From Paramacrobiotus metropolitanus (taxonomy: Eukaryota; Tardigrada; Eutardigrada; Parachela; Macrobiotidae), in contig NW_026570328.1 in assembly GCF_019649055.1 (NCBI RefSeq), forward strand, positions 395,985 to 459,984: a stretch of 64,000 nt of DNA, in the 5' to 3' direction. This document shows positions 1 through 64,000 of this stretch, one piece after another; position 1 is the first letter of the stretch, and each line of letters starts with the position of its first letter. Position numbers and translations under genes: made by a program. A model generated the notes under the pieces. The model was not told the DNA's origin. It made no database searches and saw only the letters and a program-made list of their open reading frames with translations.

Positions 1-432
1 AGTACACAGCTTTATTACATTATTAATGATTCAACGTGGACAAGGCCAGCAAGTAACTGATGAAAAATGCCTTTATCACCTGGACGGATTTCCCGGCGAT
101 TTTAAGGGATCGTATTGAGAACTCCACACCAATAGTAACTTTGCTATCATGATTGAATTCGTTATGGCTAAACCGCGATAACAGATTCGTTTTCCCCACC
201 CCGGAATCCCCCGACGAGTACAACTGCAATAAATGAAATATGTTACACAAATACCGTTGCTTCTCCTTTTTAACTGTAACTGTCTGTAAGTATCTCAAAT
301 GGAACTTCTTGAAAGGAATCAAAAATCTTCTGATTTATAAGCCTTTCTTGCATTAACGTTAAATGTTGCATGTTGAGTTTTCGCGCACTAACCTTTAAAA
401 ATAAAATCATGTCCATCCTCTTCTCTGTTCAT
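1..432 (-). CDS. Rab11-like small GTPase, 5' part only (truncated by window edge)
   Basis: Vesicle-traffic GTPase of the Rab11 type (recycling endosome). Two exons are visible on the minus strand. Exon 1 is 393-432 and encodes [13 protein letters not shown], ending in a GTTAGT donor. Exon 2 is 80-223, with a TTGCAG acceptor and a GTGATA donor. It carries the P-loop GDSGVGKT, then NLLSRF, NEFN and the switch I core TIGVEF, the order and spacing of Rab11. The rest (WDTAG, NKxD, CxC tail) lies beyond position 1. The P-loop ends in Thr where Rab11 has Ser. Joining exon 1 to exon 2 gives the expected V-V-L-V-G start only if a run of five G (plus-strand C at 207-212) is read as four, so there is either a one-base assembly error or a real frameshift. 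The transposon at 459 begins 26 bp upstream of the ATG. Confidence 0.8.
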
Positions 433-452
433 ATTTACGGGAAAACTGATTC

Positions 453-458
453 GACCTG
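453..458. repeat. Left target-site duplication, GACCTG
   Basis: GACCTG directly precedes the element terminus AGAAGAGTAACGGG at 459. The same six bases in the same orientation follow the other terminus at 19010-19015. A 6-bp duplication is the hallmark of Polinton/Maverick integration. Confidence 0.92.
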
Positions 459-1532
459 AGAAGAGTAACGGGTGATATGGAATAAAATCTATTTTACATA
501 TTTTATCTAATTTTTATATTTATTACGTAAAATAACTATCTAACTTATATTTTATTACTACTTTTGCTCTTCTCTGAGTTAAGATTGTGTTTTAATATGA
601 ATGCTCGTGATTTGACATATGTCTTTTACATAGGCATCTCATTATGCGCAAGTTTGGGTGAAGATTGTGTTTTAATGATTCTCGTACACATGTTTCCTTG
701 GCGTCTGATCTGTCAAAACATGCTCATTCCTTAATAACTCACAACACACAGTTTCTTTAGATATCTAACTGCTGGTATACTCTCATGTCGTATCCTAGGG
801 GGTACAGATTACTTACAAACATCTGAACATTTTGTTTCTACCTACTCATATTATTCGTACAGTTCTGCAACATACTCATTTCTAAGATACATCTGACTGT
901 TGTATGTATGCCAGTTTCCATAAACATCTCATTGTCCGCAAGTGTGTAAGGCCCAAAACGTTTTTACAGTGCGTATCTTTCACAAACATCTGACGAGCTG
1001 CGTGCACTTTTGTTGCACGTTATTTGTTTGATTGTGCACAATTTTCATGAACTTTGCGATTTTAGCACACGTATCGCAATTGTCATCTGTGATCTGTCAG
1101 TTTCTGTAGACATTTAACCACGCACACGTCCATACGCTATTCTTCGTGCCTCTAAGTCTCGACATTTCTGTCGACAACTGCATTTCTATCTGAACGGGCG
1201 TCGTACAATTGCCATATTAAACAGTACACTTGCACTGAAGACTCTAAAACCATCCATCAAACTGCATGTTCTGCCCTTTGGCAACTTAGACTACACAATT
1301 TTTCATAGGAAACTGTAAAAAAGTTGCAGTAGATGTGAAGCTGCATAGCTTATAGTAAAAGGTATTTAGCACGCTTTGTATTCCATTCTCGTCTCATTGA
1401 TTGTTTTGTTCCTAAAGGTTTTCTTTTTTTGTTTTCGAGCTAAGCATTTATGTGTTAACTGGATTACTGGCCGTTACCCGCCATTTGCTATTGTTGTGCT
1501 TGCGGATTACTAATCGCAGGTAAGCAGAAACC
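459..1532. other. Left subterminal non-coding region of the element
   Basis: No ORF; AT-rich outermost 150 bp. It holds repeated words. CATCTCATT followed by a CGCAAGT-like word occurs near 634 and 926. Related CATCTGA words lie near 821, 888 and 983. AGATTGTGTTTTAAT occurs twice (near 583 and 662). Such subterminal repeats could bind integrase or replication proteins, which is inference. A GCAGGTAAGC string sits just before the polymerase ATG at 1533. Confidence 0.5.
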
Positions 1533-4500
1533 ATGTTTAACTTGGATGAAGTTTTGCGCTTTTATGCCGAGTTTCTGCAACAATGGTTGCATGAAAACTG
1601 GCCAGAAAAGGCAGAAGGGCTGTTTTCTCTCGATGCAATTGCCAATCTGTACGGGAAACAAAAGCTCATTCGTGAATACCGGGAAGCTAACGCCATACAG
1701 AGCGGTGGATCAAGGGACTGGAATCCACAGACTGGACAAAGTACTTTACTCTGGAAAAGATCAACGAAAAGCAAACAAAGAAATTTTCAACATCGGAAAT
1801 CACGTATCGCGTTAAAATCGAAAACCTCAATATGAAATTCGATCCTGTCACCTCAATGGAAGCAATGCCCAAAGTGTTCGAAGCTATATTCAGTGTCATT
1901 ACGAAAGAATTCGGACCAGACGACAGAATCGTCATCCTTCTCTCCAGTCATACACTCAACCGCAAAGCTGATCTTCATATGAAAAGGTTACAAGATTTCA
2001 AGATTGACGACCTTATGGATATGATGGTCATGATTAATTCAAGCAACTCATTCTGCATCGACGAAAGTTTTCAAATTACAATTGTTCGGACCGTAATACC
2101 GGCTGGTGGAAGAAGAAGAAAACATATCCATACTACGGTTGACCGAAAACGATTCAGCTCGTCTATTGTTACAGTGACAACAGGAAACAACCTTTGCTTA
2201 CCTGCAGCATTGGCGCTCGGTCATTTCAGAAACACTCATGATGTCAGCGGCAAAGACAAGATGAAATGGAAAGCTTTAACTAATCCTAGAGGGCGTAAGT
2301 TGGAAAAACTCGCGTGTCAGTTGGTCCAAGATGCGGGTCTCACTATTGGAAAAATGTTTGGGTTGGAAGATTTGCCGGCTTTTCAACGCGTTTTAAAGTG
2401 TCAAGTCAAGGTTATTTCTGTGCAGGAAGGAAACACTCTTATCGCTCAAGTGCCGGAGAAGAAGAAACCGGGAATGAAGCAGATTTACTTAATGTACGAT
2501 AAAAATCATTTCGATCTGATAACTAAACCATCTGGATACCACATGCAGAGTTATTATTGCACAAACTGCGATCAAGGATACGGCCGAAAGACAGATCATC
2601 GCTGTGAACAGAGATGCAACATGTGTTATCGCAGTAAAAGCGATTGCAAGGCCAGTGACCCAAAGTTATGCCCCGATTGTGGACGAACTTTCACCAACAA
2701 AGAGTGCTTTGATGTGCACAAGACTTTACGAAAAAATGGAAGGACGCTTTGCGAGGATCTTTTCATCTGCTCCAAGTGCAACAAGTTTGTGAATATGCTC
2801 AATCGCCCGGATCAGGTTCATAACTGTGACGAAATGTACTGCTCAACCTGCAAAGACTGGGTGCCTCAAAATTCGCATAAATGTTACTTCCAACCTCTTG
2901 AACCAGAAGAATTGGATGCTAATCCGAAGTACATTTTCTTTGATTTCGAAACTTACACGTCGGTCGATGGTACTCACATTCCAAACTACGTCGTCGCGCA
3001 GTATTGCTGCGGAAAGGAATATCGTTTTCCTCCTGATGGTACTCCTCTAGCCGGTTATGATGTCATCGCAAACTTTTGCAAATGGCTTTTCCGTGAAGAG
3101 CATCGTGGCTACACGATAATTGCGCACAATCTGCGAGGATACGATGGACATTTCATTTTGGCCCACATGATAGACAATAACTTGAAGCCGGACATTCTTT
3201 GCCGTGGTAGTCAGCTGCTGAATATTCGCTACAAAGCTTTGGACATGAACGCCGTGGATACGCTTAACTTTGTGCAGCTGGCTTTGTCTAAATTTCCTAA
3301 AGCGGTCGGTCTTAAATCTGATGAGAAGAAAGGTGACTTCCCTCACAAAATTAATCAGCCGGAAAATTGGGATAAAATTATTCCCTTCCCAAACCCGTCT
3401 TCTTACGGTATCGAAGCAATGTGTGCCGCCAAGCAGGTCGAATTCTTTAAATGGTATACAGGCGAAAAAACAAGAAGCAAGGACGTTTTTGACTTTCGGC
3501 AGCAGTTAACCAGCTACTGTTCAATGGACGTGTCAGTTTTGCGGAAATGTGCCTTAAAATTCCGAGATGATTTTATGGCTCTAGCGTGCATTGATCCCTT
3601 TAAATCCGTAACCATTGCTTCAGCTTGTTTGAAATTTTTTCGAACTTTTAATCTCCGGAAGGAAGAAATCGGAGTCATTTCAGCTCACGGTTACCAAACC
3701 AACAGAATAACCAGCATGGAAGCAACTCAGTGGCTGACCTGGGTTAACAAAACAGAAGCTGATTGGCGAATCGAGCATGGGCGAAATGGAAAAGAGAAAC
3801 GTATTAATGATTATTTTGTGGACGGCTACGATCAAGTTACCAACACGGTTTACGAATACAACGGATGCGTTTTTCATGGACATCCGGACTGCACCAACGC
3901 AAATGACCGTTCACCTTTTTCAAACAAGACTATGCAAGAAGTTTACGAAGAATACCGGATCAAAGTTTGTTCTATAAAAGCTCGGGGCTTCAACTTTGTG
4001 GAAATGTGGTCATGCCAGTGGCGCGAGCAGTTAAAAGATCCAAGCATTCGGCAGTATATGAACGATATGTCCCTCCGCAGTCCTCTTCAACCAAAAGAAG
4101 CATTTAAAGGCGGCCGTACTAACGCAAACAGGCTACTTTACGAATGCGGTCCGAATGAGAAGATCCATCACTATGATATCGTCTCTTTGTATTCTTATGT
4201 CAACAAGAATTGTGTGTATCCAATCGGGCATCCGAAAATTATAACAGCAGACTTTAAGGATATAAGCGAATATTTTGGATTTGTAAAGTGTACAGTGCTT
4301 GCGCCGGGACAGTGCTTATTTCCTGTTTTGCCTGCAACTATAAATGGAAAGTTAATCTTCGCACTCTGCAGTAAATGTGCAGAGCTTCGGCAAAACGATT
4401 TTTGCACGCATGGCGACAAGGAGCGATTGCTGGAAGGTGTGTGGACTACTCCCGAACTGCATCATGCGATTTTACGTGGGTACAAAGTTGTTGCTGTTCA

Positions 4501-5464
4501 TGAAGTCTGGCATTGGGAAATACGGAAAGAAAAATTGTTTGAAGACTTTGTTAACACATTCCTCAAAGAAAAAATTCAGGCAAGTGGATGGCCAAGTAAC
4601 TGCACCACTGAAGCGGAACGGTTGGAGTTTGTCATAAAAGTGAAGGACGTGGAAGGTATTGAACTGGATTCCTCGCAAATCGAAGACAATCCAGGCCGAA
4701 AAGCAGTTGCAAAGTTGATGCTGAACTCATTCTGGGGCAAATTCGGACAAAATGACAATCTTCATCAGACGAAAATTTTCTTCAAGCCGAAAGATTACTA
4801 TGACTTCCTCGTATCAAAATCTACCTGGATCCACAATGTCCATATCTTCAGTCCTGAATGTGTCATGGCAACTATTTCCAAAATCGACGACTATCTAGAA
4901 GGATCGTACACCGCCAATATCCCTATCGCAGCCTTTACGACGAGTTATGCCCGGCTGAAACTTTTGGATATGCTTGAGAAGTTAGGTGAACGAGTACTTT
5001 ATTTTGACACAGATTCCGTTATTTTTGTTCAGCGGTCAGGCGAGTGGCAGCCACCAACAGGTACGATGCTTGGAGAATGGAGCAATCAGTTAGAATCGGG
5101 AGAGAGTCATATTGTCAAGTTTATTTCTCTGGGGCCCAAAGTTTATTATTACGAAACAGATACAGGAAGGATAGAAAGTAAAATTAAAGGCTTTACTCAA
5201 AATGGATATACGGAGAATATCCTAGCCGATTCTGGGGAAGGGCTGGTTCAAACAGGCCAGAGTATGGACTACAACCTTTGGAAATCGCTCTTGAAGAATG
5301 ATGGCCAAACGGTGCGCGTTGTCTATCCCGAAACCATCAAAAGAAATGTCAACACTCATGAAATCAGCACCGTTCAACTGACGAAAACTCTCAGGCGAGT
5401 ATACGATAAACGGATGCTGTTGGATGATTATAGTACTTTACCGTTTGGAACTCGCATGGAGTAA
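1533..5464 (+). CDS. Polinton protein-primed DNA polymerase B, left copy (one frameshift near the N-terminus)
   Basis: Replicates linear DNA from a terminal protein primer. The ATG at 1533 has a good context (AAACCATG). Frame is lost near 1713-1716, where a G run is one base shorter than in the right copy; the remaining 1,210-codon ORF is open from 1832 to the stop at 5464. Residue numbers refer to that ORF. A Cys/His-rich zinc-binding region spans about 240-345 (several CxxC). The exonuclease motifs follow: FDFETY (~370), HNLRGYDGHF (~435), and YCSMD (~562). Polymerase motif A is DIVSLYS (~782; Ser where SLYP is usual), motif B KLMLNSFWG (~961) and motif C YFDTDSVIF (~1057). The long insert between motifs A and B fits the TPR regions of protein-primed enzymes. 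The length fits Polinton PolB. The catalytic residues look complete; only the N-terminal ~100 residues are out of frame. Confidence 0.9.
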
Positions 5465-5675
5465 GTTAGAGTGTTCTTTCTGTACTTGTACAAAAAAAAA
5501 ATTCGCACTATTTTTTTTTGCCAGCTAGCGCGCCATATTCGAAGGGATGCGCAGGGACATGATGTCGTTGGAGCAAGTGTCGTAGTTTTCGATTTTGCAG
5601 TTTGTAACTGTTAGCATATAATAGAAGCCAAAAAAAAAACATTTACATAAAAAAAGCAAAAAAAAAAGAGGGCGA

Positions 5676-5882
5676 ATGCCCCAAATCTGTACCGGCTTTA
5701 GCTTGTCTGCGGCCAGGTTGAAATCGTTATGGCTTTGGGCTTCGTCGCTGAAACAAAAGCCGCTAGCGGTAATATTTGGTGCTGCTGTATTATGGTGTTA
5801 TATAACTGCATGGAAGCAACCACAAAATATGATGAAACGGGGAGTAAATTGGCAGTGCAAGGTACTGCATCGAATATACTAG
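5676..5882 (+). CDS. Short hydrophobic ORF in left arm (68 aa), doubtful
   Basis: Unrecognised. The 68-residue ORF begins MPQICTGF and has a hydrophobic stretch (PLAVIFGAAVLWCYITAW) that could be one membrane span. It is preserved without change in the right arm at 13595-13801 (minus). An antisense ORF of 93-101 codons covers the same DNA (5698-6003 minus; 13498-13779 plus), so the conservation may reflect recent arm duplication rather than coding selection. It lies about 210 bp downstream of polB. Confidence 0.25.
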   Translation: MPQICTGFSLSAARLKSLWLWASSLKQKPLAVIFGAAVLWCYITAWKQPQNMMKRGVNWQCKVLHRIY

Positions 5883-6261
5883 AAGAATAATGTGAGATAC
5901 CAAAATCGGAAGAATGGTTAGCAAATGCGACCAGATGATGCGCGTTCCGTTCATTGAGCTTGTATTCAAATCGAAACATATGTAAAAATCTACGGAAACT
6001 CATATGAAAAACTTCCGTTTTGCAACATTTCGCTGCAAAAACTTGTAGTTTTCCGTAGTCAAAAAAAACGGAGGCTTTCGTTTTGGGATTCTCATTGACT
6101 TAACATACATTTTCGTAACTTTTAGGGAGTTTTTCGTTTTCACTTTTGGGAGTTTTTTGCTTCAGTTTCTTTGTTTTGTAAAACTTCCATTTCCGCACTA
6201 GCAAAAGAAATAAATATATTGACTTACTTTCACGCTTTTTGAAGAACGACAATCCATCTTA

Positions 6262-7015
6262 CGCACATGTTCAAAGTGGCATTTCTAACTTGCATGTTTG
6301 CCGTGACATTTTCCAACTTCGTTGCATGTTTGCCGTTACATTTCCAACTTTGTTGCATGTTTGACATGACATTTTCAACTTTCTTGCATGTTTGACGTGA
6401 CGTTTCTAACTTTATTGCATGTTTGCCGTGACATTTCCAACTTTCTTGTATGTTTCACGTGACAGTTCTAACTTCCCTGCATATTTGCCGTGACATTCCT
6501 AACTTTCTTAGATGTTTCACGTGACATTTCTAACTTTGTTTCATATTTGACATGACAATCCCAACTTTCTTGCATGTTTGCCGTGACATTTCCAACTTTT
6601 CTGCATGTTTCCCGTGACATTTCTAACTTCACTGCATGTTTGCCGTGACATTCCTAAATTTTCTGCATATTTGGCGTGACATTTCTAACTTCACTGCATG
6701 TTTGCGTTTGCCGTGACATTTCTAACTTCACTGCATGTTTGCCGTGACATTTCTAACTTCACTGCATGTTTGCCGTGACATTCCTAAATTTTCTGCATGT
6801 TTGGCATTTCTAACTTTCGCGTTGCATTTCAACTTTGTTGCATGTTTGACGTGACATTCCCAACTTTTTTGCATATTTGCCGTGACATTCCCAACATTGT
6901 TGCATGTTTGCCGTGAAATTTCCAACTTTGTTGCATGTTTGCCATGACATTTCCAACTATGTAGCACTTGTGACGTGACATTCCCAAGTCCCTTGCATAT
7001 GTGACACGACATTTT
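6262..7015. repeat. Tandem array of ~31-bp units, left arm
   Basis: Over twenty degenerate copies of a unit of the form GCATGTTTGCCGTGACATTT followed by CCAACTTTGT. Variation is mostly point changes in the middle of the unit. Open frames across it (for example 6728-7027 minus) arise from the period and are not genes. Confidence 0.9.
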
Positions 7016-7144
7016 ATGCTTTCCCACAAGTCAAGTATAATATTTTTGGCTTCTTTAAATGTTTTGGTACGGCACTCTGAACTTCCAACAGGTTTAGTGT
7101 GATATGCTCAAGTTTTGCAATCGTTTCTTTTTTCGATATGAATT

Positions 7145-8347
7145 AAATGCATGTTTGGCGCAAGTCAGCTGATTACACATCAGTAGGTTACACTAATGAT
7201 GGGAACGGAATGCACACCTGGCGTCAGTTAGACGTTGGAATGCGGTGATTATCGCAAATGTAAGGGGACACCGACAGTAATCATGGGAACGGAATGCATG
7301 TTTGGCGCAAGTCAGCTAATTACACATCAGTAGGTTACACTAATGATGGGAACGGAATGCACACTTGGCGCCAGTTAGAAGTTGGAATGTGGTAATTATC
7401 GCAAATGTAAGGGGGCACCGACAGTAATCATGGGAACGGAATGCACGTTTGGCGTCAGTCAGACAATTACACATCGTTAAGTTACACTAATGATGGGAAC
7501 AGAATGCACACCTGGCGTCAGTTAGACGTTGGAATGCGGTGTTTATCGCAAATGTAAGGGGACACCGACAGTAATCATGGGAACGGAATGCATGTTTGGC
7601 GCAAGTCAGCTAATTACACATCAGTAGGTTACACTAATGATGGGAACGGAATGCACACTTGGCGCCAGTTAGAAGTTGGAATGTGGTAATTATCGCAAAT
7701 GTAAGGGGGCACCGACAGTAATCATGGGAACGGAATGCACGTTTGGCGTCAGTCAGACAATTACACATCGTTAAGTTACACTAATGATGGGAACGGAATG
7801 CACACCTGGCGTCAGTTAGACGTTGGAATGCGGTGATTATCGCAAATGTAAGGGGACACCGACAGTAATCATGGGAACGGAATGCATGTTTGGCGTCAGT
7901 CAGATAATTACACATCGTTAAGTTACACTAATGATGGGAACGGAATGCACACCTGGCGTCAGTTAGACGTTGGAATGCGGTGATTATCGTAAATGTAAGG
8001 GGGGCACCGACAATAAACATGAGAACGCAATGCATGTTTGGCGCAAGTCAGCTAATTATACATCAGCAGGTTACACTAATGATGGGAACGGAATGCACAC
8101 CTGGCGTCAGTTAGAAGTTGGAATGTGGTAATTATCGCAGTTGTATGGTTACACCGACATTAATCATGGGAACGGAATGCATGTTTGGCGCCAGTCATAT
8201 AATTGCACATCGTTAAGTTACACTAATCATGGGAACGGAATGCACACCTGGCGTCAGTTAGACGTTAGAATCTGGTAATTATCGCAAATGTAAGAAGACA
8301 CCGACAGTAATCATGGAAACGGAATGCTTGTTTTGCGCAAGTCAGGT
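7145..8347. repeat. Tandem array of ~146-bp compound units, left arm
   Basis: About eight copies of a compound unit made of two related halves, each opening with GGGAACGGAATGCA. One half (~84 bp) continues CACCTGGCGTCAGTTAGACG and ends near ACACCGACAGTAATCAT. The other (~63 bp) continues TGTTTGGCGCAAGTCAG and ends near TTACACTAATGAT. The copies are very similar, more so than in the 31-bp array. Confidence 0.9.
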
Positions 8348-8369
8348 GCATTCCCGCTCACTTTTCCTT

Positions 8370-9115
8370 ATGCCTGATGCGACATTTTAGACTTTCTTAC
8401 AAGTTTGGCGTGACATTCTCAAGAGTTTCGAAGTTATGCTATCATGTCTGGCACCAGTGCAGGTGCACTCCCATTCTCTTGCTTATGCTTGACAAAGCTT
8501 TCTTAACTTTCTTACGTGGTCGACGCGACATTCACAACTCTCGTACATGTTTGACGTGGCACTCCCAACTTTCTTACATGATTGATTGCTTTCTTGCATG
8601 TTTGACAAGGCATTCACCACTTTCTTGCTTTTTGACATGGCATTCTTAATAATTTTGTTATACATGACGCCAGCGTAGTTACATCCACAACTTTCCCGCA
8701 TGATTGACGCGACATTCTCGGGAATTTCGTTGCTATGTCAACATCCCAGTAAAGGCATTCCCACTCACTTTTCTTTATGCCTGGCGCGTCTCCACAAGAG
8801 TGGCGCGACAGCTTGAAGTCTTTTGTCGTTATGTCAATAAGCTTGGCGTTAGTTCAGATGCATTCCCACTGTCTTTGTTATGTCTGACGCGGCATTCTCA
8901 GCTTTATCATAGGCTTGACGCAACATTAATAAATTTCTCACACGTTTTCGCGCGTTATTCTCGACTTTCTTATCACTGTGACGCGATATTCTAATCTTTA
9001 TACATGTATGACTCGACATTCTCAATTTTATCTCGTGCTGGGCACTGCAATTTCACATGTTTTGACACGACATTCAACTTTCCAGTTTGTGCATTATGTT
9101 TCGGAAACGTTCAGG
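8370..9115. repeat. Degenerate GACGCGACATTCTCA-type array, left arm
   Basis: Loosely periodic repeats around the words TTGACGCGACATTCTCA and CTTTCTTACATG, plainly related to the 31-bp array but much more diverged. ORFs here (8377-8649, 8704-8994) lack protein character and appear in mirror in the other arm. Confidence 0.7.
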
Positions 9116-9334
9116 ATGATGCATACTGTGTACAACTTTGCCATTCCTGAAGCAAATTTTTTTTTTTGACCTTTCATGACCTTTTTTGCATGATGTCTGA
9201 AGTCGCAACCGATTGAGCATTTGGCACAACTTTGCATTCTCAACATTTCTACACAAAAATGTATAGGTGACCTTTCCGTGACCTTTCTGCATGGTGCCTG
9301 AAGTCGGAACCCATTGGGTATTTGGCACAACTTT

Positions 9335-9497
9335 GCATGTGAGTTAACTCTTTGTTCAAAAGGATTCAGACGTTGTCGTAATCATCCATTGCTTCCATTC
9401 AGTACTGTCGCGTTTTCAGCAGGACAGTACTGAATGGAAGCAATGGATGATTACGGCAACGTCTGAATCCTTTTGAACAAAGAGTTAACTCACATGC
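9335..9497. repeat. 75-bp hairpin at the spacer/left-arm junction
   Basis: 9335-9409 and 9423-9497 are inverted copies with one mismatch, separated by the 13-nt loop GCGTTTTCAGCAG. The hairpin centre (9416) is not the centre of the large palindrome (about 9718), so this is a second, independent inverted duplication. Confidence 0.92.
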
Positions 9498-10098
9498 TTT
9501 AGTGTCAACATCTTCCTGGCCCATAGCATCGCAGACTTTGACGTTGCCGTAATCATCCATTGTTTCGATTCAGTGCTGGCCTCTCGATCTTTTTGATAAT
9601 TATGACCAGAGGCAAATTTTGAACAAAGTTCGAATTGAAAATAATAAAAAACGCAAATAATTTGGTTTGAGAGTGTTACTTTGGCTTGTTCAAGATGCAA
9701 AGTTGTACTGAATACCCCAACAAAACCGACTTCAGACATGAAAAAAAAAATTTAGGAAAGGTCGCACAAAAATTTTACTACAGGATTGTCGAGGAGGCAA
9801 AATTATACTGAATGCACAAACAAAACCGACTTCAGACACAATGCAGAAAGGTTAAAAAAAGGTCACAAAAAAAAAAGTTCTGCATAAAAATTTTCTGGAT
9901 GCAAAGTTGTACCAATGCCTAATCGGTTGCGACTTCAGAAACCATGTTCAAAGGTCACGGAAAGGTCACCTGTGGATTTTTGTGTAGAAATGTTTAGGAT
10001 GCAAAGTTGTGCCAATTGTCCAATGGGTTCCGACTTCAGACATCATGCAGAAAGGTCACAAAAAGGTCACCTATAAATTGTGTGTAGAAAGGTTGAGG
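9339..10098. other. Asymmetric central spacer of the palindrome (760 bp)
   Basis: Unique to the centre. It holds the inner part of a strong hairpin (9335-9497) and then a stretch with a partial third copy of the hairpin arm (near 9538-9575). After about 9740 come diverged ~90-110-bp repeats built on GATGCAAAGTTGTGCCAA and CCGACTTCAGACA, which continue into the right arm to about 10270; their mirror is at 9150-9338. No gene. Confidence 0.75.
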
Positions 10099-10329
10099 AT
10101 GCAAAGTTGTGCCAAATACCCAATGGGTTCCGACTTCAGGCACCATGCAGAAAGGTCACGGAAAGGTCACCTATACATTTTTGTGTAGAAATGTTGAGGA
10201 TGCAAAGTTGTGCCAAATGCTCAATCGGTTGCGACTTCAGACATCATGCAAAAAGGGTCATGAAAGGTCAAAAAAAAAAATTTGCTACAGGAATGGCAAA
10301 GTTGTACACAGTATGCATCATCATGAACG

Positions 10330-11065
10330 TTTCCAAAACATAATGCACAAACTGGAAAGTTGAATGTCGTGGCAAAACATGTGAAATTGCAGTGCCCAGC
10401 ACGAGATAAAATTGAGAATGTCGAGTCATACATGTATAAAGATTAGAATATCGCGTCACAGTGATAAGAAAGTCGAGAATAACGCGCGAAAACGTGTGAG
10501 AAATTTATTAATGTTGCGTCAAGCCTATGATAAAGCTGAGAATGCCGCGTCAGACATAACAAAGACAGTGGGAATGCATCTGAACTAACGCCAAGCTTAT
10601 TGACATAACGACAAAAGACTTCAAGCTGTCGCGCCACTCTTGTGGAGACGCGCCAGGCATAAAGAAAAGTGAGTGGGAATGCCTTTACTGGGATGTTGAC
10701 ATAGCAACGAAATTCCCGAGAATGTCGCGTCAATCATGCGGGAAAGTTGTGGATGTAACTACGCTGGCGTCATGTATAACAAAATTATTAAGAATGCCAT
10801 GTCAAAAGCAAGAAAGTGGTGAATGCCTTGTCAAACATGCAAGAAAGCAATCAATCATGTAAGAAAGTTGGGAGTGCCACGTCAAACATGTACGAGAGTT
10901 GTGAATGTCGCGTCGACCACGTAAGAAAGTTAAGAAAGCTTTGTCAAGCATAAGCAAGAGAATGGGAGTGCACCTGCACTGGTGCCAGACATGATAGCAT
11001 AACTTCGAAACTCTTGAGAATGTCACGCCAAACTTGTAAGAAAGTCTAAAATGTCGCATCAGGCA
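10330..11065. repeat. Degenerate GACGCGACATTCTCA-type array, right arm
   Basis: Mirror of 8370-9115. Confidence 0.7.
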
Positions 11066-11089
11066 TAAGGAAAAGTGAGCGGAATGCAC

Positions 11090-12292
11090 CTGACTTGCGC
11101 AAAACAAGCATTCCGTTTCCATGATTACTGTCGGTGTCTTCTTACATTTGCGATAATTACCAGATTCTAACGTCTAACTGACGCCAGGTGTGCATTCCGT
11201 TCCCATGATTAGTGTAACTTAACGATGTGCAATTATATGACTGGCGCCAAACATGCATTCCGTTCCCATGATTAATGTCGGTGTAACCATACAACTGCGA
11301 TAATTACCACATTCCAACTTCTAACTGACGCCAGGTGTGCATTCCGTTCCCATCATTAGTGTAACCTGCTGATGTATAATTAGCTGACTTGCGCCAAACA
11401 TGCATTGCGTTCTCATGTTTATTGTCGGTGCCCCCCTTACATTTACGATAATCACCGCATTCCAACGTCTAACTGACGCCAGGTGTGCATTCCGTTCCCA
11501 TCATTAGTGTAACTTAACGATGTGTAATTATCTGACTGACGCCAACCGTGCATTCCGTTCCCATGATTACTGTCGGTGTCCCCTTACATTTGCGATAATC
11601 ACCGCATTCCAACGTCTAACTGACGCCAGGTGTGCATTCCGTTCCCATCATTAGTGTAACTTAACGATGTGTAATTGTCTGACTGACGCCAACCGTGCAT
11701 TCCGTTCCCATGATTACTGTCGGTGCCCCCCTTACATTTGCGATAATTACCACATTCCAACTTCTAACTGGCGCCAAGTGTGCATTCCGTTCCCATCATT
11801 AGTGTAACCTACTGATGTGTAATTAGCTGACTTGCGCCAAACATGCATTCCGTTCCCATGATTACTGTCGGTGTCCCCTTACATTTGCGATAAACACCGC
11901 ATTCCAACGTCTAACTGACGCCAGGTGTGCATTCTGTTCCCATCATTAGTGTAACTTAACGATGTGTAATTGTCTGACTGACGCCAAACGTGCATTCCGT
12001 TCCCATGATTACTGTCGGTGCCCCCTTACATTTGCGATAATTACCACATTCCAACTTCTAACTGGCGCCAGTGTGCATTCCGTTCCCATCATTAGTGTAA
12101 CCTACTGATGTGTAATTAGCTGACTTGCGCCAAACATGCATTCCGTTCCCATGATTACTGTCGGTGTCCCCTTACATTTGCGATAATCACCGCATTCCAA
12201 CGTCTAACTGACGCCAGGTGTGCATTCCGTTCCCATCATTAGTGTAACCTACTGATGTGTAATCAGCTGACTTGCGCCAAACATGCATTTAA
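11090..12292. repeat. Tandem array of ~146-bp compound units, right arm
   Basis: Mirror of 7145-8347 with the same two-part unit and a similar copy number. Confidence 0.9.
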
Positions 12293-12424
12293 TTCATATC
12301 GAAAAAAGAAACGATTGCAAAACTTGAGCATATCACACTAAACCTGTTGGAAGTTCAGAGTGCCGTACCAAAACATTTAAAGAAGCCAAAAATATTATAC
12401 TTGACTTGTGGGAAAGCATAAAAT

Positions 12425-13215
12425 GTCGTGTCACATATGCAAGGGACTTGGGAATGTCACGTCACAAGTGCTACATAGTTGGAAATGTCATGCCAAACAT
12501 GCAACAAAGTTGGAAATATCACGGCAAACATGCAACAATGTTGGAAATGTAACGGTAAACATGCAAGAAAGTTGGGATTGTCATGTCAAATATGCAACAA
12601 AAGTTAGAAATGCAACGCCAAACATGCAGAAAATTTGGGAATGTCACGCCAAACATGCAGAAAATTTAGGAATGTCACGGCAAACATGCAGTGAAGTTAG
12701 AAATGTCACGGCAAACATGCAGTGAAGTTAGAAATGTCACGCCAAACATGCAGAAAATTTAGGAATGTCACGGCAAACATGCAGTGAAGTTAGAAATGTC
12801 ACGCCAAACATGCAGAAAATTTAGGAATGTCACGGCAAACATGCAGTGAAGTTAGAAATGTCACGGGAAACATGCAGAAAAGTTGGAAATGTCACGGCAA
12901 ACATGCAAGAAAGTTGGGATTGTCATGTCAAATATGAAACAAAGTTAGAAATGTCACGTGAAACATCTAAGAAAGTTAGGAATGTCACGGCAAATATGCA
13001 GGGAAGTTAGAACTGTCACGTGAAACATACAAGAAAGTTGGAAATGTCACGGCAAACATGCAATAAAGTTGAAACGTCACGTCAAACATGCAAGAAAGTT
13101 GAAAATGTCATGTCAAACATGCAACAAAGTTGGAAATGTAACGGCAAACATGCAACGAAGTTGGAAAATGTCACGGCAAACATGCAAGTTAGAAATGTCA
13201 CTTTGAACATGTGCG
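12425..13215. repeat. Tandem array of ~31-bp units, right arm
   Basis: Mirror of 6262-7015, but somewhat longer and with a different order of variant units (a repeated pair with CAGAAAATTTAGGAATGTCA is expanded). The two arms have therefore diverged by unit turnover. Confidence 0.9.
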
Positions 13216-13594
13216 TAAGATGGATTGTCGTTCTTCAAAAAGCGTGAAAGTAAGTCAATATATTTATTTCTTTGCTAGTGCGGAAATGGAAGTTTTACAA
13301 AACAAAGAAACTGAAGCAAAAAACTCCCAAAAGTGAAAACGAAAAACTCCCTAAAAGTTACGAAAATGTATGTTAAGTCAATGAGAATCCCAAAACGAAA
13401 GCCTCCGTTTTTTTTGACTACGGAAAACTACAAGTTTTTGCAGCGAAATGTTGCAAAACGGAAGTTTTTCATATGAGTTTCCCGTAGATTTTTACATATG
13501 TTTCGATTTGAATACAAGCTCAATGAACGGAACGCGCATCATCTGGTCGCATTTGCTAACCATTCTTCCGATTTTGGTATCTCACATTATTCTT

Positions 13595-13801
13595 CTAGTA
13601 TATTCGATGCAGTACCTTGCACTGCCAATTTACTCCCCGTTTCATCATATTTTGTGGTTGCTTCCATGCAGTTATATAACACCATAATACAGCAGCACCA
13701 AATATTACCGCTAGCGGCTTTTGTTTCAGCGACGAAGCCCAAAGCCATAACGATTTCAACCTGGCCGCAGACAAGCTAAAGCCGGTACAGATTTGGGGCA
13801 T
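13595..13801 (-). CDS. Short hydrophobic ORF in right arm (68 aa), doubtful
   Basis: Identical translation to 5676-5882, in the mirror position downstream of the right polymerase copy. Same caveats. Confidence 0.25.
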   Translation of the reverse strand: MPQICTGFSLSAARLKSLWLWASSLKQKPLAVIFGAAVLWCYITAWKQPQNMMKRGVNWQCKVLHRIY

Positions 13802-14011
13802 TCGCCCTCTTTTTTTTTGCTTTTTTTATGTAAATGTTTTTTTTTTGGCTTCCTATTATATGCTAACAGTTACAAACTGCAAAATCGAAAACTACGACAC
13901 TTGCTCCAACGACATCATGTCCCTGCGCATCCCTTCGAATATGGCGCGCTAGCTGGCAAAAAAAAATAGTGCGAATTTTTTTTTGTACAAGTACAGAAAG
14001 AACACTCTAAC

Positions 14012-17000
14012 TTACTCCATGCGAGTTCCAAACGGTAAAGTACTATAATCATCCAACAGCATCCGTTTATCGTATACTCGCCTGAGAGTTTTCGTCAGTT
14101 GAACGGTGCTGATTTCATGAGTGTTGACATTTCTTTTGATGGTTTCGGGATAGACAACGCGCACCGTTTGGCCATCATTCTTCAAGAGCGATTTCCAAAG
14201 GTTGTAGTCCATACTCTGGCCTGTTTGAACCAGCCCTTCCCCAGAATCGGCTAGGATATTCTCCGTATATCCATTTTGAGTAAAGCCTTTAATTTTACTT
14301 TCTATCCTTCCTGTATCTGTTTCGTAATAATAAACTTTGGGCCCCAGAGAAATAAACTTGACAATATGACTCTCTCCCGATTCTAACTGATTGCTCCATT
14401 CTCCAAGCATCGTACCTGTTGGTGGCTGCCACTCGCCTGACCGCTGAACAAAAATAACGGAATCTGTGTCAAAATAAAGTACTCGTTCACCTAACTTCTC
14501 AAGCATATCCAAAAGTTTCAGCCGGGCATAACTCGTCGTAAAGGCTGCGATAGGGATATTGGCGGTGTACGATCCTTCTAGATAGTCGTCGATTTTGGAA
14601 ATAGTTGCCATGACACATTCAGGACTGAAGATATGGACATTGTGGATCCAGGTAGATTTTGATACGAGGAAGTCATAGTAATCTTTCGGCTTGAAGAAAA
14701 TTTTCGTCTGATGAAGATTGTCATTTTGTCCGAATTTGCCCCAGAATGAGTTCAGCATCAACTTTGCAACTGCTTTTCGGCCTGGATTGTCTTCGATTTG
14801 CGAGGAATCCAGTTCAATACCCTCCACGTCCTTCACTTTTATGACAAACTCCAACCGTTCCGCTTCAGTGGTGCAGTTACTTGGCCATCCACTTGCCTGA
14901 ATTTTTTCTTTGAGGAATGTGTTAACAAAGTCTTCAAACAATTTTTCTTTCCGTATTTCCCAATGCCAGACTTCATGAACAGCAACAACTTTGTACCCAC
15001 GTAAAATCGCATGATGCAGTTCGGGAGTAGTCCACACACCTTCCAGCAATCGCTCCTTGTCGCCATGCGTGCAAAAATCGTTTTGCCGAAGCTCTGCACA
15101 TTTACTGCAGAGTGCGAAGATTAACTTTCCATTTATAGTTGCAGGCAAAACAGGAAATAAGCACTGTCCCGGCGCAAGCACTGTACACTTTACAAATCCA
15201 AAATATTCGCTTATATCCTTAAAGTCTGCTGTTATAATTTTCGGATGCCCGATTGGATACACACAATTCTTGTTGACATAAGAATACAAAGAGACGATAT
15301 CATAGTGATGGATCTTCTCATTCGGACCGCATTCGTAAAGTAGCCTGTTTGCGTTAGTACGGCCGCCTTTAAATGCTTCTTTTGGTTGAAGAGGACTGCG
15401 GAGGGACATATCGTTCATATACTGCCGAATGCTTGGATCTTTTAACTGCTCGCGCCACTGGCATGACCACATTTCCACAAAGTTGTTTTTATAGAACAAA
15501 CTTTGATCCGGTATTCTTCGTAAACTTCTTGCATAGTCTTGTTTGAAAAAGGTGAACGGTCATTTGCGTTGGTGCAGTCCGGATGTCCATGAAAAACGCA
15601 TCCGTTGTATTCGTAAACCGTGTTGGTAACTTGATCGTAGCCGTCCACAAAATAATCATTAATACGTTTCTCTTTTCCATTTCGCCCATGCTCGATTCGC
15701 CAATCAGCTTCTGTTTTGTTAACCCAGGTCAGCCACTGAGTTGCTTCCATGCTGGTTATTCTGTTGGTTTGGTAACCGTGAGCTGAAATGACTCCTGATT
15801 TCTTCCTTCCGGAGATTAAAAGTTCGAAAAATTTCAAACAAGCTGAAGCAATGGTTACGGATTTAAAGGGATCAATGCACGCTAGAGCCATAAAATCATC
15901 TCGGAATTTTAAGGCACATTTCCGCAAAACTGACACGTCCATTGAACAGTAGCTGGTTAACTGCTGCCGAAAGTCAAAACGTCCTTGCTTCTTGTTTTTT
16001 CGCCTGTATACCATTTAAAGAATTCGACCTGCTTGGCGGCACACATTGCTTCGATACCGTAAGAAGACGGGTTTGGGAAGGGAATAATTTTATCCCAATT
16101 TTCCGGCTGATTAATTTTGTGAGGGAAGTCACCTTTCTTCTCATCAGATTTAAGACCGACCGCTTTAGGAAATTTAGACAAAGCCAGCTGCACAAAGTTA
16201 AGCGTATCCACGGCGTTCATGTCCAAAGCTTTGTAGCGAATATTCAGCAGCTGACTACCACGGCAAAGAATGTCCGGCTTCAAGTTATTGTCTATCATGT
16301 GGGCCAAAATGAAATGTCCATCGTATCCTCGCAGATTGTGCGCAATTATCGTGTAGCCACGATGCTCTTCACGGAAAAGCCATTTGCAAAAGTTTGCGAT
16401 GACATCATAACCGGCTAGAGGAGTACCATCAGGAGGAAAACGATATTCCTTTCCGCAGCAATACTGCGCGACGACGTAGTTTGGAATGTGAGTACCATCG
16501 ACCGACGTGTAAGTTTCGAAATCAAAGAAAATGTACTTCGGATTAGCATCCAATTCTTCTGGTTCAAGAGGTTGGAAGTAACATTTATGCGAATTTTGAG
16601 GCACCCAGTCTTTGCAGGTTGAGCAGTACATTTCGTCACAGTTATGAACCTGATCCGGGCGATTGAGCATATTCACAAACTTGTTGCACTTGGAGCAGAT
16701 GAAAAGATCCTCGCAAAGCGTCCTTCCATTTTTTCGTAAAGTCTTGTGCACATCAAAGCACTCTTTGTTGGTGAAAGTTCGTCCACAATCGGGGCATAAC
16801 TTTGGGTCACTGGCCTTGCAATCGCTTTTACTGCGATAACACATGTTGCATCTCTGTTCACAGCGATGATCTGTCTTTCGGCCGTATCCTTGATCGCAGT
16901 TTGTGCAATAATAACTCTGCATGTGGTATCCAGATGGTTTAGTTATCAGATCGAAATGATTTTTATCGTACATTAAGTAAATCTGCTTCATTCCCGGTTT

Positions 17001-17935
17001 CTTCTTCTCCGGCACTTGAGCGATAAGAGTGTTTCCTTCCTGCACAGAAATAACCTTGACTTGACACTTTAAAACGCGTTGAAAAGCCGGCAAATCTTCC
17101 AACCCAAACATTTTTCCAATAGTGAGACCCGCATCTTGGACCAACTGACACGCGAGTTTTTTTCCAACTTACGCCCTCTAGGATTAGTTAAAGCTTTCCA
17201 TTTCATCTTGTCTTTGCCGCTGACATCATGAGTGTTTCTGAAATGACCGAGCGCCAATGCTGCAGGTAAGCAAAGGTTGTTTCCTGTTGTCACTGTAACA
17301 ATAGACGAGCTGAATCGTTTTCGGTCAACCGTAGTATGGATATGTTTTCTTCTTCTTCCACCAGCCGGTATTACGGTCCGAACAATTGTAATTTGAAAAC
17401 TTTCGTCGATGCAGAATGAGTTGCTTGAATTAATCATGACCATCATATCCATAAGGTCGTCAATCTTGAAATCTTGTAACCTTTTCATATGAAGATCAGC
17501 TTTGCGGTTGAGTGTATGACTGGAGAGAAGGATGACGATTCTGTCGTCTGGTCCGAATTCTTTCGTAATGACACTGAATATAGCTTCGAACACTTTGGGC
17601 ATTGCTTCCATTGAGGTGACAGGATCGAATTTCATATTGAGGTTTTCGATTTTAACGCGATACGTGATTTCCGATGTTGAAAATTTCTTTGTTTGCTTTT
17701 CGTTGATCTTTTCCAGAGTAAAGTACTTTGTCCAGTCTGTGGATTCCAGTCCCCTTGATCCACCGCTCTGTATGGCGTTAGCTTCCCGGTATTCACGAAT
17801 GAGCTTTTGTTTCCCGTACAGATTGGCAATTGCATCGAGAGAAAACAGCCCTTCTGCCTTTTCTGGCCAGTTTTCATGCAACCATTGTTGCAGAAACTCG
17901 GCATAAAAGCGCAAAACTTCATCCAAGTTAAACAT
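14012..17935 (-). pseudogene. Polinton DNA polymerase B, right copy (several frameshifts)
   Basis: Inverted copy of 1533-5464, nearly identical at the base level. The N-terminal frame that is broken on the left is intact here, but the gene falls into four ORFs: 17069-17935, 15957-17144, 15442-16014 and 14012-15499. Breaks relative to the left copy are a +2 in an A run near 17155, a -1 in a T run near 15978, a compensating -1/+1 pair near 15798-15830, and a 10-11-bp deletion near 15487. Motifs B and C (KLMLNSFWG, YFDTDSVIF) are in the last ORF and the exonuclease motif FDFETY is in the second. Three of the breaks are in homopolymers, so some may be assembly errors; the 10-11-bp deletion is not of that kind. 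Confidence 0.85.
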
Positions 17936-19009
17936 GGTTTCTGCTTACCTGCGATTAGTAATCCGCAAGCACAACAATAGCAAATGGCGGGTAACGGCCA
18001 GTAATCCAGTTAACACATAAATGCTTAGCTCGAAAACAAAAAAAGAAAACCTTTAGGAACAAAACAATCAATGAGACGAGAATGGAATACAAAGCGTGCT
18101 AAATACCTTTTACTATAAGCTATGCAGCTTCACATCTACTGCAACTTTTTTACAGTTTCCTATGAAAAATTGTGTAGTCTAAGTTGCCAAAGGGCAGAAC
18201 ATGCAGTTTGATGGATGGTTTTAGAGTCTTCAGTGCAAGTGTACTGTTTAATATGGCAATTGTACGACGCCCGTTCAGATAGAAATGCAGTTGTCGACAG
18301 AAATGTCGAGACTTAGAGGCACGAAGAATAGCGTATGGACGTGTGCGTGGTTAAATGTCTACAGAAACTGACAGATCACAGATGACAATTGCGATACGTG
18401 TGCTAAAATCGCAAAGTTCATGAAAATTGTGCACAATCAAACAAATAACGTGCAACAAAAGTGCACGCAGCTCGTCAGATGTTTGTGAAAGATACGCACT
18501 GTAAAAACGTTTTGGGCCTTACACACTTGCGGACAATGAGATGTTTATGGAAACTGGCATACATACAACAGTCAGATGTATCTTAGAAATGAGTATGTTG
18601 CAGAACTGTACGAATAATATGAGTAGGTAGAAACAAAATGTTCAGATGTTTGTAAGTAATCTGTACCCCCTAGGATACGACATGAGAGTATACCAGCAGT
18701 TAGATATCTAAAGAAACTGTGTGTTGTGAGTTATTAAGGAATGAGCATGTTTTGACAGATCAGACGCCAAGGAAACATGTGTACGAGAATCATTAAAACA
18801 CAATCTTCACCCAAACTTGCGCATAATGAGATGCCTATGTAAAAGACATATGTCAAATCACGAGCATTCATATTAAAACACAATCTTAACTCAGAGAAGA
18901 GCAAAAGTAGTAATAAAATATAAGTTAGATAGTTATTTTACGTAATAAATATAAAAATTAGATAAAATATGTAAAATAGATTTTATTCCATATCACCCGT
19001 TACTCTTCT
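17936..19009. other. Right subterminal non-coding region of the element
   Basis: Near-identical inverted copy of 459-1532 with the same repeated CATCTCA/CATCTGA words. No ORF. Confidence 0.5.
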
Positions 19010-19015
19010 GACCTG
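19010..19015. repeat. Right target-site duplication, GACCTG
   Basis: Perfect copy of 453-458, directly after the right terminus (...TACTCTTCT ending at 19009). The flanking DNA beyond the two copies is unrelated, as expected for an insertion. Confidence 0.92.
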
Positions 19016-20175
19016 TTTAAATAAAACGCAGAACGTGTTTGCAATTCTGCTTTAGTAAAAACCCATCAGCTGCAGTAATTTGACTCTGGACACTGCACTA
19101 GCCAGTGTCTGTTGAGTATAAAATTACTTTATTACAACAAGCACAAGCCATGTATTTGTTATCCTTTAATGTACATTTTCAACCAAGAAGGCAATTATCT
19201 GTAAATCAGTTTCTGCACTTAGAAAATTTGGTAGACCGTACAGACAGATGCATTCTAATTAGACTGTACGCATTACTACGCAAGGTTATTTGCTGCAGAC
19301 GTCGGTAGTTTAAAGAACAGTGTTTTTACTGATTACACGAAAAAATGATAAGATAAGGATTTTTCCAATCGGCCAAAGGAGTTCGATGTGAGCTCTTGAG
19401 CTGCTAACTCGCTCATCATAAACAGATACTGCGTATGGCGATTAGACGAACAGCTATGACGTTTGTCGTTGAATCACTGGTAATTATGGTATATCGCACA
19501 TTTACTAATTGTGGCGGCACGATGCGTATTTGTTGAGTTAGGTAACACATACTGTATCCACATAACTATAAGATCGTTAGCACTAGGTATACGATGCCAA
19601 AAAAACTCGTGCATGTCGAAATGCGTGTTGTAATTATACTCGTATAATTATCACTGCATGTCTACAGGAGGCTAAAAGGAAGTTGTAATACGAAGATTGT
19701 TTTAGGTCCTGTTGTTTGGCTGTTTTGGTTTTTTTTGTAGCGGTTGTTATATCTATATTATGTATGGTTCATGCTGTCTCGAGGAGTACAAAAGCAGCTT
19801 AACCCGTTAGTACGCATAAAAAACAGCAACCAGTTGACCTTTACAGCCTCTGTATATTTCATCATCGACTTCTATCAAGTCAATGAGTCAACTTCTGTCT
19901 GTTTTAAGCATTAAATTATTAATTTTTACAAATACATATCACCTCAAAGCTATATATGATACAGAAGTACGTGGTTGCGTATTAAGAAAATGCAAGCATA
20001 TTATAATATATGACAACAAGCCATTAACCGCACAAACACAAAAAGTAATACCGACTCTAGATGTTTTGCCTTCAGTTATGTACTCTCTTTTAAATTTGAA
20101 TACTTTATAGGTATATCCGTTTTGCAGTTCTTTGGTGACGCCGTGACGGACCACAATAGCGTGTTCACTACCGTT
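19016..20175. other. Intergenic, right flank of the element
   Basis: Before insertion this was the upstream flank of the Rab11-like gene, and it may contain that gene's promoter or 5' UTR. TTTAAACAG|GTC across the duplication resembles a splice acceptor, which is weak evidence. Small ORFs at 19105, 19883 and 19939 have no protein character. Confidence 0.4.
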
Positions 20176-23097
20176 TTAAACCGGCGCCGCGTCTTTCGCA
20201 TCGCTTTCCAGTGCACCCCGACGAACATGTGCATATTTCTGTCTCCATTCTGATAATTCCCGGAGTTCGTTCGGGAAAATGAAAGCTAATTCTTTGGCGG
20301 GTGTATTGACGAATCGAACAATGGTATTGGGCTCTTTGCAGCAACCGGTGACGGCAAACTGCATTGCTTTCAACGTTGAATAATCAGAATCTTTCAGGTG
20401 GGCTCCGTCTATTACCACTTCGTTAATGTACGAAGATTGTTCCGAAGAACCTGTCCGCTGTGGTCTTCCTCGTCGGAACATTTTTGGCTCGGTCCGGTTT
20501 ACTTTAAAGACATCATTCTGAATAAAATCGCAGAGAGTGTCAGCACCCGGAAACAAAACTGGACTTTTAATGGCGATGTCCACATTCAGGTACTGCTTTT
20601 CCCGCGAGGTCATGGGCCAGCCATATCGCGATTTTACCACGTGCGCTAACACGCGTGGACGAGCCATGGGATAAAACAGAACCAGAAAAGACGCTGCTAC
20701 CCCACAAAGTATACCGAATCCCAGGCTGACAAAACAGCAGACACTGATGGTGGTTATTAACGGGAATAGTTCCGCTTTCCGATATAGCCATAAATCCTTG
20801 AATATTTTGAAGTCAAATAAAACCAAAATACTGGCAATGAGCATAGCCGATAATGATGCGCGTGGTACTAGATGAAACGGAAAAATAAGCGTGAGCAGTA
20901 AGAGGTAAGGTTAAACATTTTGAGAGATTATAGTATACGTACACATTTACTAACTTGTAAATGTTAAGTAATTAAATTCTTTTTTTGCTTTACCATACTT
21001 TAGAGCCGGCGAAAATAGTGTTATGGTAAACAGTACACATACGCCGGTCCAAGTGCTTCCCATGGTTGTCCGAACACCCAACTGCGCTTTGAAGGCTGAC
21101 CGAGCGAAACTTCCCGACACCGGCATTCCATGAAAAAATGCACAGCACATATTAGACGCGCCCAGTGCAACGAATTCCTGCGTGGAATCGATTCGGTAGT
21201 GAAAATGCAGTGCCAGTGCTCTGGCTACCGCAATGCATTCCAGGCTGCCTACTAGGACGATCATCGGGATGCCGGGCAAAGCGGTTAAGAACGTCTCCAT
21301 GACGGTGTGATTCCCCCAAGCGAATTCGGGCATTTTCAGCATGGGCACGCCACCGCGAACTTCCCGGGTTACACTGAGAACGTTGCGGCCATTTACACTG
21401 AGAAGATAACTAACGCCGGTGGCTATCACAATTACTTGAACGTAACGCGTCTCGGCAATTATCCGTATTGCTTTACGAACAATTTGCCATGTGCGATATG
21501 AAATCTTCCATTGTGGAGTGCGAGGAAGCCGTGAACCTTGACTACACAATAGCAACCAGCTCAATGAAATCACCCCGACGAGGACATCCCATCCGCTAAA
21601 ACAATAAAAAACAGAAAGTTTGTTTCCATATTCAAGCGACACTTCCGATATTTGTAATTAAATGCAGGTTACACTTTGCGATATTAAAACTGTAAAAAAA
21701 ATTTGAAGCCACCAACTGAACAAATATCAGCGGTCCGAAATCAATCTGTTTTGCCGACGCGGTAAAAGTACGAGGACAAAATTAAATCGACTGGTAAGGT
21801 CGATAGAGTCCATGCAGCTTACGTACTTGATTTTGCTGACAGTGAAATCTGTCGACATTCCAAGAAGGTTATCCGACGACACAGACCGAAATCCTGTAAT
21901 AGTTCTGACTTGGCTAAAAACTACGAGGAAGGCTGAGGCCGTAGTAAATCCGCTTATGACAGGATCAGAAATGTAATTTATGAGGAACCCTGGAATGAAG
22001 AATTTTTAAAAACATTACTTATATGCTCCAAACGCAAACGGCGCTCGCACTGGGGTCATCAACGTCGTGTAATCTGCTTACACTGTAATTTACCCAAAGC
22101 CCACGATGTGTTTATAATTTACCGAGATTAAGAAAGCCTAGAATAAGCTGAAATAATCCTCCAAAAAAGCAGAACAGAATGGAATATCGTGCTCGCTCCG
22201 AAATCGTAATGCCAGCCGGCATCGAAACACCTGTCACTAGTGCTAGGAGACTGGTTGGTCCAAGAGATACGTCCTTCGCCGTCCCGAAGATGGTATACAT
22301 AAAACACCCGATGAAAGCCGCATTTAATCCATACTAAAACGACGTTTTGTTTTCTGCGTTTTGTTTTGCATTAAAGCGCAAATAATGTTCATTTTACTAA
22401 CTAACGTACGTACTTCTAAAGGAACATCGGCGATGGCAGCATACGCCAATGACATTGGCACAACGCACAACCCAAGGGTCACGCCAGCAATGATATCACC
22501 ACTGAAGTCTCGCAAAGAGTACTTCGGTAACCACAGTGTTATGGGAAAACGCCGTCGCCATGCTTTCATATTACACTTCCTCAACAGAATGGCTTTAATA
22601 GCCGCGAATGTCAGGGGATCACCAGCGGAGATGACAAGTTCTTCTGTGCTCTTCAGGGTCCATTCCAGTTCGGCGCTGGGATTATCTGAATGTGACGATC
22701 GACGTCTCACGGATTCGAGTTCTGCCGTTGAACTGGCACTAGTGCCTGCACTCTCCAGGACGACTATGGTATTTTCGCACGGCGTTCCTCCACCGAATGA
22801 ATTATCTGCTTTTTCATCGGTTCTAGTACGATCCGGTTCATTCGCATCATCTATGTTCAAAGATGACAGAGAAAGCGCTCGGCAGATTTCTCGAAAAGGG
22901 ACGCTTCCGGCTTGTTTATCAACATGGACGTCTCGCTGGTTCGCAGTAGCAGGGTCACCGACGACCGAAAACATTATGTCGTTTACTGATCCGTAATCAC
23001 GCGCATATGCGCAAGATATTGCGGTCCTGGTGGCAAAATTTTTTTGTAGCCTGATAGAATCTGAAGCCAAAAACTTACTGTACGCGTAGAGCATCAA
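20176..23097 (-). CDS. SLC26A11-like sulfate/anion transporter
   Basis: Membrane anion exchanger of the SLC26/SulP family with a C-terminal STAS domain. Six coding exons read in frame: 22414-23097, 22123-22333, 21827-21989, 21675-21689, 20994-21595 and 20176-20867, giving 788 aa. Exon 1 gives a Ser-rich, hydrophilic N-terminal region of ~160 residues, longer than in vertebrate SLC26A11, then the SulP signature (LGLCVVPMSLAYAAIADVPL). Exon 2 continues YGLNAAFIGCFMYTIFG and SLGPTSLLALVTG. Exon 3 starts GFLINYISDPVISGFTT. Exon 5 has SLECIAVARALA and PVSGSFARSAF, close to SLC26A11. The last exon ends the membrane domain and carries the STAS region (VVIDGAHLKDSDYSTLKAM). The 15-nt fourth exon is inferred from splice sites and frame. 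The start is uncertain; 23097 is the first Met of the open frame. Confidence 0.88.
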
Positions 23098-27186
<4,089 letters not shown>

Positions 27187-27358
27187 CGAAGTTGCATAAA
27201 TACGTACAATAGAAAACCATTATCAGCTCCAAGTAAATTGTGGGCCGTGGCATTTAAAAATTAACTTTTTTTACAGCGGGAATTGTCAAACTGGTTACAT
27301 ATTAAAAGAACAAAATGTTTTTTTCTGCTAAAAAATAGCCAGCATACAATGTTCAAGT
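27187..27358. other. Convergent 3' flanks of RUVBL1 and SEC61A
   Basis: 172 bp between two facing stop codons, so the 3' UTRs must be very short or overlap. No canonical AATAAA was seen on either strand. Confidence 0.5.
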
Positions 27359-29902
<2,544 letters not shown>

Positions 29903-30688
29903 TTTGTTGTCGTGTATGCAGCAGTGGAATGAAAGGTGTAAATATTAATTTAAAACAGGAGGATCGAGCTCTCCTAAAGTTTCGTAAAAAAGATCGCTAT
30001 AAAATAATTCAAACTCAAAGCATGGCCATTTTTTGGTAAACATACCTTGACTGCGGCAGCTTAGCCGGCCTGCGTATTTCCAACTCACATTTACGTGGCC
30101 GATGTCAGCATCGATAGCCGATTGGCTGAGAAGAAAGAAACTAAATCCTCTAGTGGCTGCTTGTTCAACTGGTAACCACGCCTTCAAGGGTAGACTTTGC
30201 CCTGAAAGACACGCGCATTGCGGAACTGATTTGTCGGGTGCTGTCATGTTGTTGCTATTCCGACCGCCTAGGTGGATGAGTAGGAACGGAAGGTGAAACA
30301 ATCCTAGGCAACCGCCCGCAGAGCGAAGCGAAACGACAATTTCGACGCAACTTCCGGCGTTGTATTACAATTTTGCATTTTGCAGTTTGCTGTTTGCAAA
30401 ACCAATTTTTGCGTTTGACTTTTAAAAATATTTTTATTTTTTAGTACAGCTGTAAAATTTATTCAAAAATCATAATATTGTCATTATATTGGTTTACCCT
30501 AACGGATCTTTTCGATTCTTCTTGTTTTACTTTTGCAGGAATTGAGCTTGAATCTTGTGGCTGTCCTTAGTCATTGAACAGTAAACTGTAAACCAGTTTC
30601 TGTCTGAGCCCTGATATTAGAAAGTTTTCGCGGTTTCCTGTTTTTGTTTTGCTAATGCTGTAAGACAGTAAGTCGCAGCAAAGAAGAG
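29903..30688. promoter_or_regulatory. Shared 5' region between SEC61A (-) and the dehydrogenase (+)
   Basis: 786 bp between two start codons facing apart, so promoters and any 5' UTR introns of both genes lie here. The part near 30060-30360 is more GC-rich than its surroundings and could be a bidirectional promoter core. No TATA box or other defined element was identified. Confidence 0.4.
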
Positions 30689-33600
30689 ATGTCTCCCGTT
30701 CCAAATAAGACACTGCGTTGGGGTATAGCTGGTTCTGGACGCATTTGCAATGATTTTGTGGTGGCGATGATGACACTTCCTAAGGATGAGCACGAGGTAG
30801 GTAAAGGTTTGATCGTCTCTAATCGGTGTGTGCTGCAGTTTCGAGTCCATTTGTTGGATTAACAATTTGCAGTTCTTTTCCGGTAACACTGGAGTTGTTC
30901 AAGCTGAATAAAAAAATTTTGTCCTGAGCTTCTTTACAAGTAATTAACGCCTGTTTGCGAGGTTTTGAGAGTATTCTGGATAGCAGTAATTAAGGATACA
31001 AAATAGCATGTTTGCGTGGTGGGCCACTGGGCACTGGTGTTCTTGTTTTGCTCATCTATTTTGTTTATCTTTTTAGGTCGTTGCGGTAGCCTCGCGGCAT
31101 GAATTCAAAGCGCAAGAATTCGCATCTAGATTGAGTATTCGAAAATTTTATGGTTCATATGAAGCGTTGGCAAAAGATCCGGAAGTCGGTATGTTCGTTC
31201 TGTTTGGTTAGATTTGGAATTTTCAAGTTTGCGGTTGGCGCATACACTTGCACCTGTAAAGATTTAGTCTTGTTTTATAGCTCATACAACAGATTTTATT
31301 CTGACTAATAAAATGGACCGTGTCGATCGTGTTCTCCCCTTGATAAAATTAATTTTTGGTTTTTGGAGCTGTGCAGTCAGTACCCATGTTGTACCTATGT
31401 CTATTGACTGTATTTTTATTTTTTCTTCGCAGATGTTGTTTATATCGGCGCCATTAACACGGAACACAAGAAGTTATGCCTGATGATGCTGCAGCATGAC
31501 AAGCATGTGCTGTGTGAAAAGCCGTTGACTTTGAGATTGGCTGAAAGCAAAGAGCTTTTTGATTATGCACGGAAAAAGGGCAAATTTCTAATGGAGGTAT
31601 GAAAAAATAGCACTGGTGCAGTGGTACTTGAATTTGGTAAATGTACTGTGGAGATATGTATGCGGTAAGTACTCTCCTTTTTGTTCTGCGCTCATAACAA
31701 AACTTGCAGGAAGCGGCATATCGTTTTTTGTTACATTTTATACTGAATTTTCTTTGTTGTTTCTAAACAAGAATTTATCAGTTCTGTCTGCACAAAACAC
31801 TCATTCCCGTTTATATGGTAGGCGATTTGGACAAGGTGTTTTCCCGCCTACAAGCAGCTGCGTGAAGAAATCTTGAAACAGTCTATCGGTCCTGTCCAGT
31901 TATTGACGGCTAACTTTGGATTTCATGCTCCAAACGTCCCGAACCTGGCAGAACGCGACCTTGGCGGAGGAATTCTGTTGAATGTCGGCTGCTACGTCGT
32001 GCAGCTGGCTAATTTAGTTTTTCAAGACCGGAAACCAGCTACCGTAAAAGCAGTGGCGACCTTTAACGAGTCGGGTGAGCGACGTCTTTACCGCATATAT
32101 ATCGATTTTCAGAGAGTTAATTCATGCTTTAATAGTTGTAATACATTTTGCTATCGAAAATATTTCGCTGGATATATGCTTCTAGTAGTCATTTTAACGT
32201 ATTGCAATAAAATGACGTTATTCTTTGGGCAGCAAGAAACTTGATTTCGTCACAGTTTTCGTGCACTCTCGTCACCATAAAATGACGCCATAAAATAACG
32301 CTCTCCATAAAATGTTGATTCAGGAACTGTAATTACATGAAATAAATGACCATTCATAATATACGGTATGATTGCAGGCGTGGATCACACTACAGCCATC
32401 ACGCTCCAGTACGATGATGGCGCAATCGCTCAGTTTTTGGTGTCGATGCTGACGGACTTGGAGTCCACTGCAAGAATAGTTGGAAAGGAGGGTTTAGTTA
32501 TTGAGGTGCGTAAGTAACCAGTGCACATTGTTCGGGCTCGCAGACCGCTGTTGAGCCATTAGGTTTATTTTGCACTTTTATAAAACTAGATGCGGAGTTG
32601 CTGTAAGAGGGATGTTTCGTGCCATCGGTCCACTTTTATCTGCTTTGCCTTCAGAAACTTTAGCGTAAATTTTTTTAAGACATGTTGATCGTAGATGTAT
32701 TTTGTTTCTGATGGCACAGAAACTGCAAAAAAATATCCACTGGTAAAAAATAGCCTGTGGATGATTACTTTGAGCAAGATATATGACAGCTTTTCGTTCC
32801 GGCACGAAATTTACTTTGGAAAATGCTGTTAAATTTCCCCGGAGGTAATCGGCTTACTGGTTCGAACAATCTGTGCTTTAGAAGTTATAATTGTGTATTT
32901 TGTCGCTATTTCTAAGAAAACACTGCCATGATCGTCAAATACACGTCGGGTAATAGTTTTGTTTTGCTTGATGTTGTGACTGAGTAGATTTTTTAACTAT
33001 CTGCCTGTATTTGTTTTATTATTTTTTCGGATGAAGTGTAAACAAGAAAGACGATGGCGGTTGAAACTGCAGAATAAAAATATTATCACTGTAAAAGTCA
33101 GAACCGGCAGTCGAACCCGCAGAGTTCTCTCTATTGCATAGTATAATAAGGCAAACATGCGATAAGCATGTTCCATTTCAAACTAGCGCAAATCTGATAT
33201 TGTTTGATTTTGAGTATAACTGAGGATGTGTTATTAACTGGAAGCTGCAAACAAAAATTATTTTCCTGTACGCTCCCATTTGAACACCAGTGCTCGTTCA
33301 TTTCAGTTGTAAACCGATTGTAGCACGTTTCTTGAAATGAAGCTAATTTGCTATCTGCTTAATTGTATAATTAAATTTCCAATTCCTGTTGCAGATTGGC
33401 GCTCCTTTTCTGGCTCCAACACAACTTAAAACACCATCAGAAGAATTTCACTACAAACTTCCTTTTGTGGATGAGAAGTTTCCGCTTAATTTCATCAATT
33501 CGTCGGGTTTGGCATTTGAAGCTGATGAAGTTCGTCGGTGCATTTTAGCAGGTAAAGTGTTGAGCGGTTTGGCCAATCAATCGGCAAGATTTCATCTGCT

Positions 33601-33791
33601 GTGTAATAGTTTTTGGTTTTTCCTAGCGGGCTCATTACTGAAGAGCGATACCGTTTTCAGTTTTATTCTCCTGTTAATCCGACTTGTTTGCAGGCAAAAC
33701 AGAAAGTCCTCTCATGTCCGAAGCTGATTCCTTATTGAGTGCCGAAATTATTGATGCCATTTGCAAAGAGATAAGGTTGAATTATGATTAA
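30689..33791 (+). CDS. Trans-1,2-dihydrodiol dehydrogenase-like oxidoreductase (Gfo/Idh/MocA family)
   Basis: NAD(P)-dependent cytosolic oxidoreductase related to animal DHDH. Seven exons join in frame: 30689-30796, 31077-31188, 31433-31596, 31822-32074, 32378-32505, 33395-33551 and 33694-33791 (339 aa, close to DHDH). Exon 1 carries the Rossmann motif WGIAGSGRI after a short N-terminus. The family signature CEKPLTL is in exon 3, with the catalytic-region Lys in EKP. NFGFHAPNVPNLAERDLGGG in exon 4 has the conserved LGGG...D/NVGCY pattern. The C-terminal alpha/beta domain covers exons 4-6. The substrate is not predictable from sequence; many DHDH homologues act on sugars or carbonyl compounds. 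Intron 5 (~890 nt) is the longest. Confidence 0.88.
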
Positions 33792-35686
33792 TGAACTTGC
33801 TCCATTCTTGCCTTCCTTAGAGCACACACAGAATCCGGAATATTTTCTATAAAAGCGGACTGATTTTTTATTTGCAGAATTTGTTTTCTGATTTTTTTGG
33901 GAAATCGGATTGGGTTGCAGACTGTGTATTCTTGATTTGTTTTTATAGAACTGATTTTTCTGCATTTTTATTTGATTGCGATTGGTAAATTTGATGTGAC
34001 CACATACAGTACTGTGCGTTAAAGATTTAGTTACATTAAAATATTAAATGGTGACGTAATGGTGTTAGCGGCTTATCAGAGATACTGCCGAGTAGGCTTT
34101 ATACATATATATACAGTTTTTCTTTCGATTTTTAACATCGTATTCAGATACTGCAGTTCTGAGCATATTAAATTAAGAAACTTACAAAGATGACAACAGA
34201 GCAGAGAAGCGCTATGGCCTTTTTTGTTCTGCTTAAAGCTTTAATAACTTATACAGTAAATTTTCCGCTTTGCGTTACACCATGGAATGTGGATTATGGG
34301 AGCATAATTTAGTTCATTCCTTGGAAATAGCATGGCGTTACTTGCACGTTAGCTTTTGATAATGGAGTCGTGCCAATGTAGGGGTGAAGAATCTGTTACA
34401 AAATGGCTCAATTCACTCGACCACAGCCTGATAAGGTGCCCTTTGTTATCGTTCATTTTATCTTGTCGGCAACAAGGTGAACTTGCCTCGTGGACCTGCC
34501 GCTGTTTACGACGACTTCTTTCGTCGTATGCGAACCATTACTTAAGACATTACACCACACGTTTCAAGCTGTCTGAAAATTTACTTGTAAGGTGAAGGCT
34601 CCTTGCCCGCAACGTGATACGGTGTACTTCCGACACCAGTGTACGGCGTGATCGGAGCAATGTCGCCGGTACAAAAGTTGTCGTCGAGCCGGCTCGATGG
34701 CAGCCAGCACGACGAGTGTTTCACTGCTGATCAGCGCCGACAGTCTACCGCATGTGCAATAAAACTATTCTGCGTAGTCGTGCCATATTTTTGCCAAATG
34801 CACATATTCGTGTCGGCTACTCGAAACTTGTTCCAGAACACAAACAGTAATTGCTGGCGTAATTCAAAACGCTAAAATTATATCTGGGTCTCCCACGCCT
34901 CGCCAGCCTGAACGCTGCATGATCATGCGATTATGAAAGAAGTTCGGTAAACATTTTTTGACGCTCATCCACAATTTGCACAGAACACCAAGCCAATTGA
35001 CGATGTCTTTTGATTCATCCAATAATGCTCATGGTGAGTTATTATTAGAACATAATAACGTTAAAACAGAGTCACATATTAAAAACGCACAAACGTTATA
35101 TTAAATAGTGGTACAATCAGCCAAAGAAGCATGAAAACGTTCGGTATATCACAGAGCATCCAATCGCGAAAACACATCCGCAAAAAGTGCCAAAAATCAA
35201 GAATTTTATACAGCTAAAAGTCTTAAAGAGCAAAGACCTTGTGAAGGACAAAAGGTTATTCGCACTATTACTGTACAGTATTGCCAGCGAGGACAGCACC
35301 ATTAGTTTGCATCTGCGATGTGCCGAAAGCAGAACGCATCCATTACACACGGATCCACCCCCGGGAGGAAATACTGTAACCGTTTTGAGCCAAATAATTT
35401 CTGCAGATTCCATGAAAGAGAACATCCGATGAGCAAGAACGGTCTTTGCCACACAGCAAACTCATTCCTGCTGTTTGAGTTGCAATGCCAATCATATTAT
35501 GTAAAACGATAAATACGTCAGTGTTTGAAAGATCCGAACAATTAAACGAGTACAACTTGAAAACTGTACAAAACATCCAAAACACATCCTTGGCCGATAT
35601 AAAGAATAAATTACGATCTGATCACCGAAAATCAATGCCGGCATTTCTATTCCGCTCCAGCTCCAAATGCGCACATAAACAGAAAA
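33792..35686. other. Intergenic region after the dehydrogenase
   Basis: No supported gene. ORFs at 34356, 34639, 35117 (minus) and 35485 show no family likeness. It probably includes the 3' UTRs of the dehydrogenase and of the PPP1R3-like gene. Confidence 0.4.
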
Positions 35687-36667
35687 TCACCAATACGGTT
35701 GATGGTTTTCCAACTGGTTCCAGCTGGCGAATTCGCCCCAAGATTTGCTGGGCGATTCAATCCTGTACGCATCTGTATGCTTTTCCAGTGTGCGTTTGTG
35801 CTTCATGTGTCCCGTAATCAACTGATAATTTTTTCCCTGATTGCTATCCCAGTACTCCTTTCCATCTGTTCGCAATGCCACACAAAATTCAATTAAATGA
35901 CGCTGCTCGGCCTCTTCCGGAATTGCAATCTCGAAGCTAAACGTATCGTAGATGTCCGTGCTACTACTGCAATATTTCGCCGGGAAATCGGAGTATGTTT
36001 GCCAGCCGTTGAATGTGCATCGCACAAAGACATCCTTCTTGAAGGACACATTCTTCACCTTGATGGTGCCCAGAAAACTCTCTGACTTCTGCTTGATTAT
36101 CACATTCTCCAGCGCGACAACATTACTCTCCAGTTTCTCCCGAAAGCCCATATAATCAGCGGCCGGCTGGCTGAAATTCACCTGCCATTCGGATATCTCC
36201 ACCACCAGATCATCAGCATTTTGTGGTTTGGCAGACGAGCCGAACAGGTCAACACGGGGCTCCGCTTCCGGTTCCCAGTAACCATCATCCTCCTCTTCAG
36301 CGAATTCAAACGTGTTAGTCAGATCCAGCCCGACATCATCGGCGAAGCGCACCGTCTTCCTCGCTCTGTTCTTGTTTTCGTAGTTTTTGAGGATGGGCGT
36401 GCTGGTGGTGGTGAGGTTCTTCCGCCGGAAACCCCGTCGCGGGGGCTCCCTGAGGATGAGGGTTATGGGGGGCACCTCATTATCGTCGGACTCCCCGGAT
36501 GTCAAACCGTCCTCCAACGAATCCAGCCGGTCCAGACGTTCGACACGCGGGCTCCTCCGGCCACTGAGGATCGACTGGGTGCTGTTGTTCGACTGGGCGA
36601 CTACGGGAGATTTCTCCCCGGTTTGCGAGCGAAGTGGGTAAGGATTCCGGGCATTTGCAGATCCAAC
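35687..36667 (-). CDS. PP1 glycogen-targeting regulatory subunit (PPP1R3 family), 5' end not found
   Basis: Brings protein phosphatase 1 to glycogen and thereby promotes glycogen synthesis. One long 3' exon is visible, with an AATTTAG acceptor at 36668-36674 and an open frame to the stop at 35687. In order: a Ser/Arg-rich N-terminal part (STQSILSGRRSPRVERLD), the PP1-docking RVxF motif in RKTVRF (~36350), an acidic stretch, and a C-terminal CBM21 domain. The domain has FVRCTFNGWQTYSD and the signature YWDSNQGKNY near its end. The domain order is that of PPP1R3B/C/D/E. If translation began at the Met at 36517 the protein would be 276 aa, but the frame is open upstream to the acceptor, so an earlier exon probably supplies the start; I could not identify it in 36.7-37.5 kb. 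Confidence 0.88.
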   Translation of the reverse strand, partial: VGSANARNPYPLRSQTGEKSPVVAQSNNSTQSILSGRRSPRVERLDRLDSLEDGLTSGESDDNEVPPITLILREPPRRGFRRKNLTTTSTPILKNYENKNRARKTVRFADDVGLDLTNTFEFAEEEDDGYWEPEAEPRVDLFGSSAKPQNADDLVVEISEWQVNFSQPAADYMGFREKLESNVVALENVIIKQKSESFLGTIKVKNVSFKKDVFVRCTFNGWQTYSDFPAKYCSSSTDIYDTFSFEIAIPEEAEQRHLIEFCVALRTDGKEYWDSNQGKNYQLITGHMKHKRTLEKHTDAYRIESPSKSWGEFASWNQLENHQPYW

Positions 36668-39600
36668 CTAAATTAGAAAATCAATGTTTTCTTGAACTTG
36701 CATAATTGCATTAAGCAGTGTTTCGCTTTTAACATTCAGTCAAGAAGATTAATACAAGCAGCGGATAAAAAATAGACGTTTATTTTTTTAAAAACGGGGT
36801 GAGTTAGAAGCTAACAAGTACCAACATCTGCAGTTCCGTATCCCCGATGCGCTATCCAGCCTGGCCCTGTTCGGGGATTCCCCAACTGTTGTTTAGACAC
36901 CCCCTAGTACACTACAGTGACGCTGCCGGTTTAAACTTGATTGCGGCTGCCAATATGTACAGTACAGGGAAAAATACCGCATCATTCATTCGGAGCGTGA
37001 TCGTTATTTACGACTCCGAAGCCTGCACTCTACAGCCTACGCCTATGTCAGCAAATTCAAGCCATTAACCAGTACGGTTAACCGGCGTTCCTTCCGGTCG
37101 CTAAAATCAGATCCCGCGCGGATGTCCGGTCATTCCGGTGCAATTCCAGAGAAAAAAAGCCGGTAATCATAGACTCATGTATGGTACATTGGTACGTACT
37201 ACGTAGCAACTTTCGCTCGAAGTCGACGCGTACAGTATGTGTTTGCCGGCGCCGACGATATCAAATGCAAACGGTGCAGTGGCTGACCAGTGACCAGTGA
37301 CCATCACGTGCAAGCTCACGCCGCTTTTGCGCGTACATCAATGAGAACTGGTTAACTAGCAGTTTTGTGACGAACCAGACAGCCCATGGCCAGTGCAAGC
37401 TGCTTGCTACAAGCCACAAGGTTGTTCTAGCTACGACCTCTTAACACGCTGAAAAGGCAATAACTGATCTTGAAGCACTTCATGACTTATGCTAAAATCG
37501 TGATCAATAAATAGGCTAGAGAATGCAGTAGTAAGCAGAATCCCACATCATGTAAAATCCAGAATCAAACAGAATGTTCTTACTTTTAAGCTACGTAATC
37601 GATGGTTACAATTATATTTTCAGCTACGTATTCAGGGATTACCATTCTGACGAATTGTCACAATATTTTTCAACTTTTGCAACTATGAATTTTGAAAGGA
37701 ATTTTGGAAATCACCTTACCATAATAAATTATACAAAGCCACACAAAACTACTTACGTTTTACAAAAAAAACCTGAAACTAAATGTAAAGTGTTGTCATA
37801 TATCGCCAACGGTTTTCTACAAGATTTACCTGCTTACTAACTTACATTTAAAATGTAATAGTTTACAAACTGTAAAATGCACAGCAGCGTAGATATGCAC
37901 GTGCCTATGTAATACAGATATGTGCCTATTGCACGAATACAGAATAACGAAAAAAATGACTGACACACATCAATTATGCAGAAATATGATTACAATTACT
38001 GAGTAGGTTTTCATTAATAAAAGTGCTTTTTGCCAATACCTGGAAATCGAGCATGTAGTTGTAGTGGTGCGACGGAGGAAACTGAGCAGCAGTAGATGAT
38101 TTTAGAGGACCGACCATGTAAATATCGTAACCCGTTGCAGGGAATGGCATTCCCGTTACCCGAAAAACGGTAGACTTGGCACGGAAATTTCAACACCACC
38201 AGTCCCTGAGCAAGTGCAGTGCACAAATGCCACTACGCTTTTAGCGCCCAAATTATGTAATCAGGCAACAACACCGCATGCCGTTTATAGACACACTTAT
38301 CTTTAAATTGAAAACGTTTTTAACTAAAAATTAAAACCACGATAAAACAAGTAGAAGGCTTCTTGGATACACTGAGAGAAAATCATGCCGTGTGGAATAA
38401 ATAAAAGTCAAAGATAAGGATATTCACAGGCATAGGCCAAGGGTTCAAAATTAAGAAAGTCGCAGACAAATGATAGATTAAAGAATCCGTTTCGAGGAAC
38501 ACGGTCTTTTCAATGTGTCCGCATATTGTACAAGTTTATGCCACAGTTGAAACGAATGGTTTGACTCGTCTCTCGTCATAATAAAAATCCCTTTAGCGGA
38601 TTCTCATCACCATATAGGCGCCCACCAATAAGCAGTTTTGTTGTGTCGACTGCTGCGGACTGCATATTGCGCACGTGAAACGATCGTGCATGCATCGTGA
38701 TGCTGTTTGGTATGGCAGTGTCACTGAAGTGTGGCCGGGACATTTCAGCAGTAAACTGACCGGGCGTGATACGCTGTTATGGCCAAGATTCATTGCGCGT
38801 GTTCTGCGGGTTCAGCTTCCTGATTAGAAATGGTGTCCTGAAATGATTTGTGTTAGTCAATAAAGTAATGTTTCCCGTCTCTAATGAAAATTTGAAGTTT
38901 TCAATAACCTGACGCCACTTTGTTGTACGTTACAAGATGGGGTCACGCTACAATCAGTAGTCAGTACACTACTCGTAGGAATACATGTACGGGCTGGTTG
39001 CATCCTGGGCGTGGACTGATGGGAACCATGTGTATTTATCAGTTATGTAGTTTATCTAATAATTAAACCCTTTTTTGCGGATAAAGTCTTAATTACTTGT
39101 TTGCTGCTTTCAAAACCAGGGAAATATTTTTGCTATCTTGTTAACGTTGTTTCCGTGATACGGCTTGCGTGCTACCTTTTACAGTAAGCACGTAAGTAGT
39201 AAGCACTTCAGTGCTGCAGTGCATGCTGCATCATTATAATTAATAAAAATCCTGAAATGTATTCAACCACTTTAATTATGCATCAATAAAAAAATGAATA
39301 AATGGCAGATGAACATAGAATCTTGAAATTCGAGTACCAAGCTGTCAATACTAACACAGGTGAATGCTAACAGAGGTATTTTTTGCTAGAAATATCTGTA
39401 GTATGTATGATACGAGTACAGTAATACGGTAATACCATTAAATTGTGGTTGAGGTTGTTTAGCGAGTCTGGTTTACCCTGTCTATTGTACTTCCGAAACC
39501 GTTATCAGTGTTCGCCGCAACTTTGATAAACAGACGGAAAAGTGAACTAATGGTAAGCAAATGCAGTGCTTAAAATTACTTAAAAGTGGCTAGTTTTTTT

Positions 39601-41245
39601 AAGCAGCATCATCGTTTTAGCAGTAGTGCAGGGAAATATTGCATTTATACCAGCCCTGGATCATAAATTATCTATGTAAATAAGTTACCAACATAAGATC
39701 TACAGCAGTTTATCTTAATTTTGTCTGCTTGGTTTTAGGTTAAAAACTTGAAATGTTGTTATGGGGTCTTTAGAGCAATCACGGTGTTCTGCAGAGATCT
39801 GATAACACGGACCGGGACAAAATTACTACTTCTAATATTTAAATGAAAATTCAATCAATGGAAAAAATAAAACTACTACGAGGGGCAATGGTATACAGCT
39901 AAAAAAACCATAATAAAATTTAGAATAAACTGCGCATTATATATAGTTATATACGCTGTTTAATCTTGCCTTGCGTTTTAGGAAGCAGATCACACGAGTA
40001 TTCGTACGCAAGAAGTGCATAGTATTATGTCATGGAACCATAATTATCTGATTTGGTGGAATTAGTAAATGTGGGGTGTGGACCGTGTGACGTACATGCA
40101 ATACATATACACAATATGTTAAATGTATGTTAATACACAATATATACAATATGTTAAATGTATGTTAATACACAATATACACAATATGTTAACACAATAT
40201 ATTAACATATATTAACATATACACAATATATTAACATATATTAACATATACACAATATATTAACATATACACAATATGTTAATACACAATATGTTGAATG
40301 GTTGTATGTTCAAGAATTTGTTTAACCATGGCGTTTGCGGTCAGCAAAAGACTAGCAAATACTTTTATCGCAAAAAAAATGTGTTAACGTGCCACTGTGT
40401 TCGACTACTGTACATAGTGTATTGTATATACTGATGCACGTGCACGTGCCCGTTGCCACGATTAACTTCACTGCTCGATGAATCTACGATTCTACAGCAA
40501 TTATCAACGTTAAATTCCTTGCGCTTTGTTATTCCGGCATTGCACACCGAATAAAGCCCTCAACCAAAAAACGTCGAGAATGAAAAGTTAAAAGTTGTAG
40601 TTCCAACGAAAAGTAGGCTATGCTATGCCTGTATGTTATAATATGGTTTATTATATGAATGAATGTTCCATGTTAATTTAGCTTGCATGCCCGCAGCTTG
40701 AAATAAATTTCTTTGCATATTTTTACTACATAATAAAGTACTCAATCCCTCCTGTTATGGCATGTTAGCATGTCTCTGACAAGCAGCATCAGGATTAGTT
40801 ATTGTCATTGCTCGTTGCTTCTACACAAGCAGGTAATAATGAGCAGGTAATAATGTAGCTTAATGTTTATAAACACAGCTGCACAATTCTGTAACTGGAC
40901 ACACAAAATATTTTAGGTAGAATTGCAAATTGTCCTAACAGCAAAGAATTGTGCAACGCACTTGTCGTCTTCCGAAAATACTCAAAAAAACAGTGCCAAC
41001 TGGAAACACATGTTGTTGTTAATCAGCATAAACTTAAGATTACTTCGAAAACTCTGCAAAAGTTATGCAAATGACTTATGCACATTACGGTAAGGTGCAA
41101 CTCCATTCTGTTAGACTATTAAAATGTAAGGCAAACGGCCACTGATTGTGAGTGACATATAATTCTTCATAATTATAACTGCGAAAGGTCAGTTTTCTTT
41201 TGCGACCACCTTATCCGTAGCTGTAAGTCTACAGTAAGTACTAAA
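36668..41245. other. Long intergenic region (4.6 kb)
   Basis: No exon, RNA gene or mobile element recognised. 36850-37450 is less AT-rich and could include the missing 5' exon or promoter of the PPP1R3-like gene. The ORFs at 37574, 38014 and 38593 have no family likeness. Confidence 0.4.
40095..40300. repeat. AT-rich minisatellite
   Basis: Degenerate tandem copies of ACACAATATATTAACATAT and TACACAATATGTTAA words across about 200 bp. Confidence 0.85.
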
Positions 41246-41311
41246 TTGGCGTTGATAAAAAGTTGGTTCTGCAAATTCGGCACCAGCGCTAGCACACTTT
41301 CATTAGGCAGA

Positions 41312-42352
41312 ATGTTGGACATCATCGGTATTCTACCCAAATTTCTTGTCCTATTCTTATCTGGGAGTTTTGTCTTGGCGCAACAAGCACCCCCAATGCC
41401 GACACCGCCCTTCACCGGCAACATGCCTGGTCATCTTTTCGTGGCTAATACATCTGATTCTGGCTCACACACATCACCGGAAACCACGTTGATGCTGGTC
41501 ACGGAGCCAACGGATCTAGTTTTATCTAATCCGACGCCAACCAATATTCCGGCTGCGATACTCAATGCGACCTTTCCGGTGAAGCCACCCAACCCACTGC
41601 CTCCCGGAACCGGCACGCCAATCCACGTGCCGATGGTCTCCAGTAGTAATATTAATGTAGATGCTCCAATATCCGGTCACAACATCGTGGAAGGAACACC
41701 GCACGAAGGCGCTCCTGAGTCTTCATCACATACTGACAACATCGAAGAAAACCACGACATTCCTCAGGGTCCGGGGTTCGGTGCACCGATGCACTGGCCG
41801 GGATTTCTTCCACCATTCTATGGTCACCACCCTTTCCCAGGCGTGCCTCCCATGGGAAACGGATTCGGACATCCTCCGTTTCACATGGCCGGCATGCCGC
41901 CGATGCCATTTATTCCTCACCCGAATATGACCGGTATGAATAATTCACCGTTTGCGGGATCCATGCCGTCGATGCTGCCAATGAGTCCTGTCCGGTCTGC
42001 CGTACCGCGGGCGGTTTCCCATGGTACACTGCGCCGTATGGGTGTCTCACTGGGTTCGCGTGCATTAACGCAAGGCTCCGTTGTCTTAGTTCGGCTTGGA
42101 GTGCCGATTAATGGTACCAGCGTCCACAAAAGCGGTTCTACGGGGTCACTGACGCCGGTATCGGGGTCAACGGCAGTCGTGGCGAATAATGCCGCAGCCA
42201 GCATCAACGTTAACAACGATGGTATGAATCAGACCACAATTGCGCCAGTAATGCCGGCAAACAGTGAAAAAGTACGACAGTTAGGAGATCCCAATCAGCT
42301 AGTCCGCTCTATGCTATCAGCACTTCCGGCTGATGGAAGTGTTGATATATAA
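41312..42352 (+). CDS. Secreted Pro/Gly/Met/Asn-rich protein, unknown function
   Basis: I do not recognise this protein. A single exon is open from 41246. I prefer the Met at 41312 because it gives a classic signal peptide (MLDIIGILPKFLVLFLSGSFVLA, about 23 residues) with cleavage before QQAPPMP; product 346 aa. The mature part starts with Pro/Thr-rich sequence, then has a Pro/Gly/Met/His-rich tract (residues ~160-240: WPGFLPPFYGHHPFPGVPPM, GHPPFHMAGMPPMPFIPHP), then an Arg/Ser/Val-rich segment. Several N-glycosylation sequons are present (NTS, NAT, NMT, NGT, NQT). No Cys in the mature part. It could be an extracellular matrix, cuticle or egg-coat protein, which is inference from composition only. 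Confidence 0.7.
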   Translation: MLDIIGILPKFLVLFLSGSFVLAQQAPPMPTPPFTGNMPGHLFVANTSDSGSHTSPETTLMLVTEPTDLVLSNPTPTNIPAAILNATFPVKPPNPLPPGTGTPIHVPMVSSSNINVDAPISGHNIVEGTPHEGAPESSSHTDNIEENHDIPQGPGFGAPMHWPGFLPPFYGHHPFPGVPPMGNGFGHPPFHMAGMPPMPFIPHPNMTGMNNSPFAGSMPSMLPMSPVRSAVPRAVSHGTLRRMGVSLGSRALTQGSVVLVRLGVPINGTSVHKSGSTGSLTPVSGSTAVVANNAAASINVNNDGMNQTTIAPVMPANSEKVRQLGDPNQLVRSMLSALPADGSVDI

Positions 42353-42571
42353 AAGGTAAACATGTTTTATACTTCCTGGTGCCAGATTAGATCACTATAA
42401 TGACACAATACGGTCTTTATGCATTATTACAATTTTTCCATTTTTTGGAAGTACAGTCAAATGTATGCCTGTTTCTGCAAAGCGTTTGTATTTCCGTTGA
42501 CGTGAATTTTTCAACTACTGTACCATAATACAGTAACAAAACTGTTTTTGTGCGTTTGATATTGATAAAAA

Positions 42572-42577
42572 AATAAA
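42572..42577 (+). terminator. Putative poly(A) signal AATAAA
   Basis: AATAAA about 220 nt after the stop of the secreted Pro-rich gene and before the convergent dehydrogenase gene. Confidence 0.5.
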
Positions 42578-42857
42578 GAATGCAAATTTTCTTATCATGC
42601 CAAATTTTGATATGTTATGCATTGATTACGTGAAAATAATTATGAAAGTGATGGATGGACGCCGTCGTTGGGACCACTGCAGCGTATTGATACTCGTATA
42701 ATCACAAGAGAGAAATATTTTGGATCAAATTAACGTACGAAGAATGGCTGCAAAGTGGTAACAATTAACACTGTTACAGCGCCAACCAGTCTTGCAAGTT
42801 ACAATACGAGTACAAATACATGAAGTTTGAAAAACGTTCAAGATCCGTATGAACAGG

Positions 42858-45303
42858 CTACTGTTTTGCTTTTAATAAAAACGCCGTTATCTTATCAAGC
42901 GTAACGGGGAACCAGTAACGGAATAATAGCGGTATTTTGGTCTCGAACCATGGGAAATATAGTTCACGATATCTACGAACAGTGGCCATAACTATGGCTG
43001 TTGCGGTGTCTTTGGCACTGACGGCACTCATCAGGTTGAAGTTCTCGAACCGGAAGTTGTTGATTTCCTTTCGCATGTTTTCAGTTTCTGCAACGTACAG
43101 TAACATCTGCATTAGTACACTATCGTACAGGTACTTGTTTCCATTCATGCGAACAAAACTTAACAAATATTACAATATTACAGACACGTTTCCAGTTCTT
43201 AAACAACCAGACTAATATTGCAACGAAATGGTTGAAATCAGGGCAAGCGCAAGACAGTATTAATTATTATAATCAGCAAGATTAATGCAACATTCATCTC
43301 ATAAGTACTTATACGCACAGAACAGAATTCTGTATAATACTCATGCATTATTATTATTTTGATATATTTATTATACATAAGAACTTTGCACGCTTTGCTC
43401 ATTTTGGACAATACAACTTATTGTTAAGCTGCTTTTGGGCGTTGTGCGATAACTATTTTACAAATATTAAACTTGTTTAATATAGCGAAGTTTCAAATTA
43501 ATACGCAAATGTTATTAATTGCTTTAACAGCGTTTTATACTTTTAGTCAATAAAATATAAATATGCATACCTATTAGCCCCAGTGTGCAGTATGTTATCG
43601 AAACATTTGATCGCTCGGCCTCCAACTCCAAGCGCCAGCCGGCAAAAAATCCATCCAGCGCATGTTTGGATGAGGAATAAGAAATTATGTAAGGCGAATT
43701 AGAGCGACCTGTTAAAAACAAAATCAGAATTTACATTCAAAAGTCTTGACCTAAAGTATTTTTATCAAAGAGGCCGTTTAAAGGGCATGTCGGTCAAATA
43801 TTAAAAATATTTATGACTTCCGAATCGCAGAAAACTGTTACGTTATCACTGTTTACCGCTAGCGGAAGACACAACACCAATACTGCCCGCCGACTGCTCC
43901 AGAAATGGTCGCATCAGAGAAGCAATTTTGACGTATCCGTAAAAGTTTACATTGATAATATTATAAAGCTGGGTCAAGTTTTCCGCTGTTCCCCTCCAAC
44001 TGCCGATCTGGTTTTCTAATTTATGATTAAGTATCAAATGATCGACGAGAGATTCGGGAAAGTGCTTCTTGAAAACTTGAGGTATTGCTTGGATGTCTTC
44101 GTCAACTCCCATGTCGGCTGCGTACACTGCCACTTGTCTCCCGCCCAGCTCCAGACATCGCTTCGCCACCTATTAACATAAAAAAGTAATGCAGTTCAAT
44201 TTTTTATAGTTTATAAGCCGAAATTTTAAAGAATTGTTTACGCAATGGCCTATGGTCATATAGACCAACATTTTAAAAATATATACGGAACCCTGTATGT
44301 TGTGAAATGCTGTTTGTTTTTATTTCCGCTTAGTCCACTTTAGAAATAATTATGTGAGTTACGTGGAGCAGGTTTCCTCGATGCGCTATTATTTTTCGTG
44401 TCTACTCTATATCTTTTCCTTCCAACAGAACTTCTTCAATCCATGATACTTATTCATTATGATGCTATGATGCTTAACAGTATATCAGAAAATTTAATGA
44501 TGCCAACCTTTTCCAGCACATGTTGCCTTCTGGAAATAATGAATACCTGTAAAAAACAGTCGCACTAATTGTACTCAGACAAGTAAATGCATAACATTAT
44601 AACAGTCAGAGTATGCACCCAGGCAAGGTGGCACGAAGAGCAATAATTATGCGATAACTTGATATTAAATTACAAATGTAATACTATCTTTAACTGATAC
44701 CGATTCGGGTCGAAATAGTTTTTGTTCTGGAACAGCAAAATTGCTACTTATAACAAACCGTTATTCCATCAGTTTATGGGGTTTGGGGCAGCCGGTTTTT
44801 GGGGTATCTCCAAATTGATGTACAAATTAAGTGATCGGTGCATCAACACCGTACCGATCGTTACAATTCTTGTAAATTCTACAATGATCATCGTACCGAT
44901 GCTCCAGACTGGCAATACAGATAAGCAATTTCTTCGCCTATTCCCGTCGATGCTCCAGTAACAATGGCGACTTTATTCGCGAGCTCTTCTACAAAAAAGT
45001 GCAAATACACCGGTATAAATACCTCATTTAAACCTCTTACCATACCTCATTTAAAACTTGCAGTCTCATGGCGTTCTTTTGAATCGTTAAGGTTTTCAAA
45101 ATTACAAGTCAAGTAATCGAAGTTCGTGAAAATTTATGGTAGAATCGTAGAGAACATCCAGATGCACAATGCGAAAGTTTAACACTGCAGTAACTTACCG
45201 ATCAGCTACCTTTTTCGAGTGGAGCATCAAGAACGAGAAAGTAACCGATTCCGCATACAATAACGGCTGCGGCTATAAAAGCACTTGTGCAGTTCTTGAA
45301 CAT
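42858..45303 (-). CDS. 11beta-hydroxysteroid dehydrogenase 1-like short-chain dehydrogenase
   Basis: Membrane-anchored NADP(H)-dependent SDR. Six exons in frame, 301 aa: 45210-45303, 44897-44988, 44508-44546, 43857-44169, 43571-43708 and 42858-43087. Exon 1 encodes an N-terminal membrane anchor (CTSAFIAAAVIVCGIGYFLV). Exon 2 has the cofactor motif TGASTGIG. Then follow CLELGG, LILNH (NNAG-equivalent position), NVNFYGYV, the catalytic Ser in VVSSASG, YSSSK (YxxxK) and ALDGFF, NVSITYCTLGLIETE. HSD11B1 has the same LILNH, SKFALDGFF and NVSIT...LGLIDTE pattern, so this subfamily is a better match than DHRS7. The anchor suggests the ER membrane. Substrate unknown; a steroid is not assured in an invertebrate. 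The 39-nt third exon is fixed by splice sites and frame. Confidence 0.9.
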
Positions 45304-46140
45304 CTTTGAGCCTCGAACATATCACTCCCCGCTCACGAGTCAACGATGATTTTGCAAACCAAAAATTAATATTGAAATTTGAATTTGGGTAACTGCAGTT
45401 TACACCTACCTAAATGCATAGTACTGTCCATAAAGTACTGTATGTTGTGTAATTATGATCATTGTACAAGTACTAAACCGGTTCAGCTTTGCGATGCTTC
45501 GGCATTCGGCAAAACCGAATATGCCATGCCATGGCCAGATACAAGACGACTACGACTATTTCTAGTCCTGTTGGTGACGGTTTCACTGGAATGTTTCCCA
45601 TGCATTAAAAAAGATGCTATAATGTTACTGTTAATATAAAATGTCAAAAATATGTTCTGTTTGTCTTATATTTTGTTTGCAAGGAGCTGTTTACAACTTT
45701 ACATTAACATTATTTACAGTGCTCGGATACAAAACTGTACAGTAAGCGCTGATCTTTTGTACAATACACATGTACACGTTATATCTATATACTTCCAGCA
45801 ACAAGAAAAATTTTTTTCATTAGCACTTATTATAGGTGTATGCCGGATATCGATTCCCATGCGCACTTCATTTGCCCCGAATAACATCTTAGTACTTGTC
45901 ATGGACTGCACAATTATTCCCGCATTTTTATCGAAAAGCAAAATTATAAAGCAGATTAAACAAAAGGGACTAAAAAATTTCTTTAGCAATGTCCACAGAT
46001 CCAGTGTTGCCACTCCGACCATTCGCCGCGTTGACTATACTGCAGCCCAGATGTGACGCATATCGCGCGATCAAAACACATTTATCCAGTGACGTCACAG
46101 ACGCGCACAGTTCCGGAGACAACAGGAAAGCGGAGCAGTA
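45304..46140. other. Intergenic between HSD-like and CRHBP genes
   Basis: AT-rich. The 134-codon ORF at 45652-46056 has an antisense ORF of similar size and no recognisable domain; it is probably chance. Holds the CRHBP 3' UTR and the HSD-like promoter. Confidence 0.4.
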
Positions 46141-48678
46141 TCATAGCGCAGCACAAATAAAGGTGTCGGGATCAATTTTGTCTTCTTCCAGTAATTCATG
46201 AACAAACAGCACGTTATTGTAATACTGGCCACTGGAAACCAGCCGCACCATTGTTGTTCCGCACATTATGGAAGTGCTCTCTTTGGCTGTAAAAGCGTAT
46301 AAGTTGCATGTGCCAGATATATGTTTGGTAACTTTGCTGCGCAACTTAACGATCAGTATGGAATTTCTCTTTTCCGTTTCCGTTTCGAATTCGACATGCA
46401 CCTTTTTATATTAACGTTTACAGTTCATATGCGTACCGGTGTTGAGGCTGAATCCACACTGCGCCTTAAAAGGCACCATATGTGTCAGGTCGAAACTGGG
46501 TCCACCTCGAATTTCCACGTAATCCCGTTTTTCGCTCACCGCAATGGATTTTATGGAGCACTAAAATTTACTGTATATTGAATAACAACTTTTGGATGTA
46601 CCTATTAAAATCTTAATCTGTCAAAGAAAAGCATTTTACATTTTCCAGCAATTATTTTCATATGCAGGATATACGAATATTTATATGTTTGTAAATTATA
46701 CATAACATATATGACTGCATAATTGATAATTTCTCCAGCATTTGTTGCAAGTGAACAAAATAGTCTATGTACCTTTGCGCTACGTAATTCGGGCTCCATG
46801 ATAATTTCTTTCAAATTCTTCAGCACAGGACTGACTCCAATGTCCATATATTCGAAAGCGAATCGTTGAGGATATATGGAAAGGACACTGCAGTTTTCCG
46901 CTAAACCTCGATTGGAAATCGCAGCCTTTCCTTCCGGCGACACTACGATGGCGTTGCAAGCTGCAATGTCCATAAAAAAAAGATTAGCATAAAAAACAAT
47001 TTGGTCATACAAAATTAAAATTTTGTACGTATGCTATAAATAATATTGTAGTAATCGTTCTATGTACACACTAATAGAAAATAATAAAAACAGAACGTGT
47101 CAACATGCTAGTATGTTTGTAGCTGTCGCGGTACTTCAAATGACCATGTTACGTATATCAATCTTGCTCTATCTCAAGTTAATTTCCAACATACGGCGTG
47201 GATTTTTTGAGTAAGATACACGGATAGTGAAAGTGGATCCTGGATAAGGTAGGCGATACTGCACCAATGCCATATTGCCGGAAGATCGGAAGATGGACTT
47301 TGGTTGATCCGATCCGCAATGTTTAAGGTAACGCGGCCCATCCGCTCCCAAATCTTCCACCGGCGGGAAAATCGCCCCGTTCTGTTCCCATCCGTCCAGG
47401 ATCTGGGAAAGGTCAAGTTTATTATATACTTGTGAGATTAATTGCTCCGGTAATTTTTCGAAGATTCTCTGTATCGGTTCGTATCGCTTTACGCATGGTA
47501 CGTTGCCTTTCCTGGTATTATTATTTTTAAACGCATTGGTGCCTCTCTTGGTATTGGTAACTTACCCCCACCACAGCATCATCTTTGCAGTCCACGTCAA
47601 ATTCGAGAAATTCTATCGCCACCTGAGCATCCAAGGCACCCACCAGAAAAATCCCGCAGGCCAACTGTTCGCCGGTACTCGTTACCTTGTACACGCCGGG
47701 TTCGCTCTTCATCTCCACACATTCTGATGATTTAGAAGAAATTGTCAACAATCAAATTGGAGGATGGTCCAAGCGATTAACTATTGTTACCTCACCTGTT
47801 AGGGCTTCTTTAAGTACCAAAAGCTTGTCCAAGTCAGCCGCATTTCTTTCAGGATTGTAAAAATTCAACAACTACAATAGCGAAAAATATTCCGTTTTAG
47901 CAGTTGATATGTCTGTATAAACATCTGGAGAACTGCAAGTCTGCAGTAATGAGTGAGATTGATTTGTATGTATGAGGTAATGCGGATGATTTATAGCGAC
48001 CACAATACGAACGGCAATTCGCAGATATATGTTTTTATTAACTGCAATATCAATCGCCGAAAGAGTTTAATATATATTTAAGTTGAAACAGTTTTACGTG
48101 GAAACAAATCGCTGTAATATTTAAAAAGGGCTGGCACAATTTTTTATTTGTGATTAATCATAATAAAATATACGATTTTGAACTACGGGTCATTTAAATC
48201 AAAAGAGAGCTGGTTATATCGTACTTTAACATTCAAATGCATCCGAAAAGCGCACAAAGTGCTTTTCAGTAGTTTGACGCCACAATGGAAAGAAATGTTT
48301 CTTGCGAATTTTCGTTATCACCGCTATTTAAAACTCTGTCCAGAAATAAATTATCAGAACGTGTTTTAATTAAAACTACTCTGTATATAAGGTAAGTGCA
48401 GTTAAGTTTACCGCTCCTGCTTCCGCTGTATGCATTGTCGAAAACATTTAAAAATACGTAATTACGATAACGCGTTCATTAAGTAAGCGTTCAAATACAA
48501 AATACCATAAATATTAATTGTATTAGTAAGAATTAAATGTAAAAACTTAGTATTAATTTTGCTGATTACATTAATGTGACAAAGTAATTATAAGAGAACT
48601 TACCACTGCAGAACTGTACCCATATTGCAATATTCCTCCCACAAAGCATAACAACAAACTGCACGAACTTGCTACCAT
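46141..48678 (-). CDS. CRHBP: Corticotropin-releasing hormone-binding protein
   Basis: Secreted glycoprotein that binds CRH/urocortin-type (in arthropods, DH44-type) peptides and limits their action. Seven exons in frame, 324 aa (human CRHBP 322 aa, also seven exons): 48604-48678, 47796-47871, 47566-47723, 47195-47402, 46773-46960, 46437-46560 and 46141-46286. Exon 1 is a signal peptide (SSCSLLLCFVGGILQYGYSS). Landmarks shared with vertebrate CRHBP: LACGIFLVG, VDCKDD, ILDGWEQNGAIFP, IFRSSGNMALVQYRLPYPG, PCNAIVVSPEGK, ENCSVLSIYP, DYVEIRGG and MCGTTMVRLVSSG. Cys positions follow the CUB-like two-domain pattern. No frameshift. The identification rests on an ordered match across all exons, not one motif. 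Confidence 0.93.
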
Positions 48679-50639
48679 CCTTTAAAAATCGAGGATACTA
48701 TCTCGATCTTAAATTTTCACCGCAACGGTAGCACAAGCAGTACAAGAGCAAAACCAATTTTTTTATGAATGTCTATTAGAAAACCAATCTTTCACATTAC
48801 AATTAATATTTCAGACTAGCCTGTGTCACTTTGCGGCAACATTATTCGAAAAACTGTGCACACTTGTTCGAAATCAAAACTCCGTGCATATTAGCCACTA
48901 AAACCATGCAACTTGTAATCAGGACGACACTATATATGGGAAACAGCCGGCGAACGCGGTCCATTGATATCCGGGTTCATCCCACTTTTGGCTGGATAGG
49001 CGATATGTATGACGCCCCTTGTCTGATTTCTCCCTTTCAACTCACGTCATCATCCACTATAGTCCCACTACTACGTACTATTCAGCCGATTTACAAAGTG
49101 CAGATGAGTTGGTTAAAGTGGTGACCTTTTTGCAATATTGCATAACTCGTATCGAAAATGTGATCGTGAATGGCCATTGTATGCATTATCTCATACAACA
49201 AATTTTCTCGGCAAATATTTCTCATAACTATTTCCGATTGAGGTTGTAAAACACACATGCGACACAAATTAATCCGAAGTTATGAAAACAAAGACAAACA
49301 AGCTGAATTTGCCAAAAAAAACTGTATATGGACAGCCACTTGATGCTGAGATCATTCACGGCTTCCAGAATAACTTAAAGTTTGTCTTTTTACGATGACG
49401 TTCGAAACTGATTACTGATAAATTATGCAACTTGATTGTTATTATATTTCCATCTAAAGTTATACCGCTTTTTAATATTTGCATACTTTCTCGATCTTGC
49501 TGAACCGGGCGTGCCCGTGCGATACATATGTACATATTGTATACCTTTGGTTTTTACCATAGACTATATTGTAGCTATCCCTACAACAGATTGCAGACAT
49601 AATCATTTATGCAAGCAAAATTAAATATTCAAAAGTTCTAATGCACTACCAAAGCAGAAATGTTAATTCAACAATGCCAAGTCTCGGTAAATCGATTGCC
49701 TCAAATGCATATAAATTTGTCACAATATTGTACAGGTGCACTAATGCAGGCGGTATATATTGGAATTGTGATTTGGGTTACCCGTCATTTAATTTTAAAC
49801 AAAGTAGTAATCATCAACTGTGTAAAATACAATGTTGACAACAAACAATATTACGAGCGCGTTGGCATAAAACAACTGAAGCAATAGCGTGCGCAAGAAT
49901 TCCCAAAACATTCACTATATTGTGTATGACTAAACTGGGAAATGATGCAATCCCGTGGCTCATTAAGTATTCTCACTGTAAATAGAAATGTGAATCCTTT
50001 GGAGGATTACGGGCTTTAAAGTGTAATTATGTGATCAAATTATAACGACATTTAAGAAACGATATCCTATTGGAAAGCGGCTTAACTATCGATAACTACC
50101 GCCGGTTCGGACTACAAAATGCGCCTAAACAGCACTCTGGGTTTGGTTACCAAGAGTCGCCGTTACATTTTTGTGCGCGTGCGCAAGTGTTAATCGTGAT
50201 CCGCTCGTATTTCTGGATGAATGAAGAGATTATTTAATTTAGTGGAGCCATGTAACACAATATTTCTTTGCAAAGATAAACATGTGAAAGTGCCGTTTTG
50301 GCGAAGACATTATTCTATGACAGGCTGACAGCACACTTCTGTATATGCTTCCCGTGCATGTATACTCGTAATAAAATTTGTTAACCTGCGTAAAACTGGA
50401 CGTTTTTTATTAATCTTTTATGTGGCACATGTTTCACGTCTTGCTTTATTTTGTCACGCAAGTAGCTCGTAAAAACGTCTCTGCTGTTCACGCTACTAAA
50501 GTTTTCCTTGTATTATCCATTTCATTCAGTGTGTTATGTGCAAACATTACTTTAAAAAAACTTGCGTACGCGTAGTCCAAGACACTGGAGCAACTTTTTT
50601 TATTTGTTTATTCATTTTCATCTGTATCTTGGCCAATGT
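48679..50639. other. Intergenic, AT-rich
   Basis: CRHBP upstream flank and then about 1.5 kb in which I see no gene. The 97-codon ORF at 48831-49124 was considered and not accepted. Ends at the abrupt composition change near 50.64 kb. Confidence 0.4.
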
Positions 50640-51530
50640 AACAGGCAAGCGCGAGGAGATCACGAGTGTGCTTTACTGACAAATAAAGGGAGCAATGCTG
50701 CGTAATAGCAGGGAAAGCAAGACCAAGCACCGATGGCTAAGCAAGCAAGTGAATGCTAAAAAGGCTCTTGAGCGTCCGTCAAGGCGTGAAAGAAGCAACT
50801 GGCGGCAAGCACGTGCTGTGTGCCATCAGCTGTGTGATGATGCGCAGACTGGACTCAATCCAACGCGAGCGTACGCTGAGTCATACAGCGAGAGAGGGAC
50901 GAGAGAGCAAGTATGCTCAGCGTGTGCGCCGCATATATCCGCTTCAGCGGATATGAGTGCAGTGCAGCAGCACACGTACGTACAGCGAGAGAGGCGATAT
51001 GGCAAGCATGAGTGCAAGTACGTCCATGGTGGGCCGTATGCACCAGGCGCAGTCATGTGCCTCTGACATGCCTCTCTGGGCGGGAGTCCGAGCTCCTGCG
51101 AACGATGCTCCGACTCGGTACCGCACCAGTACCGCACAACTCTCCAGTCGGACCCAATGTGGGTCGCTGGTACGCGTCCTCTGTCAGTGGGAGTCCGGTG
51201 TCTGGTCGACCGTCCCTTCTTCACTTCCGAACCCATGAGTGGAAGCCACTCACGGCCGAAAAATCCGGAAGCCGCTCGGGCGTTTCGTTGGACCGGTGTT
51301 GCTTCTGTTGGCTGGCTTCTTGCTTCTGTTGGCAACGGAGAACAATGTGAAAGAAAAGTGTAATGAAAGTTGTATACAGCGCGAAAGAAAGTATGAAATA
51401 AAGTTTAATCACAATTCCAGTGAGCAAAAGGGGTTACAAAACAGATCTGTCAAAGAGATCGAACTAGAAAAATACAATTCCGTTTGTTAGGAAAAAATGC
51501 TAAAAAAAAATGCAAAAATCTGTCCGGGGG
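50640..51530. other. Edge segment of the GC-rich island, no gene supported
   Basis: Purine-rich plus strand with a hairpin at about 50931-50953 (ATATCCGCT / AGCGGATAT). It ends in an A-rich patch (51495-51520) after which the GGTCG-rich sequence starts. Long overlapping ORFs on both strands (e.g. 50826-51335 minus) look like by-products of high GC. Considered as a long terminal repeat, but no matching second copy is visible in the window. Confidence 0.35.
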
Positions 51531-53305
51531 TCCTATTCCGACTAGGATGACGTCCACGGGGTCTCCTGTCCACTCTCATCCGGTAAGTTGGGTCCGGGGC
51601 ATCGGTTCCCGGGTTACCCGTTGTGACCGGTTACATTCACCGAGGTCGGATAAGCACGGTTAAACACTTACTTCCGACTCGTATCCGTCCGTCAGGGATA
51701 GAGAGGCACTGTTGCAATTGCAAATGCCGAGGCATCCTCTCTGAATGGGGAATAGGACCGAGGTCGGTTTGACCAAGGTCGGCCTACCGGTAAGTCGACC
51801 GGCGGCTGGGGAAATTCGGCTATGTTCCGAATTCTTAAAGTCCAGGTCGGAGAAAGCTGTATGTAAGTCATGCGGCCTGTGTGGTCGTCATGTACAGCGG
51901 TTCCGTTCAAAAGTGGTCGGTTACAACCGTTCAATCTGCTACCACGAGCCTAGTTTGGGGCTATCCGAGTCGAACTGGCTCGAAGGTCCGGTCGGAATTT
52001 ATGAGTTTCAGCGATGGAAGTGTCCAGTCGACTTCCATCCAGTCTGTTCCGTTGTTATCCGACCTTCTGTCGAGGTCGGTTGTCCTATCCGTCATTGGTC
52101 GACTAGGGTTAACCTGCAATAACATGCCCATGTGGGGCTAAACAGTTCCTTCAAGTCGAATTCATCCACCGCAGACAGTTGTCATTCTTCTTCCGTCATG
52201 TTGAATAAGTTGCCGATTTCCGACTTGTATTTGGTTGTGGTCGACTTCGGAAGGTCGGATGAACTGAGTCTTCATCCGTTCGAAGGTCGGATTTTTCCGT
52301 TAGGAGGTCGATTCTCGACTTCTAAATGCCTTTGCCGACCTGTTGTCGTATCCTTCCAGCTTCTGTGCGGTCACTTCCGACTTCAGCTTGAGGTCGGATA
52401 TCCATGTCCAAGTTCGGAGGTCGGCTATTTTCCGACTTCCTCAAGTCGGAAAAACTTGGTGTTTTATCCGACGAAAGGCTAAATTCTTCCACTAGGAGGT
52501 CGATTTCGTACTTCTGGTTGATTTTCCGACTTGTTGTCGCCTACTTCCGACCTCCATCTGATGGTTGTCGACTTCATTTTAGGAGTTCTGTGCGTTCGGC
52601 TACAGTTGGCCGGGTCCTTGGTGTCAGGACATCCTTCGGTCAGTTCGGACTGGCAGAGGGATGTTCGGCAACACAACTCCGTTCCTTCTGTGATTTCTGA
52701 CGTGAACTCCAGGTCGGATCCGAGCTACTGTTGAGGTCGGTCAATCCGAATTGCTTGCTTCTGGGTCGCCAAGTCCTGTGAGGTAGAGTTTCTGGCATCT
52801 GTTGGCCGGTTGGCTGCACTGCGTCTTATCATGCACTGCGCCTCGCTTACAACGCTAGCCGCTGCGACTCACGATCTTTGCCGCTGATTGCTACTTTGTT
52901 GCGGCCGCATGATCACGGTCTGCCTAGGATGTTCCATTGGAGACATGGGGAAGCAGGTCGCGGCGGAGTCGTTGGTACACCAGTATCCAAATCACCGTCG
53001 CTGTTCCTCTTCAGGAATGGCAGCACGTTCAAGGCGCGCGTAGTCGTGGTCACCGGTTAATCGGCTGGTTTACCTGATGTCGTCCGGGAGACTGCGGTTG
53101 ATCTCCAGGTACAGAGCCTGTAGGTCTGGATTCAAACGGAGAATCCGTTGAATTATTACGCGACTACTGCCAGCTTCCATCCATTCTCCATAATCGACTT
53201 CTGTTGGTCGGCTACCATACTCAGTCGATCTTGTGGTCGACCAGAGGTGCGAATCGTGGTTTTAACGATCTGCATCGTTGCGGTTCGAACTGTCAGTCTC
53301 CAAAA

Positions 53306-53412
53306 CCGATCTTTGTATCGGCTTGCACAACCGACCTTTGTGGTCGACTTGCGCGGCAGTATCCGTTATGTTCCAAGTTATGGGCAAAGTACGAAGTCGA
53401 CCTTTGTGGTCG
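53306..53412. other. Three TNTGT-loop hairpins in a row
   Basis: 53306-53321: CCGAT/ATCGG with loop CTTTGT. 53332-53346: CGACC/GGTCG with loop TTTGT. 53398-53412: CGACC/GGTCG with loop TTTGT. Confidence 0.7.
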
Positions 53413-53835
53413 GCTCCCGTACCTAGTCAAATCCGAGTCTTCCTGCGCTGTTGGCGGCTCGGCCGAGGATTTCCGCTGTTTACAATGGTGAAGGCTGCTC
53501 GGCTACCCGGTTCCGAAGTTGGCCACGGTGCTTGGCAAACATGGCGGAACGCGCAGCGACGTGTTCCGCGCCATGTTAGCGTAATCCTCTCGGTTTCTTC
53601 TCCGAGTCGGTTGGCCGAGTAACTCCATGTAACGGATTGGGGCTTCTGTTGGCTCCGATGGTCGCAGAACGTGGTTGACGATCTGCTTTGTTAGCAGATG
53701 TGGTTACGATCTGTCTTTGCAAGCTGGGAACTGGGGTCGTTGCGTCTCGTTCCAGGACTTTGGGGACGTACCGGTACGGTGAAAGAGCCGAAATACCCGG
53801 TCTAACCACGCGTTTCCGTCCGACCAAAGAATCCG

Positions 53836-53854
53836 GCCGACTTGTGTAGTCGGC
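53836..53854. other. Hairpin, 7-bp stem, TGTGT loop
   Basis: GCCGACT-TGTGT-AGTCGGC, perfect; a G-T pair extends it to 8. Confidence 0.75.
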
Positions 53855-54200
53855 TTTCTGGCAAAAATCGTTGACGTCCGCGTACATGGTTAGTCATCTT
53901 CCAAAAAAAGAACTAAAGAGAAGTGTCCATTCCGAAGTCGGTCGCGGCGCTGTTTCTCAGCTGACTGTTTCAGTCGGAAGGTCGGTTCTCGACCGTGCCG
54001 TTTCTCGGCCATGCCTCCTTGAAGTTATTCCAATGGGGGATCGAGTTCCAGTGGGAACTCGATCTTAACTGAGTGGAACTGACAGTTTGCCGCCGAAGTA
54101 ATCTTCTTCTTCATCGTCGTCCGCCAGGTCGGTTATGTGGCCGTATATTCGGGTCCCTTGGTTTGCAAGCGGGCCACTCCGCTGAGACATCTCGTCAGTC

Positions 54201-55099
54201 TCATCTGTTTTGGCCTGGGCGCTCCGCCCTGCTCTTCCTCGATTCCTTGGCCGCTTGTTTGCGGAGCCGCAGCGCATACGGTCGTGCGCCGGGTGCTATG
54301 TCATCCGACATCCAAGGTTCAGGGCGACGAGTTAAATCCGCTAGGCGCGTCTTTCTCGCGGTACCAGCTGATGAATCGGTTGCGTCGTCGCTGGGATCTA
54401 TGTGATCCTCACGAAAGGCATACTTTGTCGCATACCGTTCGTGGGTGTACAGCAAGTCACGCATCCAGACAGCTAGATAACACTTCTCATCGGTGTGCCG
54501 AGTTGGGCTACGAGGGTCTCCACAGCCGCTGGTATCGCTTCATTGTGGTACAGTCCGTACAGGGTGTAATGGCAAAAGTAATTGCCGAGTCGAGCTGCGA
54601 ATGAATCGCAGGAATGCCGTGGCTCCGTCCTGGGCCATGTCGACTTCTCCTTCCGGAAGATGCTGGGTTAAATCCAGTGCTGCCTGAGCCGCGGTGATTA
54701 CAAAGGCTGGGTGTGCGTCCGTGATGACGAACTGGGCAACACTCTCCAACTCGTCATGGAGTATTCCTGAGCTCCTAGTTGGCTCGCATCGTGTTCCTGT
54801 CCTGTACAATGGCACATTCAGCAAGACTGGTCGGTCATCGACGGCAACGCATTCGATCTGGTGTACGGGTGTTCAACATTCGGCGCTGTGTGCGCGTTCA
54901 TGTTGAAGTCAGACCGCCATTGATGCTGTTCGAACAGCGCCTGATATCCGGATCGGACGAGGAATTGACGAAGGTTTTCACCATCCGCCAGATTTGTGGT
55001 CGGTAACCGTTCCTCGTAATTCATGACGTTCATAATGTGGTTCGTCCTTTCGGTAGGGTGGCATGACGACCTCGATTCCTTGTTGTCGAGCTCGGTCAT
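54201..55099 (-). pseudogene. Coding-like fragments downstream of the 403-codon segment
   Basis: Three overlapping minus-strand frames carry protein-like sequence in turn: 54818-55099 (...NLADGENLRQFLVRSGYQAL...), 54540-54824 (...SVAQFVITDAHPAFVITAAQ...) and 54201-54464 (...RDLLYTHERYATKYAFRED...). Frame changes near 55010 and 54835 suggest single-base indels in one ancestral frame. No family recognised. Confidence 0.45.
54394..54408. other. Hairpin, 5-bp stem, TATGT loop
   Basis: GGATC-TATGT-GATCC. Same stem as 62673-62687 with a different loop base; lies in coding-like frame (D-H-I-D). Confidence 0.7.
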
Positions 55100-56225
55100 A
55101 GCGAGGGTCTTCTCGGATCGGCACTTCCACTTGTGGCAGTTGTGCCATCTGGTCGGCTACGTCGACGTCCATCTGCTCCTGTTGAGCTGCCAGTTCAGCT
55201 TGGACTTCGGCCGGTGGTTCTGCTTGTTGAGCTTCCGGCCGTTGTTCAGGTGGGATGACGTTACGTTTCGACTTATTTGTTAAGTCGACCGTAAGTCCGA
55301 TCCCTGTTTCTCCAGATCCAGTACGTTTCCCTGGTGGAGCTCTGGTTGGCTCCTTTCCCGCTTCATGGATAACGGCTCGTTGCGCTTCGATTCTGTCTCG
55401 AAGGTCAACTGGGCCGATCCGGTGTCTAAGATCATGTCCCGCAAGGTTTTTGCTCGGTCGGCGCTGCTGTTGAGCGCGATTTCCAGGGATTCCGGATTGA
55501 GGAATCTGCTGAGAAACAGTTGGACGGGCCTGTGTGACCACTGGCGTTGCCCTGTGTGGGATTGCCATCAACTGTTCCTGAGTTGCCGGTGTGAAGGTAA
55601 CTGGCTGTTGAGTTCCGTCCGGCATATTCATCATCATCGTTATAGATGCGCCGGTCATCGGTCGGTTCGGATCTCCGACGAAGACATCGCGTATTGTAGG
55701 AGTTAATTCTCCGACTGTCGGGAGACCCTGTGTGGGTGTCTGTACCCGAATCTTTATTTCCGGTTCGAAATCGGTCGGTGGTGGATGGACTCGCATTGTG
55801 GCGATCTTCCTATCGACCTCCTTTATCTTCTTCTGGTCGTCAAGTTGACGTTGCAGGTCCAACATCTGACGGTACTCGAACAGCCTATTTGTTAGGACTG
55901 GTGGTCGAGTTTCTTCCCATCTCGGGTCGCGAGCTCGTTGTCGCTGAATTGTAGCCAGATTGTCCTGTTCATATGACTCCAGTTGATTAATCAGGTATTC
56001 TCTGCCGGCCAAGTACCGGTATGCGCTCAAATTGCCAGCGACAACATTTAAGTAAAGTGCCGCCGCCTGAGCTCGGTGTTGCGCTCCGGTGCCGGAAATT
56101 CGTTCGTTCGTGAAGGATACGATGCACAGCGCGCAGGGCATTCTGTTGTTGTCCCTCGTCGCATTATCCATGCACTGTTGGCAGTCCACCGTAAAGGCTT
56201 CCGTTCGGGGCTCTTCCGTACGAGT
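54978..56225 (-). CDS. Largest uninterrupted segment of the island's coding region (~416 codons), unknown
   Basis: Open minus-strand frame from an acceptor-like TTTTAACAG (ending at 56226) to 54978. It starts with a CxxC...CxxC pair (CQQCMDNATRDNNRMPCALC), a possible zinc ribbon, then a helical region (AAALYLNVVAGNLSAYRYL, Gln/Arg-rich coiled-coil-like to ~56.0 kb lower coordinates). It continues with Pro/Thr-rich linker sequence (IRVQTPTQGLPTVGELTP), a basic stretch, and an acidic Gln-rich part (AELAAQQEQMDVDVADQMAQ). Composition recalls Gag or scaffold proteins, but no domain is assignable. Frame is lost near 55010. Confidence 0.45.
   Translation of the reverse strand, partial: TRTEEPRTEAFTVDCQQCMDNATRDNNRMPCALCIVSFTNERISGTGAQHRAQAAALYLNVVAGNLSAYRYLAGREYLINQLESYEQDNLATIQRQRARDPRWEETRPPVLTNRLFEYRQMLDLQRQLDDQKKIKEVDRKIATMRVHPPPTDFEPEIKIRVQTPTQGLPTVGELTPTIRDVFVGDPNRPMTGASITMMMNMPDGTQQPVTFTPATQEQLMAIPHRATPVVTQARPTVSQQIPQSGIPGNRAQQQRRPSKNLAGHDLRHRIGPVDLRDRIEAQRAVIHEAGKEPTRAPPGKRTGSGETGIGLTVDLTNKSKRNVIPPEQRPEAQQAEPPAEVQAELAAQQEQMDVDVADQMAQLPQVEVPIREDPRYDRARQQGIEVVMPPYRKDEPHYERHELRGTVTDHKSGGW
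55268..55288. other. Hairpin, 8-bp stem, TTTGT loop
   Basis: TCGACTTA-TTTGT-TAAGTCGA, perfect. TTACG / GTAA words outside extend the pairing past a small internal mismatch. Confidence 0.78.
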
Positions 56226-56279
56226 CTGTTAAAACAAAAGTCAGCAAACCGTTTCTCGGTTGCATCCTATAATTTACAC
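56226..56279 (-). other. Possible 54-nt intron inside the island
   Basis: AT-rich stretch with a donor-like GTGTAAAT and an acceptor-like TTTTGTTTTAACAG, standing out from the GC-rich surroundings. Neither donor choice (GTGTAA or GTAAAT) puts the upstream coding-like frame in phase with the CQQC frame, so it is a candidate only. Confidence 0.3.
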
Positions 56280-57114
56280 CCTATGATTACTACGGTCGGG
56301 CCAGGTCGGTTCTCGAACTGGTCCAAGACGCCTTTGTGGTCGTCTAATGAGGTAAGTCGACTTCTGTTGGTCGATGACGCCTGTGTGGTGTCAATGGGAG
56401 GAGGTCGGTTATGCCTTTCCCCCAACGCGTTCTGCGTTTCCTCATTCCCGTGTAGGCACTTCTGGCGACCCGAGCCGACTTGCTTGGTGCGAGTCGGCCA
56501 ACTCGGTCGATTGTGCCGAGGTCGGTCGTTCCTTCGGTAAATGTCCATGTCGATGATTTGATGGATTTAAGGCGATAAACCGTTGACCGCCCTGGGTTTT
56601 ATCGGTATTCGTGGCAAATTGTTGTTGGTAGAGTGCCTTCGATATGACGAATTCTAGTTCGTCGTCCAGGGAGTACTTTTTCCGTCCGGCAATTGTGTCC
56701 GGTTTGGGCTTGTATTTGGGATCGACCAGCTGCGGTTCCGTTGATGTCCATTGGAACTCAAACCGCGCTATGAGTTGGTGGAGTATTTCTCCGCGGGTAA
56801 GTCCGTCGGGGTGCCAGGACATTTCCATGCACGCTTGGATAGCGTGTATCCATCCTTCATATGTTGAAGGAGCCGGGTCTTTCTTAGCCGGTGGGAACTC
56901 GTAGTACATCCGCTTTCCGCTGGTGTATGTACGTATCAGCTTCCCTGCATGGTATCCTGAGGTCGCAGTAATGTCGCACGTTTTTCTGGCTAAGTTGTCG
57001 CCAATCGCCCGTCTCATCTACCTTCCAGTGTTGGAGGAGTTTGAAGGCGATTCTTGGTGTGGCGAACTTTGGTCCACGTGTGGCCAAGGCCTTCAGAGCG
57101 GCGAATGTGTACAT
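56267..57114 (-). pseudogene. Coding-like segment, unknown (frames change)
   Basis: Main ORF 56442-57017 (191 codons) with an ordered, domain-like part: GYHAGKLIRTYTSGKRMYYE, then STYEGWIHAIQACMEMSWHP and GEILHQLIARFEFQW. An overlapping frame at 56884-57114 (YTFAALKALATRGPKFATPR) probably precedes it, and 56267-56548 follows it. The alternation of aromatic and charged residues looks like a folded domain, but I recognise no family. Confidence 0.45.
56326..56393. other. Three adjacent TNTGT-loop hairpins
   Basis: 56326-56345: AGACGCC/GGTCGTCT with one bulge, loop TTTGT. 56357-56374: TCGACT/GGTCGA, loop TCTGTT. 56375-56393: TGACGCC/GGTGTCA with one G-T pair, loop TGTGT. They lie almost end to end. 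Confidence 0.72.
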
Positions 57115-57232
57115 CCATCCGGCGTCATATTCCGAGACACTCGGCTTGGGTTTCAGCCGATTTAATGCCGGTATACTTCAACCTAACGTTGACCAGTGGG
57201 GAATGTCGTCTGGTAGGACTTCTATCATATCC

Positions 57233-58036
57233 TCATGGAAAGTCCGAGCGAAGTGGTTGGTGGTCGGAGTCGGGCGTCAGTGGTACTCGTTTACCGTACT
57301 GACGAGGGACGTATACTCCGCCATCGTCTTCGTTACTCTTGGAGTCGTCGGCCTTGTCGCCGCTATCCTTCTCTTCAGGTTGTTTAGCCGGTATCTCCGG
57401 TTCGGCCTGCTGTTGAGGTGCCGAGCTCGACGGTGGTGGAGGTTTACCGTTTCCATCGTCGTCGTCGTCGTCATCCTTCGGCGATCCATTTCCGGGTGTT
57501 CGGAAATCTTCGTCGTCGTCGTCATCGTCTTCGGTTTCTTCCTCGGATGACGAGATCAGCTCGGATGACTTCGGTTCCTTTTTCTTAGCCGGCTTAGTCG
57601 ACTTCGTTTTAGTCGACTTCGACTTTCCCTTCTGTTGGGTCGAGTCTTCTGGTTCCGGCGAAATTTCCATAGGCGAGGACGGTGGAAGTGACTGTACGTC
57701 CTTCGGTATGAACCGTCCCTTCGCACTCCTAGTTGGTTTGGCTGTGCTTGCTCGTCCCGCCGGAGCCGATGCCGTGCCGACATATGTTGTCGGTTCGTGC
57801 GGTGCTCGAGGTCGGGTTAAGGCTTGTACTCGTCTTTGTGACGACTGTGCAGCCGTACGAGCTATATGCAGCAAAGTGGCTGCGTCAGCCGACGGTTGTT
57901 CGTTGGATTCACTGTATTCTTCGGTCGGTTCCGTGCCCGCCGGAGGCTTGTCTGTGTTGACGTAAGACATCCGGAGGTTAAATTCACGCCGATGTTGTTC
58001 CGGTATGAAGTTTGGCACGGTATACCGAACTGGCAC
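57233..58036 (-). CDS. Disordered acidic/Pro-rich segment (267 codons), unknown
   Basis: Starts as folded-looking sequence (VRYTVPNFIPEQHRREFNLR), then Ser/Thr/Ala/Arg-rich, a Lys-rich run (KSKSTKTKSTKPAKKKE), and two poly-Asp tracts (near 57490 and 57460). Typical intrinsically disordered linker. Contains the loop-conserved hairpins at 57777-57793 and 57830-57844 within its coding frame. Confidence 0.45.
   Translation of the reverse strand: MPVRYTVPNFIPEQHRREFNLRMSYVNTDKPPAGTEPTEEYSESNEQPSADAATLLHIARTAAQSSQRRVQALTRPRAPHEPTTYVGTASAPAGRASTAKPTRSAKGRFIPKDVQSLPPSSPMEISPEPEDSTQQKGKSKSTKTKSTKPAKKKEPKSSELISSSEEETEDDDDDDEDFRTPGNGSPKDDDDDDDGNGKPPPPSSSAPQQQAEPEIPAKQPEEKDSGDKADDSKSNEDDGGVYVPRQYGKRVPLTPDSDHQPLRSDFP
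57777..57844. other. Two TNTGT-loop hairpins in coding-like sequence
   Basis: 57777-57793: CCGACA-TATGT-TGTCGG. 57830-57844: TCGTC-TTTGT-GACGA. Both perfect, both within the open frame 57233-58036. Confidence 0.72.
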
Positions 58037-58225
58037 GTCGCGTTCTGCGTTAGTCGTCTGGAGAGTATGTTGCTCGAACCAGGAGCGCGATTCGTTCGCC
58101 TATCCTATACGTGATAATTTCATCGATGTTCCCTTCTTGTCCATGTACATCACGTTGTATACACGGGCAATTTGGACCAGAGTCGATCCGCGGGGTTCCG
58201 AATGTATCCGATACACCGCGCAATT

Positions 58226-58636
58226 CTAGTCGGTGTGTCGTCTGCGTTCTTGCCGCTGCACTTTAAGTGATTTGATGAGGTCCGGTTGGATAATTTCGGC
58301 CATCCGTCCCCATTGTCGGTGGACGGCGACTGCTAATCCGTAATCGAGGGTCCAGGCGACGATTTGCATCATGAGTTGATGCGTTAACCACTTTCCGGTT
58401 TCGCCTTCGACTTGTATGTTATTCGACAAGTCTTGTACCAGGGATTGGTAGATGTCCCTGCCATTTTCCTTGGCACTCCGAATACTACGGACGACTTCGA
58501 CATGTACGCGGACTGTGCGGATTAATGTGTCGACCGGGTCCTCCGGCTGTTCGTCCGGAAGACGCTCGCGTACATCGTCTGGAGCTGGCCACTGGGATTC
58601 GTCGGTGTCCGCTCCATGGTTAAACATTTCTTTCAT
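58226..58636 (-). CDS. Helical segment (136 codons), unknown
   Basis: Alpha-helix-rich sequence (VDTLIRTVRVHVEVVRSIRS, GKWLTHQLMMQIVAWTLDYG, AVHRQWGRMAEIIQPDLIKS). The evenly spaced hydrophobic residues suggest a folded helical domain, possibly a capsid- or Gag-like helix bundle; this is a guess from composition. Confidence 0.4.
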   Translation of the reverse strand: MKEMFNHGADTDESQWPAPDDVRERLPDEQPEDPVDTLIRTVRVHVEVVRSIRSAKENGRDIYQSLVQDLSNNIQVEGETGKWLTHQLMMQIVAWTLDYGLAVAVHRQWGRMAEIIQPDLIKSLKVQRQERRRHTD

Positions 58637-58722
58637 GTCGCCTTTAAATCCTTCATAGGGATCCCCATCTCCGTGGTCGGAGATTGAATCCTTATCTTCA
58701 ATGTCCGAGGCCTGGTCGGATT

Positions 58723-59505
58723 CTACATCGGACTGTTGCTTGGATGTTGAAGGCTGAGATTGTTCAGGCGGAGTCGGTGGTTTGGTGGGTTTCGTAGCCG
58801 ACCTCCTGAAGTCTTAGCCGGCTTTGTGCCGGTTCGTTCCATGACTTCCTTAAATTTCCGTTCGACCGCCTCCTTGTCGTGCGGTTCTTGAGCCTTCTCC
58901 TTCTGCTCGGTCCTTTGTGGGCCGGCATCCGAAATATCCAAGTCGTCGGATGACTTATGCCGCTTGGCCGGATTGGGCTTCGGCGTCTTAACCGTGGAGT
59001 CCGACTTCGGTTTGGCCGGCTCCTTGGTTTCCGACTTGACTGGTTTCTTTTGGGTTTCCGTCGGCTGCGGCTTGGCAGACTGTTTTGCTGCTTCCTTCTT
59101 AGCCTTCCGTTTATCCTTGTGGGATTTCGCGGAATTAGCCGAGTTGATGACCCTTGCGTCGAGATCATCGTCAATTTGGACAGAAGGTTGTCTAATCGGA
59201 GGGGGAACTTTTATTTTGACGACGGGTGGTTGTACCGTCTTCTTAGTCGACTTGGGTTCCGGGCGGTGACTTTACGCTGAGTCGGCGTAGCCTCTTGTAG
59301 GGCTTTAGGTCGACTCTTCCGCCCGGTAGTGTTCTCCCATTCGTTTCATCACGTCGGCCATCTTCTCGGTAAGTCGGTCGTGGTCACGCCGAGCTTCCGT
59401 GGTGTTTCCGACTATACTGGCACGTCGGATTCTCAGCGAATGCCAGAGTTCCCTATCCTCTGGGTACGCCATGTCGATGCAGACGTCCTGTTCCAACCTC
59501 GTCAA
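58723..59505 (-). pseudogene. Lys/Arg/Pro-rich coding-like fragments
   Basis: Overlapping minus-strand ORFs 58723-58941, 58764-59174 and 59305-59505. Low-complexity basic sequence, then a short helical part (DRLTEKMADVMKRMGEHYRA). It contains hairpins 58816-58834 and 58907-58925. No family recognised. Confidence 0.35.
58816..58925. other. Two TNTGT-loop hairpins
   Basis: 58816-58834: AGCCGGC-TTTGT-GCCGGTT (one G-T pair). 58907-58925: TCGGTCC-TTTGT-GGGCCGG (G-T pairs). Confidence 0.7.
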
Positions 59506-59599
59506 GTCCTTTACGTGTTGTAAGGCTAGGTCGTCATGAAATTCCCGCGACGAGTCTTGAGGTGGTTTCTCCTTGGCCGTACTCCGTTTGGTCGGTATG

Positions 59600-60761
59600 T
59601 TACCCGACTCGGTCGTCGACTCGTTCGTTCGAGACTCGTCTATTGTTAGACGTGGACCAGAGTGAACGGAGGTCGGTTCGTCCCTTGTGGTGACGTTTCG
59701 ACCGTAATTCCGACTCGCGCTTCCGAAGGGGATGTTGTATCCATCGCTTCTTCGGTTTTCTTGGTTTCGTTGGGGTGTTCCGAGGTGAGAACCTAGGTGG
59801 TTTCTCAGTCGTCGGTTGACTTGGCAGCTTAGTCGGCTGGGATGCTGATCGAGTCGGCGAAATCTGCTTTACCGGCGATCTACCCTCGTTTCGGTATAGA
59901 TCCCTTCGTAGGTGCCGCTGCCTTTGGTGCATGGAGTCGTCGGAGTCGATGTTGTCCGCGTTCTCCTCATCTTCGCTGCTATCCGACATTGTTATCGGAA
60001 TCTTCTCGGTAACCTCTTCTCCAGGCCGAGGTTGAATCTCCAATGTGTAGCGCCCGGGTTGATGCTCGTTGCGGAGCCGCTGAATCGTCTGGATCATGTT
60101 CGTATCCAGCGGAGTTGTCGTAACTCCTGCTTTCCGCATCTCAGAGTAACCAACCTTCTCAGGACTTTGTCTCTATCCTGGATGGTAGCATGGATCTTCT
60201 GGGCCATTTGAGTCTGTTGCTCTTCTGTCATGGTCCGATCTCGGATACCTCCTTGAAGTTGTGCTTCGTAGAGTATCCGTTGAAGGTCCAGCGTTTTGGC
60301 TTGGCCGACTAGCTTCTTATGGACGGCCGGAGTAAACAAGGCTTTTGCTCCCATCACTTTCCGCGACGGGCTCGGCTTCTCTTCGGCCGGTGGTAGGGAA
60401 GACGGAGTCGCCTTCAGGATTTCCAAGAGTTGTTCCTTGGTCCTGACTGGGACTGGTGATGGCGACTTCGACGGGAAGAGCCGCCTGCGTGGTCCATGCT
60501 CTTCGACGTTATCCGTCTGTTTTGGCTTCCGTGCAAACTTTGGTGAGTTCGATCCGCCTGGTTGGAGGATAAGCCGACCATCTGGTGTTCGTTCACTCTG
60601 TGGTTCTCTTTGTGAGAGCCCAGGTAACGTCGTAGGTCGTTCCAGGGCTTAGGTCGGATTACTTCTGTTGTTCCGACTTCCTCCGAAGTATCCATCGGTT
60701 CATCGTCGCCTTCAAGTGGTGGTACTGGTATTTCGTCCATCGGCTCGTCTTGGTGACTCAC
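59600..60761 (-). pseudogene. Coding-like fragments, unknown
   Basis: ORFs 60414-60761, 60094-60426 and 59600-60139 carry successive parts: acidic start (MDEIPVPPLEGDDEPMDTSE), a helical part with conserved-looking spacing (KKLVGQAKTLDLQRILYEAQ; EQQTQMAQKIHATIQDRDKV), then IQRLRNEHQPGRYTLEIQPR and an acidic run. Frames change near 60420 and 60110. Confidence 0.4.
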
Positions 60762-61163
60762 CGGTGGGACTACCTGTGTCGGTTTGACCGATTGTACCTT
60801 TGGCTTTTGGCGGATGGCGGTCTCTTCGATTTCTTCTGTTCTTCCGCTTCCTTCCGTTTGTAGAAGTCGTCTACGAAAGACTGAATCATGGCTACCAATG
60901 TTTGCAGCCGTTCCTGATTCTTAGCCGACCACACTGTTGTTGGTCGAAGGATAAATCGGGCTTCCTTGGTGTTGTTCTCCAAGTGTCCGAGGTTGATGTC
61001 GATCTGACAATACTGTGGACCTGCTGGTCGGTTTCGTCCATCATTTTTCGGAGTTCGACTATAACAGCGTCCGCTCGCAGTAACTGTGTGTTGACTGCTT
61101 TTATCCATTCAAGGTCGGGTTTGGCTGGTGGGGCTGGAGGTGGAAGTCGGACTGAGTCGAACC

Positions 61164-61213
61164 GATCTTTGTGATCCGAGACGACCGACCTTCAGCCATG
61201 GCGTTTGTTGCCA
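61164..61213. other. Two short TTTGT-loop hairpins
   Basis: 61164-61176: GATC-TTTGT-GATC. 61199-61213: TGGCG-TTTGT-TGCCA (one G-T pair). Confidence 0.6.
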
Positions 61214-61435
61214 CGCTGGTCGACTCTGTTCGTCCCGTTCTTCTCTTCCTCGTACTCGTTCACCCTGGTTTCCAACCATGATGTAGTACGAATCAGGTGT
61301 TGTCGAGTCCTGGTCGTTTGGGGCGTCCGGATGACAAAGTCGTCGTATGAACCGAGCGTTATTTCCCAGGCCAGGATGTCTCGATCCAAGTCGTTTGCTT
61401 CCTGACTGTTGTCGACGCAAAAATTTCTGCGGGCT

Positions 61436-61452
61436 CTCATCTCTGTGATGAG
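61436..61452. other. Hairpin, 6-bp stem, TCTGT loop
   Basis: CTCATC-TCTGT-GATGAG, perfect, inside the frame encoding ELITEMRA. Confidence 0.7.
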
Positions 61453-61600
61453 TTCCGCTACTGGAGCCAACAATTTGACTATATGTGGCGCGACCGTACT
61501 CGGCAACTCGTCCGTGTCCGGTATGGCTTCCATGATCCGAGCTTCTGTAGCCGGAGACATGGGCCGGTCGGCCATTTCCATCGGTTTCGCTGAGCCAAAC

Positions 61601-62595
61601 TCATTGTTGAGGTCGGCTGGAGCTGAATCCGAGCTGCTGTCGAGGTCGGCTGACTCGAAGTGTTCGGCTGGTGAACCGGATGCGCCTTGTTGCGTTTCCT
61701 TCCGGTATCTCAAGTCGTTCCTGACGTGTCTTATCCGTCATCCATTTGCGTCGGAGCATGTCGTACTCCGCCTCTATGTCTTGGACGCATCTGGGAAATC
61801 TTAAGTTGATCTCCGATTGCTGTCCGTATGTTGCGGATGGTCGGATCTGTTCCGTCCATACTGTCGACTTGTCGTTGTAAGTCGGCAGCAATCTTCTTAG
61901 CACGAGCCAACCTCTGATCAAGTTCTGCCCGCTGTTCGACCATTGTGGGCTCGGGCGGTTGCTGTGAAGTAGTCGGCTGTGACTGAGTGGAGGTCGGCTG
62001 AACCCTTGTGGGTTAGCTTCAGGACTTTCCACAAATCTTCGACCCGCCTTGAGCAGATAGTATACTGCTGGTCCAAGGCGTCACGCATCTGTTTCTCCGT
62101 AGCGTTGTTAGGGTCGAGCTCCCGGAGTTGTTTTCCGAGCTTCTCCATAACTTCGACCGCTTCTCGGTATTGATCTTCGACTTCACCGATGTTGACTTCT
62201 TTTTGTTCAACTACTTCGGTGAATGGAAGTTCGACGTCGAGTCCAACTGATGGGACTGGGGAAGGTGTTCTCTCCCGAGCTGGTACTGGTGCTCCCGCTT
62301 TGTTCGGGTTAGCCAAGTACTGTTTGACGTAGTCGATCACCGACTGAAGTGCCTCGATAAGCCGGTCTCGGTTCGGACCTGGCGGTGGAATTTCCCATGA
62401 GCCTAGAGTATCGGCCCAATCCAACTCGAGTCGTAATGCTCGGTCGATCCGGGTGAGGTCGGTTTCCTCTTGTTCCGTTAAGGTTCCACTGAGTCGGTGA
62501 AAGAAGATATCGGCTAAATCCTGTCCCGCTTGGGTGATTATGTCCATGTTGGCGATTGGGTTTTCCATCGGTGTCGTGCCGACTAGAGTCATCAC
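61601..62595 (-). pseudogene. Helical coding-like segment (225-codon ORF plus overlap), unknown
   Basis: ORF 61918-62595: TQAGQDLADIFFHRLSGTLT, LIEALQSVIDYVKQYLANPN, a Pro-rich linker, then a coiled-coil-like run (YREAVEVMEKLGKQLRELDP to RRVEDLWKVLKL). ORFs 61731-61943 and 61601-62032 continue in other frames (LARAKKIAADLQRQVDSMDG). Hairpins 61837-61859 and 61861-61888 lie here. Confidence 0.4.
61837..61888. other. TCTGT-loop hairpin followed by a 10-bp stem
   Basis: 61837-61859: ATGGTCGGA-TCTGT-TCCGTCCAT (one T-T mismatch). 61861-61888: CTGTCGACTT/AAGTCGGCAG with one G-T pair and an 8-nt loop. Confidence 0.7.
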
Positions 62596-62672
62596 CGCTG
62601 TCGTAGTCGGTGCTGCTCGGCGAGGTGGGCGATGGAGTCGAATCCGCTTAGAGTATGCCGGTTCCGCGTCGA

Positions 62673-62687
62673 GGATCTCTGTGATCC
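62673..62687. other. Hairpin, 5-bp stem, TCTGT loop
   Basis: GGATC-TCTGT-GATCC; TCGA words on both sides could extend the pairing. Confidence 0.7.
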
Positions 62688-63161
62688 GTTCGACTACCGA
62701 CCTGAGTTGCCGTTCGTCGGCCTCGGTTGGTTCACTTTACCCATGAGGATGTCCGCCTTTTCAGGTAGGCCATCAGGTCGTTCATTTTCTGTCTCGCCAC
62801 TTTAAGAGTTTCAGGATCGGACGGTGTCTCGTTGACAAAGGATCGCTGGAGGTGTTCCAGTAGATTCCACCCGTCGGTTATTATTCCAGCCATCTTTTCC
62901 CTGCGGCTTTTCCGCATTGCCGAGTGCATTTCCATGGCCGATGAGGTCGACGGTAATGCGTCCGAAGTCTCCGTGTCGGAGTCGGCTGGTCGGCGTTGGC
63001 TTCGTTTATTGGTAATGTCGACGTTGCGGCCTGTGTGGTCGTCGTCGACGGTAAGGTTAGAATGCCCGGTTGTCGGCATTAAGTTTCGACAATAATTGAC
63101 TCCTGGCTGTACCAGCTGTTGGTGCGCCAACGTCTGTGGCATCCCGCTTCGATCAGATTTT

Positions 63162-63190
63162 CGACTAACTCTATGTGAGTTGTGAAGTCG
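63162..63190. other. Two-tier hairpin, TATGT loop
   Basis: Inner AACTC-TATGT-GAGTT (63167-63181) within outer CGACT (63162-63166) / AGTCG (63186-63190). In coding sense it encodes T-H-I-E-L of a K-I-N-D module. The matching place in the next module (63798-63814) keeps TATGT with one mispair. Confidence 0.72.
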
Positions 63191-63760
63191 TTTATCTTCT
63201 GCAAGGCGAAGCGTTCCAAGCCTTGTCGGGAACGTTCGTATACCTTTGTCAGAATTTGCTTGGCCTCCTCCACGGCGGCTTTTGCGTCAGCGAATGTCTT
63301 TCGCCGTCTACAGCTGGTGTGGCTAAGGCCTGTGTGGTTCGCCGATCGCGGTGTAGCGGTTAGTTGAATCATGTGTTGTTCAACCTGAATTAGTTTATCG
63401 AGTTCCGTAAGGCTATGTCAGACACTTGTTTGTACTGATTCAGCAGAACTTGGAACTTCTGGGGATGGTCGGCCCGCTTGTTGGGAGGTTCTGCATCCGT
63501 TCCCTAATTGTGTTGGACTGTTTAACCGCTTCGTCCCGTCTCCGTTCCAGTGTTTCGAGCGTCCGCAGACGCCGGGTCGAACACTTGTGTATTCGGCGGT
63601 TGAGTCGCCATCGACCCGTGGTAGTGGGGAGGCGACGATATTGGTGAAGTCCCATGGCTCCCTGGTAATGTCGTCTGGTTGACGTTATCCGTCGTGAGGT
63701 CGGAGATTTTTTCCATTAAGACAGCCGTCTTCACCTGATCCATGGCTGTTCGGAGTCGGT

Positions 63761-63784
63761 GTTTGTCCACCCTGGTGGGCAAAC
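63761..63784. other. Hairpin, 10-bp stem, CCTG loop
   Basis: GTTTGTCCAC/GTGGGCAAAC with one G-T pair. Belongs to the long-stem class without the TNTGT loop. Confidence 0.65.
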
Positions 63785-64000
63785 CGTACCGAGTAAGATC
63801 TTCAGTTAGCCCTATGTGAGCTATGAGATCGTTAATTTTCCGAACTGGATCTAAGTCGGTGGGATTCTGATTCCATTGGCTATCCGTCCATAGATGGCTT
63901 GGAGGGTTTCTTTTGCCGTCGAGGATGGTTTTCCAGACTTCTGTCGTCTGGTCATCCTGTCCAATCTGAAGTGCCATTGCATGATACCTGAGCTGGGGAC

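What the first reader, a model, noticed from the sequence alone, without database searches (positions are those of the whole stretch)
459..19009. A Polinton that is one giant palindrome, with 8.9-kb inverted arms and intact 6-bp target-site duplication
The sequence shows identical termini (AGAAGAGTAACGGG), GACCTG on both sides, and inverted homology along 96 percent of 18.5 kb. Polinton TIRs are normally below about 1 kb. The homology stops exactly at the duplication and the two flanks differ, so this is a bounded genomic insertion and not a mirrored read.
Basis: partly seen in the sequence, partly recalled or inferred. Interest (0 to 1): 0.85.

Follow-up and report, generated by a model that had tools for sequence, protein, structure and literature searches.

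The report
Palindromic Polinton satellite in a tardigrade
A virus-like jumping gene in a tardigrade genome exists as two mirror-image copies of only its polymerase half, and this mirrored form sits at three separate places, which suggests that a truncated replication product became a jumping element of its own.

Summary
Confirmed: window 459-19009 is a bounded insertion with 8.9-kb inverted arms (98.9% identical), an off-symmetry 760-bp centre and a 6-bp duplication GACCTG. Host: the tardigrade Paramacrobiotus metropolitanus. It is not a one-off. C16 holds a second palindrome with its own duplication GGTGAG; C6 a third with one truncated arm. C108 and C6 share the one-sided centre except for about 160 nt missing in C6, so the palindrome moved as a palindrome. 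Inner arms change together: 63 of 71 variable columns set both C16 arms against the four C108 and C6 arms. It is not a complete Polinton: only polymerase B was found. Polintons of this genome carry integrase, short TIRs (about 190-250 bp in four examined), AGAAGA ends and 6-bp duplications. Best reading: a left-left copy-back product of protein-primed replication that became a satellite lineage using integrase in trans. Structure is well supported; the replication route is inferred. No palindromic Polinton appeared in the listings searched. New variant of a known kind.

The parts
453..458 (.). left target-site duplication GACCTG
   Evidence: sequence read directly
19010..19015 (.). right target-site duplication GACCTG
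   Evidence: sequence read directly
459..9338 (+). arm A, read from the L terminus AGAAGAGTAACGGG inward
   Evidence: inverted match 98.9% with arm B
10099..19009 (-). arm B, same L terminus, opposite strand
459..2858 (+). [quoted passage not shown]
1832..5464 (+). protein-primed-type DNA polymerase B, arm A copy, 1,210 aa open; an upstream 100-aa ORF at 1533-1835 is in another frame
   Evidence: ORFs; Pfam DNA_pol_B_2 E 7.7e-47; six motif strings located (their meaning recalled)
14012..17935 (-). same polymerase gene in arm B, split into four overlapping ORFs by small frame differences; whether it is broken in the animal cannot be told from this assembly
6290..7014 (+). 31-bp tandem array, arm A (arm B: 12448-13188)
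7146..8345 (+). 147-bp tandem array, 8.2 copies, arm A (arm B: 11090-12289)
9339..9497 (.). central small palindrome with a predicted loop of 7 nt
   Evidence: self-inverse match 93%; DNA folding -85.8 kcal/mol
9498..10098 (.). one-sided segment; from 9540 on it matches both sides of the C16 centre, so it was probably lost from arm A's side; shared with C6

Best explanation
The insertion is a non-autonomous Polinton derivative made of two inverted copies of the left, PolB-bearing end (an L-L palindrome). Inferred origin: during protein-primed strand-displacement replication of a linear Polinton, the growing or displaced strand switched back onto itself at a short inverted sequence now at the centre. 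That gave a molecule with two L ends and no right half. Supported by the shared one-sided centre of C108 and C6: the palindrome then became a lineage that moves as a palindrome, because both ends are usable termini and the unit carries the polymerase. Inferred: its integration (6-bp duplications, AGAAGA ends) is done in trans by integrase of complete Polintons in the same genome. Shown for C108, for C6 and for the inner arm of C16: the two arms stay alike while elements diverge. Inferred route for that: pairing of the two arms in a hairpin intermediate, or arm-arm gene conversion in the chromosome.
For: Two complete palindromes with different 6-bp duplications (C108 GACCTG, C16 GGTGAG) and a third, truncated one at C6. 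The 25-base L terminus with up to 3 mismatches occurs at 6 places in the genome: two in C108, two in C16, one in C6 (other arm truncated), one in C159 (reversed control 0). Inner arm and spacer match only in those three palindromes (40 of 40 and 14 of 14 matches listed). C6 and C108 share the small palindrome and the one-sided segment at 99%. Arms: C108 A-B 4 of 5,427 substitutions against 18-41 of 5,419-5,446 to full arms of other elements; C6 5 of 2,354 against 13-19 of 2,329-2,352. Inner arm: 6 of 977 within C108, 8 of 1,008 within C16, 72-77 of 963-969 between them. C159 has the same L end with a different right end, so an L-R form exists. The C16 centre is near-symmetric with an interior of 36 nt by my reading (sequence; fold). 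Polintons with PolB and integrase in the same genome have AGAAGA ends and 6-bp duplications. PolB dN/dS 0.10-0.14 between palindrome and single-copy lineages.
Against: No replication intermediate, terminal protein or movement was observed. The direct L-R parent of the arms was not found: C159 matches the arms closely only over the outer 2.4 kb, and the inner arm from window 8350 on has no match outside the palindromes. The palindrome termini share only AGAAGA(G) with the complete Polintons examined. The outer arms of C16 do not fit homogenisation well: they differ by 20 of 5,450, no less than one of them differs from a C6 arm (19 of 5,446), and 10 of the changes are private to one arm at positions 202-557. 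C6 lacks about 160 nt at the arm edge of the shared centre, so that edge is not identical to C108. Several C108/C6 differences shared by both arms lie in short tracts, so they may be few events. The assembly is Nanopore/Canu with read N50 about 17 kb, close to the element length.
Confidence: 0.63

Rival explanations
1. Assembly artefact: the assembler or haplotype merging folded a normal Polinton onto itself.
For: Nanopore/Canu/HaploMerger2 assembly, read N50 about 17 kb, so few reads span 18.5 kb; homopolymer indels between arms.
Against: Both unique flanks carry an L end and a matching 6-bp duplication at C108 and at C16; a false join would match by chance 1 in 4,096. Three loci share one centre with locus-specific detail. 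The DNA came from about 3,000 animals and the passages read mention no genome amplification.
Confidence: 0.06
2. Palindrome made in the chromosome after insertion, by host break repair or inverted duplication of a normal Polinton.
For: Inverted duplication by template switching is a known host process (PMC10766183 and PMC4689423, seen only as listing and abstract start).
Against: C108 and C6 are at different sites yet share the one-sided centre, and C108 and C16 have L ends on both sides inside their own duplications. In-place duplication would not give either.
Confidence: 0.06
3. TIR growth as in Foldback/Galileo elements: ordinary TIRs lengthened by recombination or gene conversion until they met, without replicative copy-back.
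For: Arms are homogenised in part; arrays inside the arms vary in copy number; long, internally repetitive TIRs are the hallmark of Galileo, resembling Foldback (abstract start of PMC3573991).
Against: C159 keeps different L and R ends that share about 90 bp at 89%, and none of the four Polintons whose TIRs were measured (C133, C4, C106, C50) has an intermediate length.
Confidence: 0.18
4. Independent palindromes: C16 and the C108/C6 pair each folded from separate L-R parents at the same hairpin-prone sequence.
For: C16 differs from C108/C6 by about 8% in the inner arm with both arms changed alike; C16 lacks the one-sided loss; the outer C16 arms are not clearly homogenised.
Against: C16 and C108 turn at related sequence and the inner arm has no match elsewhere in the genome, so no separate parent is visible. 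C108 and C6 at least share one event.
Confidence: 0.2
5. The palindrome is kept because its hairpin transcript silences Polintons, as Mu killer silences MuDR in maize (recalled).
For: Any transcript through the centre would be an 8.9-kb hairpin RNA with PolB sequence (from the structure); the genome has many Polinton integrases.
Against: No expression or small-RNA data here; repeated transposition of the palindrome needs no host benefit.
Confidence: 0.05

Closest known systems
Polinton/Maverick transposons (polintoviruses)
   Same: PolB of the DNA_pol_B_2 family, AGAAGA termini and 6-bp duplications like the Polintons examined in the same genome
   Different: no integrase, capsid, ATPase or protease found; inverted repeats 8.9 kb instead of about 0.2 kb; two left ends, no right end
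Hairpin and palindromic derivatives of protein-primed linear killer plasmids of yeast (Kikuchi et al. 1985; title seen in a reference list, paper not held, content recalled)
   Same: a protein-primed linear replicon reduced to an inverted repeat of one end
   Different: there extrachromosomal in yeast; here integrated at three chromosomal sites in an animal
Symmetric left-left adenovirus derivatives and copy-back defective genomes (recalled)
   Same: same L-L topology expected from strand switching in protein-primed replication
   Different: there seen in culture and packaged; here a germline element; no packaging shown
Foldback / Galileo elements (abstract start of PMC3573991)
   Same: very long, internally repetitive inverted repeats
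   Different: Galileo is classed with the P element; here PolB and Polinton-type ends
PolB-only relatives C159, C130, C36 in the same genome
   Same: PolB, tandem arrays, 6-bp duplications, no integrase found
   Different: distinct right half and right end; C159 has a RING/proline-rich ORF there; not palindromic

Membership tests
Polinton/Maverick | protein-primed-type DNA polymerase B | tested here: met
   DNA_pol_B_2 E 7.7e-47; 55% identical to the PolB of the C50 Polinton
Polinton/Maverick | 6-bp target-site duplication | tested here: met
   GACCTG at C108, GGTGAG at C16; not testable at C6; same length at C133, C4, C106, C50
Polinton/Maverick | retroviral-type (rve) integrase | tested here: not met
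   not found by Pfam on the ORFs scanned, by tblastn (controls), nor among 121 genome matches, a capped list
Polinton/Maverick | packaging ATPase, protease, capsid proteins | tested here: not met
   no tblastn hit at E <= 0.01 with 11 ORFs of the C50 Polinton. Limit: which of those ORFs are capsid genes is inferred, and the protease and ATPase matches there are under the curated cut-offs
Polinton/Maverick | terminal inverted repeats of about 0.1-1 kb (recalled) | tested here: not met
   8.9 kb against about 190-250 bp in four Polintons of the same genome
Copy-back / symmetric defective genome of a protein-primed replicon | two copies of the same end, other end missing | tested here: met
   two L termini in C108 and C16; R terminus at three places only, in C159, C130, C36
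Copy-back / symmetric defective genome of a protein-primed replicon | replicates by terminal-protein priming with a helper | not testable with these tools
   needs DNA and protein work on live animals
Foldback/Galileo | P-element-type transposase or family ends | tested here: inconclusive
   no transposase family among Pfam matches of 110 ORFs from palindrome and relatives; ends were not compared with Galileo

The most novel reading that the evidence does not exclude
An obligately palindromic satellite lineage of Polintons: every unit is a mirrored polymerase half, copied through a hairpin intermediate that keeps both arms alike, self-supplying the polymerase and borrowing integrase and perhaps capsids. 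It would be a germline-fixed counterpart of a copy-back defective genome.
Probability: 0.33. Interest if true: 0.8.

Novelty: new variant of a known kind. Interest (0 to 1): 0.6.

Why it matters
To my knowledge (recalled) protein-primed replication of animal Polintons is inferred from gene content and has not been watched. A mobile L-L palindrome is a product that such replication predicts, so these loci give a natural record of it and a way to test it by looking for linear and hairpin forms. They also suggest that Polintons have parasites of their own that keep the polymerase and drop the rest, and offer a case of arms evolving together inside a transposon.

Tried and rejected
Considered and set aside: mirrored read (flanks differ, duplications match); amplification chimera (no amplification of genomic DNA in the assembly passages read); decay of arm B as a biological signal (gaps mostly 1-2 nt, many in homopolymers). 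Weak or empty results: Rfam on the window, 0 matches; PolB in viral contigs, 1 stretch matched a pattern, none confirmed; PHROGs matched only the integrase ORF among 6 given; no match of the inner arm outside the three palindromes; R-R palindromes looked for by end motif and not seen (3 R ends, one in each of three single elements); whether the Ras-like exon left of the insertion continues to its right was not resolved. None of 14 Pox_A32 matches lay within 20 kb of a PolB match, by comparing the two lists; not pursued. The rve family search scored 150 of 1,154 candidates and probably lists mostly retrotransposons, so it was not used as evidence. A genome-wide list of PolB loci to look for further palindromes was not obtained, so how common palindromes are among Polintons here is unknown. 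Literature: searches were seen as listings with abstract starts (one search likewise, off target); passages were read in PMC8277472, PMC11191345, PMC4046053, PMC6431247, PMC4028283, PMC4443254 and PMC3185507; PMC554431 is not held.
Full report
What was checked. The window is C108:395985-459984 of a 169.8-Mb, 533-contig genome. The host is the tardigrade Paramacrobiotus metropolitanus: 6 of the 22 PolB relatives found, the best included, are named from that species, the C50 contig has the same length, 1,027,103, as the contig holding P0001, residues 127-1484 of P0001 are encoded there at 100%, and size and GC match the published assembly (170 Mb, 43.46%; window 43.45%). The published assembly has 684 contigs and the held one 533, so the two are not the same file. 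It was made from Nanopore rapid-kit reads and Illumina reads of about 3,000 animals with Canu, nanopolish, Pilon and HaploMerger2 (passages); read N50 about 17 kb (passages).

The observation. 459-9338 and 10099-19009 are inverted copies at 98.9%, with GACCTG on both sides. Twenty shuffles of one arm give at most 32.5 bits against 15,895. In the distal 5.49 kb the C108 arms differ by 2 substitutions and 10 gaps, 8 of 1-2 nt and 6 in homopolymers; in 3.54 kb of C16 by 14 substitutions and 9 gaps, all 1-2 nt and in homopolymers; in 1.98 kb of C6 by 1 substitution and 4 gaps, all 1-2 nt, 3 in homopolymers. I read most of these gaps as sequencing error, so the split of the polymerase gene in arm B (four ORFs) against one long ORF in arm A is not evidence of decay.

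Other copies. The outer 642 bases match six places over full length: two in C108, two in C16, one in C6, one in C159, besides 7 short partial matches. The 25-base terminus with up to 3 mismatches gives the same six and no others, reversed control 0. C16:781232-799536 is a second palindrome with ends inside GGTGAG duplications. C6:1974643-1992177 is a third, whose right arm stops at arm position 2383, so its duplication cannot be tested. Inner arm (window 8350-9338) and spacer match only these three: 40 of 40 and 14 of 14 matches listed.

The centre. In C16 the two sides pair almost to the middle, near 790,684, with an interior of 36 nt by my reading of the sequence; the side arms around it are 79.8% alike over 677 columns. 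In C108 the centre is a smaller palindrome, 9339-9497, followed by 601 bases on one side only, of which 9540 onward matches both sides of C16. C6 has the same small palindrome and one-sided segment, in the other orientation, at 99% over spacer positions 28-760. It differs at one edge: about 160 nt (the first 27 of the spacer and the adjoining arm, window 9207-9338) are missing, across a short overlap. A shared one-sided arrangement at two sites, absent from C16, means that C108 and C6 most simply descend from one palindrome that had already lost symmetry. Central losses are known to stabilise long palindromes (recalled).

Arms evolve together, with an exception. Over about 5.4 kb outside the arrays, substitutions are 4 of 5,427 between the C108 arms and 5 of 2,354 between the available C6 arms, against 18-41 of 5,419-5,446 between full arms of different elements and 13-19 of 2,329-2,352 for the short C6 arm. 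The C16 arms differ by 20 of 5,450, which is no less than C16 right against C6 left (19 of 5,446), and the left C16 arm has 10 private changes at 202-557, so the outer C16 arms do not show homogenisation. In the inner arm, 71 columns without gaps vary; 63 have both C16 arms against all four C108 and C6 arms. In the list I found no column in which two elements are both split between their arms. Alignment near positions 5166-5200 is poor.

What it lacks and where the lacking parts are. Pfam on 110 of 252 listed ORFs of >= 55 aa from the palindrome and the C159, C130 and C36 elements gave RING fingers and one PNKP-ligase match (2.5e-4) but no integrase, ATPase, protease or capsid; a closer look at 10 agrees. 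C50:661886-679719 is a complete-looking Polinton: PolB, rve integrase with chromodomain (rve 5.9e-13), a TBP-like protein (5.2e-27), protease and ATPase matches under cut-off, TIR about 190 bp at 86%, ends AGAAGA, duplication GGCATC. None of 11 ORFs other than PolB hits the window or the loci of the palindromes and single elements at E <= 0.01; with the same settings PolB hits 14 of these 19 targets and the 11 ORFs all find their own locus. The end motif AGAAGAGAAGTAGTAG... has 24 matches, of which C4, C104, C106, C133, C143, C49 and C69 form opposed pairs 19.0-20.5 kb apart, and C62 one 28.6 kb apart. Six of those seven pairs (not C69) enclose both a PolB match and an integrase match. The three examined have TIRs of about 245 bp and 6-bp duplications GATAGA, GTCACC and AATGTT. 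The C50 integrase has 121 matches in the genome (114 of 1,074 candidates scored, so a lower bound), none of those listed inside the palindromes or C159, C130, C36.

Relatives that are not palindromes. C159 (112845-133794) starts with the palindrome's L end and finishes with another end, inside GTCGCT duplications if one extra AGA unit is counted to its right end. It is a mosaic: 3 mismatches to arm A in the first 2,396 aligned bases, then 5.5-11.5% per 200 nt to 5.2 kb and more beyond, while it is 0.5% from C130 and 0.8% from C36 between 115.5 and 119.5 kb. So L ends appear to be exchanged between lineages inside PolB. C130 and C36 have duplications ACTGGT and GTTGGC. The C130 PolB-side end matches the end of the C133 Polinton at 94.8% over 581 columns. 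The extra AGA unit of C159 is what triplet slippage in protein priming would give (recalled from adenovirus); one case proves nothing.

Is the polymerase useful? dN/dS is 0.138 (C108A-C62, 1,203 codons, one stop codon skipped), 0.099 (C108A-C130, 1,206) and 0.106 (C108A-C159, 1,203). Selection acted on PolB along these lineages; how much of it acted inside the palindromes cannot be separated. Within palindromes there are too few changes: 6 against C16 right, 1 against C6 left.

Mechanism. Shown: L-L palindromes in three places, a shared one-sided centre in two, arms alike within C108 and C6 and in the inner arm of C16, no own integrase found, many Polintons with integrase in the genome. Inferred: origin by strand switching in protein-primed replication; movement as a palindrome with integrase in trans; homogenisation through a hairpin or by gene conversion. 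Known analogues are the hairpin killer-plasmid derivatives (recalled) and symmetric adenovirus derivatives (recalled).

Novelty. (listings with abstract starts, PMC CC-licensed papers) show no palindromic Polinton by title or abstract start, and one search finds two papers naming both Polinton and tardigrade, neither about this by title. That library leaves out most subscription journals. I rate it a new variant of a known kind.

Noticed in passing
G000:C159:112845-133794 (L016-L018): Mosaic element: outer 2.4 kb nearly identical to the palindrome L end, then like C130/C36 through its PolB and arrays, switching inside PolB.
   Followed up: partly
G000:C4, C104, C106, C133, C143, C49, C69: A family of 19.0-20.5-kb elements with near-identical end motifs in opposed pairs; three checked have intact 6-bp duplications.
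   Followed up: partly
G000, 121 matches: Polinton-type integrases are very numerous in this tardigrade, many in open frames.
   Followed up: no
L033:8472-9062 (C50 Polinton): A TATA-binding-protein-like gene (PF00352, E 5.2e-27) inside a Polinton.
   Followed up: no
window 54978-63977, minus strand: A run of seven ORFs of 151-403 aa; the five scanned have no Pfam match at 0.001.
   Followed up: no
L014:6329-8852 (C6 right arm): 17 copies of the 147-bp unit against about 6 in each C16 arm and 8 in each C108 arm.
   Followed up: no
L018:4333-5382 (C159 right half): Proline-rich ORF with a RING finger near the right end of C159.
   Followed up: no
window 23-322 and 20950-21639, minus strand: A Ras-like exon about 250 bp left of the insertion and a sulfate-transporter exon to its right; whether the insertion lies in a gene was not resolved.
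   Followed up: partly
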